A DNA stretch of 64,000 nt from a virus: positions 1-64,000 of the IMG/VR virus record IMGVR_UViG_3300032516_000009; one strand, 5' to 3'. Made by a program: the position numbers and the translations under genes. Positions within the stretch are counted from its first letter, which is position 1. Each line of letters opens with the position of its first letter. Under the pieces are notes generated by a model, which did no database searches, was not told the origin of the DNA, and saw only the letters and a list, made by a program, of their open reading frames with translations. This document shows positions 1 to 64,000 of the stretch, piece by piece.

Positions 1-543
1 ACTCAGGGCGTTAACTTTTCCACTTAATATATCTCCAATTAGTAAATTATGCTTCCGATCTGTTGCGACAAGAATATCTACATAAACTGTTTCACCGAGG
101 TCTCGAGCTACCGCATCAACAATAAACCCCTTTGATAATTCTGGTAATTGTATATGTTCTAAATAGTTATGGGCACCAATGAATGTCCTGTATGTCGATA
201 GCAATAAAGGACGGGACCACGCATCACCATTATTATTTATGATTTTATGACATTCTGGCTTAATTCTGATGTCAGGGAATTTGACATCAATTTGAATACC
301 ATTCTGAAGTTTTCTGCCGGTCTTCAACCCCTTTGGGGTGTAGGTATCGACCGATGCTACAATTGTAGCATGACTTAATAAATATTTTCCTGGATCACAT
401 TTACGAAGTAGAGCTTTTGCAATTCTTCCAACGTAATCTTTGGGTACGGCCCCTTCGTGCTGAGCCCGAATTCCATCCATCCATTGATCAAACTGGACTC
501 CGGGTTTAGCAATTAATGCATTAGCGTATCGTTTAAAGGCCAT
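1..543 (-). CDS. Unrecognised head-region protein, N-terminal part (runs off left edge)
   Basis: The gene starts with ATG (CAT on the plus strand at 541-543) and is still open at base 1, so only about the first 181 codons are seen. The product begins MAFKRYANALIAKPG, and later segments such as WSRPLLLSTYRTF and VYVDILVATDRKH look like a compact folded protein. It is soluble, with no signal peptide or membrane segment. It is the last visible gene of a minus-strand run containing portal and terminase genes, so a head or prohead role is likely by position. I do not recognise a named family, and the missing C-terminus prevents a firmer call. Confidence 0.6.
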   Translation of the reverse strand, partial: MAFKRYANALIAKPGVQFDQWMDGIRAQHEGAVPKDYVGRIAKALLRKCDPGKYLLSHATIVASVDTYTPKGLKTGRKLQNGIQIDVKFPDIRIKPECHKIINNNGDAWSRPLLLSTYRTFIGAHNYLEHIQLPELSKGFIVDAVARDLGETVYVDILVATDRKHNLLIGDILSGKVNALS

Positions 544-576
544 GGGCTCCTAAAATTTGAAAGCATCAAAATTTGA

Positions 577-1335
577 TTATTCAACGACCTCTTGTGGTTC
601 TTGCGATTCCTGTGATATGACCCCAGGATAAATCAAATCTTTGGGTGAAATGGTGAACCCGCAGGATTTACAAAGGAATACTTTCTTTCCCTGCCTGTAA
701 GTCCTGGGTTTAAGGGGCGACTTGCATCTAGGGCAAGTTAACCTACCTATTGATTTTTCTTTATTAGTGACTCTATATTTTCTTTTGTTATCTTTATAAT
801 AAATAGCTAATCTATCGCCCAATCCATATAAATTAGCTATTGTTCGACGAACGGTATCCGTACCAAATCGTTCAGCAAATATTCCAGATAATTTTTGAAA
901 TGTTTCAATTTGGCTCATATTATTATGCCATGCCTTACAGGCGGCACGCCAAATTGGCATTGTTAAAGTTTCATATTTATTTATTATACGAGATGTTATA
1001 TTTGAGGCTAAAGACTTGCGCCATTTAGCATCATCCTTATCTTTCTGCTCACTGCAAGCATAGTATTCACTCTCATATGATGGGTAATATTGATTAGTAA
1101 TCATGGGGGGCACAAAGTCCCCGGATGAATCTAAGACCAATTCAACCGGGGACTCCTGCTCCGCACCCCAGGGCCACTGAACTGTAACTTTTCCAGTTTT
1201 AGTATTCGAATATACTACACGTCCAACATACGGGGATAAGAGAAAGTCACGTAATCCTGTCTTACGTACTACATCACCGGTTTGGAATTCACCGGCAATT
1301 GCCATCTCATCAACGAATGCTGTACGGTCTCTCAT
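577..1335 (-). CDS. Hypothetical protein with SH3/KOW-like N-terminus and C-terminal zinc ribbon
   Basis: This 252-residue protein has two recognisable parts. Residues about 15-60 (GDVVRK, YVGRVVYSNTKTGKVTVQWP) look like a small SH3/KOW-type barrel. Residues about 205-235 hold a CPRCKSPL...CKSC pair spaced like a four-cysteine zinc ribbon. Such ribbons often bind nucleic acid or stabilise small domains. It lies between virion genes on the same strand with short gaps, so it is probably co-transcribed with them. No family name is offered. The ATG at 1335 is used; an internal ATG at codon 11 is possible. Confidence 0.6.
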   Translation of the reverse strand: MRDRTAFVDEMAIAGEFQTGDVVRKTGLRDFLLSPYVGRVVYSNTKTGKVTVQWPWGAEQESPVELVLDSSGDFVPPMITNQYYPSYESEYYACSEQKDKDDAKWRKSLASNITSRIINKYETLTMPIWRAACKAWHNNMSQIETFQKLSGIFAERFGTDTVRRTIANLYGLGDRLAIYYKDNKRKYRVTNKEKSIGRLTCPRCKSPLKPRTYRQGKKVFLCKSCGFTISPKDLIYPGVISQESQEPQEVVE

Positions 1336-1338
1336 AAG

Positions 1339-1393
1339 CTGCCTGTCAAGGGTTACCTGTCAGAGGACCAGGCTACCTATCAGGGAGCCCAGG
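1339..1393. repeat. Imperfect tandem repeat, about 20-base unit
   Basis: Successive segments CTGCCTGTCAAGGGT, TACCTGTCAGAGGACCAGGC and TACCTATCAGGGAGCCCAGG share the core CCTGTCAGGG. They span the gap between two minus-strand genes and the stop codon of the upstream one (1380-1382). Likely slippage products; function unknown. Confidence 0.4.
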
Positions 1394-1880
1394 TCTTCTC
1401 TTTGGTCGAGCCCTGACGGGTGCTCTTACCGGATGATTTCCCGGGCCAGGACGGCTGGGGCTTAGTTTTATCAGCGTGCTCGCTGAGATCACGAACATCA
1501 TACTCTTTGCGTTCCTCAGAAACCGTGGAAGAACGATCCGAGTCGTATGTCGGGATACTGTCACAATTGAAGGACTTTTCCGTCTTGTGCATGTACGGTT
1601 CGTCCTTCTCAGTTTGAATTGGAGCCTGAATATTCTCAAAGGTCTTCATGTAAGGCTCGTCGGGCTCCTGCTTGATGACCTTAGCCATCTTAGCCCGATA
1701 TGCCGCATGTGCCTTCTCTCCAAAGACAGCAATGTGGAATCTGTCCGAAAAAGCATCGATATCATGGACCAATTCCGATGCCGTTTTAGGATGAATCTTA
1801 CCCTCTTTCTGAAGCTGCTCAATCGAATTGGCAGTCTCTTCCAGCGTGGTAAGAACTTGATTTGCTAACTGCTTATCCAT
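1380..1880 (-). CDS. Hypothetical acidic/hydrophilic protein
   Basis: The product has 166 residues. A GGAG lies about 8 bases before the ATG at 1880. The N-terminal 75 residues are predicted helical (MDKQLANQVLTTLEETAN). The rest is hydrophilic and low in complexity, with a twice-used DEPYM motif (about residues 74-78 and 93-97) and a Ser/Thr/Lys-rich tail. This architecture fits a structural or scaffold-like accessory protein, but no family is recognised. It sits between the zinc-ribbon gene and the 829-residue gene on the same strand. Confidence 0.6.
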   Translation of the reverse strand: MDKQLANQVLTTLEETANSIEQLQKEGKIHPKTASELVHDIDAFSDRFHIAVFGEKAHAAYRAKMAKVIKQEPDEPYMKTFENIQAPIQTEKDEPYMHKTEKSFNCDSIPTYDSDRSSTVSEERKEYDVRDLSEHADKTKPQPSWPGKSSGKSTRQGSTKEKTWAP

Positions 1881-1926
1881 ACCTGTTTCTCCGGGGTGCC
1901 AATTTGGCTATGGCATAGAAGAACTA

Positions 1927-4416
1927 TCACCAATCACAGTCATCAGATCCTATGTGGACAGATGATTTGGAAGTTTTCTTTGCAGATGACTCTTTCATCC
2001 AAGGGGCCTCCACCTTAACTGCAGACCCCTTGTCAGGAGCCTTCTTTCCCTTACCAAACGGTGGAGCCTTCTTACCACCAAACGGAGGCTTCTTCCCCTT
2101 CGATGGGGCCTTCTTCCCTTTTGGCGGAGTCTTCTTATCCTTTGGCGGAGCTTTCTTGCCCTTACTCTTCTTAGTCTTCTTTAACTTCTTTTTAGCTGCA
2201 GTGATTATTATTGGGAGCAATATTGGACGGGTACCCGGATTCTTAAAAGCCGTCTCGATGAGAGTGGATAACTTAATATGAACATAATCAGTTGGGTCAA
2301 CACTAGCAGTTATGAGTTTAGTGAGATCGTGTAAATAATTAATCAGTGTTGAGACATCCTGCTCTTGATCAACAGCCGAATCGAAACGCTTCTCAACGTT
2401 CTTAACCTGGTCCTTCTTAAGAACTTCGTTTAGTTGCTCATCATCCATATTCTCAATCTTTGAGAGATTATTTTCTAGACCTCTCAAAATTTCTTCAATA
2501 TTTACAGCTTCAGCAGCAGTTTGTCCAGTAGCAAGTCGAGTACTGGCTTGTCTCTTAATTTTCTCTAAAAGACTCTTGAGATCCCTAAATCCATCCCCTT
2601 TACCCTTCTCAATGAATTCTTCGATATCCTTATCTCTTAAATTTGTTCGTACATATTTTTGTATTTCTTTGTCCAGATCCCCCGCATCAGGACTTTTCTT
2701 TTCTGTGGGCTCGTCCTTTGCGGGTTCCTCGACAGCGGCTGCCTGCTCCTGCACTGGTGATGTCTGTATTGGTGATGTTGATATGCCTAAATCAGCTCCG
2801 GTTGAAATTAACGTTCGGAGACTCTGTACCTGAGATCCCATTTTGATTCCCTCTTGCTGCAGATCGCTGGCTACCTTGGAACTTGAAGTTTTACCTTTTT
2901 TGAATGGGAGGATTGTTTCGGAAAACGGATCATACCCCCATTCACTGAGTCTATTCAACAACATATTATAAGTTTCAGCGTCTATTTTATTTTGATATAA
3001 ACTGCTATCGGCTAGATGAATGGCAACATCGAGAGCGGCTCGTATTCGTGAATCTTTAGGAGATCCGGCCCATCCAAATTTAAACCAATCATCTCCCAAT
3101 AATTCATTGGCCGTCTTTATAATCGACTTCCAATTTTCCTCACTAAAGTACCTTTTATCATAAGATTTATATGGAGTATTAGTCGGATCCGTTGGGTTAC
3201 CACTGGTATCCTTAATCCCATGATACGCTGCTAGTTTGATAGCCATATTCCCAAATCCCAAAGCCTTATTAGAGGCTTCTTTGGATTCTCCAGTATCCTT
3301 AGATAATTTTGCCGTTTCCTTTGCTGCTTCTTCCGATATTGCTTTTAATTCTTTCGGAACATCACCATATTTAGTTTCAAAGTCTTTTATTAGTTCATCC
3401 ATAAATATGGTTGGATGAACTATTTTCATTTTCCTTTCTCCGCCTATTCCGAAAAAGGATCTTAAGGAGTGCATGGCCTTTTTAGTATCGAGGCCATGTT
3501 TCGAATCTTCCGTATCAACTTTTTTCATCTCAGACATGGAATCATGAAAAGTATTTATTATATTATTCAAATCCTGTAATTTCATAGATTTATCATAAAT
3601 AGATTTTGATGCCTTATCAACTTCTTCTTTAACTGATTCGATATTCCGAGGATTATTACTAATCTCTCTATATAGAGCTGCCAATCTTGCAAATTTAACG
3701 GCATCCTTCTCATTAAACTTTTTCTTCCCTTTGCTGGATCCTTTAACAATATCTTGAATTAACTTTCGATCCTCTACTATATCGGACGTTCCCGATTTGT
3801 CTAAAGCCCTCTTTATTTCATCCGAGACATTGCTTTTATCTTTAGCCCATTTAACCGCATTTATTAGAGAAGCCCTTATTATCCAATCCCATTCTTTACC
3901 GGACCATTTATCAATAACATAATCTACTGGATTATCTGATTTCAGTATAACATCTCGATGTTCTTTGAATTTCTCTGCTAATTTCCTTCTATCTTCAGCT
4001 ATTTTCTTAATTTTATCTTGAGGCAGTAGCTTCCTATATGATAATCTAGCATATTTATCAAAATCAGCTGAAAGAGATTTCGATATGCTGCCTAATTCCT
4101 TTTTAAATTGTTCAAATTTACTCTGATATTCTGCTTCTTTCGGATCAGGTTTTTCATCTGGCTTTGGTTCAGCCGATGTCCTTGTACTCCCCCCGATATT
4201 CTTATAATTTAATGACATGTCAGGGTCCTGTTCAACCGTGCACCCTTCCATGTCAGGATCTGGCTGCTTAATCTTATTATCTCGATTATCGTGTTTTGGA
4301 CCACGATGTTCCGTATATTTACGGCTTGGCGGTTCACGCTTATGAATTAACTTTTGAGCATCTTTTGTCTCTTGCTCATATGGCTCGAGACTACTATCCG
4401 CCAATAATAATATCAT
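1927..4416 (-). CDS. Large charged virion-region protein with Lys/Pro repeat tail
   Basis: The product has 829 residues and is rich in Lys, Glu, Asp and Ser, with long helical stretches (about 85-330) and an Ala/Glu/Pro linker near 570-600. The final 80 residues carry a (G)KKAPP-type repeat ending in acidic DDCDW. It lies directly downstream of the portal gene, where phages often place internal head or scaffold proteins; a basic tail could touch DNA or RNA. That role is inference. The start is uncertain: the ATG at 4416 has no clear Shine-Dalgarno site, and ATGs at codons 56 and 67 are alternatives. Confidence 0.6.
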   Translation of the reverse strand: MILLLADSSLEPYEQETKDAQKLIHKREPPSRKYTEHRGPKHDNRDNKIKQPDPDMEGCTVEQDPDMSLNYKNIGGSTRTSAEPKPDEKPDPKEAEYQSKFEQFKKELGSISKSLSADFDKYARLSYRKLLPQDKIKKIAEDRRKLAEKFKEHRDVILKSDNPVDYVIDKWSGKEWDWIIRASLINAVKWAKDKSNVSDEIKRALDKSGTSDIVEDRKLIQDIVKGSSKGKKKFNEKDAVKFARLAALYREISNNPRNIESVKEEVDKASKSIYDKSMKLQDLNNIINTFHDSMSEMKKVDTEDSKHGLDTKKAMHSLRSFFGIGGERKMKIVHPTIFMDELIKDFETKYGDVPKELKAISEEAAKETAKLSKDTGESKEASNKALGFGNMAIKLAAYHGIKDTSGNPTDPTNTPYKSYDKRYFSEENWKSIIKTANELLGDDWFKFGWAGSPKDSRIRAALDVAIHLADSSLYQNKIDAETYNMLLNRLSEWGYDPFSETILPFKKGKTSSSKVASDLQQEGIKMGSQVQSLRTLISTGADLGISTSPIQTSPVQEQAAAVEEPAKDEPTEKKSPDAGDLDKEIQKYVRTNLRDKDIEEFIEKGKGDGFRDLKSLLEKIKRQASTRLATGQTAAEAVNIEEILRGLENNLSKIENMDDEQLNEVLKKDQVKNVEKRFDSAVDQEQDVSTLINYLHDLTKLITASVDPTDYVHIKLSTLIETAFKNPGTRPILLPIIITAAKKKLKKTKKSKGKKAPPKDKKTPPKGKKAPSKGKKPPFGGKKAPPFGKGKKAPDKGSAVKVEAPWMKESSAKKTSKSSVHIGSDDCDW
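2026..2166 (-). repeat. Lys/Pro/Gly repeat encoding (KKAPPxGK)n
   Basis: Residues about 751-797 of the 829-residue protein consist of repeats such as KKAPPKD, KKTPPKG, KKAPSKG, KKPPFGG, KKAPPFGKG and KKAPDKG. The DNA shows matching copies of a CTTCTTnCCnnTTTGGCGGA-type unit on the plus strand. This is a disordered, strongly basic segment. Confidence 0.75.
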
Positions 4417-4445
4417 TCAGAACTATTTAGTTATTAAAGGGGTAC

Positions 4446-7400
4446 CTATTTTCCACTCTCACTACCGAATCGATCCCCCTCTTCTTTCAATTCGAGCCCA
4501 AGATCATCAGCGATCTTCTTGGCAATATTTGAATCTGAGCCTAGCTTATCACCAACTGCAGTTAATAACGCCCTCACTAATTCATTATAGGTAGAATCCC
4601 TGGGCGTAAATAAGTCCCGCCGAAGTTCAGCCGATGCATCATGAGGATCCACATTTATAAGCTCATATATATACGATATTGGCAAGGACCCTTTCTGGTA
4701 TAGATTGAACATGAAGTCTTGAAGTTCAGAATTATCACGAAGAGCCAGTCTAGTAAATTTCAGCTTGGGGTAAAGTAACACCTTATTATCAAATTCATCT
4801 ATTTCAAAGAATCCCTTTTTTTCGGCTACAGGAGCAAATAAGTTGTCCTCAACTAACGTCGCCACCGTTTCTCGATATAGTAAATACATTGTATTCATAA
4901 CATCGAGATGGATCCGTTCACCGGAATATGTACTCTCCCCAGTCAACATCGACTCGGTTATTCTCAATCCAATATATAATAACTTGTTAGTTATTTCATA
5001 TTCGGTTGCTAGATCAAGGAGACGATCTCGAGCCCCGATTTCATCCCAATGGACTTCGAAGTTTGTAACAATAGTGAAATCGGGATCAATTAGCGCTTGA
5101 TCAACTTGGTTTCGTAGATCTTCAACATCCATCTCAGACATCTTGTCAGCCCAAACAACTCGTTTGGGTGTCATAGCACGTGATGCTATTGATGTTTGCG
5201 CTTGGCGTAATTTATCCTGATAGATTAACGTCCTTAAACAGTTGTTCAGTAATACTGAACAACTGTAAAATTTATGATCTTCTTCTACATTCAAACTATA
5301 AACAGGCCCACCATACGGTATTAATGTGTTTTTTCGTACTTTAAAGAACAATTTCCCATCATGAACTAAATGTTTGACACCCCACCCAGAATTAAATTCC
5401 AACTCGACATCAATAGCTTTCGCCATGAATCCGGATTCAAATATTTGTCGCACAGATGGTCTATCAGACAAAGCTAACTGATATAACGGTCTGCACTCCA
5501 TAGTAATAGATCCATTTGGCATCTTAGTATTACGCGACTTATGAAAATGACGTGAAACTGGTAACCCTAATGATAACATCAATATTTGTAATTGATCTAC
5601 TAATTGTTTCGTAGACATCGCCAACTGGACAGTTACTACGCCAGTCTTCTTGACAGACACGGCACCATCAGAATCATAAATACCTCTTAATATACCGAAC
5701 AAAAATTCCTTAGGCGCGTTCCAAATCCAAGATGGAAGATGCTTGTCCTCTTTTGTGTGGCCAAAGTTTAAAGCCGACCAACGTGTGAAAATATCATCAT
5801 AACCATAGATATTTCTCATACTACTTGGCACAGTATGTTCAGTTTCCGACCATTTAATCCCGAGTTTATCAAGAATCAATTCTAAATGTTTAGCAGATGC
5901 ACAAGAACGGGCAGATTTAGAGTTATAACAAATTCCGAACTGACCATAATCAGCAGTGTTGCCATTTATTTTTACCCAACCGTCACCTAAGAAATATCCA
6001 ATAAGATACCCTGAATTTCCATCTAGAACCAATTCCTTTTTACAAATTCGTGTAATATTTCGATCCTCATTTACCACTATTTGATCTGGAATAGGGGTAA
6101 AAATAAATATAGTTTCGGACCCTTCTCTCTTAGAAGTAATGATCGCCCCACGATCAGCAAGGTTTGTTCTTATCTTTTTGAAATCAGTTGGGTGGAACTT
6201 AAATTTATCACAAAATTCCTGTCGCGTAATTTGACATTCAACTGGTAACGACAGTATCCAGTCATAAACATTTTGAAGCTTGGCGTAGTATCCAACTTTT
6301 CTAGGATCGGTCTCTTTTTTAGAATATTTAACAACAATATCCGATTCAGTTTCGTCAATTACTTCAACTGACATCGAAACTGCAGCCCCAGTTTTCCTCG
6401 CAATATATTCTTGATCACCTAAATTTTGTATAAAATTCTTCAAGTCAACTAATTTGTACGTCTCCATCAATGGAACACTAACCATCTGGACATAATCACC
6501 AGAAAATATATTTTTGGCCGGCACCTCTAGAATTTCATTACCACGAAGAACAGGGACAATATGATCCTGAGTCATGTTAATCAAATGACCAGTCTTATAA
6601 ACGTTAACAGAACATACTTCTTCGTTTACCGGTCTCGTACCCCAGTCAAACTTTCTCCACTTACCACTTCCGCCCAAAACTTCATCAATTTCAGGATCTA
6701 ATTCTTCAATAGGTATTTGACATATTAAACCATCCCTCTTCGCAATAATTTCTGTTCCAGGTAAATGACATCGCTCGAGTATGGATATGCCGCGATCATC
6801 ATAGGCTGACTTCTTATGCGCCAAATGATGACAGAAAGAGGAACATAAGAAATCATCATACGGACTAGTATTTAATGGTATTGGTTGACCATTCAACAAA
6901 TTCTCTTTAATTTGTTCCGGTATATCTTCTGCTATTCTATCGGCTTCTGGGTCACTCTGTTGTTGAGATCTAAGAACAACTAATCTATCCTTCTCGCTCG
7001 GGATAAGCTGCATGGTTGTTCTGTTAGTATATTGAAATACTTCTAATTTAATTTGTTCAGGAGGCAGAATTTGGATTCTTTGCCATCCCTTGTAGTGCTC
7101 TTGAACGTATTTCTTTATATTTTTGAATGCTTCTTCAATAGGTTTATCATTTTTGGTTATTTCGGTTTTCTTAATGGGGCGACCGGCATAATCAATTTCA
7201 CCGACTTCTTCTTGCTTAACATCAGCAATTATATCTTCCGGAATTTCATGAGTCATGTCATGATCTTCACAGAAGAGAAATGCGTTACCATGGAGCCAAT
7301 ATTCATGTGTTGCATCATAAAGTACCTGAAATAACCTAACCTTCTTGCACATCTGCTCATAAAAATGCAAGATTTGCTTATTTCTCTTGTTATCTGCCCC

Positions 7401-8957
7401 CTTGGGTAAAGATAAATGGATTTTTGACATCGGCACATCGGTGTGGAAATCTATGGCTGCCCCTACGATTGGGTGTGTGTTATGTGTGGCTAAAGAATGA
7501 GCAATATAACTCTTCTGATCACCTTCTCCTTTAACTTCGAAATTAAAAACCGATCCTTCATATTGGATAACATTCAAACTTTCTATCCTATGGAGAAACC
7601 CTTCCTTAGTATGAATTATATACACCCTGGTTGAATCAACAGAGTACTTACCATCCACCCAATTTGCATATTTGGAAAAAACATCAAAATATCTTCCAGG
7701 AAATGAAACATAATGAACGGTCCCTGCGGGAAAAATTCTTCCCCCCGTAACGCGTTCTGGCCGGTAATATTTAGCGTTATAGGCTGGTATTTGAAGCCTA
7801 CGTAACATATGGAAGACTTGTGACGCCAAGTCCTCACTCATAGTATCTGCTGTGTACGAGTTATCCGTAAAACATCCATCACCATTCCAGTATGTCCCAA
7901 GGAATTCTAACATCTGCTCTGGATTTGCATGAATTATATCTTCATGTAATCTCTTTTCATGCGAACCACGACCAACATATTTTTCACAAAATCTAGCAAA
8001 CCCAACCCCGTCACATATGACCCTAGTCGTATTCCTAGATGGATCGGTGTAAATACGAGCTTTCTTCTTGAAGGCTTCTTCATATAGGGAAGAAATCTCG
8101 ATCGCTATCGTCTGGGATTCGTCGATAGATAGGGAAAATTCAACCCCGCGAATGACTCCAGCACTTCTATAAGACAAAGACCCCTCAGAAGCGTAATACC
8201 CGAGAAGTCTCAACTCTGCCCTACTTAAACCACAATCTTTAGTATCCCCAAGCCACGGAGATACAATATAATCCCCAATCTTCAAATCTTTGGCATATAC
8301 ATATTCAGGCGTTCCGAAATTCTGCCCTTCACACTTAGTCCTCTGACAAAGTGAATTTTTACCACGCCTACATGCCCAAGTAGAAGATGGATATTTACAG
8401 TCTACTTTTTCGGCCCGCAGTGTATAAAACGGATGATTTCCAGTCGCTTGTATTTCAGATTGAATTCCTCTAACCCTCATACTAATAATATTATCTTTTA
8501 TGTCATGTTTAAAGGTCTCTACTACTTCCGTAATATTCCCAAATCCATTTGGGATTTTATCTCCGACCCTAACATCTTCAATGGGTACGGTAGTTCCGTC
8601 CCAAGTAACCACTGGTGCTCCTGGCACCCAACATGTGTACCAAAAACGAAAAAGTTCTCTCTTTTCACGTTCGCTCTGCGGTAACTCGAGAAAGTCCGTT
8701 GAAAGTTGGGGACTGTAGAAATTACTATCAGCCGATAATATATTTCCATATCCTGAACCGCCAACACCACCATATCCAGCAGCTGATCCACTGAATATTC
8801 CAGCACATGAAGCCATACGAATAGATTGCGCGGCCTCACGGCGAGCCTGCTTTTCAAGCTTAGTAAGGTTGGTCTTTGCTATCTTCTGATCGTTAACTAC
8901 TTTGATGGGCTGACCAATTCTAGTTTGCCCTTTTTTCCCATCATTCTTCCTAGTCAT
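4446..8957 (-). CDS. Phage portal protein precursor with two inteins
   Basis: The precursor has 1503 residues. Removing inteins at 109-493 and 730-1239 leaves a protein of about 608 residues, a normal portal size. The exteins read as a portal: HPIVGAAIDFHTDVPMSK, VVWADKMSEMDVEDLRNQVD and a long helical C-terminal region. Portals form the dodecameric ring through which DNA enters and leaves the head, and the terminase gene upstream on the same strand supports this. Both inteins must splice for a working ring. The first 50 residues are basic and probably disordered. Intein ends were placed by motif (Cys start, Asn end followed by Thr or Cys). Confidence 0.85.
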   Translation of the reverse strand: MTRKNDGKKGQTRIGQPIKVVNDQKIAKTNLTKLEKQARREAAQSIRMASCAGIFSGSAAGYGGVGGSGYGNILSADSNFYSPQLSTDFLELPQSEREKRELFRFWYTCWVPGAPVVTWDGTTVPIEDVRVGDKIPNGFGNITEVVETFKHDIKDNIISMRVRGIQSEIQATGNHPFYTLRAEKVDCKYPSSTWACRRGKNSLCQRTKCEGQNFGTPEYVYAKDLKIGDYIVSPWLGDTKDCGLSRAELRLLGYYASEGSLSYRSAGVIRGVEFSLSIDESQTIAIEISSLYEEAFKKKARIYTDPSRNTTRVICDGVGFARFCEKYVGRGSHEKRLHEDIIHANPEQMLEFLGTYWNGDGCFTDNSYTADTMSEDLASQVFHMLRRLQIPAYNAKYYRPERVTGGRIFPAGTVHYVSFPGRYFDVFSKYANWVDGKYSVDSTRVYIIHTKEGFLHRIESLNVIQYEGSVFNFEVKGEGDQKSYIAHSLATHNTHPIVGAAIDFHTDVPMSKIHLSLPKGADNKRNKQILHFYEQMCKKVRLFQVLYDATHEYWLHGNAFLFCEDHDMTHEIPEDIIADVKQEEVGEIDYAGRPIKKTEITKNDKPIEEAFKNIKKYVQEHYKGWQRIQILPPEQIKLEVFQYTNRTTMQLIPSEKDRLVVLRSQQQSDPEADRIAEDIPEQIKENLLNGQPIPLNTSPYDDFLCSSFCHHLAHKKSAYDDRGISILERCHLPGTEIIAKRDGLICQIPIEELDPEIDEVLGGSGKWRKFDWGTRPVNEEVCSVNVYKTGHLINMTQDHIVPVLRGNEILEVPAKNIFSGDYVQMVSVPLMETYKLVDLKNFIQNLGDQEYIARKTGAAVSMSVEVIDETESDIVVKYSKKETDPRKVGYYAKLQNVYDWILSLPVECQITRQEFCDKFKFHPTDFKKIRTNLADRGAIITSKREGSETIFIFTPIPDQIVVNEDRNITRICKKELVLDGNSGYLIGYFLGDGWVKINGNTADYGQFGICYNSKSARSCASAKHLELILDKLGIKWSETEHTVPSSMRNIYGYDDIFTRWSALNFGHTKEDKHLPSWIWNAPKEFLFGILRGIYDSDGAVSVKKTGVVTVQLAMSTKQLVDQLQILMLSLGLPVSRHFHKSRNTKMPNGSITMECRPLYQLALSDRPSVRQIFESGFMAKAIDVELEFNSGWGVKHLVHDGKLFFKVRKNTLIPYGGPVYSLNVEEDHKFYSCSVLLNNCLRTLIYQDKLRQAQTSIASRAMTPKRVVWADKMSEMDVEDLRNQVDQALIDPDFTIVTNFEVHWDEIGARDRLLDLATEYEITNKLLYIGLRITESMLTGESTYSGERIHLDVMNTMYLLYRETVATLVEDNLFAPVAEKKGFFEIDEFDNKVLLYPKLKFTRLALRDNSELQDFMFNLYQKGSLPISYIYELINVDPHDASAELRRDLFTPRDSTYNELVRALLTAVGDKLGSDSNIAKKIADDLGLELKEEGDRFGSESGK
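5238..5266. repeat. Perfect 13-bp inverted repeat at intein 2 / C-extein junction
   Basis: ACAGTTGTTCAGT (5238-5250), a 3-base AAT spacer, and ACTGAACAACTGT (5254-5266) form a perfect 13-bp stem. It sits exactly over the codons for YSCSVLLNN/C, the C-terminal splice junction. The last intein codons and first extein codon are inside the stem. Confidence 0.8.
5241..6770 (-). mobile_element. Intein 2 in portal (LAGLIDADG type, ends NN/C)
   Basis: Residues 730-1239 of the portal precursor (510 aa). It starts CHLPGTEIIAKRDG, has block B TQDH (796-799), LAGLIDADG helices LIGYFLGDGW (985-994) and FGILRGIYDSDG (1087-1098), and ends VLLNN before Cys1240. The penultimate residue is Asn rather than the usual His. 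The 190 residues between block B and the first LAGLIDADG motif are unusually long and may hold a DNA-binding winged-helix-like part (VECQITRQEFCDKFKFHPTD). Confidence 0.88.
7479..8633 (-). mobile_element. Intein 1 in portal (LAGLIDADG type)
   Basis: Residues 109-493 of the portal precursor (385 aa). It begins CWVPGAPVVTWDG (splicing block A), has TGNHPFY (block B, residues 172-178) and ends THN before Thr494. Two LAGLIDADG-like helices are visible: LLGYYASEGS (251-260) and FLGTYWNGDG (352-361), as in a homing endonuclease. A Cys-rich insert (CKYP...CRRG...CQRTKC, 187-209) lies between block B and the first helix. The flanking extein is RFWYT / THPIVGAA. Confidence 0.9.
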
Positions 8958-8979
8958 GTTTCACCCGAATCTAGAAGTT

Positions 8980-9369
8980 CTATTTAAAAGCTGGCTCCTG
9001 TTCAGTAAATTCAGATATGATGTCTTGTTTTTTATTATCAACCAATTTCATATATTCCGACAATTTCTGTATTTGGCCATAAGCGACCAATAACGTCTGA
9101 GCTATCCATTTGATTCTGAATCTATATTTTAGGTAAGAATCATATTTTATCTTGGTGTCAAAATTAACAGCCATTAACAACACTTCCGATAAAAGCGGAG
9201 CGATGATATTGATTTTAGCATTAATATCACTATATGCTTTTAGAAGTGCTTCGATATCATTCTGTCTGCTCTGCTTCTCTCGTTTTTCTTGTTCCTTCTG
9301 CTCTTCTTGTTTCTTTTGTTTATTCTTATCCTCTATTGGTTTAGATTCAAGTTTTGCATCATTAGCCAC
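8980..9369 (-). CDS. Hypothetical small charged protein
   Basis: This is a 129-residue product. The first 40 residues are almost all Lys, Glu and Gln (KKQEEQKEQEKREK), a likely coiled or disordered segment. It is followed by two or three predicted helices (LLKAYSDINAKINIIAPLL and WIAQTLLVAYGQIQKL). It lies between the portal and an 84-residue gene in the packaging block, so it may be a small head accessory. No family is recognised. Confidence 0.55.
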   Translation of the reverse strand: MANDAKLESKPIEDKNKQKKQEEQKEQEKREKQSRQNDIEALLKAYSDINAKINIIAPLLSEVLLMAVNFDTKIKYDSYLKYRFRIKWIAQTLLVAYGQIQKLSEYMKLVDNKKQDIISEFTEQEPAFK

Positions 9370-9378
9370 GGGATAACC

Positions 9379-9633
9379 TTACTGATCAGATATTTTTTTG
9401 ACCGATTTGACGCTAATTTTATCTTTGAAGGCCGCTTCCATAGCTATATCTAGAATACCAACTTGATCCATGTCCCCATCCATCAATCTTTTCCAAGATC
9501 CACCTAATTTAGAAAAAAAACCTATGGCTGAGTATATTTCCTCGTCAGATGGAAACTTCGAAAGGTTCCATGAATTGTCCAGGATCTCTTTAATTACGCG
9601 GTATGCCGCAATATTCTTTATTTCAAGATCCAT
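9379..9633 (-). CDS. Hypothetical small protein next to terminase
   Basis: The product has 84 residues, mostly helical (MDLEIKNIAAYRVIKEILDN), without cysteines, signal or membrane segment. It sits 9 bases from the next gene and 24 bases from the terminase stop, all on the minus strand, which suggests a shared transcript. No function is visible. Confidence 0.5.
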   Translation of the reverse strand: MDLEIKNIAAYRVIKEILDNSWNLSKFPSDEEIYSAIGFFSKLGGSWKRLMDGDMDQVGILDIAMEAAFKDKISVKSVKKISDQ

Positions 9634-9657
9634 TACATAACTGTAAATATAATAATC

Positions 9658-12600
9658 TTAATTCCCTCTTCTTAATAAAAGAGGGACTCTTCGTTCTTTG
9701 GGCATCTGTCCATGCATTCTAGCTCTGATCCTCTGAAATTGGTGATACCCAATCGGATTTTGAGCTTGTCTCTGGGAAGTATGGGTAATGATCGTCGCGT
9801 CCAGAGATCCAGGGTTGTTTCTGGTGTATTCAACGGCCAATGATATGCTACGTACTAGTGCGTCAGATACATCATCATGCTTTCCGGCTATACTCGGAGC
9901 TTCAACAACTGTAATATTCTTACCACCGGATCTCGATTGAAGCTCGAGTAACTCACTAATCATGGGAGAATGAAGTTTCCCTTTTGCGTCAAGTAATTTT
10001 GATTCCGGCAATGGATAGTCATATATTCTAAGTTGCCTGGCATACATCAACATTTTCGCCATTTGATATATTTGGGACGATTCATTAACACTAAAATTCT
10101 TCATTTCAAATTGAGTTAACCCGCTCTTATGCAATTTTTGTTCAAATATTGGACCGGCCCATTGATCAAACACACCCTTCAATATAAAGAATCTTCTAGA
10201 CAATGCAACAAACCAATTAATTATTTCATCTATATCTATTCGCTTAGAACCTTGAAGTTCATCGACATACGGAACAATTGAATTAGTTAAATGAGGATTT
10301 GATTCCTTCCAACTTTTGCCAGCATACCACACTTCATGGTATGCCGTTTCTATTTTGCCATTTTTGATATGGGTTAAAGCTATGGCAGTCCCATCTTTTA
10401 CTATTCCAAAATCAACCCCAGCAAAGAACGGTTCCCGCGGTCTGCCGCTAAATATTGGTTTCAGATTGTATGATATACAATCGGTTAGATCACTATGGTT
10501 TTCTATCCAACCTCTAACCCGATCTGAGAAACTTCCGCCATGTTCAGTATCAAAGGACTTTGGATCTTTGGCATATTCAACTGAATAATATTTATTAAAC
10601 AGAGTAGGATTTATTTCCCATGTTGGAGCCTGAATCATCAACATATTAGAAGATGCTTCATCTTTAGTTAAAGATTGCTGATATAAATTATAGAAAAAAC
10701 CCTCACGCGCGTCTGGTGATGAAATAGAAATAATGCGTCCTTCAGGTGGACCTAATGCAACATGTTTATTATTAGGATCCTTGGGAGAAAATTGTCCTAT
10801 ACCAGGCGTGATAGCCTTATATACACGTTGTGCGCTTGAATTATGATTAGTAAATCCTTGAGCCACATATTGACTCCCGTCAGGGATCATAAGATCGGCG
10901 ACCTCAGCTTCGCTCTCATCAATTGATGTTACCTGATCCCAAAAATAGTTGATATGACAAATTTCATCCAACTCGTCAATCGATTGTTTATCTGCACAAA
11001 GTTCTCTACCAAGTTTTACTATGCGTTGTGCAGAATCATAAGATATGCGACTTCTACGGTTGAAATCAGATGAACTAGAACAAAGTCTTATCATCCTGGT
11101 GCGGGCATCATTTCCTTTCGACAAAGTTTCTGCTTTAGGAATAGATTCTAAAATTTTTCTAAGTCTATCGTATTGATGTGGAATTACATTTGACGCATCC
11201 CGCCCACGCGAACACCCAATGTCCAACAAGTTCCCCTTGCGTTCCGTAATAAACCCAATTTCGTTACGGAATGTAATGCGAGAAGTATAACCAATCACAC
11301 GCACAATGTAGTAATACCGACTGTATTTCTTATTCCACTTATGTAATATACTAGAAGTTATTCCAAAATTTAAAAGCAAAAGTTGTATTTCCGATGCTAG
11401 TTTTCTGCTCGCAGTAGATGCTGTTATCGTGTCGCCTTTCCTCTCCAAGCCGCCATCTGTTTCAAAAAAACCCCTAAGAAATGCTGCTACCACATTCTTA
11501 GGGCTCTTGAATATTACCCATGGCACAGATTTAGTTGATTTTGTTACATTAAGCCGGTAGCCTATACGATTAAGAAAAGCCCTGAATAAAATAGAGTTTT
11601 TAGTCACCATCCATGGAGAAACTTCACATGTGTTGTGTCCATGCGGTGATTTATGACGACAAGCGTATGAACTAAAATACCTTGAAAAATGTGCTTTTAC
11701 ATATGACAAAAATTGTTCACAACCACCAGTAACTTGAATAAGACCACGAGTCTTTCCAGATCTCCATGTTCCATCACCAACTAATATTCCAAGAAATTCA
11801 CCTAATCCAACATCAACATTAGTTGGTATCTTTATTGAATCGCAACTACTGTTACTTATGGGTTTAATATCGGAACAGTCATAGTATTCACCTGGCCACA
11901 AATTAGTTGAACGATTTATACCAATAAAATCACCAAGTTTAATGTTGCTAACATATTTCCAAACAATATTACCATCAGGTGACATAACCTTCAAACGATG
12001 TTCTGGCGTAGGTTCGATCGAATAACGTCTCTTTGTCGTTAGTCTCCTAGTTTTTTGATACCCGCCATAATACACATGAGTTGCAAATGCCAGAACACCA
12101 GATTCCTGTATTACCCTTATGGGATCTATACTAGTCCATCCAATTTTAGATCGATCAACGTGATTATTAGACAGTATTTCTTCAAACGTTGTTAACCCAG
12201 TATTCGTTTGAATATTACTAAACACTTGTTCACATTTGCCGTCGTCTACAAAGAATGCAAGCTCGTCTAGTATGACGCATATTGTTCCACGACCGCGAAG
12301 ACCTTTGGCAATCGAACTCTTGAAAGTAGATATGATCGAAGCTCTGCGTCCTGACCCTTCCCCGTATTTCCTTTTATCATAATCGGTTTGAAACTTCATG
12401 TATGTCTGAGTATCATGAGTGATGGACGATTTAAAATAGTCAACTTGATTGATATATCCAGACATCTCTCCATATACGATAGACGCCTGTTCTTTATCAT
12501 TAGCTATGCATAATACACGGATTTCATTTACTGTTGATATACCATAATGTTCTTGAGGACAACCGCGTCTCAATAACTTATACAATTCATATGCGGCAAT

Positions 12601-12999
12601 TAACGCAGCAAGAGTGGACTTCCCACTACGTCGGCCGAGTACCAGAACTAACTCAAATCTTGATTCAGAATCCTGTTCCTTGATATTGCATCTTCCCTGT
12701 TCATATAAATAACTAAGGTACTCTTTTTCTGTGAATTCATATTCAATTTTATCACTAAATGGATCCCTGATTTTTATGACTTTTGCAACATTATCTAATG
12801 GCAATCCATAGTATAGCTTAAGTATGAATTTTTGCGCCGGAAACAACCCATATGGTAATAAATGAAATCTTTCTATGAATTCAATAATCGTGAGAAAATC
12901 TGGGCTACCGTCCTTATTACGCCGAGATGCCTTCTTATCAAGAAGGTTATCTATAACTCCCGTTAGTTTGCTTTTCTCAACTTTTTCTGTACTCGGCAT
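9658..12999 (-). CDS. terL: Terminase large subunit precursor with intein
   Basis: The 1113-residue precursor holds an intein at 256-720; the spliced protein is about 648 residues, usual for TerL. The ATPase has Walker A LGRRSGKST (121-129) and Walker B CVILDE (241-246). The C-terminal RuvC/RNase H-like nuclease begins FFAGVDFGIVKDG, with a late acidic motif HDDVSDALV. TerL pumps DNA into the prohead through the portal and cuts the concatemer. The start codon overlaps the stop of the upstream gene by one base (TAATG), implying coupled translation with the small-subunit candidate. Confidence 0.93.
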   Translation of the reverse strand: MPSTEKVEKSKLTGVIDNLLDKKASRRNKDGSPDFLTIIEFIERFHLLPYGLFPAQKFILKLYYGLPLDNVAKVIKIRDPFSDKIEYEFTEKEYLSYLYEQGRCNIKEQDSESRFELVLVLGRRSGKSTLAALIAAYELYKLLRRGCPQEHYGISTVNEIRVLCIANDKEQASIVYGEMSGYINQVDYFKSSITHDTQTYMKFQTDYDKRKYGEGSGRRASIISTFKSSIAKGLRGRGTICVILDELAFFVDDGKCEQVFSNIQTNTGLTTFEEILSNNHVDRSKIGWTSIDPIRVIQESGVLAFATHVYYGGYQKTRRLTTKRRYSIEPTPEHRLKVMSPDGNIVWKYVSNIKLGDFIGINRSTNLWPGEYYDCSDIKPISNSSCDSIKIPTNVDVGLGEFLGILVGDGTWRSGKTRGLIQVTGGCEQFLSYVKAHFSRYFSSYACRHKSPHGHNTCEVSPWMVTKNSILFRAFLNRIGYRLNVTKSTKSVPWVIFKSPKNVVAAFLRGFFETDGGLERKGDTITASTASRKLASEIQLLLLNFGITSSILHKWNKKYSRYYYIVRVIGYTSRITFRNEIGFITERKGNLLDIGCSRGRDASNVIPHQYDRLRKILESIPKAETLSKGNDARTRMIRLCSSSSDFNRRSRISYDSAQRIVKLGRELCADKQSIDELDEICHINYFWDQVTSIDESEAEVADLMIPDGSQYVAQGFTNHNSSAQRVYKAITPGIGQFSPKDPNNKHVALGPPEGRIISISSPDAREGFFYNLYQQSLTKDEASSNMLMIQAPTWEINPTLFNKYYSVEYAKDPKSFDTEHGGSFSDRVRGWIENHSDLTDCISYNLKPIFSGRPREPFFAGVDFGIVKDGTAIALTHIKNGKIETAYHEVWYAGKSWKESNPHLTNSIVPYVDELQGSKRIDIDEIINWFVALSRRFFILKGVFDQWAGPIFEQKLHKSGLTQFEMKNFSVNESSQIYQMAKMLMYARQLRIYDYPLPESKLLDAKGKLHSPMISELLELQSRSGGKNITVVEAPSIAGKHDDVSDALVRSISLAVEYTRNNPGSLDATIITHTSQRQAQNPIGYHQFQRIRARMHGQMPKERRVPLLLRRGN
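10840..12234 (-). mobile_element. Intein in terminase large subunit (LAGLIDADG type)
   Basis: Residues 256-720 of the precursor (465 aa), inserted a few residues after Walker B (extein LDELAFFVDDGK / SSAQRVYKA). It starts CEQVFSNIQTNTGLTTFEEI, a divergent block A without the usual GDT. It has TPEH (331-334) as block B, LAGLIDADG helices FLGILVGDG (402-410) and FLRGFFETDGG (507-517), and ends FTNHN before Ser721. Splice-competent by motif. Confidence 0.9.
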
Positions 13000-13586
13000 T
13001 ATACCGTTTCCATCCTCTTTTCCCAGTCTCTCATGTCAGCTTTCATCTGCTGGAACACCAAATCTATTAAATGATCTGGGATCTGACATTTAACCATAGA
13101 TTCATGAAAAAATTCCATCCAAATTTCAAATATCTTTTGTATTCTGGGAGATCTAAGATCAAGTCTCTCAGCAAGAGCAGCTTCCTTCCGTTTCAATAGA
13201 AGTTCAGCCATACTCCTAAGACTATTGATCCTCGATACCGTGTAATTCGCGGTATTCTTTCCCTCTTTTGCCGCTTTTCTCCGTTCAAATTTTAGATGTG
13301 ATACTTCTTCAGCTATTTCAACAAGTACCGCATCGATAACAGCGGCAGTCGATCCATCCTCTTTAACTACTTTAAGTAACTCTTGTTTCTTGACATATTT
13401 AATACGTTCTTTTACTTCCTCAGCAACTGAAATAGGATCTATTATTTCCGGAGTGGGTACATTACCAACTTGTCCTATTATACTGTCTACCCCTATTTCC
13501 CCAGTATTTATCCTGTCTCCGGATGGAAGTGTTATAATTTTTCCTTCCTTCTTATTTGAAGAGTCTGGATCCTTGGGTATATCCAT
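12999..13586 (-). CDS. Candidate terminase small subunit
   Basis: A 195-residue protein lies immediately upstream of terL and overlaps it by one base. The N-terminal 55 residues look disordered. From about 60 on it is helical with many Lys, Glu and Arg (EEVKERIKYVKKQELL, EISHLKFERRKAAKEG-like stretch, LDLRSPRIQKIFEIWMEFF). Small subunits bind the packaging site and are often poorly conserved, so position next to terL is the main support. No clear helix-turn-helix was found, and it could be an unrelated accessory. A hairpin with an AGGA loop precedes the start. Confidence 0.45.
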   Translation of the reverse strand: MDIPKDPDSSNKKEGKIITLPSGDRINTGEIGVDSIIGQVGNVPTPEIIDPISVAEEVKERIKYVKKQELLKVVKEDGSTAAVIDAVLVEIAEEVSHLKFERRKAAKEGKNTANYTVSRINSLRSMAELLLKRKEAALAERLDLRSPRIQKIFEIWMEFFHESMVKCQIPDHLIDLVFQQMKADMRDWEKRMETV

Positions 13587-13587
13587 A

Positions 13588-13610
13588 TATGAGAGATCCT
13601 GTCTCTCATA
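13588..13610 (-). promoter_or_regulatory. 9-bp hairpin presenting a Shine-Dalgarno-like loop before the terS candidate
   Basis: On the minus strand TATGAGAGA, loop CAGGA, TCTCTCATA forms a perfect 9-bp stem ending one base before the ATG at 13586. The loop carries AGGA, about 10 bases from the start codon. It could control ribosome access or mark an RNA-processing site. Confidence 0.5.
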
Positions 13611-13627
13611 AACAATACTATTTATAG

Positions 13628-15559
13628 TTATTTACGACTATCAATTGTAATATCTGGACCAGCGGCTTTGGCCCCATTCAAATCAATCGGTAGTTCTGAA
13701 GCTAATTCATATTTCACAACAGGGTCCTCGACAGGAGCCCGTTGAATGTTCATCGATGCTTTTCTGAGTTCGATGGCTTGTTCCCTGACTTCGTCAGGTA
13801 TTTGTCTAATCATTCTCTTCGAATATCTATTGCACCAACTTGGTGCTGTTTGGTGAAGGCACCCGGTGCACGCCGATGCTACTAATAGATATTGGGCCCC
13901 CTTCTTCCTAAATTGTTTTGATCCAGCCAGGCATCCTTTGCCATAATCAGAATAAACAGACGGATCAATAAAGAAAATTCCCTGAATACCATCATTTGAA
14001 GCTAATTGATGTCCAACTTCAGGTACTTTTCTCAAATCCTCCCGAGAGTATTTTTGCAATACTGCCATTTGTAAAGCTTTTCCGTATAAGCCGGTATTCA
14101 TTGTCCTTGATATGAATAACCAAACCTCCTCTGGATTAACCTGTGTTGCAGTTGTTTCTCTACCGGGGTCCCCATAATGGATGGACGCTTTGGGGGCTAA
14201 TGGAACTTGAATCGGTTTCTGAGAGACAGCCGGCTTAAATAAATTAACTTGTGCAGTCAATTTCTTCCAATCTGCATCCTGCGGTAGATTCGATATTACT
14301 GATTCAAATTGAGATGCAGAAACCCTTTTTTCATGCACAGCTCGCTTACAAGCTGCGACGAACGCCTCTTTCTCAATCGGGATGATATAATTGACTACCG
14401 GAGCAATCTGAGCTAATTCAGCATACGCGGGTGCATTACCAACAGAGGCTCTGGCTAAGAAATAATTTGGAGATAATTTTCTGTTATTGGTGAAATTTAA
14501 TGCTGCTTTACATCCGCCCAAAGCATCGACATCTATATATGTGTGCCCAATAATTCCAAATTCTTTTGATAATTTCTGAATTTCTGGATCAGAGGATGCA
14601 GATATACTACGATGATCTACCTTCCCTTCCATCATCTTCTTGGCAATCAACAGATATGTAGGACTAGGAAGTTTGTCTGCTTTATTAGCAATGGCATTTC
14701 TAGTCCAATATGAAAGGTATTCTTCCTCACCAATAGTTGGTTTGATTGGAGTGGGATGGTGTTGAATAGTATTCGGTGCGGTCTCCCGAGTCCTTGGTTT
14801 ATTTAGAAAAGATGCTTGTAGAATCTGGCGAATTTCTGATTGATCCCGATCCATGTCGGTTAAAAATTGTGAATCTATTCTTGATTCACTAGCCAGCCTA
14901 GTGGCATAATGAGCAAACATTTTCTTATTATACGGAACTGAATTCACCAGATACTTCTTAAATATGCCACATTTATTCTGCTTATTGTGGATGCATCCAA
15001 CGCAGGCTTGTTTAGCTATAACAAATACAGCATTTTTAGCTGTCTTATCTACAAATTGTTGAATTTTACCACCTTGGGCACATCTGGCGAAGTTCTCTGA
15101 ATTTATGTAGACATTTCCAAGTAACCCTCTTTCATTTAATACTTCATCTACTATGGGTTGAGCAGCAGTAAGAGTCTTGGGATCAAATTCATTCTGCAGA
15201 TTTGCTTGAATTTGTTTCGACGTAAAACCCGACATCACATAGGCAGCGACTCTATCTTTGATTGCAGTTAAAGCAGTTGGTCTAAAAGAGGGGGCATTGC
15301 GCTCCAATGGGTTAGAATTAACGATATTATAGGGCTTCAGTGGTACTAACGAGGGAACTCTCTCATCCCCTTCCTGAGAGAGAGCTGCAGATAATTCTGG
15401 AATACTATCCAAATTTTGCTGGGGAAGTGCCTCCGCTTTCCGATACTCCTCTACATCAACATCGAGCCAAGAATAATCAGAAATCGGTCCTTGATTATGG
15501 AGAATATTCGTAATATCCCCGAGACCGGCCTGTTGCATATCGGGAAGCTGCTTAGCCAT
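13628..15559 (-). CDS. Virion-region protein with a triplicated cysteine-containing domain
   Basis: The product has 643 residues. Three related segments are visible: residues about 145-205 (GLLGNVYIN...CVGCIHNKQNKCG), 334-385 (GIIGHTYID...LARASVGNAPAY) and 523-585 (GIQGIFFID...CTGCLHQTAPSWC). Copies 1 and 3 keep a CxxC...C cluster that could bind metal or form disulphides; copy 2 has lost it. Ala/Gln-rich linkers separate them. It lies among packaging and structural genes and overlaps the next gene by 8 bases. A structural role is likely; no family name is offered. Confidence 0.65.
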   Translation of the reverse strand: MAKQLPDMQQAGLGDITNILHNQGPISDYSWLDVDVEEYRKAEALPQQNLDSIPELSAALSQEGDERVPSLVPLKPYNIVNSNPLERNAPSFRPTALTAIKDRVAAYVMSGFTSKQIQANLQNEFDPKTLTAAQPIVDEVLNERGLLGNVYINSENFARCAQGGKIQQFVDKTAKNAVFVIAKQACVGCIHNKQNKCGIFKKYLVNSVPYNKKMFAHYATRLASESRIDSQFLTDMDRDQSEIRQILQASFLNKPRTRETAPNTIQHHPTPIKPTIGEEEYLSYWTRNAIANKADKLPSPTYLLIAKKMMEGKVDHRSISASSDPEIQKLSKEFGIIGHTYIDVDALGGCKAALNFTNNRKLSPNYFLARASVGNAPAYAELAQIAPVVNYIIPIEKEAFVAACKRAVHEKRVSASQFESVISNLPQDADWKKLTAQVNLFKPAVSQKPIQVPLAPKASIHYGDPGRETTATQVNPEEVWLFISRTMNTGLYGKALQMAVLQKYSREDLRKVPEVGHQLASNDGIQGIFFIDPSVYSDYGKGCLAGSKQFRKKGAQYLLVASACTGCLHQTAPSWCNRYSKRMIRQIPDEVREQAIELRKASMNIQRAPVEDPVVKYELASELPIDLNGAKAAGPDITIDSRK

Positions 15560-16583
15560 TAACCTTCTCCAATTTCCTAATTACCCAAGAAAGACGAGAA
15601 GCGCATCGTCTGAGTACTATAGCCTCGTCGGATTCATAATTACGCTGACAAGCGATGTGAAGAATCCGTTCCTTCGTTTTCTTTAAGTTTGTGTCTGAAG
15701 CTTGTTTAGTAACTGGGAACTGATCTAACACATCAGCAATAGTTATCTTATGACGGAGTTTCAAACAACGGATGATATCCGAAGCCAAATACTGTCTATC
15801 ACCGAGTCCCTCATCCTGAAGGAAAGCTGTGATACAACGTCTAGTTATGTTAGTTTTTCCACATTTCCGTATGAACGCAGAGGTTAATTCGCCAACCAGG
15901 TCAAGATCAACAGCTGTTTGATGCATGTTCCGTCTCCTTATAATACCATCAGACGCCATAGTGTATCCACCATGACCTGGTTCGTTCGTTTTCTTGTAAT
16001 CCGCATTTTCTTTAAAATCTTCAGTCGGAAATCCCGTTGGAACAGATTGATCCTGAATAGTAAATCCAGACCAAAAATTCCCTAGAGCCCCGAGCCAGTC
16101 ATCCATCAAGGCACTATGCGATGGTTGATTTGGTAAAGATTCGCTTGCATACGCTCCAGTGTCCTCATCAGGCCATAAATCATCAAATGATTTTGACTTC
16201 CCCAGCTTCATATCATCATAATAATCAGATCTGGCTGATACATTATCTTCATCGGTTGGTAATTCACTCTTTGCAACGGACGGAACTGGATTAGTTTTAG
16301 TGTCGTCTTCCATACGCCTTCTGGTAGGCGGACGTTCAGGATCTCCAGGGAGTTCAGCAGAGGCGTGTTTTCCTTGCGATGTGTATGACTGAGGGTATCC
16401 TAATAATCTATCCGGCCCGAATGGATCTAATGGACCACCGTTATCCGGCAAACTTTTCCCCGAATTACGTTCTTCGTCGTCCTCGCCATGCAAGTCCGAA
16501 TCACTTTGTCCATCATATGTGCCTATTCCAAAGTCTTTTACCGCTTTGGACTGGGCCGACTCCGTTGGCATGAGAGATGGCAT
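15552..16583 (-). CDS. Hypothetical virion-region protein
   Basis: The product has 343 residues. The first 200 are hydrophilic, acidic and probably disordered. The C-terminal 120 residues are compact and helical, with Arg/Cys-rich patches (FIRKCGKTNITRRCITAFL, DIIRCLKLRHKITIADVLD, LRRCASRLSWVIRKLEKV). Its stop overlaps the start of the 643-residue gene and its start overlaps the upstream stop by one base, so the three genes are likely translated as a coupled set. No family is recognised. Confidence 0.6.
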   Translation of the reverse strand: MPSLMPTESAQSKAVKDFGIGTYDGQSDSDLHGEDDEERNSGKSLPDNGGPLDPFGPDRLLGYPQSYTSQGKHASAELPGDPERPPTRRRMEDDTKTNPVPSVAKSELPTDEDNVSARSDYYDDMKLGKSKSFDDLWPDEDTGAYASESLPNQPSHSALMDDWLGALGNFWSGFTIQDQSVPTGFPTEDFKENADYKKTNEPGHGGYTMASDGIIRRRNMHQTAVDLDLVGELTSAFIRKCGKTNITRRCITAFLQDEGLGDRQYLASDIIRCLKLRHKITIADVLDQFPVTKQASDTNLKKTKERILHIACQRNYESDEAIVLRRCASRLSWVIRKLEKVNG

Positions 16584-17869
16584 TAGATATCAATCTCCCA
16601 TAACGGATCCATAGTTGGTCGTTTTGGTTTTTCTCTTAACCCATCCGGCAATTCGGGTTTATTATGAGCTTTCATCCATTGAATATCAGCGTCCGATAAT
16701 CCACGAGCATAGTAATCCAGATTCTTTTCATTATTGGACCCTGGGAGCCATGAATAATTATTACTATTGAGATCAGCAACTCTAGCACTCATTTTATGAA
16801 TACTGGACCATTGCTGCTTGTATACTGAGCTGTCCCCCAAATTTGGAGGATATGAATCAGTTACTCCATCCGCATTAGCTTCCTCTCCTTCATATATTCT
16901 ATCGTATTGAGAAAAACCTTCACCTATTGGATCATCAGATGGACGTTCGTTTAACTCTGTCATGTACCCAGGATCTTCCGATCCCTCTCCAGGACCGAGA
17001 TGCTGGACTCTAGGACCAGGAAGTGTATTAGTATCTATCGCCCCAGTAGCAACTCTATTTTTTAGCTTATCCACCGCTCGCTTAATTACACTTGAGTAAC
17101 TACCATGATCAGGAGTCACTGTATGCATAGCCATTTCAGATGGCGTCTTTCCAAAGTAATAATCATTCGCATCAGTTTCTGGCAATTTAGAAGCCGGTTC
17201 CGGGGTTGATACCGGCTCTTCCTCGTATGCTTCAGATGGCTTTTTCTTTTTAAGAGCTGATTGCTTTCCCCATCCAACCCCAATATTATCATCTTCGTCA
17301 GCGTCTTCTTCTTTCCCAGGGGATACCACCTGAGGATTCATTTCTCCGGCGTCAGGATTTATGACTTCACTAAACTCTCCATCTTTCTTAGGAGAAGTTT
17401 TTTCAAATTCTTGCTGTACGTATCCTTCAGGATTTGCTTTGACTTCTTGAGCTTCTTCTACAATTTCCTCGGTATCGGATTTATTCGATACAGTGGCCCA
17501 ATGATCTGCATTTATTTCGTCATGCAATGTGTCAGTAAATGATGAAATGAATTCAACTGCCTGGCTCAAGCCAGTACGCATGTCCTTAATGGTTTGGATG
17601 TATCCTCTACCACCCAATAATCCATCAGGACTGAATTCCGATGACGGCATTTTTGAAAATAATCTCAAAGACGCCATCGCATAACTATGGGCTCGTTCAG
17701 TGGCCCATAGTATTTTAGCTAAATTTGTAAGGGTATTAGGGTCCCACTTAAATTTTGTAACACGTAGATCTCGGCGTGGCGGTCCCGAGTCTTTATGAAA
17801 GGTGATCTCTCCGGCCGTTTTGATTCTACCGGTCTGGATCATACGGGTAGCTATTTTATGTAGATTCAT
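16583..17869 (-). CDS. Hypothetical virion-region protein
   Basis: The frame is open from 17902, but the ATG at 17869 (MNLHKIATRMIQTGR) with a purine-rich AGAGAAGAAG upstream is the better start, giving 428 residues. A helical N-terminal part (about 25-130, WDPNTLTNLAKILWATERAHSY-like) is followed by a long acidic, Ser/Pro-rich linker with EEVSTPEP-type sequence. A short C-terminal segment rich in Trp and Pro ends the protein. It overlaps the next gene by one base. Probably a structural or scaffold-like protein of this phage group; not identified. Confidence 0.55.
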   Translation of the reverse strand: MNLHKIATRMIQTGRIKTAGEITFHKDSGPPRRDLRVTKFKWDPNTLTNLAKILWATERAHSYAMASLRLFSKMPSSEFSPDGLLGGRGYIQTIKDMRTGLSQAVEFISSFTDTLHDEINADHWATVSNKSDTEEIVEEAQEVKANPEGYVQQEFEKTSPKKDGEFSEVINPDAGEMNPQVVSPGKEEDADEDDNIGVGWGKQSALKKKKPSEAYEEEPVSTPEPASKLPETDANDYYFGKTPSEMAMHTVTPDHGSYSSVIKRAVDKLKNRVATGAIDTNTLPGPRVQHLGPGEGSEDPGYMTELNERPSDDPIGEGFSQYDRIYEGEEANADGVTDSYPPNLGDSSVYKQQWSSIHKMSARVADLNSNNYSWLPGSNNEKNLDYYARGLSDADIQWMKAHNKPELPDGLREKPKRPTMDPLWEIDI

Positions 17870-17937
17870 GCGGCTTCTTCTCTTCCAAATGTGTGCAAAC
17901 AAATTCCATTGTGAATAAATTTGCTATAGTCACCATT

Positions 17938-18216
17938 TTAACTCTCTCTTATAGGTCCATCATCGTCACATACTAAACGTTCAATGTAATCCCCTTCATC
18001 ATCCCTGCCCAATTTCCAAAAATCTTGTTTTGATAGTCTGACTAGTTGATCATCAGAAATAAATTCAAATCCGGACAATTGATTTAAATCAGCTATTCTT
18101 ATCTTACCACCCGTCCTAAATTTCATGGTACTGGTAGCGATCCGGGATCGAGGATTGAAAAATTCATCGATCGAACTTGAAGAGAAACGAATATCTTCAA
18201 TCTTTAGATCACTCAT
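17938..18216 (-). CDS. Small hypothetical protein
   Basis: A 92-residue acidic product. The segment GGKIRIADLNQLSGFEFISDD followed by LVRLSKQDFWKLGRDDEG looks like a small folded beta/alpha domain. It lies between two virion-region genes on the same strand with short gaps, so it probably belongs to the same transcript. No function is visible. Confidence 0.55.
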   Translation of the reverse strand: MSDLKIEDIRFSSSSIDEFFNPRSRIATSTMKFRTGGKIRIADLNQLSGFEFISDDQLVRLSKQDFWKLGRDDEGDYIERLVCDDDGPIRES

Positions 18217-18259
18217 ATCCTATCCTCAATTTGATATTTTTAACAACAAGCCTATGATT

Positions 18260-19165
18260 TTACGGCATGACTATCAAAGATATGTCAACATCTACCGGAG
18301 AATTTGAAGCGTTCCTTGAAATAATCCTCAATTTATCTGTATAAGTACCTGGCAACAACCCATTAGCACCCGATGTTACAACAGATAATGTAATTATTTC
18401 AGTTTGGGCTGGAGCTAACGGCCCGCCACTCACAGGAGTCAAAGTAAACCATGGTGAATTATTGACTTTGATTAGAGAAAACTCCAGTGAGGATAGTACC
18501 GGTCCAATGTTGGAAATAGTCAGTTGCTGGGACCCTCCAGGAACCCCTGTAGAAGCCATGAACGATAGAGTGATAGCGGAAGGGGAATAACCAATAATCG
18601 GCCTGGGTAATACCGTGACACTAATCGTAAAGGGCATATTGGTAGGCGGAACTCTATTGTCCTGAAGGTTTACTACCCCGGAATACGGAGAATCAGCGGA
18701 TAATAGGGTTGCAGAAAGCAGAGAGATATCAAAGGTGGCTCTTTCATTCTTACCTATATCTTGGTACGATGATGGGGATACGCCGAGCCACGCGGCCCCA
18801 GGAGTGGCCACAACAGCCATGAAGGAGCCAAATGCCCCACCATTATATACAGATGCCTCCCCGATTTCTGAATTGGGATCCCCCTCAGTTATTACAATAG
18901 AGAAAGAAGTAGACCCCCGGGCCAATATCATATGAGGAGCGAATTGGGCCTGAACATCCACTATGCTAGCTGCCATCGCCGCCACTATATCCCCAGGCAA
19001 CGGGATAGCAGCAACAGTCAGAGGACCATATGGAGTCATCACGTCGATGACCTCATACAGCTGTCCGGCAACCCTCAGATTGTTAGCCCGAACCTTCCAG
19101 GACCAAGTACCTCCTACAGAAGATTGACTAAATTCTATACTGGTTCCGGATATTACTGTAGCCAT
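18260..19165 (-). CDS. Virion protein with BACON/Ig-like C-terminal domain
   Basis: The product has 301 residues and is almost all beta-strand. The last 105 residues (from GYSPSAITLSF to the end) match the pattern of a BACON/HYDIN-type immunoglobulin fold: a Ser-rich strand, LTISNIG, then a PGTYTDKLRIIS strand. An earlier copy may lie near 120-195 (PGAAWLGVSPSSYQDIGKN). Such domains on tailed phages usually sit on exposed virion parts and bind carbohydrate or other surface molecules. No signal peptide is present, in agreement with a virion decoration or tail protein rather than a secreted one. Confidence 0.6.
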   Translation of the reverse strand: MATVISGTSIEFSQSSVGGTWSWKVRANNLRVAGQLYEVIDVMTPYGPLTVAAIPLPGDIVAAMAASIVDVQAQFAPHMILARGSTSFSIVITEGDPNSEIGEASVYNGGAFGSFMAVVATPGAAWLGVSPSSYQDIGKNERATFDISLLSATLLSADSPYSGVVNLQDNRVPPTNMPFTISVTVLPRPIIGYSPSAITLSFMASTGVPGGSQQLTISNIGPVLSSLEFSLIKVNNSPWFTLTPVSGGPLAPAQTEIITLSVVTSGANGLLPGTYTDKLRIISRNASNSPVDVDISLIVMP

Positions 19166-19252
19166 AGCTACAGATGACTAAGTATTAAAGAGGCAAAATC
19201 ATTTGGCAATAAATCGTCCAGTGTTTCACACTAGAAACATCCTGCAAAAACT

Positions 19253-19516
19253 TCAACTTTCTTGGACAGAATATACCGTGCAATCCTCAGAAGAATGTAT
19301 GTAATCGTCCTCATTCCATTGCATTCCACATTCTTTACAATGATATTTGAATACGGGCTCATGCGAGAATGCCTTTCGAGCAATTCCTGTGTAGTCAAGT
19401 TTTCTTATCGGAGCGACCATGGCCTCAGCAAGTTTAATTCTGCTCGCTGAGTTTAAATACTCAGATATTAATTTTCCTTTTAATTTATCATCAATTTCGA
19501 TACCGTTAAACTTCAT
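19253..19516 (-). CDS. Small zinc-ribbon protein, copy 1
   Basis: The 87-residue product has a helical N-terminus followed by KYHCKECGMQWNEDDYIHSS and a final Cys, giving a CxxC...H...C metal site. It is a clear paralogue of the next gene: both contain KLAEAM/KLAQAM, PIR, CxxCGMxWN and HSxExCxVY. The start overlaps the upstream stop by four bases (ATGA). Function unknown; it may bind nucleic acid or a host protein. Confidence 0.6.
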   Translation of the reverse strand: MKFNGIEIDDKLKGKLISEYLNSASRIKLAEAMVAPIRKLDYTGIARKAFSHEPVFKYHCKECGMQWNEDDYIHSSEDCTVYSVQES

Positions 19517-19743
19517 ATGTCCATTACAAAGTATACGCTACATTCTTCTGTAGAATGTTTATATCCTTTATCGTTCCATCCCATACCGCATTCTTCGCAA
19601 ATATACCTATACGGGTAATCCACGCGAGGACCACGGATAGGTTGAACCATAGCTTGAGCCAATTTCATTCTACCTTCTTTAGTCTTCAACGCATTCCTTA
19701 TTAATTCAACCTTCTCCTCGTTAGTCATGTCATCATTACCCAA
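19513..19743 (-). CDS. Small zinc-ribbon protein, copy 2
   Basis: The 76-residue product has ICEECGMGWNDKGYKHSTE and a following Cys, the same C-terminal metal-binding module as the downstream gene. The N-terminal helix (KVELIRNALKTKEGRMKLAQ) is also alike. Tandem duplication followed by divergence is the simplest explanation. It overlaps the neighbouring genes on both sides (4 and 19 bases). Confidence 0.6.
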   Translation of the reverse strand: MGNDDMTNEEKVELIRNALKTKEGRMKLAQAMVQPIRGPRVDYPYRYICEECGMGWNDKGYKHSTEECSVYFVMDI

Positions 19744-20156
19744 TCAACCTTATGTAGATCACAATCTAATTTGGTGTGCACTAAGTGAGAGTCCCAGTTT
19801 GTGTACCCACAATCTGTACAATGGAAACCTATTTTAATGGGTTTCGCAGCAAATAAATCATCAGGTAACAACCAACCTTCCACTGGTAAACAATAACCAA
19901 CAGGAATATATTTGGAAAAGAGGATGCTGATACCGAAAAGGGTCCCGAGCAACCCTATTTGAGTTAACTCTGCATGAGTGTTTATATCAAATGCGTCATG
20001 TATCATGCATATTTGTATTGCATAGGCATCGGCCGGATTGAAATAAATAGCAATGGGCCCCCATTTACCACCATCAGACCTGCGTGAGAAATGTGAGTAT
20101 TTCTCACGCATTTTAATTATAAATTCAGTAATATTTTTGCGAGTTGCTCCGCTCAT
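19725..20156 (-). CDS. Hypothetical protein with the same C-terminal zinc module
   Basis: The product has 143 residues. The last 30 residues (FHCTDCGYTNWDSHLVHTK and a Cys five residues on) repeat the CxxCG...W...H...C layout of the two downstream genes. The larger N-terminal domain (about 1-110) is different, with hydrophobic strands (GLLGTLFGISILFSKY). This suggests a shared C-terminal adaptor grafted onto different N-termini. No function is known to me. Confidence 0.55.
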   Translation of the reverse strand: MSGATRKNITEFIIKMREKYSHFSRRSDGGKWGPIAIYFNPADAYAIQICMIHDAFDINTHAELTQIGLLGTLFGISILFSKYIPVGYCLPVEGWLLPDDLFAAKPIKIGFHCTDCGYTNWDSHLVHTKLDCDLHKVDWVMMT

Positions 20157-20160
20157 AAAT

Positions 20161-20670
20161 TCATTCTGACATTACTGTATTAACAGTAATGTCATTAACT
20201 ATTTGGAAGATTTCTTCTGGAGAAATGCCGAGTTTCATAATAACTCTTATCGTTTGATAAGCATATTTTAATACATGGGATCGCAAAAGAATTGAAACAG
20301 GAAAATGTTTAATTTTGTCCGGAGTCATATCAACTCTGACTTCTCCGGTTGATCTTCTAGTTACAAAACCATTGTGACTCGATATCATATTGTCGATATC
20401 ATTAAGAATGATATCGTCGATATCATTAAGAATGATATGGCGTTGTTCAACGCCAGGGATATGATCGAATATTTTGATCCATTTCCCTGGATAACGCAAG
20501 GCCTGGTTTAAGAAGACCACGGCCATTAAATGAGATCTACCGGCTCCCCTATAGTTGTCGATATTTAATAACCATTCAACTGATGGTAAATGTGTTAATT
20601 GACAATCGCTTAATTTGGATACCTCATTAAAATATAAAGTCAGAGCATCCACCCTAGATTTTACATTCAA
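20161..20670 (-). CDS. Hypothetical protein with an internal tandem duplication
   Basis: The product has 169 residues, helical, with no cysteine cluster, signal or membrane segment. The peptide IILNDID occurs twice in a row (about residues 78-92) because of a 24-base tandem repeat in the DNA. It sits in the small-gene block between the zinc-ribbon genes and a sigma-like gene. No family is recognised. Confidence 0.5.
   Translation of the reverse strand: MNVKSRVDALTLYFNEVSKLSDCQLTHLPSVEWLLNIDNYRGAGRSHLMAVVFLNQALRYPGKWIKIFDHIPGVEQRHIILNDIDDIILNDIDNMISSHNGFVTRRSTGEVRVDMTPDKIKHFPVSILLRSHVLKYAYQTIRVIMKLGISPEEIFQIVNDITVNTVMSE
20392..20439. repeat. Two tandem copies of a 24-base palindromic unit
   Basis: GTCGATATCATTAAGAATGA + TATC occurs at 20392-20415, with a near-exact copy at 20416-20439. 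Each contains GATATCATT-AAG-AATGATATC, a perfect 9-bp inverted repeat; a further GATATCAT lies just before. It is inside a coding region and keeps the frame. Confidence 0.85.
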
Positions 20671-20709
20671 TCAATAGGCAGTATCTGTGCATCTCCTCTA
20701 ACTCAGATA

Positions 20710-21162
20710 TTATCTTTTGTTTAAATTCTTCACCATTTGTTTTGATAAATAAGATGGATCGCCCCATAATTTTTTAGTCCTCTTAGAAGCTTCTAAACAT
20801 TTACCAGCATCTTGCCAAGCTCTCTTTGAAGCATTGGTAACAGCGGTGCGGAATGTGGGATCTAGCCACTGTTGCTTTGAAATGTTTGAACGATTTTTCC
20901 TGCGGTCTTCCGACCATGCTTCAATAACACCGTTCCGATGAATTCTTTGGTACTCTGGCTCTTGATGTTTAGCCTTCATACCACACGAGATACATCTATA
21001 AAACCCAACTCTCCTAATTGTTCTGACGACGGAAGCTACCTTTAAAGATTGCTCCATCCCGCAAGCACAAATAACTGTTATAACTGAAGAACCGATTAAT
21101 TTACCTTCAATTTTTGACTTAACGATAGACGCAGGGATGCCAAATTGATCAATATTATCCAT
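20710..21162 (-). CDS. Stand-alone zinc/Trp-repeat DNA-binding-like protein
   Basis: The product has 150 residues. A split zinc site (CACG near 33-36 and CISC near 57-60) is followed by repeats centred on Trp (VIEAWSEDRR, KQQWLDPTFR, KRAWQDAGK, KKLWGDPSY). The same layout, zinc pair plus LWxDPxYR-like repeats, forms the N-terminal half of the 562-residue nuclease at 25034-26722. Here the nuclease domain is missing, so this is either a truncated relative or a free DNA-binding module. Such repeats resemble the DNA-contacting modules of homing endonucleases (NUMOD-like); that is inference. Confidence 0.55.
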   Translation of the reverse strand: MDNIDQFGIPASIVKSKIEGKLIGSSVITVICACGMEQSLKVASVVRTIRRVGFYRCISCGMKAKHQEPEYQRIHRNGVIEAWSEDRRKNRSNISKQQWLDPTFRTAVTNASKRAWQDAGKCLEASKRTKKLWGDPSYLSKQMVKNLNKR

Positions 21163-21194
21163 CGTATAAAATACAATTGATAAACATTTTAATA

Positions 21195-22022
21195 CTAATC
21201 TATAGGAAGGATTTGTGCATCACCGCGGTCCTGAAATTGAGGTAACGAAACTTCGTGGAGAATATTGAAGTGTTTGTCACTTATGGTAAAATACACTGTC
21301 CAATATTTTGCATATTTAGAGTTTTCTATGACTCTTTCTATTTCATCTTTCACAGCCTCCGGAGTCCACCACATGGGATCCCCATCCCCATTTCCCTTCC
21401 GTTTACATTCCATCTGTAGAGATATTTCCTTTTCCCTAGCCTCATCAGCAATTAACTCTCGTATTCGATTTAACGCTCTAAAAAAACGATGACGTACTCT
21501 GCCCTGGGTCAGTTTCATCTGTTTGGCAATTTCCGATTGACATGTAGTCTCATACATTCGCCACAAAATTTCAAGATCTTGAACAGAAAATTTAGGACCC
21601 AATTCCAATTCAAAGGCATCTCTCTCGAGTTCGGGGATAGTGCGTAAAAACTGAATTCTACGTATCCCTCTATGTAATCGATAAGAAACAGCAGCTTGAG
21701 TTATGCCAAATATCTTGGCAATTTGTTCCTGTTTCATTTTATCTCTATGATATAAAATAATTAAATCAGATTCTCTCCTAGGTATCCTAGGAAGAAATTG
21801 TTCTATGGCGCCAAAATTTAATTTTTCCCCATTAGGTCCGATGTCTTCTTCGGACGGGGATAACCCCTGCTCTATAAGTTCATCAATTTCGTAATCAAAA
21901 TCGGATTCATAACTGTCGGGGTCTAATGAACCGAGCTCATACCCAAGACGATTACCATTACTAAATCTAGAAGACAGGTCATACGGATCAGATAAAATTA
22001 CGTGCGACATTTCCCCAGCCAA
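21195..22022 (-). CDS. Sigma-factor-like protein with two region-4-type helix-turn-helix motifs
   Basis: In this 275-residue frame, residues 84-126 (ESDLIILYHRDKMKQEQIAK then FGITQAAVSYRLHRGIRRIQ) look like sigma70 region 4, which reads the -35 element. A second similar motif is at 149-190 (EIAKQMKLTQGRVRHRFFRA). Regions 2 and 3 are not evident, so it may be a partial sigma or a transcription activator redirecting host RNA polymerase to phage promoters. The first codon of the longest frame is TTG (22022); the ATG at 22010 preceded by GGGG is an alternative start giving 271 residues. Confidence 0.6.
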   Translation of the reverse strand: MAGEMSHVILSDPYDLSSRFSNGNRLGYELGSLDPDSYESDFDYEIDELIEQGLSPSEEDIGPNGEKLNFGAIEQFLPRIPRRESDLIILYHRDKMKQEQIAKIFGITQAAVSYRLHRGIRRIQFLRTIPELERDAFELELGPKFSVQDLEILWRMYETTCQSEIAKQMKLTQGRVRHRFFRALNRIRELIADEAREKEISLQMECKRKGNGDGDPMWWTPEAVKDEIERVIENSKYAKYWTVYFTISDKHFNILHEVSLPQFQDRGDAQILPID

Positions 22023-22023
22023 A

Positions 22024-22041
22024 GCGGAATTCTATTTCCGC
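22024..22041 (-). promoter_or_regulatory. Hairpin upstream of the sigma-like gene
   Basis: GCGGAA-TTCTAT-TTCCGC is a 6-bp inverted repeat two bases upstream of the TTG start. A second small hairpin, GAGAC-TAAT-GTCTC, lies at 22099-22112 in the same 112-base gap. Neither has a T-run, so they are more likely leader structures than terminators. Confidence 0.3.
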
Positions 22042-22134
22042 GTAATATCTATATAGGTATCATGAACCGACATCTAGTTTGAATATAGTATATGGCCAGA
22101 GACTAATGTCTCCTCTAATACTTTACTAATGAAA

Positions 22135-23145
22135 TTATATATCCTTTAACCATGAATAGTCAGGATCAGTATGAATAGCATCAGAGGTCCTAATTTTAGG
22201 GCCCATCAATGATTGAAAAGCAAATGTGGGGAATGTATGTAATCCTAAGCCACTCTTAATAATGATGTCGGCCTGCTTATGGTCTGACTTAGCCGGTGTT
22301 CTAATCGACTCAATATTTATATTATCTATTAGCTTTATCAATTTAAGATTGAGTTTGATTTTATCCCTTAATGCCAAAATTTTCTCTTTTTCGGCCTTGG
22401 AAGCTCCAGGAATGCCCGATTCTATCATGCAGTCTATTGAATCAAAATTGCATAATCCAGCAGCGACTTTTTTCCGTAAGTATGGGACTCCCAATATTTT
22501 ATCAGAAGCATCCCCAGTCAAACTCTTGAACAATTCAATTTTGTTTAGAGGAACTCTGACTTTATATTTCTTCAATAAATGTTCTTCAGCACGTTCATGA
22601 TCAAAAAATCTATTGCCCTGAATTCCTGGTCTATAAATAACGGTAGTCGGATATTGAACTAATAATGGATAAAAGTCAGTATCTGATGATATTATTATGT
22701 TCAAATCTTTCGGATGAGCTTTAATATAACTGGCGATTAAGTCATCGGCTTCCTCCTCAATATGGTGGAATATATCAATACCGAGTAAAGTCAAAACATG
22801 AGCTATAACCTGACACGAATCGGACGCCTCATGCCCATCAGATAACTTGAATACCTCTTCAGCATTTAGTCTATCGGACAAAGACATCTTAACCGGCCCA
22901 AGACTAACGGTCTTATCCGGTTTTTTGATCTTATATTCTGGATACAAAGCCCTTCGTCTGGTAGGCACACCATCGATGAAAAATGCCATAGATTGGATAT
23001 TATCCATCGATAATATCCAATCAGACAGCATAGTCAATGAACTATGAATTAGACCAACGGACCGATTATTGTACACAATATCATCACATACGGCATTGGC
23101 ACGATGTAATAAATTGTTCCCATCTATCAAGATATTTTTATTCAT
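22135..23145 (-). CDS. 5'-3' exonuclease / flap endonuclease (RNase H-like FEN family)
   Basis: This 336-residue protein begins KNILIDGNNLLHRANAV, the first Asp motif of the FEN/PIN fold. AFFIDGVPTRRRALYPEYK, the acidic pair EEEADDLIASYIK and SSDTDFYPLL (second metal cluster) follow. The helix-hairpin-helix region LTGDASDKILGVP is present. In phages this enzyme removes RNA primers and 5' flaps during lagging-strand synthesis. It sits in the replication block next to NusG-like, DnaX and primase genes, overlapping the NusG-like gene by eight bases. Confidence 0.88.
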   Translation of the reverse strand: MNKNILIDGNNLLHRANAVCDDIVYNNRSVGLIHSSLTMLSDWILSMDNIQSMAFFIDGVPTRRRALYPEYKIKKPDKTVSLGPVKMSLSDRLNAEEVFKLSDGHEASDSCQVIAHVLTLLGIDIFHHIEEEADDLIASYIKAHPKDLNIIISSDTDFYPLLVQYPTTVIYRPGIQGNRFFDHERAEEHLLKKYKVRVPLNKIELFKSLTGDASDKILGVPYLRKKVAAGLCNFDSIDCMIESGIPGASKAEKEKILALRDKIKLNLKLIKLIDNINIESIRTPAKSDHKQADIIIKSGLGLHTFPTFAFQSLMGPKIRTSDAIHTDPDYSWLKDI

Positions 23146-23713
23146 ACTTTATTAAATAGGTAGTAGGAAAATCCATAAGTAGCGGTTTGGACGCTAAATC
23201 AGCCGTGATTTGCACACTCTTTTTGTCTTCAAAAATGAAAGTAATCCGCCCTATTAAGTTCTTATAATTTCCTTCAATAACCTTGATCTTATCTCCGATT
23301 TTGAAATTAACTTGTTTAAGATCATTCATACCCTTACGCAATGGCTGCAATTGAAAATCTTCTAATAATGAATATCTCGGATTTTTCACTCCACCAGTAC
23401 ATAAAACGGAACTAAAATACATAGTCTCTTGCAATCTCAGATATGAAACATTTTCTTCATATTTAATGAAGACATATCCATCCATGAAAAACATAGTTTG
23501 AGAATCGTCACGTACGGTCTGTGAAATAGCTGGCACGAATACATCAAGTTTCCTCCTTAAAATCTGATGGACAGATTTAACAATGAGAGGTATTTTCTTT
23601 TCTCGTTCTCCAGCAGGAGTAAGTTGGACTATTACCCATTTAGGCGGAGGGACTTTTACCTTTAACCCTGCCGATGAACTTTTCAATGAATTGTTTTTCC
23701 GTAAGAGGGACAT
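23138..23713 (-). CDS. nusG: NusG-like transcription elongation/antitermination factor
   Basis: The product has 191 residues. A likely NGN domain spans 25-125 (KWVIVQLTPAGEREKK, DVFVPAI, FMDGYVFIKY). A KOW domain at 138-165 (FKIGDKIKVIEGNYKNLIG) has the classic GD-V-EG-G pattern. NusG proteins bind the RNA polymerase clamp and promote processive or antiterminated transcription. A phage copy probably alters host polymerase late in infection. The first 74 bases overlap the end of dnaX in another frame. No in-frame ATG lies between the start used and the NGN domain. Confidence 0.75.
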   Translation of the reverse strand: MSLLRKNNSLKSSSAGLKVKVPPPKWVIVQLTPAGEREKKIPLIVKSVHQILRRKLDVFVPAISQTVRDDSQTMFFMDGYVFIKYEENVSYLRLQETMYFSSVLCTGGVKNPRYSLLEDFQLQPLRKGMNDLKQVNFKIGDKIKVIEGNYKNLIGRITFIFEDKKSVQITADLASKPLLMDFPTTYLIKYE

Positions 23714-25037
23714 GATCTTTGTTCAACTTTACGGAAACAACATCGGTATTCGTTTCAATTTCTGTCATGAGAGCCTGTTTTCCTACAATTTTCGAATCTA
23801 AAGACGTTAAATTCTCATCAGATGAAAATTTAATACCATCAAATTCGATAGTTTTTACCGAATGCTTAGGCTCAGATGTTGGTGCAAATTCAGCTTGTAA
23901 CTTTGGTTGAATTTCCGATTGAGTTTCAGACACAAGAGTTTCAGACATAGATTGATGTTCTCTAATCGGTTCAAATACTCTAGGTTGTGGTATGAATACG
24001 CTAATATCATTTCTAAATGATCGTTTCAATAAAACAGCCTCAATGTCAGAGATTACTGGCCTGTCTATTTTGCCTAGATCTTGTGCTACTTCAATAAGAT
24101 CACAGGGTAAATCGTCTCTAATCTCAATCGGATACGCATACCCAATCTTCATCTTTTGCCGCATGATGGACGAAATCGCTAATACTATGTTATGCCGAAT
24201 CCATGTCGGAGTTTCATTGGCTGCCAGTTTATCGAGCATTTCAAATGCAACAGCCGGCTTGGAGTCTATATTTCGCAATATTTGAAGTATCAAATCATAA
24301 TTATCAAAACCAAAAAGGGTGCGTACAGAATTGCATGTGATTGTTCCTAAATTAGAGAGAGACTCAATACTGATGATACAAGATCGAGGGCAACCACGAT
24401 GAATTTTAATTATTTGATATATAGCATCTTCTTCAACTTTGATTCTTTCTGAACGACATATATCCCTAATCCTATAACAAAGATCATCTTTAGATGGGTA
24501 TTGAATTGAATATTCTTCAACTCGAGATCGTATAGGCTCTCTGATCTTATGTGGTTCAGTAGTACATAATATGACAAATAGTGTACGATCCTCAATCGCT
24601 TTCAAAAGTGCATCTTGCGCAGACGCAGAAAGCCTCTGAGCTTCATCTATAATATAAATATTTGAACCTGGTAATGATTCATATTCAGATTCCTTAACCA
24701 TAGACCGAATTTTGTCTACGGTTCCTTGTGAGGCTGCATCTAATTCTTCAATATTCTGATTGGTCTCATTCAAAGCAGAAATACACGATGGGCATTCTCC
24801 ACAGGGTTCCCCGTCTTTAAGATCGATACAAACAAGTGCCCGCGCCACCAATCTGGCCAAAGTTGTCTTACCACACCCTTTGGGTCCCCCAAAGAGCATG
24901 GATTGTTCACTTAGAGTATGATTACGACTCCGTGTGAGTAAAAGCTTTCTGACTACATCATTACCTAAGACTTGATCGAATTTCCTGGGCCGATACTTTA
25001 GGTCTAATCGTAACATGAACATTAAAATTACATTCAC
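23640..25037 (-). CDS. dnaX: DNA polymerase III gamma/tau-like clamp loader subunit
   Basis: This 465-residue protein contains DLKYRPRKFDQVLGND and Walker A FGGPKGCGKTT (49-59). The DnaX zinc site is C70, C79, C82 and C85. Walker B IYIIDEAQ (127-134) and sensor 1 LCTTEPHKI also match; the usual SRC arginine-finger motif reads SRVEEY. The AAA+ core and collar fit a bacterial gamma subunit; the last 100 residues are a Ser/Glu-rich linker. It would load the phage DnaN-like clamp with HolA and HolB encoded near 43-45 kb. The start may be ATG codon 8, before LRLDLKYRP. Confidence 0.9.
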   Translation of the reverse strand: MNVILMFMLRLDLKYRPRKFDQVLGNDVVRKLLLTRSRNHTLSEQSMLFGGPKGCGKTTLARLVARALVCIDLKDGEPCGECPSCISALNETNQNIEELDAASQGTVDKIRSMVKESEYESLPGSNIYIIDEAQRLSASAQDALLKAIEDRTLFVILCTTEPHKIREPIRSRVEEYSIQYPSKDDLCYRIRDICRSERIKVEEDAIYQIIKIHRGCPRSCIISIESLSNLGTITCNSVRTLFGFDNYDLILQILRNIDSKPAVAFEMLDKLAANETPTWIRHNIVLAISSIMRQKMKIGYAYPIEIRDDLPCDLIEVAQDLGKIDRPVISDIEAVLLKRSFRNDISVFIPQPRVFEPIREHQSMSETLVSETQSEIQPKLQAEFAPTSEPKHSVKTIEFDGIKFSSDENLTSLDSKIVGKQALMTEIETNTDVVSVKLNKDHVPLTEKQFIEKFIGRVKGKSPSA

Positions 25038-26722
25038 ACTGTTTTATATAACACAAATTTTATCTTCTCTTTGCCCAAAACTTTAGTATACCCGAATTCC
25101 TCAGCGTATTCGCGTTCTTTCTTCCCCATTTTCACTGCATGTGTATATAGTGTCTTTTTATGCATCATCCACCCATTCTTATCAATATAATAGTAATCAG
25201 GAGCAATGGTACATATTTGTTTCCAATTACTCGATCTGTATATAGATCCAGTATGTCCATACGTCAAATCAGCAAATGACACCAGAGTTGATATTTTATT
25301 GAATGATTCAAATACCATGTCCGAACATCTAGATACAAACCAAGAAGCAAAATTCTTCTTGTGTCTTCTAGGATGTATACAGAATCTATCTAATTCTAAA
25401 ACTTCAGAAAATTTTTTCGATATTGATGTAGCTACTTCTTTTCTAACTGGTGTTGAAAATTTACAAATAGCTAATAACTCATCACACGCATACGCACCAA
25501 ATATGATCTTGGCAGCTCTACCATATTGTGCATAGTGAAATGAATTTAAAAACTCACGAGATTTATTAATATTTGTTATTTTAATTTTAATATCGTTGAA
25601 GTTAAAATCTACAAGTTTCTCTTCACCACGACCGTATAATTCATTCATTATCTTTTGTTTAACAATAAATGGGTTTAGGAAATCACGTTCGTGTAAATAT
25701 ATAATTCTAGACGATGGACACGATTTTTCCAGGTAAGAAAACTTGGCAGCGTCATTCCTCTTAGCATTTGGAAGAGAATGCCAGTATTCCCCTTGACATT
25801 CTATATATACATCAAATGATGGTATATAGAAATCAAACACATATGGACCGATATTCCTTTGTTCAACGCTGTTAACATTCATAATATCAAGTAATTTTTT
25901 GGTTATAATTTCTATACTAGAACGTTTACCAGATAATAAAAACTGAGAACGCACTTTAGCAAACTGATCACGAAATTCATTATTCTGCCATTGTCTTCTG
26001 GCTGATTCAACTTTCTTCAATTTATATTCTGGATTTGCCCACAACCGTTTTATGGCTTCACTTTGCGTTTGTCTATACTCTGGATCATTCCACAATAAAT
26101 AAGTAATACTTCGTTTATGATCCCTGCTGTTATCTCCTTTGAGTATTCCTCTAAGATGATCACCGAATTCAGATCTCCATCTATTAATCATTATATTGCT
26201 CTGTTTAGACCTTCTTTCCTCATCCCACGATAATTTACTCAACTTCTTCATCTTAGATGAGTATTGAGGATCATCCCATAATTGTTGCATAGCTAATGAA
26301 TATTTACTCGAATAATCCTTCTCTTTATGCATCCTCAGGGCCGTATTTATGATTTTTTCTTTATATCTATCATTCTCCCATAACTGTCTGGATGCAATAC
26401 TCTGTGTATTTCTACGTTCTTCATCCCATACTCTTTTCTCACTATTTATGATATTTGCTCTATACTTATCATCCTCCCACAACTTTTTCATGTTACGAGA
26501 TCTGTTTGATATGATTTCCTCTGATGCAGATCGACATTTACTACACAGACAATCTCCGAATTTTTTGACCGCCAATTTGACACAACGAACACTTGTTTCT
26601 CGCTGTGTAGTACAAATCCGGCAAGTCAAGAGTACTCTTGACTTGCCGGATTTGATCTCCCCAAATTTCTTTATGGTGTCGTTTAGATCTATATGTTGGA
26701 ATACATCATCCATATTTATCAT
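25034..26722 (-). CDS. Zinc/Trp-repeat - PD-(D/E)XK (Vsr/EDxHD-like) nuclease - Mom/GNAT-like fusion
   Basis: Three parts are visible in this 562-residue protein. Residues 30-65 form a CxxC...CxxC zinc pair, and 75-255 hold about eight Trp-centred repeats (KKLWEDDKYR, RQLWENDRYK, KRLWANPEYK). Residues 266-365 resemble a Vsr/EDxHD nuclease (FDFYIP, YIECQGEYWH, IIYLHERDF). Residues 385-562 resemble Mom-type GNAT proteins (FHYAQYGRAAKIIFGAY, LELDRFCIHP, VSFADLTYGHTGSIYRSSNW). The first two parts suggest a homing endonuclease. Overlaps of 4 and 17 bases place it tightly in the replication operon. Confidence 0.6.
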   Translation of the reverse strand: MINMDDVFQHIDLNDTIKKFGEIKSGKSRVLLTCRICTTQRETSVRCVKLAVKKFGDCLCSKCRSASEEIISNRSRNMKKLWEDDKYRANIINSEKRVWDEERRNTQSIASRQLWENDRYKEKIINTALRMHKEKDYSSKYSLAMQQLWDDPQYSSKMKKLSKLSWDEERRSKQSNIMINRWRSEFGDHLRGILKGDNSRDHKRSITYLLWNDPEYRQTQSEAIKRLWANPEYKLKKVESARRQWQNNEFRDQFAKVRSQFLLSGKRSSIEIITKKLLDIMNVNSVEQRNIGPYVFDFYIPSFDVYIECQGEYWHSLPNAKRNDAAKFSYLEKSCPSSRIIYLHERDFLNPFIVKQKIMNELYGRGEEKLVDFNFNDIKIKITNINKSREFLNSFHYAQYGRAAKIIFGAYACDELLAICKFSTPVRKEVATSISKKFSEVLELDRFCIHPRRHKKNFASWFVSRCSDMVFESFNKISTLVSFADLTYGHTGSIYRSSNWKQICTIAPDYYYIDKNGWMMHKKTLYTHAVKMGKKEREYAEEFGYTKVLGKEKIKFVLYKTV

Positions 26723-27185
26723 TAGACATTAAACATTTATGCATATCAATCAGTGAGTCATTCCATTGTCCATTGCGCTCTGCTACTTCAGGAAATTCCT
26801 GTAGCGATGGAGCTTGAACACGCCATTTCATCTCCCCATCTTCTTCCTTCTCTTCTCCAATACATCGTGTTAGAAGATGATCAACAATGGCAGTTCGCTG
26901 TGTTTCATTATAATCATTCCATACTTCTAAAGCGATCTCCACCACAAAATCATATCCAGTAAGAAACGCATATTTACCAGACATTTTATATACATTGCCA
27001 GGTATAAGAATCCCAGCTCGCTTAGCCGCTCTATTCCTACAAATATATCTGATTTTGGCATCAGCAAGATGACTGTGGAATTTTGGTATTAACTTTAAAG
27101 CACGCTGTTCAGCGGCTTCAAAATCATCAAACAAGAGCGGAATCGGTTTAACTTTGTTCGGTTTCTCAGGGGCACCGTCACTCAT
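26706..27185 (-). CDS. Putative phage metallopeptidase-like protein with degenerate active site
   Basis: The frame is open from 27260, but the ATG at 27185 is preceded by TAGGAGGGTAT, a strong Shine-Dalgarno site, giving 159 residues. The pattern matches the putative phage metallopeptidase family: AKIRYICRNRAAKRAG, TGYDFVVEIALEVWND, the helix IVDHLLTRCIGEE, then PEVAERNGQW. In the family the helix usually reads HELxH; here it is HLLTR, so the catalytic Glu and second His are gone. It is therefore likely catalytically dead, perhaps retained for binding. It lies 8 bases after the primase gene. Confidence 0.6.
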   Translation of the reverse strand: MSDGAPEKPNKVKPIPLLFDDFEAAEQRALKLIPKFHSHLADAKIRYICRNRAAKRAGILIPGNVYKMSGKYAFLTGYDFVVEIALEVWNDYNETQRTAIVDHLLTRCIGEEKEEDGEMKWRVQAPSLQEFPEVAERNGQWNDSLIDMHKCLMSNDKYG

Positions 27186-27193
27186 ATACCCTC

Positions 27194-28012
27194 CTACAGA
27201 AATGTCAAAACCTGTTTGTTGAAATAATTGACGAATGTCGTATCTCCGACTCCACGCCAATATTCGTTGAGATCTTTAGTTTCTTTTCCGTTCAGAATGA
27301 CTTTAGGGTATTTGATATCATGTAAATTAATATGAGGCAGTTCACCAAATTTTTCTCGCAATGCTGCCACGCCCTTTCTTCCTCCAAGATCCAAATCCAG
27401 GCATGAATTTACATTCTGGACAAATCTAGAGATAAATTTTAGTTGATTAGCTCCAATGGAACTAGTAGTTAATGCCAATACATTACGCGAAACTAGACGT
27501 TCAAAGGTGAGCTGATCAAAAGCCCCCTCCACCAAGAACACCTCTTTTCTGGCCCATATGATATCGATATTCGGTCCCAATCCGAAGAAATAACCATATG
27601 GATAACGTCTAATTATGAATGTGTCATATCCTTTCGCGACCATTGATCTAATCTGAAAACCGATACATCCACCAGTATAATCAGTTAATGGTAGTACAAT
27701 ACATCCGCGAATTCGTCTTCCAATAAAGCGCTCACGTGTTTCATTGTCCCAAATAGACGACCATGTATTATATCTACAGCTGTCGCACCATAAATGTTTC
27801 TTTTCTCTGTTATTACAAATATCTGATTTATGTCCGGGATCTTTAGATGCGTCCGCACAATAATCATCAGGTATATAACCTATTCTATGTCTAATCCACT
27901 GTTCTTCAGATACGCATCTGCCAGTTAAATATGACTTAGCATCATCATTTTCTAAGAGAGCTGTAGACGCCCAATCTAAAAGATGATCAACAAAAGACAT
28001 CTGACCCCGCAT
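27194..28012 (-). CDS. DnaG-type primase catalytic (TOPRIM) protein
   Basis: The product has 272 residues. The TOPRIM core is seen as EVFLVEGAFDQLTF (157-170, catalytic Glu162) and CLDLDLGGRKG (204-214, Asp206/Asp208), as in DnaG primases. The upstream segment WIRHRIGYIP and GCIVLPLTDYTGGCIGFQIR is also DnaG-like. A four-Cys insert (C52, C66, C76, C79) may be a small zinc site within the domain. No DnaB-like helicase domain is attached. It would make lagging-strand primers. The start may be ATG codon 5. Confidence 0.75.
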   Translation of the reverse strand: MRGQMSFVDHLLDWASTALLENDDAKSYLTGRCVSEEQWIRHRIGYIPDDYCADASKDPGHKSDICNNREKKHLWCDSCRYNTWSSIWDNETRERFIGRRIRGCIVLPLTDYTGGCIGFQIRSMVAKGYDTFIIRRYPYGYFFGLGPNIDIIWARKEVFLVEGAFDQLTFERLVSRNVLALTTSSIGANQLKFISRFVQNVNSCLDLDLGGRKGVAALREKFGELPHINLHDIKYPKVILNGKETKDLNEYWRGVGDTTFVNYFNKQVLTFL

Positions 28013-28598
28013 CTGGACAAAATGCCAGACCGGATCTTACATTGTGTAATAAAATCCCGGTTCCTCCTCCGAGAAACTGGGTATACATGCCAACCATGTC
28101 TGGTCTGGAACAAAAAGTTGGGACAGAAATTTTTGCCGGAATTATATGGCAGTATTCATCATATTTTCTATTATCAATATTTAATTTGGATTTAAAGAAC
28201 TTTTTAATTTTATTCTGATCCCAAGAATCAGGGATTAGGCATGCATGGGGTTGGGTTTTTACCATCCCACTTCGATCACCAATATAATCCGCTGCTAATT
28301 TAGCAGCATTTGGTCCCATGAACATGTTATCCCATTTTTCAGATTGAGATAACATGATAGCTGCGTTAAACATCTCGGTAATAACATCATCCAACCGGTC
28401 AGAGTCATATTCAAATACCCCAACTCTAATTCGATTTTCACGAGTTAATTTCCTAGAGACTAAAAAACCGCCTCTGCTATTGCTGATGATGGCTGGTACG
28501 AATCCCGGATTAGCTGGGACCTCAATCATATATGGAGAGGCCGATAAACCACGCTTCGGTCTGTGTAAATCATGTTCTAGAATCTTTAATAGAATCAT
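27987..28598 (-). CDS. Hypothetical replication-block protein
   Basis: A 203-residue product with mixed alpha/beta sequence. Conserved-looking stretches include GFVPAIISNSRGGFLVSRK, KLAADYIGD and VPTFCSRPDMVGMYTQFL. The C-terminal GGGTGILLHNVRSGLAFCP looks like a glycine-rich turn followed by a strand. It overlaps the primase gene by 26 bases and the next gene by 29, so it belongs to the replication operon. I do not recognise the family. Confidence 0.55.
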   Translation of the reverse strand: MILLKILEHDLHRPKRGLSASPYMIEVPANPGFVPAIISNSRGGFLVSRKLTRENRIRVGVFEYDSDRLDDVITEMFNAAIMLSQSEKWDNMFMGPNAAKLAADYIGDRSGMVKTQPHACLIPDSWDQNKIKKFFKSKLNIDNRKYDEYCHIIPAKISVPTFCSRPDMVGMYTQFLGGGTGILLHNVRSGLAFCPDAGSDVFC

Positions 28599-29178
28599 CA
28601 GTCCACAATTCCTTAGGAAGATCAGATTCCGGTAATTGACATACAGAGGGTTCGGCTTTCATTCGTCTCTTACGCATTTTATCTATTAGTTTATGCATGA
28701 ACGAGGAAATGAACAAAATTATTTTATAAAACCACGATATTTTATATTTATATATCCTATCATTAACCACCCATTGAAGAGCCGCTATATCTGCATATTT
28801 GTCATATACATATTCATCATCTTCCATTAATTTATTAAACTGATCTTCTGCTTCTTCTGCTGAAATCTTTGGAAAGAACCATTTACAAGTTTCTGCTATT
28901 TGATTACGGTCGCATATAATACCAGGCCATGTCTTGGGATTTTGAGCCCCATACATACAATAGTATGCATCTTTCTCTTCCTGGATGAAAACGACCGTCG
29001 AAACTTGACGTGGCGCGAGTTCAATTTCTACAGTATTTCGTGTTTGATTAAATGGTTTTTGTGAATAATTATAAGTACAATTTACATGCGTTCTTTTCTG
29101 AGTGCTATCGATATGCTTCTTGGCATACCTAAAACGTAGTTTTTTAAGTCTCCTCTGAATCTCAGATTGTGATTTCAC
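28570..29178 (-). CDS. Hypothetical protein with possible membrane-proximal helix
   Basis: The product has 202 residues. A basic N-terminus (MKSQSEIQRRLKKLRFRYAK) is followed by a beta-rich region with KDAYYCMYGAQNPKTWPG. One hydrophobic stretch, WFYKIILFISSFMHKL (about residues 147-162), is flanked by Arg/Lys and could be a membrane segment or amphipathic helix. It overlaps the next gene in the replication block. Function unknown. Confidence 0.5.
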   Translation of the reverse strand: MKSQSEIQRRLKKLRFRYAKKHIDSTQKRTHVNCTYNYSQKPFNQTRNTVEIELAPRQVSTVVFIQEEKDAYYCMYGAQNPKTWPGIICDRNQIAETCKWFFPKISAEEAEDQFNKLMEDDEYVYDKYADIAALQWVVNDRIYKYKISWFYKIILFISSFMHKLIDKMRKRRMKAEPSVCQLPESDLPKELWTDDSIKDSRT

Positions 29179-29193
29179 GCTTCACCATACGTG

Positions 29194-29856
29194 TTATTGA
29201 TTCACGACATCGTAGCATACAACTTCTGCAGGAGTAAGAGACACACGCTTATTCAATTTCAAACTGGAATCTTTGTGTCCTTCATATGAAACATGTGCAT
29301 AGTTAACAAATTCATCATTATGGGTAACCATAAGAATGTTGATTCCGGTTTCTTCTGATAATCGTCGCATGAAATCTCCGGCCATCGGTACATAATAATT
29401 AGCCAAAGATGCTAATGACTCATCCAATAACAATAAATTCCCCATTTGCATGCGAGTCATAATAGCTAATCTTAATATGAATGATATAAATGCAACTGCC
29501 CCACCACCAAATGAATCGAGTGGATCACCTTCAATTCCATCGTTATCAATGGAAAATCGCATTGATAATCGATTATATTTTAATTCTTGATTGATTTTAA
29601 AAATCAAATTTTGATCATGGATCACACTCTGAAGTCCACTTGTTATTAATTCAGATATTGAATTAACATTATTTTCTAATAGATCTTCTAGCCATGTTTT
29701 AAAAATTTCAGAACTCTTCTGATTCAATTCCGCAGTATAATGATTTTGATCTATCAAAATTTTCTCAGATTGAATTTGACTTCTGATCAAATCCCTATAC
29801 ATCAATAGCCGTTCCGCTTGTCGTTTGAAATTATCGAATTTCTCATACAAAGTCAT
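29194..29856 (-). CDS. SbcC/Rad50-like ATPase, C-terminal lobe only
   Basis: The product has 220 residues. It contains an ABC signature region DSFGGGAVAFISFILRL (114-130), Walker B LLLLDESLASL (141-151) and the H-loop MVTHND (176-181). A short coiled coil precedes them. No Walker A (GxxGxGKS) or N-terminal lobe is present, so alone it could not bind ATP as a normal SbcC/gp46 protein. It may pair with a separate N-terminal subunit outside the window or be a remnant. The SbcD-like nuclease at 32098-33102 is the expected partner. It overlaps dnaN by four bases. Confidence 0.7.
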   Translation of the reverse strand: MTLYEKFDNFKRQAERLLMYRDLIRSQIQSEKILIDQNHYTAELNQKSSEIFKTWLEDLLENNVNSISELITSGLQSVIHDQNLIFKINQELKYNRLSMRFSIDNDGIEGDPLDSFGGGAVAFISFILRLAIMTRMQMGNLLLLDESLASLANYYVPMAGDFMRRLSEETGINILMVTHNDEFVNYAHVSYEGHKDSSLKLNKRVSLTPAEVVCYDVVNQ

Positions 29857-30962
29857 TGATGAACCCTCATGCTTTGCAAATAGTGTAATGACTTGACAGC
29901 GGCCCCCTCTCCTTGAGACACTTCAAGAATAGTAGGTGTTTTTTGATGATGGAACCTTAACACCACTATTTTTTCTATAAATCCAATCATATTGACCAAA
30001 ACATTGATTGGAAAATCCGCCTTTATCTCATCTCCTTTTACAAATTTAACCGGAAAATTTGATATTTCATCTTGTCCGAAGAACAATTTCATTTGTCCAT
30101 CCTGAGCATGGATCCCCAGTCGTTGAGTTCCCTCGATCACTAGGGATGCCCATGATAAATTCTTAGCGAATTGTTCTCTGTCAATAAATACTTCGGTTTG
30201 AAAATCTGCCGAGTCCAGGATGGTTAGAGCAGGTTTCGGGGTTGTAATCCTACCGAGGATAAGTGTAGACCCCGTCTCAGGATCAGCCACACATAATTTT
30301 TGCTCATTACAAGACAAATCGATCGTTGAACCTAGACATTTTGCACAAAATGCGCGAATTATTGGAATATCAGAACTAATAATAGATAAATCAAGTTGCA
30401 TTCCATCTAAAAATGCAATAGACCCATAATATCTAGCATTGGAAACCGCACAATTTTGGTCCGAATAGAAATGAATTTGATTTATGCGCATATCCTCTTC
30501 TGTCTTGGTCTCTTTTATCAGAGCGGAACAAGATATTTGGCGCAATAGGTTATCAAATAAATTTTTGTCGATAGATGATTTAGTTGCATCACCCAGACCG
30601 ACACTTGGGTCTGGCATCTTTATTCTAACTATCTTCTTGGGAATTGAGGCCCGTCTGATTTGATCTCCCCCCTGCATTTTTACGGATAAAGTCTTATCGT
30701 TCACGCCAATCGATACTGAATCTAATTCAGTATCGAATAAAGCAATTCTATCTAAACTAACATACGTTTCATTCAATTCAAAATCAGCGGGAGACGATTC
30801 AGCCGGGATTACTACTTTAATATATTTTCGTTTATCTGCAGATGATATGACCATTGATGAATTATCAAATTTGATGTTGAAGTCTCCTATCTCCGGTTTT
30901 ATGATCCTTGCCAGAGATAACCCATCCTTTAATTTTTTCGGATCAAAGATAAATTCGGCCAT
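29853..30962 (-). CDS. dnaN: DNA polymerase III beta sliding clamp (DnaN-like)
   Basis: The 369 residues are close to the usual DnaN length of about 366. The order of strands and helices fits three clamp domains: FIFDPKKLKDGLSLARIIKP at the N-terminus, IHFYSDQNCAVSNARYYGSIAF in the middle (a typical DnaN second-domain start), and FIDREQFAKNLSWASLVIE opening domain three. The clamp holds the polymerase on DNA. Phages more often use a T4 gp45-type clamp, so a bacterial-style one is notable. Genes for the three loader subunits are also in this window. Sequence divergence leaves some doubt. Confidence 0.72.
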   Translation of the reverse strand: MAEFIFDPKKLKDGLSLARIIKPEIGDFNIKFDNSSMVISSADKRKYIKVVIPAESSPADFELNETYVSLDRIALFDTELDSVSIGVNDKTLSVKMQGGDQIRRASIPKKIVRIKMPDPSVGLGDATKSSIDKNLFDNLLRQISCSALIKETKTEEDMRINQIHFYSDQNCAVSNARYYGSIAFLDGMQLDLSIISSDIPIIRAFCAKCLGSTIDLSCNEQKLCVADPETGSTLILGRITTPKPALTILDSADFQTEVFIDREQFAKNLSWASLVIEGTQRLGIHAQDGQMKLFFGQDEISNFPVKFVKGDEIKADFPINVLVNMIGFIEKIVVLRFHHQKTPTILEVSQGEGAAVKSLHYLQSMRVHQ

Positions 30963-30975
30963 GACTCTTCAACTC

Positions 30976-31269
30976 TCAAGATACTTCTTTTAGCATCGGC
31001 TGGACGATTTTTTCTGCTGCTTCAAGGTCTGCTTGGAAGGTGTCGAGTTTCACTGTCAAAACTTGTTTTAGTCGTCTTATTTCTTCCTTCAAGTTGCTTG
31101 GATCAAATCCAGCATCTTCAGCTAGTTTCATCAAGTTTTTGAGTTCTCTCTTCCTGGAATTTAACTCTGCTTCAACCTGCATTTTATTTTGTTGCAATGC
31201 TTCTCTTCGCTGGTTTAGTGCTTTAAATCTATTCTCTAATTCTTCTACCGATACTTCACGTTCTTCCAT
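30976..31269 (-). CDS. Small coiled-coil protein
   Basis: The product has 97 residues and is almost one continuous charged coiled coil (EELENRFKALNQRREALQQ, ELNSRKRELKNLMKLAED). It lies between dnaN and a Cas4/RecB-like nuclease gene, close to SbcC- and SbcD-like genes. It might be a detached coiled-coil piece or an assembly factor for that complex, but it carries no catalytic motif. Confidence 0.55.
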   Translation of the reverse strand: MEEREVSVEELENRFKALNQRREALQQNKMQVEAELNSRKRELKNLMKLAEDAGFDPSNLKEEIRRLKQVLTVKLDTFQADLEAAEKIVQPMLKEVS

Positions 31270-31277
31270 GAGATCTC

Positions 31278-32108
31278 CTAAATAGTCTCAACGTCTAGCA
31301 CAGAATTTTGAACTCTCCCAGTTTTAATCAATTTTTGTGCTGCAATATAAGATGTGCCCTCCTCACATTGTTGAACATACCCACATAAATTACAATAACT
31401 AGTAGGTTGAGAATCAAATTCTCCTTTGATGATTTGCTTAACTATATTGACTGTCTGTCTCAAATTAACACGAATGGAATCGTCATTATATGAAATCCAT
31501 TGAATAGGATCTTCAGGAAATTTCCAGAATATAAATCCTAATCTTGAAGGGGCAATATGGTATTTCAAAAAGAATTGAGCTGCATACCAAATTAACTGAT
31601 CAGGATCTACATATTTATCCCTCCATTGAGATCCCTTTCCATCTAATATCCATATTCTACCAGCATCGATATGTATAAAATCGGCTCTCCCGCCAATTTT
31701 GATTTCTAAATCATCGAATCGATATAGTGTATCTAATTTTACTTCAGATCTACTATTTGGTGATAATAATTTATTGTCCTTAATAGTTTTTACTCCATAA
31801 GTTACGAAGTATTTTAATTCCGCCAATAACTTTTCTTTAAATTCGTTATCTATTCGAATTTTATCTTTATCAAGAATCTTTTCAAGAGCAATATCTATTG
31901 AATTTAAACTGGCCTGAATGGCGTCAGGCTCAGCCCAAAATCGACGTTCATAAAACCATTCAAATACCTTGCCTATTACTGATCCAAACAGAGCAGATCG
32001 ACGATCAGAGATTTCTGGTTTACTGTCTATGTAGATAAGTTTATATCGTTTTGGACAGGTTAAATATGTTTTTCGTCCAGAATAACTAAGATATGAATTA
32101 TTCATCAC
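31278..32108 (-). CDS. Cas4/RecB-like PD-(D/E)XK nuclease with iron-sulphur cysteines
   Basis: The product has 276 residues. N-terminal SYSGRKTYLTCPKRYKL is the Cas4/AddB-type start with Cys18. The nuclease core is IGGRADFIHI (Asp143) and WILDGKGS (Asp156, Lys158; Asp stands where Glu is usual). The C-terminal CNLCGYVQQC supplies Cys239, 242 and 248, so four cysteines could hold an Fe-S cluster. Such nucleases resect or trim DNA ends in recombination. Overlapping sbcD by 11 bases, it probably acts in the same end-processing pathway. Confidence 0.78.
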   Translation of the reverse strand: MMNNSYLSYSGRKTYLTCPKRYKLIYIDSKPEISDRRSALFGSVIGKVFEWFYERRFWAEPDAIQASLNSIDIALEKILDKDKIRIDNEFKEKLLAELKYFVTYGVKTIKDNKLLSPNSRSEVKLDTLYRFDDLEIKIGGRADFIHIDAGRIWILDGKGSQWRDKYVDPDQLIWYAAQFFLKYHIAPSRLGFIFWKFPEDPIQWISYNDDSIRVNLRQTVNIVKQIIKGEFDSQPTSYCNLCGYVQQCEEGTSYIAAQKLIKTGRVQNSVLDVETI

Positions 32109-33102
32109 CTTCTGCCCCGGTTTCAGCTAGTTCTAATGTATTTAGAACTAGATTTTTAAGATCATCCGGGTAATCAGAATTCTGGAATTTTTTCACTTTT
32201 TCAGATAAACCGCCATCTTGAGAAAGAGCTAAATCTGAATAGAGCTTAGATATAAATTCGTTTAAATCCTTCCTTTCCTTCTCGAGCTGCTTCTTTCTGT
32301 CGAAATCGAATATTTCTGAAGCATCTCGACATGGAATTTCACAGGATTCAACACTTATGCCTTGTGAATTACATGTAATTAAACCGACTTTAGGTTTACG
32401 CTCGACATTTTCAAAACTTAGAGCGCCACGCGATATGGCTCCCAAATTTACAAATTTAACGCCACAATGTTCAGTTATTCCTTGATCCTTATGATAATGG
32501 CCAAATATATAAACATCTGGACATCCCTGAAAAATCAGATCTCGATAGTCAAATATCCGTTCACAAAAGAAAGACTGAATTCGTTCTTCTGGAGCATAAG
32601 CCGCTAATGCATGTATTACTGCTATAGTATAGCAATCATCTTCTTTCTTCTGTATTAACTCACGAAGTCCATCATAATCGAGATCAACAGTATACCCAAC
32701 TCCTATTACTCTAACCTTTAACGAATCAGCCAGAAACACTTCACTGGTTAATGAATAGAAAATCCCGGATTCAAGAATAACCCCAAGTGGTTGTTTCGGG
32801 ACAGTCTCGAGATTATTATGACTCAAATCATGATTTCCGGGTATCGCATATGTCGGACATGGGTACTGCCTATGAATAGCTGATGCTTGAGCCAATGTGG
32901 ACATCGTTGTCTTATTGGCTGCCTTTACATGGAAAAAATCGCCTCCCCTCAGCACCCCATCGGCTCTAAATTTACGAGCCGATTCGCCTTGCCATTCTAG
33001 TTTAGAAAGGATAGCGGAGCGATAGTCATCCTTCCGAAAACCTGGCGGAATATCGGCCAGATGTTCATCGGATGAAGTCAAAAAACGAATTTCGGACATC
33101 AT
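32098..33102 (-). CDS. sbcD: SbcD/Mre11-like nuclease
   Basis: This 334-residue metallophosphoesterase contains FLTSSDEHLAD (first metal motif), LRGGDFFH (52-58), YAIPGNHDLSHNN (GNHD at 89-92), AVIHALAAY and IFGHYHKDQG. These match SbcD/Mre11/T4 gp47 in order. The enzyme nicks and degrades DNA ends together with an SbcC/Rad50 ATPase. The half-SbcC gene lies about 2 kb downstream on the same strand. The gene is the first of the minus-strand replication block and starts next to a divergent sigma70 promoter. Confidence 0.85.
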   Translation of the reverse strand: MMSEIRFLTSSDEHLADIPPGFRKDDYRSAILSKLEWQGESARKFRADGVLRGGDFFHVKAANKTTMSTLAQASAIHRQYPCPTYAIPGNHDLSHNNLETVPKQPLGVILESGIFYSLTSEVFLADSLKVRVIGVGYTVDLDYDGLRELIQKKEDDCYTIAVIHALAAYAPEERIQSFFCERIFDYRDLIFQGCPDVYIFGHYHKDQGITEHCGVKFVNLGAISRGALSFENVERKPKVGLITCNSQGISVESCEIPCRDASEIFDFDRKKQLEKERKDLNEFISKLYSDLALSQDGGLSEKVKKFQNSDYPDDLKNLVLNTLELAETGAEGDE

Positions 33103-33126
33103 GGAAAATATACAATTACCAAATAC

Positions 33127-33155
33127 TTGACAATATGTAACTCATGTGTTACAAT
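33127..33155 (+). promoter_or_regulatory. Consensus sigma70 promoter for the RHH regulator
   Basis: TTGACA (33127-33132), a 17-base spacer and TACAAT (33150-33155) make a near-perfect host-type promoter about 75 bases upstream of the plus-strand ATG at 33229. An operator-like palindrome fills the spacer. Confidence 0.85.
33136..33153. promoter_or_regulatory. Operator-like palindrome between -35 and -10
   Basis: TGTAACTCATGTGTTACA is an 18-base palindrome with a single mismatched pair. It covers the spacer and the first bases of the -10 box, so a bound dimeric protein would block the promoter. The ribbon-helix-helix product of the next gene is the natural candidate. Confidence 0.7.
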
Positions 33156-33228
33156 CATACCATGCCATTATTTAAACAGGGTGATAAATTCGGAATTTTT
33201 ACTTAGTTTTAACTACTGGAGAACAAAA

Positions 33229-33417
33229 ATGAAAAAGAGTTATGCATTCAACCTTCGTCTACCAACAAACCTTGGGCAGAGACTAGAAAAAATTCAAGAA
33301 AAATTAAGCACACAATCTTTTGGGACAGATATAAATAGATCCAGTGTAATCAGAATGTTATTAGAACGTTCACTGCCATTGATAGAAAAAGAACTGAATA
33401 TTAACAGGAACTTATAA
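33229..33417 (+). CDS. Ribbon-helix-helix (Arc/CopG-type) regulator
   Basis: The ATG at 33229 has GGAG eight bases upstream, giving 62 residues (MKKSYAFNLRLPTNLG...). A beta-strand KSYAFNLRLP, helix LGQRLEKIQEKLS and helix NRSSVIRMLLERSLP make the ribbon-helix-helix pattern; the strand pairs in a dimer to read DNA. It is the only plus-strand gene in this stretch and has its own sigma70 promoter with a palindrome in the spacer. It is probably an early, self-repressing regulator. The frame extends further upstream but without a better start. Confidence 0.8.
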   Translation: MKKSYAFNLRLPTNLGQRLEKIQEKLSTQSFGTDINRSSVIRMLLERSLPLIEKELNINRNL

Positions 33418-33432
33418 ATCTGATTTCAGACA

Positions 33433-36400
33433 TCAGTTCTCCGATTGATCTGTACATTCGCTAATACATTCGCTAATCAGATCTGATAGCGAAGAATTTC
33501 TAACAGTTTCTCTGATGTTGTTGACGGCAAATAGAAAAGCTCGGGAATCCCCAAAAATAAATGCCTTCTTCTTGGCTCTCGTTAGAGCGGTATAAATCAA
33601 ATTGCGATATAACATATATCCATATTGCATAGTCATCGGCAACAAAACAAAATCAAATTCTTGTCCTTGCGTTCTATGCGCAGTGCATGCATATGCAACT
33701 TTCAGAACAGATCTCGCTTCTTCGATATTAAATGTGAAGATTTTATCTATATACCTCGGAGTTCCAGATTCATAATCAAACCAATTGAAAATACGAACTT
33801 CGACTTCATCATCTCTAATTGAAATTCGATGGACTTTCCCAACATCCCCGTTATAGATCATTCTATCGTAATCATTTTTGATGACCATAATACGGTCACC
33901 CTCATAGAGATCACAGGCTCCATGTTTAATCTTAGCTGCTTTATTTGCTGAATATTGAGTGTTTAGAACTTCTCGCAATTTACGATTTAAGTTATTAACT
34001 CCAAGATCCCCGTCATACTTCGGAGCGATAACTTGAAAATTGGATTGATTATTCCGCATGAGAGATGTGATCTTACACATCTCATCTATAACCTTATTTT
34101 TCTCAAAATTCAAGAATACGACTTCAGAATCTTTTTTGAAAGATATGTCAATATCCCGTCCAGAAAGAATAGCGTGAGCTATCTTAATAATGTCTGATTC
34201 TCCCTCCTGTCTGTATATCTGAGTTAGAGAAACATGAGGGATGATCGGATTTAGCATTAAATTATGTAGAACATAACCAGCTCCAACAGATGGTAACTGA
34301 GCCGGATCGCCAACAAAAATTAAAATTGTTTCATGAGAAAGAGATGAGATCAAATGATAAAGCGTATTTCCATCCACCATGGAATTCGATACTAATATAT
34401 TATTAGAAAAATAATTATGATTATCTTTTACCTCTATATCATACACATATTTTGAATACTGATCATTAGGAGTATATGTTGATATAGATTGAACATAATA
34501 AGAGCCAGTATCATTATAAGGTAAAAACTCTGGTATTTTATATCCTACTTTTCCCTGGATTTTATAGGACATGGAGTCAATAATATAAGGACGGATAATA
34601 TCGAAAAATTTAATGGATGACGCACAAGTTAATCGTATATAATAATGACCACGAGAGCCATTCCTATAAACAGAACCGTTCACTGCCCATTTATCTCGTA
34701 ACCAGTCAACTATAATTCGACATTCTATTTTTGAAAACCCTTCAGTATGAAGGTACGCGCAAATAGATGGATTTTTAGATCTTTTAGTCTTAGTTTTTGA
34801 CAACTGCCCATCATCCATATACCAAGCAGCCAAACCTATGGCATCTATTCGATCTAACCATGTTTTAGTTATGGTTTTTCTTCCATTCAAATATAGCAAA
34901 TCTTTAATATCTTCTAGTCCATCGATTTTCAATGTTGTAGAAGTCCATAAAAATTTATTCTTATTGAAACCACCTCTACATTTACGAATGGAAGAATGAA
35001 AAAGATTAGCCTTAAATTTTAAATAATCTTCTTGTAACTGACCATGAACAAATCTAATATTACATGATTGTTTATTTTTTCCATATTTTGAGATTGAAGA
35101 ATCACCCAATAAACTTCCCAATAAAAATGATTCCTGAAATGAATTAAGGAAACGACCATGAATGATAACGCGATCTTCTTTATTAATATCAGAAGCTCTC
35201 TTTAAAAGACCGCTATCCATGTATACTTTATGCTTACCTGTACATCTTAATATTCGAGTTCGATTATGTGATAATGTTTTGGATAACACGATTTTGTATA
35301 ATTCATTCTTTCTTTCGTATTTAAACCAGTTAGTAACTACCTTTGGCTCTATTTTTTTTGTTTTTTTATTATAAGATAATACCTCAACTTGCTCCTTACT
35401 ATTAACTATCGTTCCGATATATTTTTTACTACCATCAGCAAGATTTACAAACTGTTTGTATGGTAAACACATTTCATCGACAATTACAGCATCTACGTGG
35501 TATTTGTTACCTCGATTAAATTCCCATTCGCCCCCATATCCATACCCTAGAGCGCGATGGATGGTAAAAGCTGGGCGACCTGTCATTTGAGACAAACGTT
35601 TAGCCGCTATTCCAGTGGGTGATAATAAAATGTAATTAAGATTGTTCTCTTCAAATAAATGAACGAAAGCGGATATTAATAGCGTCTTACCAGTTCCAGG
35701 ATATCCGGAAACTACGCAAATTCGTGATTTTTCTAATAAGAAAAAAGCATTTCGCTGTTCATCGGAGAGAATAAGATTCCTCGTCGATTCAAATTTCTGG
35801 AGGATCTCATTCAAATTACCAAGAGATTTTGAGCCGCATCTGATAATCTCAGCCATACATTCTGCAGATTCCGATTCGTATATCCAATTATCATATAAAT
35901 ATATCCTATCATTATGGACATGTATATGTCCGGCTTCCTTTAAAAAATTGATAGATGAATATAGATCAGATTGCGATACATATTCACCATGGACGAAAGG
36001 CTCGAGCTTATATCGAGCAAAAATTTTACTTGCGTGTTCAAGTATTTGATCGGAAGTACAATACATATGGCCTTCTGATCGTGCCAAATCATCAATAACG
36101 AATAATATCAACGCATGGACTCTTCGTATGTCATCAGCCTCAATACCGAGTTTGCAGGCAGCAGTATCAGCCGTCTGAAATCCAACGCCAGGACACCCGT
36201 ATAAGTTATATGGATTCTCTTTTACTATTGAAATTGTGGTCCCACCGAATATAGTATACACAGATTTAATCTGGGCTGAGTTTAATCCGAGATCAGCTAA
36301 AAATAAAGCAGCCGTCCTGGTCTCATTAGACTTTTTCCACTCTTCAACTATGATTTTGGATTGAATTGAAGTTAGAAAATCTAATTTAGCTACTTCTTCA

Positions 36401-36750
36401 GGATGTTCATTAAGCATATTAACTAGGTCATCACCGAATGCGTTATAAAGTTTGGCCGCCGTGATTGGTCCAATAGATGGTATATTATTGGCTAAGTACG
36501 TGATAATTCCATTCCTGCCTTTTTCCGGAATTACTTCACATGTCTGAGCATGGAATTGTTGTCCGTATGTTGGGTGCTCCTCAAATTCACCACCGTTAAA
36601 TTTAACTTTCAATCCAATGCTAAGATTGGCCCCGGGAAAAGTCCCTTTAATCACAATATTCTTATCAGCTACCTTGGTTTTTAATATGTAAAACCCAGTA
36701 TGTACGTTCGAGAAGATGATACTATCTATTTTTCCTACTATTTCTTCCAT
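33433..36750 (-). CDS. recD2: RecD2-type helicase precursor with intein
   Basis: The 1105-residue precursor loses an intein (428-789) to give about 743 residues, typical for RecD2. The N-terminus has OB-like and helix-hairpin-helix parts (NIPSIGPITAAKLYNAFG, CPGVGFQTADTA). Helicase motifs include GYPGTGKT (349-356, Walker A), VIVDEM/SM (motif II, split by the intein), VGDPAQLPSVG (motif III) and AYACTAHRTQGQEFDFVLLP (motif V). RecD2 is a 5'-3' superfamily 1 helicase acting in repair. It is convergent with the RHH gene. Confidence 0.92.
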   Translation of the reverse strand: MEEIVGKIDSIIFSNVHTGFYILKTKVADKNIVIKGTFPGANLSIGLKVKFNGGEFEEHPTYGQQFHAQTCEVIPEKGRNGIITYLANNIPSIGPITAAKLYNAFGDDLVNMLNEHPEEVAKLDFLTSIQSKIIVEEWKKSNETRTAALFLADLGLNSAQIKSVYTIFGGTTISIVKENPYNLYGCPGVGFQTADTAACKLGIEADDIRRVHALILFVIDDLARSEGHMYCTSDQILEHASKIFARYKLEPFVHGEYVSQSDLYSSINFLKEAGHIHVHNDRIYLYDNWIYESESAECMAEIIRCGSKSLGNLNEILQKFESTRNLILSDEQRNAFFLLEKSRICVVSGYPGTGKTLLISAFVHLFEENNLNYILLSPTGIAAKRLSQMTGRPAFTIHRALGYGYGGEWEFNRGNKYHVDAVIVDEMCLPYKQFVNLADGSKKYIGTIVNSKEQVEVLSYNKKTKKIEPKVVTNWFKYERKNELYKIVLSKTLSHNRTRILRCTGKHKVYMDSGLLKRASDINKEDRVIIHGRFLNSFQESFLLGSLLGDSSISKYGKNKQSCNIRFVHGQLQEDYLKFKANLFHSSIRKCRGGFNKNKFLWTSTTLKIDGLEDIKDLLYLNGRKTITKTWLDRIDAIGLAAWYMDDGQLSKTKTKRSKNPSICAYLHTEGFSKIECRIIVDWLRDKWAVNGSVYRNGSRGHYYIRLTCASSIKFFDIIRPYIIDSMSYKIQGKVGYKIPEFLPYNDTGSYYVQSISTYTPNDQYSKYVYDIEVKDNHNYFSNNILVSNSMVDGNTLYHLISSLSHETILIFVGDPAQLPSVGAGYVLHNLMLNPIIPHVSLTQIYRQEGESDIIKIAHAILSGRDIDISFKKDSEVVFLNFEKNKVIDEMCKITSLMRNNQSNFQVIAPKYDGDLGVNNLNRKLREVLNTQYSANKAAKIKHGACDLYEGDRIMVIKNDYDRMIYNGDVGKVHRISIRDDEVEVRIFNWFDYESGTPRYIDKIFTFNIEEARSVLKVAYACTAHRTQGQEFDFVLLPMTMQYGYMLYRNLIYTALTRAKKKAFIFGDSRAFLFAVNNIRETVRNSSLSDLISECISECTDQSEN
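34384..35469 (-). mobile_element. Intein in RecD2, inserted in helicase motif II (ends SN/S)
   Basis: Residues 428-789 (362 aa), between VIVDEM and SMVDG, right after the catalytic Asp-Glu. It starts CLPYKQFVNLADGSKK, has TGKH (504-507) as block B, homing-endonuclease helices FLLGSLLGDSS (542-552) and GLAAWYMDDGQL (639-650), and ends ILVSN before Ser790. The penultimate residue is Ser rather than His. Confidence 0.9.
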
Positions 36751-36772
36751 CGATATATCAACTTACACTAAA

Positions 36773-37558
36773 TCACACTGTAAGTAACTGCATTAATTGT
36801 TCTTCATTTATAATAGGAATATTGAGTTTCCTGGCCTTCTGCATTTTAGACGAATTAGTATTTGAATCATTGGTAACTAGATATGAAGTACTGGCTGAAA
36901 CGGTTCCCTTAGCTGAGCCGCCAGCTTCCATCACCATTTTTTCTATAAATTTCCTGGGTTTGGATAACTCTCCAGTAATGCAAACCGATTTACCCTTGAA
37001 AGAGCTACCAATAGGTTTTGCGATATTTATTACCGTATTAAGATCAATAATTAGATCTCGCTTGTTGCTGATGCCATCAATAATTTGATTAGCTGTAATC
37101 TCTCCAATATTTGGAATATTTAATAAATCCGATAATTGCAACGATAGTATTTTATTTATACTATCGTGTCCAGCCTGAACAATATCAGTGGCAGTGGAAA
37201 TCCCGAGATTTGTAATATTCAAAGCAGATAAGAAAACCTCCATGGGCATCGACTTATTCTTATGTAATATATCATAGCATTTAGTAGCCATTTTCATCCC
37301 AGAACTATAATCAGATAATTGTTCGACAGTTAGTCTATAGAGATCAGCAATACTATTAACTGCTGGATTATCTGGCTTGGTGAGCGAAGCTATTAGGGCG
37401 TCACCCCAATATAATAACCCAAGACGCTCTACCCAAGCGCTAATTGATCCAGATAATTTTGCCGGACAGGTTTTGGACCGACAATATAAAAAATCACCTT
37501 CAATGACTGTATGAGAAGAACAAACAGGACAAAATTCTGGTATCTGGAATGGATCCAT
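36773..37558 (-). CDS. ligA: NAD-dependent DNA ligase, C-terminal half (Zn finger, HhH, BRCT)
   Basis: The product has 261 residues and corresponds to the C-terminal part of bacterial LigA. It has a four-cysteine zinc finger (CPVC, then CRSKTC), helix-hairpin-helix repeats (LNITNLGISTATDIV, LLNIPNIGEITANQIIDG) and a BRCT domain (SFKGKSVCITGELSKPRK). The adenylation and OB domains are missing here and are encoded separately at 38472-39608 on the opposite strand. The two products must assemble to ligate. T5 is a known phage with a two-gene NAD ligase. Confidence 0.88.
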   Translation of the reverse strand: MDPFQIPEFCPVCSSHTVIEGDFLYCRSKTCPAKLSGSISAWVERLGLLYWGDALIASLTKPDNPAVNSIADLYRLTVEQLSDYSSGMKMATKCYDILHKNKSMPMEVFLSALNITNLGISTATDIVQAGHDSINKILSLQLSDLLNIPNIGEITANQIIDGISNKRDLIIDLNTVINIAKPIGSSFKGKSVCITGELSKPRKFIEKMVMEAGGSAKGTVSASTSYLVTNDSNTNSSKMQKARKLNIPIINEEQLMQLLTV

Positions 37559-37580
37559 GCACTAGTTTACACTAGCGCCA

Positions 37581-38183
37581 TTATTCTTCTTTTTCTTTCT
37601 TCGGCTTCTTAGGTGGAGAGGTCTCTTCCTCTTCTTCTCCCTCGGGCGCCCATTCCTCCGGACCGCCCTCTCCTTCTATCACAACCGGGACCTTCTCTCC
37701 TTCCTCTTCCCCGCCTTCTCCGATAGGAGGTGCTTCCTCGAGAGGTTCTTCCTCAGGGGAAGGAGACATGGGCGGCTCCTCAGGAGACTGCGGATTAGGG
37801 GAAGGCTGCCTTCCTTGTCCCTGTCCTCCTTCGAATGTCATCGATTGTACCATCCGAAGGTCGCCTTTGCTAAACTCTCGTGAGAATTTAGACATTTGTT
37901 CGCCAAGGTCGAGAACCTTCTCAGATATTTCATTCAGATTTTCTAATTCTGATCCGCCAAAGTCCCCCTGTAACCGTGCTAGCTTAGCATAAAGCACGTG
38001 CAGATCCTTCAAAGCATCCGCGATATAGCTATGAACTCGTTGCCATTCTGCGTCCCTATCGACAAACGCAATCCTATTTGATAATTCTCGATTGACTACG
38101 GAAGCCGCTTTCGCCAATATAGACCTCGGCTTTAAAGATTGTTCAACGTCTGTGGCTACTTTATTCAAAATAGAATCAGACAT
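37581..38183 (-). CDS. Hypothetical protein with Pro/Glu-rich tail, between the ligase halves
   Basis: The product has 200 residues. Residues 1-110 are helical (SILNKVATDVEQSLKPRS, YIADALKDLHVLYAKLAR). Residues about 118-200 are a low-complexity Pro/Glu/Gly tail (SPEEPPMSPSPEEEPLEE) ending in Lys/Glu. The segment is richer in G and C than its surroundings because of the Pro/Gly codons. No family is recognised; a virion or assembly role is possible. Confidence 0.55.
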   Translation of the reverse strand: MSDSILNKVATDVEQSLKPRSILAKAASVVNRELSNRIAFVDRDAEWQRVHSYIADALKDLHVLYAKLARLQGDFGGSELENLNEISEKVLDLGEQMSKFSREFSKGDLRMVQSMTFEGGQGQGRQPSPNPQSPEEPPMSPSPEEEPLEEAPPIGEGGEEEGEKVPVVIEGEGGPEEWAPEGEEEEETSPPKKPKKEKEE

Positions 38184-38228
38184 GTTCCCTCATATCATAC
38201 CAACTACCAAAAGGTTAACTGTCTTGAG

Positions 38229-38369
38229 TTATTTTCCAAACCCATCGTTTTTACCCAAATCCCATATCTTATTATATCCATGAGCCTCACGAATCTGAGT
38301 CTCTGTTAATCCAGAAATCTTTTCGACATTATTTTTCCGAAGAGCGGATTCGATAAGCTGGATCTGAAA
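38229..38369 (-). pseudogene. Possible gene remnant (C-terminal end only)
   Basis: On the minus strand 46 sense codons (LIESALRKNNVEKISGLTE, then AHGYNKIWDLGKNDGFGK) end in TAA at 38229-38231. They have protein-like composition, but an in-frame TAG lies just upstream and no ATG/GTG/TTG start is available. It may be the tail of a protein cut off when this segment was rearranged. Alternatively it is chance; confidence is low. Confidence 0.3.
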
Positions 38370-38382
38370 CTATCCTAATAAG

Positions 38383-38419
38383 TTCCCATTGAATGGGAAT
38401 CAACATATTCTTTTATACA
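38383..38419 (+). promoter_or_regulatory. Possible promoter with palindromic operator before ligA N-half
   Basis: TTCCCATT-G-AATGGGAA (38383-38399) is a perfect 8-bp inverted repeat. A -35-like TTGAAT (38389-38394) is inside it, and TTTATA/TATACA lies 17-19 bases downstream (38412-38419). This would drive the plus-strand ligase gene and could be repressed at the palindrome. Both boxes are imperfect. Confidence 0.4.
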
Positions 38420-38471
38420 AAATACAGCAATACATTTTAGATTTTCGATCATTCCGAAAGAACCCATCGCC

Positions 38472-39608
38472 ATGGGTGTAAGTTTCTATATGGATGATAC
38501 CAGAATCAAGGAACTATCCGAAGAAATTAAAGCCGCCAGGTTAGCTTACTATAATCTAAATCCGATCCTAACCGACCAGGCCTATGATGCATTAATAGAT
38601 GAGCTAAAGAAATTAGATCCAAATCATCCGGAGATATTAGCTATTGGGGCTCCGATCACCCAGCATACCATATGGGAAAAAGTTAAACATATTATTCCGA
38701 TGGGGTCTCTAGATAAGGTCAAAACTTCAGATGAATTCAGAAAATGGGCGGAAGATGCCAAAGTTAAAAACTTCTTGATAACCCATAAGATTGATGGCTC
38801 GTCTCTCGAGGTCGTATATAGAGATGGAAAATTAGCGATGGCAGTGAGTCGAGGTGATGGGACCATAGGAGAAAATATTACTGCAAATGCCATCCAAATA
38901 CCGAATCTACCCAAAACTATCGATATAAGAATAGCCGGAACTGACGCAAAAGAGGTAATCATCCGTGGAGAAGTTGTGATGCTGAAAGAGGTGTTCCAAC
39001 GACTCTATGCCTCTGAGTATGCAAACCCAAGGAACACGGCTGCTGGAAAAATACGAGACAAGAAAAATAAAGGGTCCGATTGTGCGAATCTCACATTCAT
39101 AGCATACACAATTATGTGCGATGGAATACCCAAAACTGAATTTTATCGTTTCATATTACTCAAGAATTTGGGGTTTGAAGTTCCAGTATGTCAGGCGGGA
39201 GATATTGACTCGATAATTCAATACCATGAATCAGTCAAGGCAAATCGTGATGCCGTTCCATACGAAATCGATGGCACCGTCATCCGGATAAATGATGTCG
39301 AAACCCAAGAAGCTCTGGGTGATCTCAATATGAGGCCAAGAGGCCAAATCGCATGGAAATTTGACCCCTACATGGGGGTATCAAAAATCGTGAACATTAA
39401 GTGGCAGGTAGGAGCCAGTAACAGTGGAAGGATCACTCCAGTAGCAGTTATCGAGCCAATCAATGTCGGTGGGGTAACAATTACCAATATATCTTTACAC
39501 AATTTGGGAGTATTCAATGAATTAAAATTAAAGAAAGGGGATAAGGTACTCATTAGCAGACGTTCAGATGTGATCCCATACATCGAAGAGAATTTGGACT
39601 CAAAGTAA
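38472..39608 (+). CDS. ligA: NAD-dependent DNA ligase, N-terminal half (Ia, adenylation, OB)
   Basis: The product has 378 residues. Domain Ia (NMN binding) is IKELSEEIKAARLAYYNLNP followed by DQAYDALIDELK. The adenylation site is THKIDGSSL with Lys106, preceded by IPMGSLDKV. Conserved DPYMGVSKIVNIKWQVGASN and the OB-fold end GDKVLISRRSDVIPYIEENL follow. The protein stops exactly at the OB/zinc-finger boundary of LigA. Together with the 261-residue C-terminal half the total is 639 residues, close to a normal LigA. An ATG at codon 7 (38490) is an alternative start. Confidence 0.9.
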   Translation: MGVSFYMDDTRIKELSEEIKAARLAYYNLNPILTDQAYDALIDELKKLDPNHPEILAIGAPITQHTIWEKVKHIIPMGSLDKVKTSDEFRKWAEDAKVKNFLITHKIDGSSLEVVYRDGKLAMAVSRGDGTIGENITANAIQIPNLPKTIDIRIAGTDAKEVIIRGEVVMLKEVFQRLYASEYANPRNTAAGKIRDKKNKGSDCANLTFIAYTIMCDGIPKTEFYRFILLKNLGFEVPVCQAGDIDSIIQYHESVKANRDAVPYEIDGTVIRINDVETQEALGDLNMRPRGQIAWKFDPYMGVSKIVNIKWQVGASNSGRITPVAVIEPINVGGVTITNISLHNLGVFNELKLKKGDKVLISRRSDVIPYIEENLDSK

Positions 39609-39616
39609 CAAAGATA

Positions 39617-40093
39617 TCATTCCATGTCTTCTTTTGACATCGGAATATGCTCCAATACGTCATTCATCCAGTCATCCATAATATTTTCATCCCAAAAGAA
39701 TGGGACCTGAAATTTTTGGCCAGCACCAGATAAAGATACAACCCCACCATCATCATTCGTAAATTTCACGTCCAGCACCTTGATTGGATCTTTCGGGGCT
39801 TCAAAATAACTATGCCTTCTATCATCATCAATGAATCGTTGGAAAAGACTTATTTTATTAAAAATATCATCACCAAACCCTATATTCCCTCTTATGTCAT
39901 CCAAATGTTTGGGATCATCTATGAAATCAGCAAAGGTTTCACCTATTGCACCATAGTCTAAGCAATGCTCACACGAAAGTCTATGCAATATTCGTTTGAT
40001 GTCTCGTGCAACCAATGATTTATCTGGTTTGCGAGACTTTTCAATGCCAGATGCTATACGACGGAGATGATTTATAACCTGACTGGGCTTCAT
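39617..40093 (-). CDS. Protein with the shared MKPSQ N-terminal motif
   Basis: The product has 158 residues. The first 40 (MKPSQVINHLRRIASGIEKS then KPDKSLVARDIKRIL) match the N-termini of the products at 53219-53383 and 60833-61465. The rest differs: acidic, with TNDDGGVVSLSGAGQKFQVP and WMNDVLEHIP. The shared helix-loop-helix start looks like a common module or targeting tag for several proteins of this phage. It is convergent with the ligase N-half, eight bases apart. Function unknown. Confidence 0.6.
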   Translation of the reverse strand: MKPSQVINHLRRIASGIEKSRKPDKSLVARDIKRILHRLSCEHCLDYGAIGETFADFIDDPKHLDDIRGNIGFGDDIFNKISLFQRFIDDDRRHSYFEAPKDPIKVLDVKFTNDDGGVVSLSGAGQKFQVPFFWDENIMDDWMNDVLEHIPMSKEDME

Positions 40094-40118
40094 ACCATTT
40101 TTATCTTAAAAAAAGAAT

Positions 40119-40343
40119 TTATTGATTAAGCATTTTCTCGATATTCTCCAAAGTTTCAAATGACACCATAGTAAGTCGTATTTTCTTGCCCTCTAGAGTA
40201 GATAAAACTATTTGTGGATCAAAAGCAATCTCATCTTCATCTACTATAATAAACCTTCCCTCGTGACTCACAACTGTCCCTTCAACGATAGTTCCAATGT
40301 CCATCCCATGCTTGTATCTACCCCTATCATTATCGAATTTCAT
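40119..40343 (-). CDS. Small hypothetical protein
   Basis: The ATG at 40343 (MKFDNDRGRYKHG) gives 74 residues; the frame can be extended three codons to a GTG. The middle DIGTIVEGTVVSHEGRFIIVDEDE looks like a small beta-barrel with an acidic turn. It lies between nrdJ and the MKPSQ-type gene on the same strand. No function is visible. Confidence 0.5.
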   Translation of the reverse strand: MKFDNDRGRYKHGMDIGTIVEGTVVSHEGRFIIVDEDEIAFDPQIVLSTLEGKKIRLTMVSFETLENIEKMLNQ

Positions 40344-40398
40344 GTCACACACTTAGTGTTGATTTAAAATAATAATAATATACGAAACAAACACCATC

Positions 40399-43176
40399 CT
40401 ACGAACAACCGCTGGATTGTCCGCAAGAGTCGCAAAGGTAACACGCTCCGTTCCTACGCATGATGGAACCACAAACGGCACATGGAGGAGCATCCATGGA
40501 CATGCTCGGTGGTCTAACACTCTGAGACCATTCATGTGATGCATCTTCGACTGATTCTTCTGAATTCACGTTATCAGAAGACCTCTTATTGAGCCCAGTG
40601 ATTTCTCCTCCAAAATACTTAATATCTAACAATTTGAATAAATAATCATATAGACTGTCAGCAAATCTGATCCTAGAATTCTTAGTAAACCCTGATGGGT
40701 CAAATTTAGTATGGGCAAAACTACGAATGAGTTTATCCAATGGTACTCCATATTGGAGAGCAATACTCAATAATTGAGTAAACCCGTCAATGAACCCGTT
40801 CATAGTGGACCCGCTCTTACCAAGCTTAAGGAAAACTTCGCCCAACGCCCCATCAGGATACTCATTCATAATGACGTATCCTTTGCATTCACCGATTTCG
40901 AATCTATGACGGGATCCGTTGCAGTCCTCAGGTAACGGTTTGCGCTGAGTTACGTAAACAGGAGCTATCTCCGTCTTGTTATTTATCTTATCTTGCTTGG
41001 TCTCGAGCGGCTGAGATTTCTTACAGCCATCTCGATAAAGAGCGAGACATTTGATTCCAAGTTTCCACCCCTCCATATAAAGATTCGCTATCTCTTCTGC
41101 TGTGATATTATTAGGGAGATTGATCGTCTTGCTTTGCGCGCAAGTGATCAAAGGCTGGATGGCGGCCATCATTTCCAAATGTGCCATTGGGGATAAATAT
41201 CTCATGGAAGGACCAGTCGGCGCCGCACAATCAAATATTGGGAGATGATCCTGTTGCAGTCCGGGAGCCCCTTCAATATAGCCATTATCTTTAACATATT
41301 CGTATATCGATTCGACTGCATTGTGTGAATATCCAAGCCTGTTTAAAGCATCATGTATGGTGTGATTCACCAAGATTTCCTGTCCACCGCCAACCATTGA
41401 TTTATATGATACTAGCGAATAAGCCGGCTCTATACCAGTGGTATCCATGCCCATCATAAAAGAAGTTGTCCCGAGAGGGGCCTGAAGGGTTGCTTGGGAC
41501 ACGCTGTACCCGAATTTATGTCCCAGTCTTATTACTTCACTCCAGACTTCAGCACTCCTGGAAACTACGTCATCTCCAAGTAAATCTTTATCTATGCCCC
41601 ATCTATCGCATATATTCGCATTGGCTTCCTGATGCATTTTCATAATGCCGAGCATTTCTGATCGATTCTTCTCAAAATCGGGAAATGCACCACGTCTCGC
41701 CGCTAACTTAGACGAAACCAAATATGCATTACCAGTCATCAGACTAGCAAGACGAGCCGCAATTGAGCGGCCTTCATCAGAATCGTACCCATGTCCCAAT
41801 CTCATCAATAGAGCCCCGAGGTTTCCATAATTCAATCCAATAGATCGAAGCTGATGAGTATTCTTAGTAATTGCCTCGGTTGGATATGATGCTTTGTCTA
41901 CAATAATATCCTGAGATACTACGAAGACTCTGATTATGTGCTCGAAATGATCAATCCTCAATTCATCACGATCATTGAAGAATTTAGTTAGATTTATGCC
42001 ACACAAATTGCAAGCTGAATCGTCGATATTTAAAAACTCTGCACATGGATTCGATGATCTAATTTTTCCACTATTAGGCACCGTATGCCAACGATTGATC
42101 GTATCAGTATATTGAATCCCGGGATCTCCACACATCCAGGCTGCCTGAGATATTTCCTTCCATAAGTCCTTGGCCTTATATTTATGGATAACTTCGTTCG
42201 TCAATCTTCCCTTTGTAAACCATTCTTCATCATTTATAACAGCCATCATGAACGAATCAGGTATACTAACTGAATGATTTGCATTCTGATACATCACATT
42301 CTTGTATGCAGAATTTGGATCATCGTATGCTGAACTATATCCTATATTAATTAAATCGTGTGCTCTTTTTTCTTCAACAGCTTTGCATTTAATAAATCCG
42401 GGTCTTCCATCCCTTGTTTCTAGAATATCAGGATGGTCCATATCCAGAACAACTATCTTCGCAGCGTTACGCGTAGCGCCGCCAGATTTCATGGCTCCAG
42501 CAAACTGATCTAAACCACGCATAAATGCAATTGGTCCAGAGGTATACGATCCAGCTGAGATCTTTTCATATGAGGATCTGAGATTCGAAAAATTAGCTCC
42601 GGAACCAGATCCACTCTTAAAGATATTGAGTTCAGTTGATTGGAATGCAATAATTTCATCTAACGAATCACCAACGCTAGAAATAAAGCACGCTGATGCT
42701 ATATGTTTACGTCCTGGTACACCTAAATTAAACCAAACTGGAGAATTGAATGATCCAAATTGATGAAGCATAGCATAAATTAACTCATCTTCATATATTT
42801 CAGCATCAGAATTCGTATCAAAATATCCCTGCTCTTCTCCCCATTCACGTAAACAACTCGCCACCCTGGACAGCATTTGTTTAACTGAATCTTCTCGTAT
42901 TTCATTAATAACTCTAAAATATTTCTCAACGACTATGTTTGTGGTTGTCTGATTCCACCATGATGGAACCTCAACATTCCTTTGTTCAAATTTAATCTCG
43001 CCTTTATCTGATATAATGCGAGCATCAACTCGCTTCCATTCAACAGTATTGAATGGATGCAGTCCTTCTACGGTGAAAAATCTATCCCAATGACCGATGT
43101 TTATCCCTTCGGACAAAGAACTCTCCGGTCGACGTATATTATTCATAATATTAACGATTGCTACGTCGTTTGACAT
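40399..43176 (-). CDS. nrdJ: Class II (adenosylcobalamin-dependent) ribonucleotide reductase
   Basis: The product has 925 residues. The 10-stranded barrel carries ACFISSVGDSLDEI (Cys163, first redox Cys), FKSGSGSGANFSNLR and SSNPCAEFL (376-381, the Asn-Cys-Glu radical site), followed by a second Cys region (SACNLCGINL). The C-terminal CAVCGSIMRRNGACYLCDSC supplies the reducing cysteines. Class II enzymes need vitamin B12 and work with or without oxygen. It supplies dNTPs for phage replication. Its start overlaps the end of holA by 26 bases. No intein is present, although RNR genes often carry one. Confidence 0.93.
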   Translation of the reverse strand: MSNDVAIVNIMNNIRRPESSLSEGINIGHWDRFFTVEGLHPFNTVEWKRVDARIISDKGEIKFEQRNVEVPSWWNQTTTNIVVEKYFRVINEIREDSVKQMLSRVASCLREWGEEQGYFDTNSDAEIYEDELIYAMLHQFGSFNSPVWFNLGVPGRKHIASACFISSVGDSLDEIIAFQSTELNIFKSGSGSGANFSNLRSSYEKISAGSYTSGPIAFMRGLDQFAGAMKSGGATRNAAKIVVLDMDHPDILETRDGRPGFIKCKAVEEKRAHDLINIGYSSAYDDPNSAYKNVMYQNANHSVSIPDSFMMAVINDEEWFTKGRLTNEVIHKYKAKDLWKEISQAAWMCGDPGIQYTDTINRWHTVPNSGKIRSSNPCAEFLNIDDSACNLCGINLTKFFNDRDELRIDHFEHIIRVFVVSQDIIVDKASYPTEAITKNTHQLRSIGLNYGNLGALLMRLGHGYDSDEGRSIAARLASLMTGNAYLVSSKLAARRGAFPDFEKNRSEMLGIMKMHQEANANICDRWGIDKDLLGDDVVSRSAEVWSEVIRLGHKFGYSVSQATLQAPLGTTSFMMGMDTTGIEPAYSLVSYKSMVGGGQEILVNHTIHDALNRLGYSHNAVESIYEYVKDNGYIEGAPGLQQDHLPIFDCAAPTGPSMRYLSPMAHLEMMAAIQPLITCAQSKTINLPNNITAEEIANLYMEGWKLGIKCLALYRDGCKKSQPLETKQDKINNKTEIAPVYVTQRKPLPEDCNGSRHRFEIGECKGYVIMNEYPDGALGEVFLKLGKSGSTMNGFIDGFTQLLSIALQYGVPLDKLIRSFAHTKFDPSGFTKNSRIRFADSLYDYLFKLLDIKYFGGEITGLNKRSSDNVNSEESVEDASHEWSQSVRPPSMSMDAPPCAVCGSIMRRNGACYLCDSCGQSSGCS

Positions 43177-44077
43177 TCTTTACTTCCTCCGATAAACGAA
43201 CGATTTCTAATTCTAGTCCGAGATGAGCAGAATCATCTCCACGCTTGTGTGCGATATCTAAGGCGCATATGATATCTAAACTATGGAGTAAAGATTGTCT
43301 ACTCCACAACCCGACACGCGGCAGTATCACATTCTTGTAAACAAATGGGTGCACGCCAACCCTCTCAATGATACTGTTGATCGGCGTCTTTTCGATTATT
43401 AACGCATCGATTCTTATATATTGCAATACATGACGCTGTAGGTATGCTATAATCCACCCGGTTTCGTCCGCTCTCTCCTGGAGCATATCGTAAAAAGCCA
43501 ACGCCCGATCGGTATATCCCTCGCATATTGCGTCCACAATTCCCTTAGGAGACAACTCAGCAGAAAAGCAAATAAGAGCTTTTGCTATTTCCGGTCTGAC
43601 ACTATCCCCAGAGGAGGTGAGAATCGCCAGCTTACGAATCTCGGATGAGATTTTTCGTAGGCTCTTTCCATGGCTCACAAAAAGGGCACCAGCAACTGGA
43701 CTTAGATCTATATTAAGAGATCTACCCTCATCGAGAATCCATTTTATTATTTGGTTATTAGATTCGAATGTCTTGAATTTTGGAAAATTATGTATTCTTC
43801 TAGCTCTATCATCCTTCAATGCTTTCTCTTTAGATACTAAAATTAATATATCAGAATTACCAAAAGGCAATTCCGGGATCTGATCAACGTTCCAAAGAAT
43901 GAATACCCTGGACTCGCCAGAAAGTGGAATGCTTTGTATTTCATCTAAATACTGAGGTAAATTCGATTCACAATCGAATTGGATAATGCTTCTGATTAAC
44001 GAACTGCATGCTTCATCAAAAGCTGCCCGCTCTTTGAGAAATTCTTCCTCCCCATTAATAATGATAAGAGTGGACAA
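43151..44077 (-). CDS. holA: DNA polymerase III delta-like clamp loader subunit
   Basis: The 308 residues follow the HolA plan: an N-terminal AAA-like domain without a P-loop (IIINGEEEFLKERAAFDEA, YLDEIQSIPLSGESRVFIL, DILILVSKEK). A helical domain follows (HGKSLRKISSEIRKLAIL), then the collar region (GWIIAYLQRHVLQYIRID). Delta opens the sliding clamp. Together with DnaX and HolB in this window it would complete a bacterial-type loader. It lies between holB and nrdJ. Confidence 0.78.
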   Translation of the reverse strand: MSTLIIINGEEEFLKERAAFDEACSSLIRSIIQFDCESNLPQYLDEIQSIPLSGESRVFILWNVDQIPELPFGNSDILILVSKEKALKDDRARRIHNFPKFKTFESNNQIIKWILDEGRSLNIDLSPVAGALFVSHGKSLRKISSEIRKLAILTSSGDSVRPEIAKALICFSAELSPKGIVDAICEGYTDRALAFYDMLQERADETGWIIAYLQRHVLQYIRIDALIIEKTPINSIIERVGVHPFVYKNVILPRVGLWSRQSLLHSLDIICALDIAHKRGDDSAHLGLELEIVRLSEEVKNVKRRSNR

Positions 44078-44093
44078 TGTTCTAAATAATACA

Positions 44094-44900
44094 CTAAAAT
44101 GCTAAACAAGCTCTCTGCCAATGAATTTCGGCATTAATTGACGGAATTCTTTTTAGATTTGAAACAAAAGATAATAAATTAATGGCAATATTGCGATCAA
44201 GCTTCTGCCCTAGAGAATCCCTAATAGCCATAGAACAAATACGTGAAACAATATCTATTTCGATACTAGATTTACTCGAAATTTTCTTAATAACATCAGG
44301 GATTGAAACAACCATTGGGTTTACAAGGCCGGTGACTATATTGATCATAAGTTTATATAATTCTTCATATGATTTATCACTGATTATTTCATGATATAAA
44401 CCGGGACGACCATCACATACTTTAATTGCGAATTCATCAATTGATAGAGACTCCGCATTGATGAATTCTTCCATTTCAGATCTAGTCAGAGGATTCCACC
44501 CTATTCTACGTGTAATTCTGGAATGTAGTGGGCTCAGAAGCCAATGATCGTCATTACAAATGAGAAATATCTTCAAATGTTCAAACGGCTCTTCAAACAA
44601 TTTCAGGTATGCATCCTGAGCCGGCTCGCTAAGACGATCAGCACCATTTATGACCAAGGCCTGGAATGGGCTGTATATGGACGAGATCGATAAAGAAGAT
44701 GCAACGTATCGAGCTGCGTCTATTGTGTGATCAACTACGAATATATCAGAATCAGTAAATACAACAGCATGCAACTGCTCCATAATGAAACTATGTTTTC
44801 CAATATTCGATGGACCAACTATTGCGATGACTTCAGATATAGAATTATTCAGAGTTGTCTTTAGAATTTCCTGCTGCCGGGAGTTTCCGAATATTTTCAT
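44094..44900 (-). CDS. holB: DNA polymerase III delta'-like clamp loader subunit
   Basis: The 268-residue product begins FGNSRQQEILKTTLN and has a P-loop-like GPSNIGKHS (29-37), Walker B region FQALVINGADRLSEPAQDAY, LFEEPFEHLKIFLICND (sensor 1) and SPLHSRITRRI in place of the usual SRC. These are DnaX/HolB family features; the shorter length and lack of zinc cysteines favour delta'. It follows a zinc-ribbon gene, which it overlaps by 56 bases, and precedes holA. Confidence 0.8.
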   Translation of the reverse strand: MKIFGNSRQQEILKTTLNNSISEVIAIVGPSNIGKHSFIMEQLHAVVFTDSDIFVVDHTIDAARYVASSLSISSIYSPFQALVINGADRLSEPAQDAYLKLFEEPFEHLKIFLICNDDHWLLSPLHSRITRRIGWNPLTRSEMEEFINAESLSIDEFAIKVCDGRPGLYHEIISDKSYEELYKLMINIVTGLVNPMVVSIPDVIKKISSKSSIEIDIVSRICSMAIRDSLGQKLDRNIAINLLSFVSNLKRIPSINAEIHWQRACLAF

Positions 44901-45069
44901 CCGTGACTCTTTTGATAAGACGCAATTCTATCTTCACTTCATAAATACACTTACACTCCTCACACATAAATTGATTGACCAACCCAATATTTACAAGCGG
45001 GCTAGAGCAATTAATGCAATAAAATGTCACTAAATCCCTTGGAATGTCCCACCAACCATCACAGTCCAA
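44845..45069 (-). CDS. Small zinc-ribbon protein
   Basis: The 74-residue product has CINC and CEEC pairs (about residues 18-21 and 36-39) spaced like a zinc ribbon, followed by an acidic/basic tail. It overlaps holB by 56 bases and the upstream zinc gene by 40. The overlaps reduce confidence, but the cysteine spacing is convincing. Function unknown. Confidence 0.5.
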   Translation of the reverse strand: MDCDGWWDIPRDLVTFYCINCSSPLVNIGLVNQFMCEECKCIYEVKIELRLIKRVTDENIRKLPAAGNSKDNSE

Positions 45070-45254
45070 CTATAACCGCATTTCTTACATTTATAGCTAA
45101 CATAAGTGGGGGACCCAGTCGGCATTAAATAAGCAGTTTTACTATCACAATGTTGACTTGGCTGATCAGCTGACGACTGGGCGGTTCTTCCCGGATCTGA
45201 AGCAGCATTACGACGACATGCAATCAATACTTCTTTTAGTTCTTCTTGACTCAT
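45030..45254 (-). CDS. Small zinc-finger protein
   Basis: Starting at the ATG at 45254, which overlaps the upstream stop by four bases, the product has 74 residues. The C-terminus YKCKKCGYSWTVMVGG is a treble-clef-like half ribbon, and one more Cys and His lie upstream (QHCDSK). Short Ser/Gln-rich middle. It belongs to a run of small zinc proteins beside the clamp-loader genes. Function unknown. Confidence 0.5.
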   Translation of the reverse strand: MSQEELKEVLIACRRNAASDPGRTAQSSADQPSQHCDSKTAYLMPTGSPTYVSYKCKKCGYSWTVMVGGTFQGI

Positions 45255-45595
45255 GTTGGAACTCCTCGACCTGCCCATTCCAACTGTACCAATGCAAGTA
45301 TTTTATTTAGTGTCATTTTGTGTGTATCGGCCGGAAACATTGGAATATCAATTCTTCCAGCAATATTCCTACATTTAATAAAATCAGACTCGAGAATTAT
45401 CCATTTGTCTCGTCTATTATTTGGGTCACGTAGTGTAACGACTCGATTTCCACCCAGTATTTTAGTCACTGAAATCTGCAGTTTATTTGTTTTTAGTTTA
45501 TAAATTAGCATCGGAAACTGTTCGCTGGCATACTCTAATGTCGCTAGTCTTAATCTTCTCCCATTAACAAACCTATCGCCAGTAATAGAGTCCAT
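45251..45595 (-). CDS. Hypothetical protein
   Basis: The product has 114 residues with a beta-rich centre (FPMLIYKLKTNKLQISVTK, GGNRVVTLRDPNNRRDKW) and an alpha-helical end. Spacing of two bases from the upstream stop and four bases of overlap downstream put it in one translational unit with its neighbours. No family is recognised. Confidence 0.5.
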   Translation of the reverse strand: MDSITGDRFVNGRRLRLATLEYASEQFPMLIYKLKTNKLQISVTKILGGNRVVTLRDPNNRRDKWIILESDFIKCRNIAGRIDIPMFPADTHKMTLNKILALVQLEWAGRGVPT

Positions 45596-45597
45596 GA

Positions 45598-46707
45598 CTA
45601 AAGAAATGCAATCCTATTGGCCATGGCTACTAACTGAACAACTGACGCCTTCTTTTCTGATTTAAGAGTCTTCGGAAGGACGTCACTATGGAACATATCC
45701 CAGAGTGTGTTGACTTCCCTAGATGTTAAATTATACTCAACATATTGTTCTATTTTATCCAATAACTTTTTCCTGGTGTCTGTAACAAACCCAGACCATC
45801 TTTTACCGTATCTGTCTAATATGGCCTGCGCTCGCGGACTTTCTTTATTTGATGGATCATTTGCTATCTCTGTTAATTTTTCTTTTAAGGCTGTCGATTG
45901 CCCCATGTTTTCCTTAATATCTGATGCAAACGATCCGATACCATCATCAAATATTAACTCAAACATTGACTTTTCAGCAAGATCAAGCCCATCCTTTAAA
46001 TCAGGTATGAATTCATCAATTACGTCTAAAAACTCTTTGATTGCTGTTTTATCATCTAGAGCTTGTCCCAGTGGAGACATCTGTGGGGTCGGCATTCTCT
46101 CTTCGCCTCTAGCACGAGGACCGCCCTCTGTGGGACGTTGTCCAAATGCCTCGTCTAGAGATTTTTCCTTAAGCTTTTGGGCTTCCATCATCACAGGTTC
46201 GCCCTTGGTATCGACAAGAGGTTTGCCCTCCGAATCAAGCTTTTGTACCATCTCTTTGGTAAATTTGGTCCTAGACCTACTAATTCCTCTACGACGTAGA
46301 TTGTTATAAATGGCTCTCAAGGCGTCTTCCCATTTATCAAAGTCCTTCTTAAAATTCCATGGCTCGCCTTTAACAGCCTCTTTCGTTATTTCACCAGTCT
46401 CCTTATCTACAACTTCTCGTGGGGTATCGGTCCCGGTAGTGATATAAGTAAGAAATTCCTGTATCAAATCCATCGCATCTTCTGGACTTCGCTGCAATTC
46501 TCTTTTGGCTATATTGAACATCTTATGCCCGACTTGCGCCGGGTTTATATCAACGGTCTGATCCGGATATTGCTTTTTTAAAATATCAAGTACTGCCCTA
46601 CCAAAATTGGCAACAGTATCGGCGTATTTCTGAATTGCAGCTATGAAGAGCCGTACTCGATTGGCTATACGAATAGTCTGAAGGTTAGTTATAATATCCA
46701 TTACCAA
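45598..46707 (-). CDS. Hypothetical helical protein
   Basis: The product has 369 residues, mainly helical. An N-terminal repeated-helix region (IRIANRVRLFIAAIQKYAD) is followed by a Gly/Pro/Arg linker (TEGGPRARGEERMPTPQMSP, about 205-225) and an acidic helical domain. The end is VVQLVAMANRIAFL. The C-terminus faces the next gene with a two-base gap. A virion or assembly function is possible; I see no catalytic motif. Confidence 0.55.
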   Translation of the reverse strand: MVMDIITNLQTIRIANRVRLFIAAIQKYADTVANFGRAVLDILKKQYPDQTVDINPAQVGHKMFNIAKRELQRSPEDAMDLIQEFLTYITTGTDTPREVVDKETGEITKEAVKGEPWNFKKDFDKWEDALRAIYNNLRRRGISRSRTKFTKEMVQKLDSEGKPLVDTKGEPVMMEAQKLKEKSLDEAFGQRPTEGGPRARGEERMPTPQMSPLGQALDDKTAIKEFLDVIDEFIPDLKDGLDLAEKSMFELIFDDGIGSFASDIKENMGQSTALKEKLTEIANDPSNKESPRAQAILDRYGKRWSGFVTDTRKKLLDKIEQYVEYNLTSREVNTLWDMFHSDVLPKTLKSEKKASVVQLVAMANRIAFL

Positions 46708-46725
46708 CTAAATCAGACTAAAAGA

Positions 46726-48246
46726 CTATTGATTCATTTCATGCAGACATTGACGATTGATAGCTGCTGTGATTCTGCTTTCCGGGTAGGAAAAATAAAT
46801 AGACATATCTCTAACTGACATCCCGGCATCATATAGAGTGGAGAATAGCTGAGTCCTGGCTACAACCGCCTGCCCCACAACAGACGACCCGAGTAGTTCA
46901 CTATGTGAGCAATCGCACTTTCGACATACAGAATTGATGGTATTCTTAATTTTGTGTTCAGGAATGCTGGCCCCACGAAGTTTACGGAGAGCAAAATTGT
47001 GCAGCCTATGAACCCGTGGTACGCGTATGCCTGATTGTTCCGCATATTGTCGAACAGTCATCTCAAGGATATCTACGGATCGAATAACCTCTAACTCTTC
47101 TGGAGTGAGATTAGCCCCATTAAGTAACCTCTCAACGTCATTTTGGATATCGACAATATCAAATTGCATTCTAGCTTTAGGATCCAACACCACACACTGA
47201 CGTGATCCGTCTTCCTCATCGGATTCCCATCCAACTAATTCAGATTCATCCTCTCCAGATGATACCCCATCATTTAGAATCATCTTCGCGAGATCGTCAT
47301 TGCGAGTCAACGATTTGAAGTTATTTATAACTTCGTGTTGAATGATATAACTTGTATACTTCAACAGCCCGGCATCTATTCCAGGAGTGAGCGGGTATTT
47401 ATTTCCGCATTTATCGCAACAAGCGACGGGCCCGTGAAATTCATCCAATTCTTTGACGATAATATGAGTTTCGGCATTCGCCCGACACTTTGGGCATTTC
47501 TTAGGACAAGGCTCCGCCTGACGCATAATATAAAGAGGAACAGTCGATACAATATTGTCTCTACGCCAATGACGTAAGAATGGTGTTAATTGCGCGTCAT
47601 TCCATCGTAATTTTTTAACATCAGCCTCAACATCAGGATCATCCCATCTATGGGCCAAAGATAATTTCTTGGCCTTCAGAGATGCACGCCCCCTTTTACA
47701 CTCTGGACATTTATCCCCGATGCATGCATGCTCTGTCAGTTCAGCTGGCTTCAATCTCCCCTGTCTATAGAGAGAGGCCAACGACTCATAGGACTTCAAA
47801 GGGTAACCTAATAATCTCAGCACATGATCGCTATCGATAGTGTGCTTTTGAATTGAATAATAATATCGTTCATAATCAAATTTGGCATAATTTAGCAGAT
47901 CGATGACCCGCCATAACGAGTCCGGACTGGACCTCGGGAGGCTATCTTCGACTGGATATAAAGATCCGATATATATAATTGGGGCGCCGCCGAGAATACG
48001 CTCAGCCTGTGTTCTATCAACAAGCTCTTGATCGAGCCTATGTTTAGGGCTGAAAAACCATCGTCCAATAGAATCCTTTGCTAAGAAACGGAGGCGAGCC
48101 CTCTGTACCGTATCATCGATTCTATCCTTATTTCTCTTGAAACTCCTGGATACTTGTAAATGTATCCAAGGGTGCCATTGCACCAGGAAAGACTGATTAC
48201 TCGGAATATCGACACGGCAATACTTCATCATGTCCCCATGCGGCAA
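46726..48246 (-). CDS. Divergent sigma-factor-like protein with zinc fingers
   Basis: In this 506-residue protein a sigma region-2-like helix may be LLKYTSYIIQHEVINNFKSL. Region-4-like helices read LTPEELEVIRSVDILEMTVR and QSGIRVPRVHRLHNFALRKL. Zinc-binding pairs occur before (CIGDKCPECKRG; CPKKCPKC...CCDKCG) and after (CRKCDC), and a last helix-turn-helix-like segment is MSVRDMSIYFSYPESRITA. It may recruit host RNA polymerase to a class of phage promoters. The similarity is weak; a zinc-binding transcription regulator is the safer reading. The start could be codon 6 or 7. Confidence 0.45.
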   Translation of the reverse strand: MPHGDMMKYCRVDIPSNQSFLVQWHPWIHLQVSRSFKRNKDRIDDTVQRARLRFLAKDSIGRWFFSPKHRLDQELVDRTQAERILGGAPIIYIGSLYPVEDSLPRSSPDSLWRVIDLLNYAKFDYERYYYSIQKHTIDSDHVLRLLGYPLKSYESLASLYRQGRLKPAELTEHACIGDKCPECKRGRASLKAKKLSLAHRWDDPDVEADVKKLRWNDAQLTPFLRHWRRDNIVSTVPLYIMRQAEPCPKKCPKCRANAETHIIVKELDEFHGPVACCDKCGNKYPLTPGIDAGLLKYTSYIIQHEVINNFKSLTRNDDLAKMILNDGVSSGEDESELVGWESDEEDGSRQCVVLDPKARMQFDIVDIQNDVERLLNGANLTPEELEVIRSVDILEMTVRQYAEQSGIRVPRVHRLHNFALRKLRGASIPEHKIKNTINSVCRKCDCSHSELLGSSVVGQAVVARTQLFSTLYDAGMSVRDMSIYFSYPESRITAAINRQCLHEMNQ

Positions 48247-48334
48247 CCACTGTGCCGGCTTCGGAATTTGGTCCCAGAATACTGGAGACCGTCTGGCTCT
48301 ACATCTTACACTCTAACACGGTCGATTTTCGCGT

Positions 48335-49189
48335 TCAAGATTTTGGATGAAGACCTATAACAATTTCGGTTTTAGCAAGCGGGCTCGAGTTTATTATCCC
48401 ACCATGTAGGATATCCATGACTTCCCGATCAGTCAAGGGGGGTTTGTCGTTAGTCAACCAGTCCTGTGCCTTTTTAACTCTATATCGCGAAGGCGCCCAA
48501 TTGACAAGACATTTACCAGCTCCATATACACTAAGCCGATCTTCGATCGGAATTTGTGTACACGAGAAAAAAGATTTCCGAATAAGATTCAACCCTATAC
48601 GGAAACACTTCATACGGTCAGTAACCAATTCATTCCCACCCCACCCTTCATTGGGATCAGATGTCATTTTATAGGCATGCCCATTGAGTAATATGCGAGT
48701 TCTAGTATTACCATCTAGTCCGGGTCTGCCTAATAGCACCTGCATCATGCACCATGATTGGCCGTTATCCCCTCGAGCCAGCGGACCTATTCCTAAATCA
48801 ACGTCTTTGCGAAATCCACTTTCAAAATAAGCCACAGATAGTATTAGAGCTAGTGTTCTGGCACGGCCATATTTGCCAGAAAATATAGGTGGCTCCTCGG
48901 GATCATATATTACAGAAATAAGTGCATTAGCAATCTCTTCATATCTTTGTTTGCCAACTTCAGGAGTCTCTCTGGCATCTTTAACCAGAGATCGTCCCGG
49001 GGGCAACCACGATACCATTCGGTTGACAACCCATTGATGTAGAGAAGTGACGCTAATAGTCTGCGCTTGAATCGCTTGAATGGGGTTAATCAATATTACT
49101 TCATTTTGGTTTTCCTCTTGTGCCTGGGTTGATCCTGTCAGTCCGATCAATCCTAACATCAAAATAACTAAGATCACCTTTTTGAACAT
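48335..49189 (-). CDS. Exported lytic transglycosylase-like endolysin
   Basis: The product has 284 residues. A Sec signal peptide is clear: MFKK, a hydrophobic core (VILVILMLGLIGLTG) and a TQA/QE cleavage site near residue 23. The SLT/goose-type lysozyme motifs ALILSVAYFESGF (catalytic Glu123) and GDNGQSWCMMQV follow, then CFRIGLNLIRKSF and YGAGKCLVNW. It would cut peptidoglycan glycan strands after export, without needing a holin for passage. No holin or spanin is recognised nearby. A virion-associated entry enzyme is less likely because of the signal peptide. Confidence 0.75.
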   Translation of the reverse strand: MFKKVILVILMLGLIGLTGSTQAQEENQNEVILINPIQAIQAQTISVTSLHQWVVNRMVSWLPPGRSLVKDARETPEVGKQRYEEIANALISVIYDPEEPPIFSGKYGRARTLALILSVAYFESGFRKDVDLGIGPLARGDNGQSWCMMQVLLGRPGLDGNTRTRILLNGHAYKMTSDPNEGWGGNELVTDRMKCFRIGLNLIRKSFFSCTQIPIEDRLSVYGAGKCLVNWAPSRYRVKKAQDWLTNDKPPLTDREVMDILHGGIINSSPLAKTEIVIGLHPKS

Positions 49190-49249
49190 AGCTTTACCTG
49201 TTCTTGTACATGATAGGACTCAATAATTTGATCACAAACCATGACAAGA

Positions 49250-49528
49250 TTATAAAACGCGAATTAACTCGATGTACTGAGTAAGACCGGTTAGCGATGG
49301 CTTATCCGTTCTATATACCAGTTTGCAACGAGTCACTTCGTACGGTCCTTCAACTAATCGAGAATGACTTGTGCGCGGATCTTTTAACGTAAGGTAAAAT
49401 TCCACTACCAATCCTTTCGTTAGTACTGGTAAATCCGGAGCCCTGTATTCATAATGAACTGGGAGGTCCAGAAAAACCAAAAACGTCCTGATGTTCCCAC
49501 CTACGCTAGTCGATCCACCAAAAGTCAC
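49250..49528 (-). CDS. Small hypothetical beta-rich protein
   Basis: The 92-residue frame starts with GTG two bases after AGGAGG (unusually close), so the real start may differ. The sequence is beta-rich (RTFLVFLDLPVHYEYRAPDL, KGLVVEFYLTLKDPR, RCKLVYRTDK). It lies upstream of the endolysin on the same strand. Function unknown. Confidence 0.45.
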   Translation of the reverse strand: MTFGGSTSVGGNIRTFLVFLDLPVHYEYRAPDLPVLTKGLVVEFYLTLKDPRTSHSRLVEGPYEVTRCKLVYRTDKPSLTGLTQYIELIRVL

Positions 49529-49643
49529 TCCCTCCTCACTTTCTATTTGTTATTCGTCTCCAATTTTAAATTTGATGATCCAATGTTCACTCTACTGTAA
49601 CTGCTGTCTCTACTGCCGTTTCACGTGTTCAGACTTCAACATT

Positions 49644-49660
49644 CAATTTCTTCGAAATTG
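49644..49660. promoter_or_regulatory. Small inverted repeat before the plus-strand gene pair
   Basis: CAATTTC-TTC-GAAATTG is a 7-bp stem 23 bases upstream of the ATG at 49683. It could be an operator or leader hairpin; no convincing -35/-10 pair was found around it. Confidence 0.3.
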
Positions 49661-49682
49661 GAATAACATAGGATAGATCGAA

Positions 49683-49937
49683 ATGAGAAAAAGAAAAAGA
49701 AAACAGTGTTTTCTTTTGAATGAAAGAGGCGACAACGTTCAGTTGGCTGCTTTCATCGAGCAATTTGCTCTGCGTTTTTCTCGAGATCTTCAGAGTGACT
49801 CCCTCCGTCAGTTGAATGAGGTAACCTATGTTTTCCTCACTGAGGTTCCCATGACATTGTATCGTCATGTAGTGCCTCACGGTCCGACCCTATGCGCATC
49901 ACTCTACACTCACAAACAGTCTATTCGTTATGAATAA
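49683..49937 (+). CDS. Small hypothetical protein (strand uncertain)
   Basis: The 84-residue product begins with a very basic MRKRKRKQC and continues LAAFIEQFALRFSRDLQ. Its stop overlaps the start of the next plus-strand gene by eight bases, which favours this strand, and AGGA lies nine bases before the ATG. A minus-strand frame of similar length (49629-49880) overlaps it and cannot be excluded. Function unknown. Confidence 0.45.
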   Translation: MRKRKRKQCFLLNERGDNVQLAAFIEQFALRFSRDLQSDSLRQLNEVTYVFLTEVPMTLYRHVVPHGPTLCASLYTHKQSIRYE

Positions 49938-50634
49938 AGATCGATCAAATATTATTGATCAAATAGATAAATGTCTCAAGAGAATGTCCGGATCTAAGGA
50001 TCGCCCTTATTTCAAACAATTTCTAGAAAGAATTATAATAAATAATATCGTTCCTGTTGAATTATTGGAAACGATCCCAAAATTAGTTACTTCGGCTGGT
50101 AAAACACGGTTTGATCAAATTTATGATGCTGCGCTATATTTAGTCTTCCCTAAATATAGAAGAGAAACACTAAACAAATTACTTGGGCCAGAGTTGAATA
50201 AAAATGATATTAAGATCTGGCGGATAATGCTGCCAGATAAATTCAAAATCAGTCATGTACTAATCAGGGCAGATTCTTGTCAACAAGCCTTTGCCCTTGG
50301 TTGTGACTATGCATGTCGGATGTCGTTAAGAATGTATGGAAGAATCCCGACTGATTTGACCATTCGAGTTCAATTTGTGAGTGAGAAAGCTGTTAGACGA
50401 ATGCTTGATCTCAGATGGGCAAATCGAGTGCATAAAAGGAAACAATTGCAATTAGTCGGTAGAGAGTATTCATCAAAGGAGATAGTTGGGGCTCGTTTAG
50501 CCGCTATCGGCCATCCGATACAGTCCAACTATTCAATAGCTAAATATGCTGAAAACAAGGATCTCAAACGATTGTTATGTAAGAAAGGAATACTGCGCAT
50601 ATCATCAGTTGAAACAGAAATATTTAAAAAGTGA
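49930..50634 (+). CDS. Hypothetical protein
   Basis: The product has 234 residues. The helical first half (YFKQFLERIIINNIVPVEL, LLETIPKLVTSAGKTRFDQ) is followed by a mixed domain: KISHVLIRADSCQQAFALGC, DYACRMSLRMYGRIPTDLTI. The C-terminus is basic. It is one of few plus-strand genes here and ends six bases from a convergent zinc-protein gene. Function unknown. Confidence 0.55.
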   Translation: MNKDRSNIIDQIDKCLKRMSGSKDRPYFKQFLERIIINNIVPVELLETIPKLVTSAGKTRFDQIYDAALYLVFPKYRRETLNKLLGPELNKNDIKIWRIMLPDKFKISHVLIRADSCQQAFALGCDYACRMSLRMYGRIPTDLTIRVQFVSEKAVRRMLDLRWANRVHKRKQLQLVGREYSSKEIVGARLAAIGHPIQSNYSIAKYAENKDLKRLLCKKGILRISSVETEIFKK

Positions 50635-50639
50635 TCTAT

Positions 50640-51029
50640 TTATAGATATATAACCATGGTTTTTTGGGCATTACACGTAGCAATAACAGGTTTTTCCGAT
50701 TTTGGTCCAATTTGATTTGAAGTATAACCAAATTGTTTTAATGTCTCAATCTCATCTATAGAGTTATGTCCTTTCTTTGAATATGAATTGAAAAATTCTA
50801 TCGGATTTAACTGTTCGCTATTATTTTTCTTCCAATTTGATTTGATCTGATCACATTTTGTACACGCATGTGGAAAACCAGACCTAGATGGTTTTATCAT
50901 TTGACATTTTCGTCTTGAAAATTCTTTTGAACAGAAATCACATCTAAGCACAATCAATTTGATGCTACATCGACTGATGTCTTCAATACGATAACCATAA
51001 ATTTCATGTGTACGGTTTGATAACAACAT
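50640..51029 (-). CDS. Zinc-finger protein related to the nuclease N-terminus
   Basis: The ATG at 51029 with CTCC/GGAG placed 8 bases away gives 129 residues. A CDFC...CTKC pair with about 25 residues between resembles the split zinc site at the N-terminus of the 562-residue nuclease and of the protein at 20710-21162. Trp-repeats are mostly absent (one KSNWKKNN). A longer frame to 51083 would run into the divergent purZ-like gene. It may be a truncated DNA-binding module from a homing-endonuclease relative. Confidence 0.5.
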   Translation of the reverse strand: MLLSNRTHEIYGYRIEDISRCSIKLIVLRCDFCSKEFSRRKCQMIKPSRSGFPHACTKCDQIKSNWKKNNSEQLNPIEFFNSYSKKGHNSIDEIETLKQFGYTSNQIGPKSEKPVIATCNAQKTMVIYL

Positions 51030-51031
51030 AG

Positions 51032-51041
51032 GGAGTACTCC
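51032..51041. promoter_or_regulatory. Palindromic Shine-Dalgarno shared by two divergent genes
   Basis: GGAGTACTCC is its own reverse complement. On the plus strand GGAG lies six bases before the ATG at 51042 (purZ-like); on the minus strand GGAG lies eight bases before the ATG at 51029. One 10-base element thus appears to serve both starts, and the two mRNAs would be complementary here. Confidence 0.65.
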
Positions 51042-52208
51042 ATGCAACAGGGAAAAATTAATTTTATCATCGACCAGGCACATGGGTCAAGTGGAAAAGG
51101 TAAACTATCACCATGGTTGGTTGATCATTTCAATTTTAAAAATGTCAGTTCAAGTAACTTCCCGAATGCTGGCCACTGTCTTAGATATACAGATGAATAT
51201 AAATTCATGGCCAAAGTTATACCAACATCGGCTGCATTAAAGAAATTTCAAAATCGTGACATTGTATGCTGGTTAAGCCCAGGGTCTGGCTTCGATCCTG
51301 AAAGACTAATATTAGAATGGAATGAATCTGGCAGACCACAAATATTTATTCACGAAAGAGCCAGCATAGTAACAAAAGAACATAAATTAAGAGAACAGTC
51401 TGGTATTGATTCAACAAAGCATATTGCATCAACTATGCAAGGATCAGCCACTGCGCTAACAGACAAAATACTCAGAAAAGCCAATTGCGTTCTAGCTAAA
51501 AATGTTGATTGGAATAAATATGTGAATCAAAATGATTTATCAGAATTCATGAAGACAGTGAAAATTATGACTGGACAAGAATTTAGAAACAGAACACATG
51601 ATGAATTAAATAAGATGAACGGATTCTGCCATGAAGTATCCCAAGGATACGCACTTTCAATTGATCATGGATCACATTATCCAATGTGCACGAGTAGAAA
51701 CTGCACACTTCAAGCTGGAATGGATCAAATGGCAATTCCACCAAAAATGGTGGGTGATGTTTATTTGAATATCAGATCAATACCGATTCGCGTTGGCAAC
51801 GTGATTGAAAACGGAGAACAAAAGGGATATTCAGGTGATTTTTATCCGGATAGTATTGAATTAACCTGGGAACAGGTGGCCAAAAATGCTAAGATGCCAG
51901 ATGAAGAAGTTGAAAAATTAAAGAAATCTGAGCTAACATCAGTTACAAAACGTCAGCGCAGATGTGCAACTTTTTCATGGATAAACCTTAAAGATGCCGT
52001 TCGGGTCAATGGGGCTACTAGACTCTGCGTCAATTTCATCCAGTATATTAACTGGAATGACCGTGGGTTAAAAGGCGGAAGAGAAGCTTTTGAGAAGTTA
52101 TCCAGAGAAAGTCGTGGTTTCATTTCTAAGATTGAAGAGGAAGTAAATGTTCCTGTGGTTCTGGTCGGAACCGGTGCTCTCCACGATGAGGTTATCTCTC
52201 TTTTATGA
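51042..52208 (+). CDS. purZ: PurA-family synthetase with PurZ-like active site
   Basis: The 388-residue product is an adenylosuccinate synthetase relative. The P-loop reads DQAHGSSGKGKLSPWL, where cellular PurA has GDEGKGK: the catalytic Asp is replaced by Ser. The His motif PNAGHCL, SQGYALSIDHGSHYPMCTSR and the dimer segment IPIRVGN are kept. Loss of this Asp is a reported feature of phage PurZ, which condenses dGMP with Asp on the way to 2-amino-dATP (Z). It could alternatively be a divergent phage PurA. No DatZ, MazZ or DpoZ is in the window, so a Z-genome is not shown. Confidence 0.75.
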   Translation: MQQGKINFIIDQAHGSSGKGKLSPWLVDHFNFKNVSSSNFPNAGHCLRYTDEYKFMAKVIPTSAALKKFQNRDIVCWLSPGSGFDPERLILEWNESGRPQIFIHERASIVTKEHKLREQSGIDSTKHIASTMQGSATALTDKILRKANCVLAKNVDWNKYVNQNDLSEFMKTVKIMTGQEFRNRTHDELNKMNGFCHEVSQGYALSIDHGSHYPMCTSRNCTLQAGMDQMAIPPKMVGDVYLNIRSIPIRVGNVIENGEQKGYSGDFYPDSIELTWEQVAKNAKMPDEEVEKLKKSELTSVTKRQRRCATFSWINLKDAVRVNGATRLCVNFIQYINWNDRGLKGGREAFEKLSRESRGFISKIEEEVNVPVVLVGTGALHDEVISLL

Positions 52209-52262
52209 GACTATTTGATTAAAGTAGAATTCTAATTTGTTCTTGTGTTGGAGGTACTTCAA

Positions 52263-52541
52263 ATGCTTCGTGTCACTTTCATTCTTTGTGCTCTCGCGCT
52301 CGTAGCCTGTACCGAGGAATCGACTTCGAATGTCGGCGGCTCCGGTGGAACCACTGTAGTTGGAGGATCCGGAGGATCCGGAGGTGCTACTGGCGGCAGT
52401 ACGGCCGGCGGGATGGGCGGAGTTGGCGGAGTTGGCGGAGTCGTTGTTGGAGGGGCCGGTGGATCTGGCGGCGCCGTAGTAGGAGGGAATGGTGGTGAGT
52501 CTCCTACTGGGGGATCTGGCGGAGCAGCTGGCAACGGATAA
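52263..52541 (+). CDS. Gly-rich secreted lipoprotein
   Basis: The ATG at 52263, eight bases after GGAGG, gives 92 residues. MLRVTFILCALALVAC is a lipoprotein signal with lipobox LVAC; the Cys would be lipidated. The rest is a (GG)-rich repeat (SGGSGGATGGSTAGGMGG) with Ser, Thr and Val. Phage lipoproteins of this size can block superinfection, as T5 Llp does, but nothing here proves that. The DNA is much GC-richer than neighbouring genes because of Gly codons and probable transfer. Confidence 0.65.
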   Translation: MLRVTFILCALALVACTEESTSNVGGSGGTTVVGGSGGSGGATGGSTAGGMGGVGGVGGVVVGGAGGSGGAVVGGNGGESPTGGSGGAAGNG

Positions 52542-52597
52542 TATAAATCCGTTGACACCCGACAGGACTTTGGGAATAGGCCATATAACCTATTTCC
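52533..52597. terminator. Two hairpins between convergent genes
   Basis: AACGGAT-AATATAA-ATCCGTT (7-bp stem, 52533-52553, spanning the stop codon) and GGGAATAGG-CCATATAA-CCTATTTCC (9-bp stem with one wobble, 52572-52597) lie between the lipoprotein and HNH stops. No T-run follows, so factor-independent termination is only a possibility. Confidence 0.3.
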
Positions 52598-52602
52598 TCT
52601 CC

Positions 52603-53118
52603 TTACGCGACGGCTGTCACAAAGCCCGTCCACTGTTCAGGGATATCAGTACCCTGAACTCTTAGCGGGCCTACTGGAAGGGCATCCGGACGGCGAGGAA
52701 CGGTATGCAAGCGCATACCGGCTTCTTCCGGAGTCTTGTCTCCTTTACCCATATTACAGGCACGGCAAGCGCATACTACATTCTCCCACGTTGTCTCACC
52801 TCCGCGAGATTTCGGAAAAACGTGGTCAAAAGTTAAACGGGAAATTGGAAACTTCTCCAAGCAGTATTGGCAACGTCCGCCATCTCTGGTTACGACGTTA
52901 AGCTTGGAAAACTTGACCTTGGGCTTGATCACCTTAGTCTTACGATGGATACGGACCACCGCTGGAACCTTCATCGATATGGATGGAGAACGAACTTCCT
53001 CATCATAATCGATGATAGATTCAACCTTCTTCTGATACAGATCCACGATGGCATCACGCCAAGTGATGATCTGTATTGGCATATACCAACTTGTTAGCAC
53101 CAAGGTCCTGCGTTCCAT
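52603..53118 (-). CDS. HNH endonuclease (bacterial-type)
   Basis: The product has 171 residues. GRCQYCLEKFPISRLTFDHV (zinc Cys pair and catalytic His) and FPKSRGGETTWENVVCACRA with CNMGKGDKTPEEAG form a typical HNH core at about 80-140. The N-terminal LVLTSWYMPIQIITWRDAIV is the lead-in common in chromosomal HNH proteins of this group. A strong GGAGGAGG precedes the ATG. The gene is GC-richer than most of the window. It may help in packaging or be a mobile nuclease; the family does not decide this. Confidence 0.85.
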   Translation of the reverse strand: MERRTLVLTSWYMPIQIITWRDAIVDLYQKKVESIIDYDEEVRSPSISMKVPAVVRIHRKTKVIKPKVKFSKLNVVTRDGGRCQYCLEKFPISRLTFDHVFPKSRGGETTWENVVCACRACNMGKGDKTPEEAGMRLHTVPRRPDALPVGPLRVQGTDIPEQWTGFVTAVA

Positions 53119-53175
53119 AGCTTAAGCCTCCTCCGCTCGTTGCTTCAGTCTCCACATGATTCTTCCCTCTGTCTA

Positions 53176-53193
53176 AGTACACTACAGTGTACT
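53176..53193. promoter_or_regulatory. Palindrome between divergent genes
   Basis: AGTACACT-AC-AGTGTACT is a perfect 8-bp inverted repeat in the 100-base gap between the HNH gene (minus) and the 54-residue gene (plus). It looks like an operator; no clear -35/-10 pair was found. Confidence 0.5.
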
Positions 53194-53218
53194 AGAGTTT
53201 TAGTGCAATTTACAAGAT

Positions 53219-53383
53219 ATGAAGCCGTCACAAACTGCAGGTAAACTACGTCAAATTGCTACTGCTATTGAGAACTCAAAGCGACCCGACCGTAATCTGG
53301 TTGCAGAAGATCTCAAGAAAATAATTGCAAGTTTAACAGAGCCGGATACTGCCGATAAGCCTGAGGCAGAAAATAAAGAATAA
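53219..53383 (+). CDS. Small protein consisting of the shared MKPSQ module
   Basis: This 54-residue frame (MKPSQTAGKLRQIATAIENS then KRPDRNLVAEDLKKIIASL) matches the N-termini of the proteins at 39617-40093 and 60833-61465. Here the module stands almost alone, followed by an acidic tail (EPDTADKPEAENKE). Two predicted helices with a short loop. The frame stops five bases before tRNA-Val. Conservation with two longer proteins is the main evidence that it is a gene. Confidence 0.6.
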   Translation: MKPSQTAGKLRQIATAIENSKRPDRNLVAEDLKKIIASLTEPDTADKPEAENKE

Positions 53384-53387
53384 TACG

Positions 53388-53463
53388 TGGTGCGGGCGAT
53401 TGGACTCGGACCAACGACTTCCAGCTTGTCGAGCTGGCGTTCTACCAACTGAACTACGCCCGC
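53388..53463 (-). tRNA. tRNA-Val(GAC)
   Basis: A full cloverleaf can be folded: acceptor GCGGGCG/CGCCCGC, D stem GTTC/GAAC, anticodon stem CCAGC/GCTGG with loop TCGACAA, T stem GTTGG/CCAAT, and an encoded CCA. Position 33 is C instead of the near-universal T, and the T-loop reads TCCGAGT, so decoding efficiency is uncertain. Confidence 0.75.
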
Positions 53464-53470
53464 GATAAAT

Positions 53471-53496
53471 AGTAGGCTGGGACTTGAACCCACAAG
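53471..53496 (-). pseudogene. tRNA 3' fragment
   Basis: AGCTTGTGGGTTCAAGTCCC followed by AGCCTA on the minus strand looks like a T-arm plus part of an acceptor stem, wedged between tRNA-Val and tRNA-Leu. No matching 5' half is present, so it is probably a leftover of a deleted tRNA gene. Confidence 0.5.
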
Positions 53497-53504
53497 CTAA
53501 GTAG

Positions 53505-53588
53505 TGGGCGCGGAGGGAATCGAACCCTCACATCCTTGCGGATCTCCGGGTTTGAGCCGGAGGCGGCTGCCTGTTACGCCACGCGCCC
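53505..53588 (-). tRNA. tRNA-Leu(CAA)
   Basis: Acceptor GGGCGCG/CGCGCCC, anticodon stem TCCGG/CCGGA with loop CTCAAAC, and a long class II variable arm (GATCCGCAAGGATGT region). No CCA is encoded. Confidence 0.85.
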
Positions 53589-53597
53589 ATAAGATAG

Positions 53598-53682
53598 TGG
53601 GATCGGAGGGACTCGAACCCTCACGCCGATGAACGGCACCAGACTCTGATTCTGGCTTGGCTACCAGTTACAACACGATCCC
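53598..53682 (-). tRNA. tRNA-Leu(CAG), copy with unusual loop
   Basis: Acceptor GGGATCG/CGATCCC, anticodon stem CCAGA/TCTGG with loop ATCAGAG, and a class II variable arm with stem GCCG/CGGC. The anticodon reads CAG, but position 32 is A. No CCA is encoded. Confidence 0.7.
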
Positions 53683-53687
53683 TTGAG

Positions 53688-53771
53688 TGTCTAGGGCGGG
53701 AGTCGAACCCGCAAGCCCTTTCGGGCGCTCGCACCTGAAACGAGAGCGGTTACCTGTTTCGCCACCTAGAC
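53688..53771 (-). tRNA. tRNA-Leu(CAG)
   Basis: Acceptor GTCTAGG/CCTAGAC, anticodon stem CTCGT/GCGAG with the typical Leu loop TTCAGGT, variable arm CGCCCGAAAGGGCTT, T stem GCGGG/CCCGC. No CCA is encoded. Confidence 0.85.
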
Positions 53772-53826
53772 AAAAGACTTTTCGAATTGGTACGGTATGG
53801 AAGACGCATAATGAAGGAGGAACTTC

Positions 53827-54612
53827 ATGTCTTCCAAATATACTATTGAGTCGCTAGAACCAATAGTGAAGAATTCCATTAGCATGTACGGAGTCTTGCG
53901 ATCTCTTGGTCTTAGATACGCAGGAGGAAATTGGAAACACATTGCCGATCGTATTAAGTATCTTGGAATAGACACGTCGCATTTCCGCGGGTTGGGATCC
54001 AATCATGGTATTAATCATGTTGGAGGGGTAAAACGAATTGAGTGGCGTGATGTATTGGTCTATAATAGGAAAAACGGTAGACGTGAAACTCAAAGAGTAT
54101 TGCGTCGTGCTTTAATTGAGTCTGGTATCAGTGAGAGATGTGAAATATGTAATCTTGACCCGATATGGCATGATAAACCACTAAGCCTACAGATTGATCA
54201 TAAAAATGGGGATTTTTTAGACAATAGACCGGGCAACCCCCGGTTTTTATGTCCGAATTGCCATACTCAAACAGAAAATTACGGATCTAAAAAATTCAAA
54301 CTACACAAAATGTGTGCATCATGTGTACCAAGAACTAAAACCGTACGAACTTGTCTTAAATGTGGTAAACAAATTAACATTAAGTCAAAATACTGTGTTG
54401 AATGTGCACGAATCGAAATCCCGTCCGCTACCAAAATAACTTGGCCAAATGATGGAGAATTACAGTTATTAGTATGGCAGCGTCCGATGACAACTCTTGC
54501 AAAGGAATTTGGGGTTTCAGATAAAGCAATTCTAAACCGATGCAAAAAACATGGAATTAAAAACCCTCCAACTGGTTATTGGTCGAAAATCAAACACGGA
54601 ATCATGCCTTAG
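53827..54612 (+). CDS. HNH homing-type endonuclease in the tRNA array
   Basis: GGAGG lies seven bases before the ATG. The 261-residue product has an N-terminal helix-turn-helix-like segment (ISMYGVLRSLGLRYAGGNW, 18-36). The HNH core follows: CEICNLDPIWHDKPLSLQID, HKNGDFLDNRPGN, LCPNCHTQ, about 107-160. A zinc pair (CLKCGKQINIKSKYCVEC) and a C-terminal helix-turn-helix (MTTLAKEFGVSDKAILNRCK) complete it. It lies on the plus strand, opposite to and between tRNA genes, as free-standing homing endonucleases often do. Confidence 0.85.
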   Translation: MSSKYTIESLEPIVKNSISMYGVLRSLGLRYAGGNWKHIADRIKYLGIDTSHFRGLGSNHGINHVGGVKRIEWRDVLVYNRKNGRRETQRVLRRALIESGISERCEICNLDPIWHDKPLSLQIDHKNGDFLDNRPGNPRFLCPNCHTQTENYGSKKFKLHKMCASCVPRTKTVRTCLKCGKQINIKSKYCVECARIEIPSATKITWPNDGELQLLVWQRPMTTLAKEFGVSDKAILNRCKKHGIKNPPTGYWSKIKHGIMP

Positions 54613-54695
54613 TGCGGATGATAGGAATCGAACCTACACGGGATCTCTCCCACTTCCACCTCAAAGAAGCGCGTATTCCATTTCGCCACATCCGC
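54613..54695 (-). tRNA. tRNA-Leu(GAG)
   Basis: Acceptor GCGGATG/CATCCGC, D stem GCG/CGC, anticodon stem CTTCT/GGAAG with loop TTGAGGT, and class II variable arm TGGGAGAGATCCCGT. Its 3' end abuts the stop codon of the HNH gene. Confidence 0.85.
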
Positions 54696-54722
54696 ATAAG
54701 CTTTTGTTCAGGTTAATTTAAT

Positions 54723-55052
54723 ATGCAAAATCAATTGCATAAAATTGCAATATTACTAACTACTCCTAAAGAGTATATTGTTATTCATCGGAGTATGGAT
54801 GATGTATATACTATCGTAATCAGTACGGATCAGGTTAGACCAGCGTCTGGAGATTATGCTATCATAAATTTACCCAATGGTGATTCTGTCACCATTGCTA
54901 AAGATTTAGATACTATCAAGGCAAATGAAGATATGACAAACACGGATCTATTGGAAGCATTGCACGAATTTGGAATTATTACGATGGATGATAACGGTAA
55001 TTATGTTGATAAGGACGGCAATCCTGTCGGTCAGGGTAAATCGTCCCCATAA
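54723..55052 (+). CDS. Small hypothetical protein
   Basis: The product has 109 residues, beta-rich and acidic, with SMDDVYTIVISTDQVRPASG and a repeated MDDNGNYVDKDGNPVG end that resembles a Ca-binding-like or tail-fibre-type turn. It lies among tRNA genes on the plus strand. No family is recognised. Confidence 0.5.
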   Translation: MQNQLHKIAILLTTPKEYIVIHRSMDDVYTIVISTDQVRPASGDYAIINLPNGDSVTIAKDLDTIKANEDMTNTDLLEALHEFGIITMDDNGNYVDKDGNPVGQGKSSP

Positions 55053-55156
55053 TATTTGAGATCCATCTGAATTCCTGATCTCATATCCACCCAAATCTTA
55101 GAATTTGAATGGAAAAATTGAGAAATTCCAAAAATACTTCAGTAACAAAGTGTAAG

Positions 55157-55225
55157 TCGCGGTGAGGGGATCTCGAACCCCTGCGGTCAGACGTATGAAA
55201 TCCGCCGACAACCCTGATCACCGCG
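55157..55225 (-). tRNA. Atypical tRNA with CAT anticodon (short D-arm)
   Basis: Acceptor CGCGGTG/CACCGCG pairs perfectly and the anticodon stem CGGAT/GTCTG has loop TTCATAC. Only 14 bases separate acceptor and anticodon stems, too few for a normal D-arm, and the T-loop is one base too long. It may be a decayed or unusual tRNA-Met/Ile2. Total length 69. Confidence 0.5.
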
Positions 55226-55260
55226 GATAGTTAATTCTCCATAGCTACACAGCCATGTAG

Positions 55261-55334
55261 TGTCCCCGACGCGAGTCGAACTCACAACCTTCGGCTCCGG
55301 AGGTCGACGCTCTTTCCAATTGAGCTACGAGGAC
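55261..55334 (-). tRNA. tRNA-Arg(CCG)
   Basis: Acceptor GTCCTCG/CGGGGAC, D stem GCTC/GAGC, anticodon stem TCGAC/GCCGA with loop CTCCGGA. The 5' 30 bases are identical to those of tRNA-Arg(TCG) at 59615-59688. The stop codon of the gene at 55325-55582 lies inside it. Confidence 0.85.
55305..55334. repeat. 30-base direct repeat, left copy (flanks tail-fibre cassette)
   Basis: The plus strand CGACGCTCTTTCCAATTGAG followed by CTACGAGGAC is repeated exactly at 59659-59688. It forms the 5' half of a tRNA-Arg gene in both places. The tail-fibre gene and a small gene lie between the copies, 4.35 kb apart. Confidence 0.9.
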
Positions 55335-55582
55335 CCGAACAGATTATCCCACAGGCTATGCCACGATTCTGCGTCATGCGTGCCATCGCAGAGAAGAGCC
55401 CCAACGAACTTTCCTGCATCACCACTACACGGCTTGGAGTACTGCAACAGCGCGTCTCGGCGCTTGTCGAAATCTGCTTCATCATACAGGCTCTTCAACC
55501 GCTCCCTAGGAATGCGCCGATAGTTGGTTTCTTCAGATGCGATAACTTGCAGAACGAGGTGACCTGGTACTGGAATCGGCAT
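55325..55582 (-). CDS. Small protein downstream of tail fibre, candidate fibre chaperone
   Basis: The 85-residue product starts with ATG, seven bases after AGGAG and nine bases after the fibre stop, so it is co-transcribed with it. The sequence is GC-rich like the fibre (VPGHLVLQVIASEETNYRRI, GKFVGALLCDGTHDAESW). Small genes next to fibres often encode assembly chaperones; that is inferred from position only. Its TAG stop is supplied by the 5' end of tRNA-Arg(CCG). Confidence 0.55.
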   Translation of the reverse strand: MPIPVPGHLVLQVIASEETNYRRIPRERLKSLYDEADFDKRRDALLQYSKPCSGDAGKFVGALLCDGTHDAESWHSLWDNLFGSS

Positions 55583-55591
55583 GACGCGCTC

Positions 55592-58500
55592 CTAGACGTA
55601 GTCGAGCTTCAGTGTGCCGAGGAAGGTTCCGACGTATGAGGACCAAGACTTGGTCAGACCAGCCGTTCCACCGCTGTTGATGGCGGTCCACACGAGCGGA
55701 GTGGACTTGTACGCCAACCCAGCTAGAACCAAGCCGGGTCCACACGAACTTGGTGTAACAGTCAGGAACCGTGCATCTACCAAATAGACCTTTCCGGTCC
55801 CACCCGCATCACTGACGTGAACGTAACCACCTCCACCTACGATGTTTGCTGCATTGGCACAGCCCGGGAGAGCCACAGTGGCCAGGAGAGAGCCGGGGGC
55901 AGGAAAGGTCGAGATGTCGAACTTCAGAGCGTTACCACCTACTCCTGTACAGGCCCACAGGTGCCAACCACCCGAGCCATCACTGGCATAGACGAGACCA
56001 CTGATGGTCTCTGAAGCGTGCGTGTAGGTCGAGACGATGGCAAGCGTGCCCAGATTGATCTTGAAGATCTTTTTGCTTGTGCCTCCTGCAACCCAAAGGA
56101 AGCCCCCACCGATGCAACAGTCCACCATCTCAGTACCAGGACCGGGGTTCGTAGTCGTTGCCTCGGCGTTCATCTGGCTCTTGTAGTCTCCCCAGCAGCG
56201 CAAGAGGTCAGACTTGGCAAATCGGCGCACGCTGGAATTGAACGCTTCCGTGGTGCCCGAGCTGACGGCGTAGATCTTGTCACCACTAATGGCAACGCCC
56301 AATACGTTTCCATTCGTGACATACCTTCCGCAGCTCCCATACCCAGCAAGTGTGTAGTATTGACCGTCGAAGCTGCTCTTTCTCACCAAGGTGATCATGC
56401 TGTCGGAGTCATTGGCAATTACGATATGGGTCTCATCATGGGTAACACGACCACCCTTGGTCACCAGCCCGAAAAGCGCCGGGTAGCTCATGTCCACTTT
56501 GTGGACCGAAGTCTCGCCAGAGTAGAGATATAGGATCGATGACGAACTGTCCGTTATGATTAACTTGCCGTGACTAGAATCGTAGTCGACCCCCTTGGGC
56601 GCTGTGGGAATGTCATGAACCACGGTCAAGACTTTACCAACGGCGGCATTGGTCATGTCCGCAACAGGCATCCCCTTGATGCTGCGAAGGACTGGTACTG
56701 GAGCATAGTTGCGTTGGTCTACAGACATATCCCCCTTCGGTGAGCCGAAGTTCATCCAGTCCAGGTTGCCGGGTCTATAGTCCTCAAAGTTATTGACGAC
56801 ATAGGAGCCGGCTCCTGGGTAGGTCGAACACCACGTGGCCTCGCCCGTTTCATCTTGGGCAATCCAGTAGATGTAGTCCCAACTAGGGTCAAAGAGGACT
56901 CCGCGCAGTACTGCGTTCTGCGACCAGAAGTCTCCAAGAGCCATAGTGCCGAATGGAACCGTGATGTTCTGGATCCCCACGTAGTCCATTGTGACCATGA
57001 TCGTGGGCGTGTCGGCCTCGTAGCACAAGTCGTAGGTCGGACCCTGGATCGTGATGCTGTCGATGATAGAAAACGTGGTGGGATCGAACCTACACAGGTT
57101 GGTGCCTCTCTCAGAAACGAAGAAGATGATTCCCTTCTCACAGATAGCCCGCACGCGATTCGACGTTGCGCTTGGGATGGGCAGCGACGTGGAAGAACTC
57201 CACGAGGCCAGGTCGAACTTAAATACATTGGCCGTGCCAAAGAAGAACGCAGCCGAACCGACTACAATGATTCCACGTCCTTCCTCACCCAATACCAAGT
57301 CATGCCGCTTGACCTGATTCGTCTCGGCGTCGATCTCGATGACGATCCCGCTGTCATGCTCAAGAGTCGTCAAGACTCGATTTCCAACAGGGTCCCACGC
57401 TAGACCTTGTCCCCCGTACCTAAAATCAGGGCTCGGGATCGGGATGCCATACTCCAATACGTCCCAGGTGTTCCGGTCGATCTTGACCAAGTTAGGTAAG
57501 TTGGTGAGCACCCACACGTAGTTGGGAGTCATCAGCAACGTGTGAGGACGACTGTCTGCTCCCAGGCCCGTCCGGAGTGGGATGCTGTAGTGCGAGGAAT
57601 CCGTGTCGAGGTCATGTACGAGAATGTCACTCACTCCCTCACGACACATCCACGCATAGGGGCCCTCCCATTTTTGCGCCGAGGGGTTGTAGGTCCGGTC
57701 TAGAAGCATGTGACCACAGACGACCCTACTCTGCCCACGTTCTGCGCCCACAATGGGAACGTAGCCAACTCCCGGCTTGTACTGACCCTGTAGACCTTCC
57801 AGAAGGTCTAAGCGGCCACTCGACGCAACACGCTTCGGCACCGAGCCATAGGCCTGTTCCGTCACATAGCCGACTAACCCCGAGCCCCCATCAGGGTAGT
57901 TAACGTAGTAGATTCCAGTTCTACTGCCCTGAATGCCTGGTAGGAAGCCTCCAATGTACGCAATATTCCCGATGGCCGCTGCGCCCTCGCTGTGGAATTC
58001 ACCAGGCGTGAACGTAGCCTCTACCGTGTTCGTATTCGGGTCGATGACCCACACAAAGGCGGAGTCTTCATCCGTCACATATAGCCGCGTGTTTAGAGTG
58101 CCCGCGCTATCAGGCCCAAGCGCAATCTCACTGGTCGCGCTGGCATTCGGAAGTGTGACAGCCGCGAGCGAAGATAAATCCACCGTGCTTAGTCGCTGGA
58201 CCTGAGTCCCATCCGAAATCCATAAATCACCGAACGCAAGACAAGAGGACAGAGCCGCTGTGGTGCCGTCTGCAACCACTAGCGTCATCGTGCCCGGATC
58301 GACTTTTTGCGTACCCGTGCCGTCGAACATACCCCCCTGCGTGAACCAGATATATCCTCCGCCGTAGCGAATGAAACGTCCTCGCGCATTGTAGCTTGCA
58401 ACCCGCGTGATCGTGCTTGGGGGCTGGCCAAGGCAGGCTACCGTACTGAACTTGGCAATTCCCTTTGGTGTCCCATTGCCGTAGCAGTAAAAATTACCCG

Positions 58501-59506
58501 CCCCATCCGCACAGACGCTCGTGGCCTGCTGACCAGCTCCTAGCCACCCCCAGCCCGCAATCGTCATCGTGGCCTTGTCAATGATGGCCACATTTTCGGA
58601 AGTCCAACATGCAGCGTAAATATACGTACTGTCAACAGCTAAATCACGAACGCGGTCGATTGTAGGGAGCACAGTCCTCAGGTCAACTCGTTTAACCACG
58701 GACAGCGCAGGGCCCCCATTCATCGGCAACATCTTTACGACCAGGCCAGAACCGGCAAGGCTGTTGGAGGTGTCGCTGACGGTTGTTGACTCGGCCGCGT
58801 AGAGATAGGTTCCATCCGACACGAGCGAGCGAGGCGAATACAGACCTGATCCTTTGTCTTGTGGAGCAACAATCAAACCTCTACCCGCAAGTGCTGAGTC
58901 AGGTGATGGAATACGGTTAATTGACGCAACGGTTTGCTCTATACTTGTGCCTGTTAAATCTCCATCGGCTGTAAATCCGCCACCCGTAGGATCTTGTGCG
59001 GTCCATCCAGTTGATATTACTTCTCCTCCTCCCACTGCCCATGTCAGTACTTGCCCTATTCCTGGTGTACAACTTAATGCAGCATTGCCTTGAATACCAA
59101 CTACAGTTTGATTCGTACTGGTGCCACTCAAATCACCACCAGCTGTGAATCCACCAGTAGCGGTTACAGCTGTTATTCCTGCTGGTCCTTTAGGCCCAAT
59201 AAATCCTGGTGGACCTTGGAATTGTCGAGCGAGAGAATCTATTGTGCCTTTCTGGACGTATCGAACTCCAAATTCATATGCAGTTTGTCCAGTAAATGGA
59301 CTTTTAACTTCTAAGAACGATAACTGCGATAAATCATGGGATCCAGAAGTGATGCCCAAACCTGTTAAAACTTGAGAATATATAGTAGAACTCATAAGTG
59401 TCGCATAAGGATTGGATAAAATTTCATCAGTGCTCAGGAGTATGACTCCTTGCACTACATTGAATAGACCTGAAGCAATTTTCTGTACACCTACAGTTGT
59501 AGCCAT
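55592..59506 (-). CDS. Tail fibre / receptor-binding protein with collagen-like neck and beta-propeller body
   Basis: The product has 1304 residues. The N-terminal 95 residues should attach to the virion. A collagen-like GPPGFIGPKGPAG (about 98-110) and two copies of a GGFTAxGDLxGTS motif (118-135 and 177-190) follow. From about residue 200 the chain is a series of beta-propeller-like repeats (LAVDSTYIYAACW, LLMTPNYVWVLTNLP, GLVYASDGSGGWHLWAC), resembling YVTN/NHL proteins. The DNA changes from AT-rich to GC-rich at about 58900, matching the start of the propeller, so the body was probably acquired from another source. It is likely the host-recognition part. Confidence 0.75.
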   Translation of the reverse strand: MATTVGVQKIASGLFNVVQGVILLSTDEILSNPYATLMSSTIYSQVLTGLGITSGSHDLSQLSFLEVKSPFTGQTAYEFGVRYVQKGTIDSLARQFQGPPGFIGPKGPAGITAVTATGGFTAGGDLSGTSTNQTVVGIQGNAALSCTPGIGQVLTWAVGGGEVISTGWTAQDPTGGGFTADGDLTGTSIEQTVASINRIPSPDSALAGRGLIVAPQDKGSGLYSPRSLVSDGTYLYAAESTTVSDTSNSLAGSGLVVKMLPMNGGPALSVVKRVDLRTVLPTIDRVRDLAVDSTYIYAACWTSENVAIIDKATMTIAGWGWLGAGQQATSVCADGAGNFYCYGNGTPKGIAKFSTVACLGQPPSTITRVASYNARGRFIRYGGGYIWFTQGGMFDGTGTQKVDPGTMTLVVADGTTAALSSCLAFGDLWISDGTQVQRLSTVDLSSLAAVTLPNASATSEIALGPDSAGTLNTRLYVTDEDSAFVWVIDPNTNTVEATFTPGEFHSEGAAAIGNIAYIGGFLPGIQGSRTGIYYVNYPDGGSGLVGYVTEQAYGSVPKRVASSGRLDLLEGLQGQYKPGVGYVPIVGAERGQSRVVCGHMLLDRTYNPSAQKWEGPYAWMCREGVSDILVHDLDTDSSHYSIPLRTGLGADSRPHTLLMTPNYVWVLTNLPNLVKIDRNTWDVLEYGIPIPSPDFRYGGQGLAWDPVGNRVLTTLEHDSGIVIEIDAETNQVKRHDLVLGEEGRGIIVVGSAAFFFGTANVFKFDLASWSSSTSLPIPSATSNRVRAICEKGIIFFVSERGTNLCRFDPTTFSIIDSITIQGPTYDLCYEADTPTIMVTMDYVGIQNITVPFGTMALGDFWSQNAVLRGVLFDPSWDYIYWIAQDETGEATWCSTYPGAGSYVVNNFEDYRPGNLDWMNFGSPKGDMSVDQRNYAPVPVLRSIKGMPVADMTNAAVGKVLTVVHDIPTAPKGVDYDSSHGKLIITDSSSSILYLYSGETSVHKVDMSYPALFGLVTKGGRVTHDETHIVIANDSDSMITLVRKSSFDGQYYTLAGYGSCGRYVTNGNVLGVAISGDKIYAVSSGTTEAFNSSVRRFAKSDLLRCWGDYKSQMNAEATTTNPGPGTEMVDCCIGGGFLWVAGGTSKKIFKINLGTLAIVSTYTHASETISGLVYASDGSGGWHLWACTGVGGNALKFDISTFPAPGSLLATVALPGCANAANIVGGGGYVHVSDAGGTGKVYLVDARFLTVTPSSCGPGLVLAGLAYKSTPLVWTAINSGGTAGLTKSWSSYVGTFLGTLKLDYV

Positions 59507-59533
59507 AGCATAAATACATCATAGGAAGCGTAT

Positions 59534-59610
59534 TGGTACCCCCGGTGCGAGTCGAACGCACAAACCTCGTGATCCGTAGTCACGCGCTCTATCCATTGAG
59601 CTACGGGGGC
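59534..59610 (-). tRNA. tRNA-Arg(ACG)
   Basis: Acceptor GCCCCCG/CGGGGGT, D stem GCTC/GAGC, anticodon stem CGTGA/TCACG with loop CTACGGA, and an encoded CCA. A34 would normally be changed to inosine. Confidence 0.9.
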
Positions 59611-59614
59611 ATAG

Positions 59615-59688
59615 TATCCTCGGCGAGAGTCGAACTCGCAACATTCGGATCCGAAGTCCGACGCTCTTTCCAATTGAGCTACGAGGAC
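59615..59688 (-). tRNA. tRNA-Arg(TCG)
   Basis: Acceptor GTCCTCG/CGAGGAT, anticodon stem TCGGA/TCCGA with loop CTTCGGA. It shares its first 30 bases exactly with tRNA-Arg(CCG) at 55261-55334, so the two are recent duplicates or recombination partners. Confidence 0.88.
59659..59688. repeat. 30-base direct repeat, right copy
   Basis: Identical to 55305-55334 and also the 5' half of a tRNA-Arg gene. With the left copy it brackets the GC-rich tail-fibre cassette. Confidence 0.9.
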
Positions 59689-59692
59689 ATAG

Positions 59693-59764
59693 TGATCCCA
59701 ACGGGATTCGAACCCGTATTGCCGGCGTGAGGGGCCGGATTCCTGGCCGTTAGAAGATGGGATC
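59693..59764 (-). tRNA. tRNA-Glu(CTC)
   Basis: Acceptor GATCCCA/TGGGATC, D stem TTCT/AGGA, anticodon stem CCGGC/GCCGG with loop CCCTCAC, T arm CGGG-TTCGAAT-CCCG. Position 33 is C, not T, as in the tRNA-Val of this cluster. Confidence 0.8.
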
Positions 59765-59767
59765 GAA

Positions 59768-60367
59768 TTACTGATCCATTACATATTCAGTAGCATCATT
59801 ACTATTATCTATGAACATTGATGATATGACACTAGTCATGAATTTTCGATATCTGGGTTGCTGATTATGTTTTCTAGTCGGACTTCTACCAGACATCGGA
59901 TATGAACGAAATGAAAGGACTTTTCGTTTTGAACTTTTTTCAATACCAACTCGTCTATATTCAACTGCTATATAAATGAATTTATGCGGGATGAAAATCC
60001 GCTGACAGTATGGATAAGATGGAGAACGAATTTTTCGCACCTGAATGAACTTTTGAGCAAGAAAATGAATTTCTCCAGTAAATGTTCCTTTATATGAAAA
60101 AGTCATATTGCATCTGAATGTTTTCTCAGATCTCGAAATATTATTTATGTTGACCAAAAATGCGCGCTTGCGGAACAGCACCTTCATTATTGAAGTGAAT
60201 GGCATTACTGCATAAGACGGGATGGTGTCTTGTATTTGATTAAGAAATGGTTGAAATTCATCAAAACTGATAAAAATTGTCTTACCAAACGCTGCCATTG
60301 CAGTAGATATATTAATTTTTTGCAGGCAATCCGTCGCCATTGCAGCTTCACGTACGGAAGTTTCCAT
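59768..60367 (-). CDS. Hypothetical basic protein
   Basis: The 199-residue product is mixed alpha/beta in the first 130 residues (AMAAFGKTIFISFDEFQPFL, AFLVNINNISRSEKTFRCNM, FTGEIHFLAQKFIQVRKI). A basic tail follows (SSKRKVLSFRSYPMSGRSPT). It lies between tRNA genes. The N-terminal SVREAAMATDC recurs in the adjacent non-coding stretch. Function unknown, and reality of the gene is only moderately supported. Confidence 0.45.
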   Translation of the reverse strand: METSVREAAMATDCLQKINISTAMAAFGKTIFISFDEFQPFLNQIQDTIPSYAVMPFTSIMKVLFRKRAFLVNINNISRSEKTFRCNMTFSYKGTFTGEIHFLAQKFIQVRKIRSPSYPYCQRIFIPHKFIYIAVEYRRVGIEKSSKRKVLSFRSYPMSGRSPTRKHNQQPRYRKFMTSVISSMFIDNSNDATEYVMDQ

Positions 60368-60560
60368 GCACCAGAATTTACATTTGATGTATAAATGCTG
60401 CTATTGCAATCTAGCAAATTGCTGAACAGGAGAACCGTAACACGGTTTCGAAATCACGTTACGCCATATTGGGCAGTCCATCGTCATCGCAGCTTCACGT
60501 ATGGGTGTATCCAAAAGGCGAGGGCAATCTACATTGACAACGGATTGATCTAATATTTTG
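60368..60560. other. Short stretch without a convincing gene, with a diverged repeat
   Basis: No plausible coding frame starts outside tRNA-Cys. On the minus strand a segment encoding DTPIREAAMTMDC (near 60471-60515) resembles the METSVREAAMATDC start of the neighbouring gene; the two 42-base DNA segments share GCAGCTTCACGTA. It may be a broken extra copy of that gene's start. Confidence 0.35.
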
Positions 60561-60633
60561 AGGCGGAGGTGGGTTACGATCCCACGCATGTCGCTTTTGC
60601 AGAGCGATACCTTCCCAACTTGGCTACTCCGCC
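60561..60633 (-). tRNA. tRNA-Cys(GCA)
   Basis: Acceptor GGCGGAG/CTCCGCC, anticodon stem TCGCT/AGCGA with loop CTGCAAA, T stem GTGGG/CCCAC. The T-loop ATCGTAA is unusual in its first base. Confidence 0.85.
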
Positions 60634-60644
60634 AGATTGAATAG

Positions 60645-60717
60645 AGCTCCCGGTGAGATTTGAACTCACGACCCGCGACTTACGAAATCGCTGCTCTACC
60701 TACTGAGCTACAGGAGC
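60645..60717 (-). tRNA. tRNA-Thr(CGT)
   Basis: Acceptor GCTCCTG/CGGGAGC, D stem GCTC/GAGC, anticodon stem GCGAT/GTCGC with loop TTCGTAA, T arm GTGAG-TTCAAAT-CTCAC. Confidence 0.9.
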
Positions 60718-60739
60718 AAACAATCTACTTTACAATTAG

Positions 60740-60826
60740 CGGAGAGAGTGGGATTTGAACCCACGGACGGGTTTATTCGTCGCTCGCTTAGCAAGCGAGT
60801 GCCATAGGCCACTCGGCCATCTCTCC
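60740..60826 (-). tRNA. tRNA-Ser(GCT)
   Basis: Acceptor GGAGAGA/TCTCTCC, anticodon stem CTCGC/GCGAG with loop TTGCTAA, long class II variable arm (GACGAATAAACCCGTC region), T arm GTGGG-TTCAAAT-CCCAC. Confidence 0.9.
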
Positions 60827-60832
60827 AAAGTT

Positions 60833-61465
60833 TTATAGTGTTTTATGATACTCTTCGAAAATTTGTTGTACTATTGAGTTATTGTCTAATTCTTCAATAA
60901 ACGCTGGCACCTCTGATTCGTAGATCACATTCGGATCTGGTTCAAATTCGATATAAGGGGCGTCCATATCCATAATAAAATCACTATCTAAATAATGATC
61001 ATAAAAACCGCCTTTTACATGAAATGCATGGAATTTATGAGATGACTTATATTTATGTGATACATCACCAATATCTGTTATAATAATGTTTACTACTGGT
61101 ATTAGAAAACTATTGTGTGTCTTTATTTCCTCTTCTAAATCATCCACTAAATCTGGAGGTAAAGGGCTTGGGTCTGGGTTCCATTGAGCAGACCCGCCCC
61201 GATCATTTTTGGTATTAAAGATAATGTCATGATCTATTGGAATTCCTTTATACATCCCTTTTGCATGAACGGTAAACTCAAATTTTTTGTCATCTCGACG
61301 GAATCTATCAACCGTCAGACCGTCAATTTTGGCCGTAGGATTATGCAACATTATGGCGATGAGCGTTCTAAGATCTTTAGCTACCAAAGTTTTACTTGGT
61401 TTACAAGAATTATCAATCATTTTAGCAATCTGACGTAATCTATTTACAATTTGTGATGGTTGCAT
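60833..61465 (-). CDS. Protein with the shared MKPSQ-type N-terminal motif
   Basis: The product has 210 residues. The first 38 (MQPSQIVNRLRQIAKMIDNS then KPSKTLVAKDLRTLI) match the N-termini of the products at 39617 and 53219. The remaining 170 residues differ: a beta-rich domain (FEFTVHAKGMYKGIPIDHDI) and an acidic end. The shared start with different bodies suggests a common recruitment or virion-targeting module. It is divergent from the vWA gene. Confidence 0.6.
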   Translation of the reverse strand: MQPSQIVNRLRQIAKMIDNSCKPSKTLVAKDLRTLIAIMLHNPTAKIDGLTVDRFRRDDKKFEFTVHAKGMYKGIPIDHDIIFNTKNDRGGSAQWNPDPSPLPPDLVDDLEEEIKTHNSFLIPVVNIIITDIGDVSHKYKSSHKFHAFHVKGGFYDHYLDSDFIMDMDAPYIEFEPDPNVIYESEVPAFIEELDNNSIVQQIFEEYHKTL

Positions 61466-61481
61466 AACAATTCGATATAAT
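61451..61481 (+). promoter_or_regulatory. Weak promoter candidate before the vWA gene
   Basis: TATAAT at 61476-61481 is a perfect -10 box, but the best -35 (TTGTGA at 61451) is 19 bases away. It lies at the edge of the divergent gap before the vWA start at 61550. Confidence 0.3.
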
Positions 61482-61549
61482 TAAAAATTGATGTAGCTTG
61501 GTATAGTTTGGTTAACCTTGGGAAGCACCCCAAGAAGTATGGAGACCAA

Positions 61550-63886
61550 ATGAAACCCTCATCTTTCAAGGTAGCAGAGTCATTATTCATCGTAAAACAA
61601 ATCGTTAGCAAAAAGGCCCCCGCGAAGCCGGTTGAAATACCGACAAATCACATCGCGGTAATAGACTGTTCCGGGTCAATGTCCTGGGATTTGCCGAAAA
61701 TCCGGGAACAGCTTAAGAAGAAATTACCAAAGATCCTTCGAGAGCAAGATACAATTTCAATAATCTGGTTCTCGGGCAGAAAAGAATTCGGTGTTTTGCT
61801 CGAGGCCGAACCCGTTGCAACATTAGTTGATCTGTCCAACGTCAACAAAGCTATCGACCGTTGGCTCAAACCCAATTGCCTTACAGGATTCAAAGAGCCG
61901 TTGGAAGAAGCCAAGGATCTTGTCGAACGTGTCAGTAAAAAGCGTAAAGGTAGCGTCTGTAACCTATTCTTTATGTCTGATGGTATGGATAACTGTTGGG
62001 GCCGTCCTGAAATACTAAAGGCCGTTGAACAAGCTGCTGGTGGACTGGCATCGGCTACCTTTGTTGAATATGGATACTATGCCGATCGTCCATTACTGAC
62101 GGCAATGGCCGAAAAAGCTGGCGGAACACTTATATTTAGTGAAGACTTCGATAAATACGCTCCATTATTCGAAGCTGCTATGCAGAAGAAGTTATCTGGA
62201 GCACTTCGCATCGAAGTGAAAGTCGACGGCGATCCTATTGGCGGATTCGTTTACGCACTCGTTGGCGGAGACCTCATGACTTTCTCCGTTACCGGAGATA
62301 CCGTGTCAGTTCCGGAGGATATGTCGGCCGTCTTCTATTTGTCTTCGTCCGCAATTGGTGCCGAGACTGAGATCGTATCGGTCTCAAAAAAGAAGGATAA
62401 AGCGGATGACGACGTCATGGCTCCTGCCTATGCAGCGGTGTCATTATTTAGTTTACGTATGAAATCTGACGTCGTCTTCCCGTTACTTAAGGCGCTCGGT
62501 GATATAGACTATATAGATCGCTTTAGTTCATGTTTCGGGAAGCAGCGATATTCAGAATTCATGGACGCGACCAAAGCTGCAGCATTTGATCCATCTAAAC
62601 GATTTACTAAGGGTTGGGATCCCAACAAGGTCCCGCGAGAAGATGCATTCACCATTCTCGAATTATTGCAGCTTTTGTCCAAAGATGACGGGAATCGGGT
62701 TCTACTCGATCATCCAGACTTCAAGTATAGCCGTATTGGACGTGGGCGTGTTGATGCTAGCACACAGTTAACTGAAGCGGAAATCGAGGAAATCCAGAAG
62801 CTCACTCTCCGCATCGCAGCTGAGCGTGACGTCAAGAAATTGAAGATTCTTCAGGAGCAACTCGCTGACATCACGGATAAGAAATCAGACGCGCTCAAAT
62901 TTGAAACTGATCCGGCTCCAGATGGTTATCCAATTTCTTCCCTTACGTTCAATGAAGAGCGGCCCAATGTCAGCTTCCTGGTCAAGAAACCCGGGGTTGT
63001 TGATATTTCGAGCCGAGTCCCGAAAGAATTCAAAGGAAAGATTCCAGAGAAATTCCAGACGTTCATCTACCGTAACTACACGGTGGTAAAGGATGGACTT
63101 GTCAACGTCGAATTCCTTCCGGTTAAAGTTACCGCGGAAACCCTGGATAAATTGGTAGAAGCAGGAGTGATCGACAAGGATCACGTTAAAAATTTCAAGC
63201 TTTGTGATTCCATCACGATTAACCTTAGAGATCTTCCTATCATCAACCGTAAGATGGTGAAGGCTACGAGTGCAAAGACGCTGTTTGAACTCGAGTACGA
63301 GCTTACTAAAGCCCGCGCTGCTCAGAAAGTTTATAATAGCGTCAAAAAAGAGAAGTTCCCGCGTAAAGCCGAAGGCTTCGTTGTCATGTATGGGGACGAC
63401 GCAGCGAAATGGCTCAAAGAGCATGGTTTCACCGACTATTCAGGATTTTCGCCTAAGACCGTCCAGGCGGAAGCTACGGACTTCTATCTTGGAAAATGTC
63501 TAGAAATTTCTCTTAAGGGGTTATCAACTCTCCCATCACTCAAAGATCTGCATGAACAAATTAAAAAGAATAAACTGAATGCATGCGGCCGGCTTATGAA
63601 ACCCCATCTTGATCGTATCGAGTCTTTTTTGGCCAGTGATATTTATAATAAGGCAGCGGATAAAGATGGTGTTTTTGAAGCATGGCTAGACGGAGAAGCC
63701 AAATCGGTAAGACAGCAAACGCAGACGCTTATTTATCAAGTTGCCCAAACCACGTTCTGCTTGATTGTCGGACAGATATGGCCAATAGAATTCTCCAGTT
63801 TGGATGAGAATTCCATGACCATCGATTTCGATGGCCAAAAGATTGTATGTTCGATGAATTTGAAAGAAATTCAAATTAAGATTTAA
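61550..63886 (+). CDS. von Willebrand factor A-domain protein
   Basis: The ATG at 61550 follows GGAG by about seven bases and gives 778 residues; the frame is open from 61508. A vWA domain with a complete metal site is visible at about 30-215: DCSGSMS (39-45), a Thr in CLTGF (about 112) and Asp in FFMSDGMDN (about 144). These bind a divalent ion and a partner protein. The remaining 560 residues are unrecognised, with long helices. Bacterial vWA proteins often work with AAA+ ATPases; none is next to it here. Its role in the phage is unknown. Confidence 0.8.
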   Translation: MKPSSFKVAESLFIVKQIVSKKAPAKPVEIPTNHIAVIDCSGSMSWDLPKIREQLKKKLPKILREQDTISIIWFSGRKEFGVLLEAEPVATLVDLSNVNKAIDRWLKPNCLTGFKEPLEEAKDLVERVSKKRKGSVCNLFFMSDGMDNCWGRPEILKAVEQAAGGLASATFVEYGYYADRPLLTAMAEKAGGTLIFSEDFDKYAPLFEAAMQKKLSGALRIEVKVDGDPIGGFVYALVGGDLMTFSVTGDTVSVPEDMSAVFYLSSSAIGAETEIVSVSKKKDKADDDVMAPAYAAVSLFSLRMKSDVVFPLLKALGDIDYIDRFSSCFGKQRYSEFMDATKAAAFDPSKRFTKGWDPNKVPREDAFTILELLQLLSKDDGNRVLLDHPDFKYSRIGRGRVDASTQLTEAEIEEIQKLTLRIAAERDVKKLKILQEQLADITDKKSDALKFETDPAPDGYPISSLTFNEERPNVSFLVKKPGVVDISSRVPKEFKGKIPEKFQTFIYRNYTVVKDGLVNVEFLPVKVTAETLDKLVEAGVIDKDHVKNFKLCDSITINLRDLPIINRKMVKATSAKTLFELEYELTKARAAQKVYNSVKKEKFPRKAEGFVVMYGDDAAKWLKEHGFTDYSGFSPKTVQAEATDFYLGKCLEISLKGLSTLPSLKDLHEQIKKNKLNACGRLMKPHLDRIESFLASDIYNKAADKDGVFEAWLDGEAKSVRQQTQTLIYQVAQTTFCLIVGQIWPIEFSSLDENSMTIDFDGQKIVCSMNLKEIQIKI

Positions 63887-63934
63887 TTTGATGTGGACAA
63901 TATTCATATAGACCTTTGGACATATTGCAATTAG

Positions 63935-64000
63935 CGGAGGAAGTAGGATTCGAACCCACGGTAGACTTACGCCTACAACGGTTTTCAAAACCGTCGCCTT
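63935..64000 (-). tRNA. tRNA-Ser(TGA), partial at right edge
   Basis: The anticodon stem ACGGT/ACCGT with loop TTTGAAA, a long variable arm (TGTAGGCGTAAGTCTACC region), T arm GTGGG-TTCGAAT-CCTAC and the 3' acceptor strand are present. The 5' acceptor and most of the D-arm lie beyond base 64000. Confidence 0.85.

What the first reader, a model, noticed from the sequence alone, without database searches (positions are those of the whole stretch)
51042..52208. PurA homologue with the Asp-to-Ser P-loop change typical of PurZ (2-aminoadenine pathway)
The P-loop reads GSSGKGK where cellular PurA has GDEGKGK, while the His motif (NAGH) and IMP/dimer motifs remain. Phage PurZ enzymes, which make the precursor of 2-amino-dATP, are known to lack this Asp. 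The same phage encodes class II RNR and most of its own replication machinery, so it could build a modified genome. No DatZ, MazZ or DpoZ is in this window, so the pathway is unproven.
Basis: partly seen in the sequence, partly recalled or inferred. Interest (0 to 1): 0.82.

Follow-up and report, generated by a model that had tools for sequence, protein, structure and literature searches.

The report
PurZ-type enzyme of jumbo phages
The gene encodes a phage enzyme of the kind that starts replacing adenine by 2-aminoadenine in viral DNA, and it belongs to a so far undescribed branch of that enzyme carried by about 50 mostly very large phage contigs, several of which also hold other genes suited to the same pathway.

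Summary
ORF 51042-52208 (+) is a 388-aa PurA homologue with GSSGKGK in place of GDEGKGK. The PurZ reading is well supported: beyond Ser16, it carries the other PurZ-type pocket residues (T299, K303, N331, F332, Q334), where PurA has G, G, T/M, K/M and D. Its model is closest to S-2L and phiVC8 PurZ. In a tree it falls in a 43-member clade (support 100/99), sister to cultured-phage PurZ and away from PurA. All other members are IMG/VR contigs, up to 436 kb, and all keep Ser.

The window is part of a 110.9-kb fragment, so the missing DatZ/MazZ/DpoZ says nothing. In seven large close relatives a YfbR/DatZ-like HD phosphohydrolase overlaps or abuts a MazG-like gene, about 10 kb from a PolA and 93-234 kb from purZ. 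Some relatives add PurB, IMP dehydrogenase and, in one, GMP synthase; the window's record adds HGPRT, class II RNR, ThyX and a dNMP kinase. This suggests 2-aminoadenine DNA made by a more self-sufficient pathway.

Unmet tests: the PolA lacks the DpoZ Tyr-to-Phe signature, the HD enzyme lacks DatZ's W20/I22, and the PurZ score is below the NCBIfam cut-off. Activity and virion DNA are untested. I found no report of PurZ in jumbo phages.

The parts
51042..52208 (+). purZ-type succinoaminodeoxyadenylate synthetase (388 aa)
51084..51104 (+). P-loop GSSGKGK (residues 15-21); Ser16 at the PurA Asp13 position
51936..52046 (+). aspartate-loop and ATP-base signature residues from T299-K303 (TSVTK) to N331-Y335 (NFIQY), PurZ type
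   Evidence: alignment to S-2L PurZ numbering of PMC8342488
49930..50634 (+). 234-aa protein of unknown function next to purZ; homologue close to purZ in nearly all close relatives, no Pfam hit
40399..43176 (-). class II (B12) ribonucleotide reductase, likely source of dGDP and other dNDPs
   Evidence: NF005122 1097.8 bits, cut-off 859
43151..44077 (-). DNA pol III delta-like clamp loader subunit (syntenic in relatives)
44094..44900 (-). DNA pol III delta'-like clamp loader subunit (syntenic in relatives)
22135..23145 (-). 5'-3' exonuclease (PolA N-domain type), separate gene

Best explanation
The protein is a PurZ enzyme. It joins aspartate to the 6-position of dGMP with ATP (or dATP) as phosphate donor, giving N6-succino-2-amino-dAMP (dSMP). 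[quoted passage not shown] N331, F332 and Q334 form an adenine-reading donor pocket where PurA has the Asp that reads guanine. The phage is a jumbo phage of which the record holds only a part (about a quarter to a third, if its genome is as large as the biggest relatives). In its relatives the rest of a likely pathway is encoded elsewhere in the genome: IMPDH, GuaA or HGPRT supply GMP, class II RNR gives dGDP, a MazG-like enzyme would trim dGTP to dGMP, PurB would cleave dSMP to dZMP, the dNMP kinase would start phosphorylation to dZTP, an HD phosphohydrolase would deplete dATP or dAMP, and the phage PolA with its own clamp and loader would copy the DNA. SHOWN: homology, signature residues, phylogeny, predicted fold, gene content of relatives. 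INFERRED: substrate, all flux steps, that the window's own phage has the genes missing from its fragment, and that the virion DNA carries 2-aminoadenine.
For: Best family hits are PurZ models rather than PurA: NF038379 169.5 bits against 46-150 for PurA models, and PHROG 1211. Best PDB matches by sequence are phiVC8 and S-2L PurZ. The window protein sits in a 43-row clade (100/99) sister to the cultured PurZ clade (31 rows, 98/94), the two joined at 100/93, with PurZ0, a rhizobial protein and PurA outside. Residue table: S16, T299, K303, N331, F332, Q334 match PurZ; PurA has D, G, G, T/M, K/M, D (residue roles from PMC8342488). AF2 model pLDDT 94.4; best Foldseek hit 7odx, S-2L PurZ with dGMP and dATP. 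Relatives: YfbR/DatZ-like HD in G002, G005, G008, G010, G011, G012 and G015, next to a MazG-like gene in all seven and about 10 kb from PolA; PurB over cut-off in G008 and G015; IMPDH in five records; GuaA in G002. Own record: HGPRT 215.8 bits (cut-off 150) and ThyX, DNMK. DatZ-like gene lies 93-234 kb from purZ in the relatives, so a record with 51 and 60 kb on either side would miss it.
Against: NF038379 score is below its curated cut-off of 300 bits. The relatives' PolA keeps the helix-O Tyr and scores 47-71 bits against DpoZ_1 (cut-off 500). The HD protein is closer to YfbR than to DatZ and has Tyr/Phe and Ser/Thr where DatZ has W20 and I22. The MazG-like match is weak. HD and MazG-like enzymes also occur in phages with ordinary DNA. 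Nothing was measured biochemically.
Confidence: 0.68

Rival explanations
1. The enzyme is PurZ and makes the dZMP precursor, but only part of the adenine, or none of it, is replaced in virion DNA; the product serves another role such as a low-level modification or the precursor of a further modified base.
For: No DpoZ-type polymerase in the relatives; HD enzyme without DatZ specificity residues; the more distant jumbo group has no PF12917 protein at all.
Against: S-2L has a fully Z genome with a non-selective PrimPol (PMC8065100), so DpoZ is not required. Retention of purZ with Ser in about 50 contigs and the surrounding dNTP genes argue for genome-scale use.
Confidence: 0.2
2. It is an adenylosuccinate synthetase (PurA function on IMP) carried to boost ATP/dATP supply.
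For: PurA superfamily; C-terminal part and a loop insert resemble archaeal PurA; predicted structure also close to 5k7x.
Against: Catalytic Asp13 is Ser in every member; GTP-reading Asp and PurA Gly residues replaced as in PurZ; tree position.
Confidence: 0.05
3. It works on dGMP in a pathway analogous to PurZ0 phages, with salvage enzymes of the NDT family rather than DatZ/MazZ doing the pool control, and the donor or substrate preference differs between subclades.
For: In the more distant jumbo subclade an NDT-family gene (PF05014) lies near purZ in six loci, recalling DmtZ of PurZ0 phages (PMC12884076).
Against: That subclade is not the window's; the window's closest relatives have HD plus MazG-like genes, and the window's record shows no hit to that NDT protein.
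Confidence: 0.07

Closest known systems
PurZ of cyanophage S-2L and vibriophage phiVC8 (7odx, 6fm1, 6fko)
   Same: Fold, Ser at the Asp13 position, dGMP pocket residues, ATP-type N-F-x-Q/N motif, T and K in the aspartate loop
   Different: 30-33% identity; jumbo PurZ keeps an insert before the aspartate loop and a C-terminal segment like archaeal PurA; gene not clustered with datZ/mazZ but 93-234 kb away in relatives
PurZ0 of actinobacteriophages (Archimedes 7vf6, Beethoven)
   Same: Ser at Asp13 position
   Different: 25-28% identity; PurZ0 has Asp at the Q334 position and no N-F motif; falls outside the PurZ plus jumbo clade
PurA (archaeal P. horikoshii 5k7x; bacterial)
   Same: Superfamily and fold, C-terminal segment
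   Different: Asp13, GTP-reading Asp and loop Gly replaced
Z-cluster datZ-mazZ-purZ (S-2L) and DpoZ-1/DpoZ-2
   Same: An HD phosphohydrolase overlapping or next to a MazG-like gene, and a PolA, occur in the relatives
   Different: HD protein nearest to YfbR; MazG-like not PF04447 or PF18909; PolA has Tyr, not Phe, in helix O; PurB, GuaA and IMPDH added in some

Membership tests
PurZ (2-amino-succinoadenylate synthetase) | Ser in place of PurA Asp13 in the P-loop | tested here: met
   S16; invariant in 42 jumbo relatives
PurZ (2-amino-succinoadenylate synthetase) | PurZ-specific substrate residues T273 and Q308 of S-2L, with N305/F306 at the adenine of the donor | tested here: met
   T299, Q334, N331, F332
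PurZ (2-amino-succinoadenylate synthetase) | Phylogenetic grouping with PurZ rather than PurA | tested here: met
   sister clade to cultured PurZ, 100/93
PurZ (2-amino-succinoadenylate synthetase) | NCBIfam NF038379 curated score cut-off (300 bits) | tested here: not met
   169.5 bits: best-scoring model, but more distant than the model's set; a threshold, not a biochemical trait
PurZ (2-amino-succinoadenylate synthetase) | dGMP + Asp + ATP to dSMP activity | not testable with these tools
   needs purified protein
Z-genome phage | DatZ in the genome | tested here: inconclusive
   absent from the 110.9-kb fragment; HD homologue in 7 large relatives, metal ligands and R19, K81, K116 kept, W20 and I22 not
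Z-genome phage | MazZ (MazG/DUF550/DUF5664) in the genome | tested here: inconclusive
   PF04447 and PF18909 absent; MazG-like ORF overlapping or adjoining the HD gene in 7 of 7 relatives
Z-genome phage | DpoZ polymerase (NF038380/NF038381; Phe in helix O) | tested here: not met
   tested in relatives only: PolA 47-71 bits against cut-off 500, Tyr kept; S-2L also lacks DpoZ (PMC8065100)
Z-genome phage | 2-aminoadenine in virion DNA | not testable with these tools
   needs LC-MS of virions
PurA | Asp13 catalytic base and GTP-reading Asp | tested here: not met
   Ser16, Gln334
PurZ0 | Grouping with PurZ0 and Asp at the Q308 position | tested here: not met

The most novel reading that the evidence does not exclude
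A third, deep PurZ lineage runs through jumbo phages with contigs of up to 436 kb. These would be far larger Z-DNA genomes than those described in the papers read here, and the phages themselves encode most of the route (IMPDH/GuaA or HGPRT, class II RNR, MazG-like, PurZ, PurB, dNMP kinase, HD phosphohydrolase) and replicate Z-DNA with a PolA of canonical signature plus a phage clamp and clamp loader.
Probability: 0.5. Interest if true: 0.85.

Novelty: new variant of a known kind. Interest (0 to 1): 0.74.

Why it matters
The characterised Z-DNA phages (phiVC8, S-2L, ZP6 and others fetched here) have genomes of about 38-68 kb and lean on the host for the steps after dSMP (PMC12884076, PMC8342488). 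A jumbo branch would extend adenine replacement to genomes up to about ten times larger, with a different polymerase type and its own purine supply. It would also give an independent test of whether Z-DNA needs a Z-selective polymerase or only control of the nucleotide pool.

Tried and rejected
DUF550 (PF04447) and DUF5664 (PF18909) searches: none in jumbo records, though positive in two small-phage records. DNA pol III alpha: one of seven records. DpoZ identity of the relatives' PolA rejected on score and helix O. Chance origin of GSSGKGK rejected by invariance. Cultured jumbo phage PhiMa05 checked in the literature: PurB is listed, no PurA or PurZ is named. Structure prediction of the relatives' HD and MazG-like proteins was not attempted because those loci are outside the tool's stated list. 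The 147-aa ORF 50640-51083 (-), which overlaps the purZ start, has no homologue among the relatives' proteins and was set aside.

Full report
Observation. ORF 51042-52208 on the + strand is a complete 388-aa gene with a ribosome-binding-like AGGGAG just upstream. The P-loop is GSSGKGK and the NAGH motif follows; Pfam PF00709 matches at 3e-27.

What the protein is. The best NCBIfam model is PurZ (169.5 bits, under its 300-bit cut-off, but ahead of all PurA models at 46-150 bits). PHROG 1211, annotated as 2-aminooxy adenylosuccinate synthetase, is the best phage family. The best PDB sequences are phiVC8 and S-2L PurZ. An AlphaFold2 model from 29 sequences has pLDDT 94.4, and Foldseek ranks S-2L PurZ first and phiVC8 PurZ next, with archaeal PurA close behind. 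Mapped onto the S-2L residue numbers of PMC8342488, the window protein has S16, N42, A43, H45, T131, R145, Q201, T217, R250, V251, T299, K303, R306, N331, F332 and Q334. The positions that separate PurZ from PurA (S23, T273, K277, N305, F306, Q308 in S-2L) are all of PurZ type, and almost all of the 42 jumbo relatives agree. In the tree the window protein lies in a 43-row clade of jumbo-phage proteins (100/99). This clade is sister to the clade of cultured and small IMG/VR PurZ proteins (31 rows, 98/94); together they have 100/93, then Bacillus phage vB_BpsS-140, with PurZ0, a rhizobial protein and PurA outside. The tree is midpoint-drawn, and archaeal PurA is represented by one sequence.

Where it lives. 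The window is bases 1-64000 of a 110,922-base IMG/VR record classed as linear, that is, probably a fragment. Homologues at 51-64% identity sit in contigs of up to 436 kb. Gene order around purZ is conserved: clamp-loader subunits, a sigma-like protein and the 234-aa unknown on one side; on the other, in relatives, a 186-aa unknown, ThyX, a dNMP kinase and others whose homologues in the window's record lie at 87-97 kb.

The rest of the pathway. The window's record has no DatZ, MazZ or PolA, and no PurB or IMPDH. It does have class II RNR, HGPRT at 94964-95500 (215.8 bits, cut-off 150), ThyX at 96792-97535 and a dNMP kinase at 90565-91494. Seven large close relatives (G002, G005, G008, G010, G011, G012, G015) carry a PF12917 HD phosphohydrolase, and all seven carry a PolA about 10 kb away. 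The HD gene overlaps or abuts a MazG-like gene in all seven (the two are convergent in L155, co-directional in the rest). HD-gene to purZ distances are 93-234 kb, so the fragment could not have held it. In G016, PolA sits at the contig edge, where the HD gene would fall off. Not every large record fits: G013 (251 kb) and G030 (315 kb) have a PolA but no PF12917 hit. PF00206 (PurB superfamily) is present in six close-relative records, and the two proteins checked score 474 and 458 bits against the PurB cut-off of 326. IMPDH occurs in four close-relative records and one distant one. G002 has IMPDH and GuaA side by side, just after the HD and MazG-like genes.

What is not met. The relatives' PolA is nearer to ordinary DNA polymerase I (258-272 bits) than to DpoZ_1 (47-71 bits, cut-off 500), and it keeps Tyr in helix O, where both DpoZ clades have Phe (PMC8599892). 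The HD protein keeps the metal ligands and R19, K81 and K116 of DatZ, but has Tyr/Phe for W20 and Ser/Thr for I22 (roles from PMC8065100), and its best PDB match is YfbR. The MazG-like call rests on the EAGE...ELPDVIIY motif and weak profile matches. S-2L shows that a Z genome can be built with a non-selective polymerase if dATP is removed (PMC8065100), so the missing DpoZ does not exclude Z-DNA.

A more distant jumbo subclade (about 32-43% identity) lacks PF12917 in the records searched but has an NDT-family gene near purZ in six loci. This recalls DmtZ of PurZ0 phages and the pattern of independent recruitment described in PMC12884076.

Novelty. The 2026 survey used NCBI viruses, divides phage PurZ into PurZ and PurZ0, and does not mention jumbo phages. 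My searches of the held literature found no report of PurZ in jumbo phages; most preprints and subscription journals are not covered.

Confidence. PurZ-type enzyme: about 0.88. 2-aminoadenine in the genome of this clade to a substantial degree: about 0.65. The full jumbo pathway as described: about 0.5.

Noticed in passing
L014:8603-11065 (IMG/VR 192,972-bp record): purZ of a close relative is interrupted by an in-frame intein-like insert directly after NAGHC, at the catalytic His motif.
   Followed up: partly
window 25034-26722 (-): 562-aa protein with a C-terminal Mom-family domain (PF25680, 3.4e-19); homologues lie beside purZ in L011, L045 and L056, so it is probably a mobile gene, but Mom enzymes modify adenine.
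   Followed up: partly
window 4446-8957, 9658-12999, 33433-36750 (-): Three large genes carry inteins with LAGLIDADG domains, one of them in a RecD2-type helicase.
   Followed up: no
L030:3452-5056 (Rhizobium plasmid pCB3171_2): Bacterial protein with an N-terminal kinase-like part fused to a PurA/PurZ-like domain with GSEGKG (Ser at Asp13), close to SIR2 and AbiE genes; may be a PurZ-like enzyme in a defence setting.
   Followed up: partly
L074:4103-4546 and homologues in L065, L069, L071, L073, L077: NDT-family (PF05014) gene close to purZ in a distant jumbo subclade that lacks the HD gene; compare DmtZ.
   Followed up: partly
L009 (Flavobacterium phage MaF61): Cultured 168-kb phage with a long-branch PurZ-like protein and an annotated adenylosuccinate lyase about 10 kb away.
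   Followed up: no
L020:7956-9077 (Bacillus phage vB_BpsS-140): Closest cultured PurZ homologue (32.6%), GSEGKG, with no datZ or mazZ annotated nearby.
   Followed up: no
window 53388-60826: Cluster of 12 tRNA genes, among them four for Leu and three for Arg, within a higher-GC stretch with HNH genes.
   Followed up: no
L155:7891-8466: Thymidine kinase in the PolA region of one relative.
   Followed up: no
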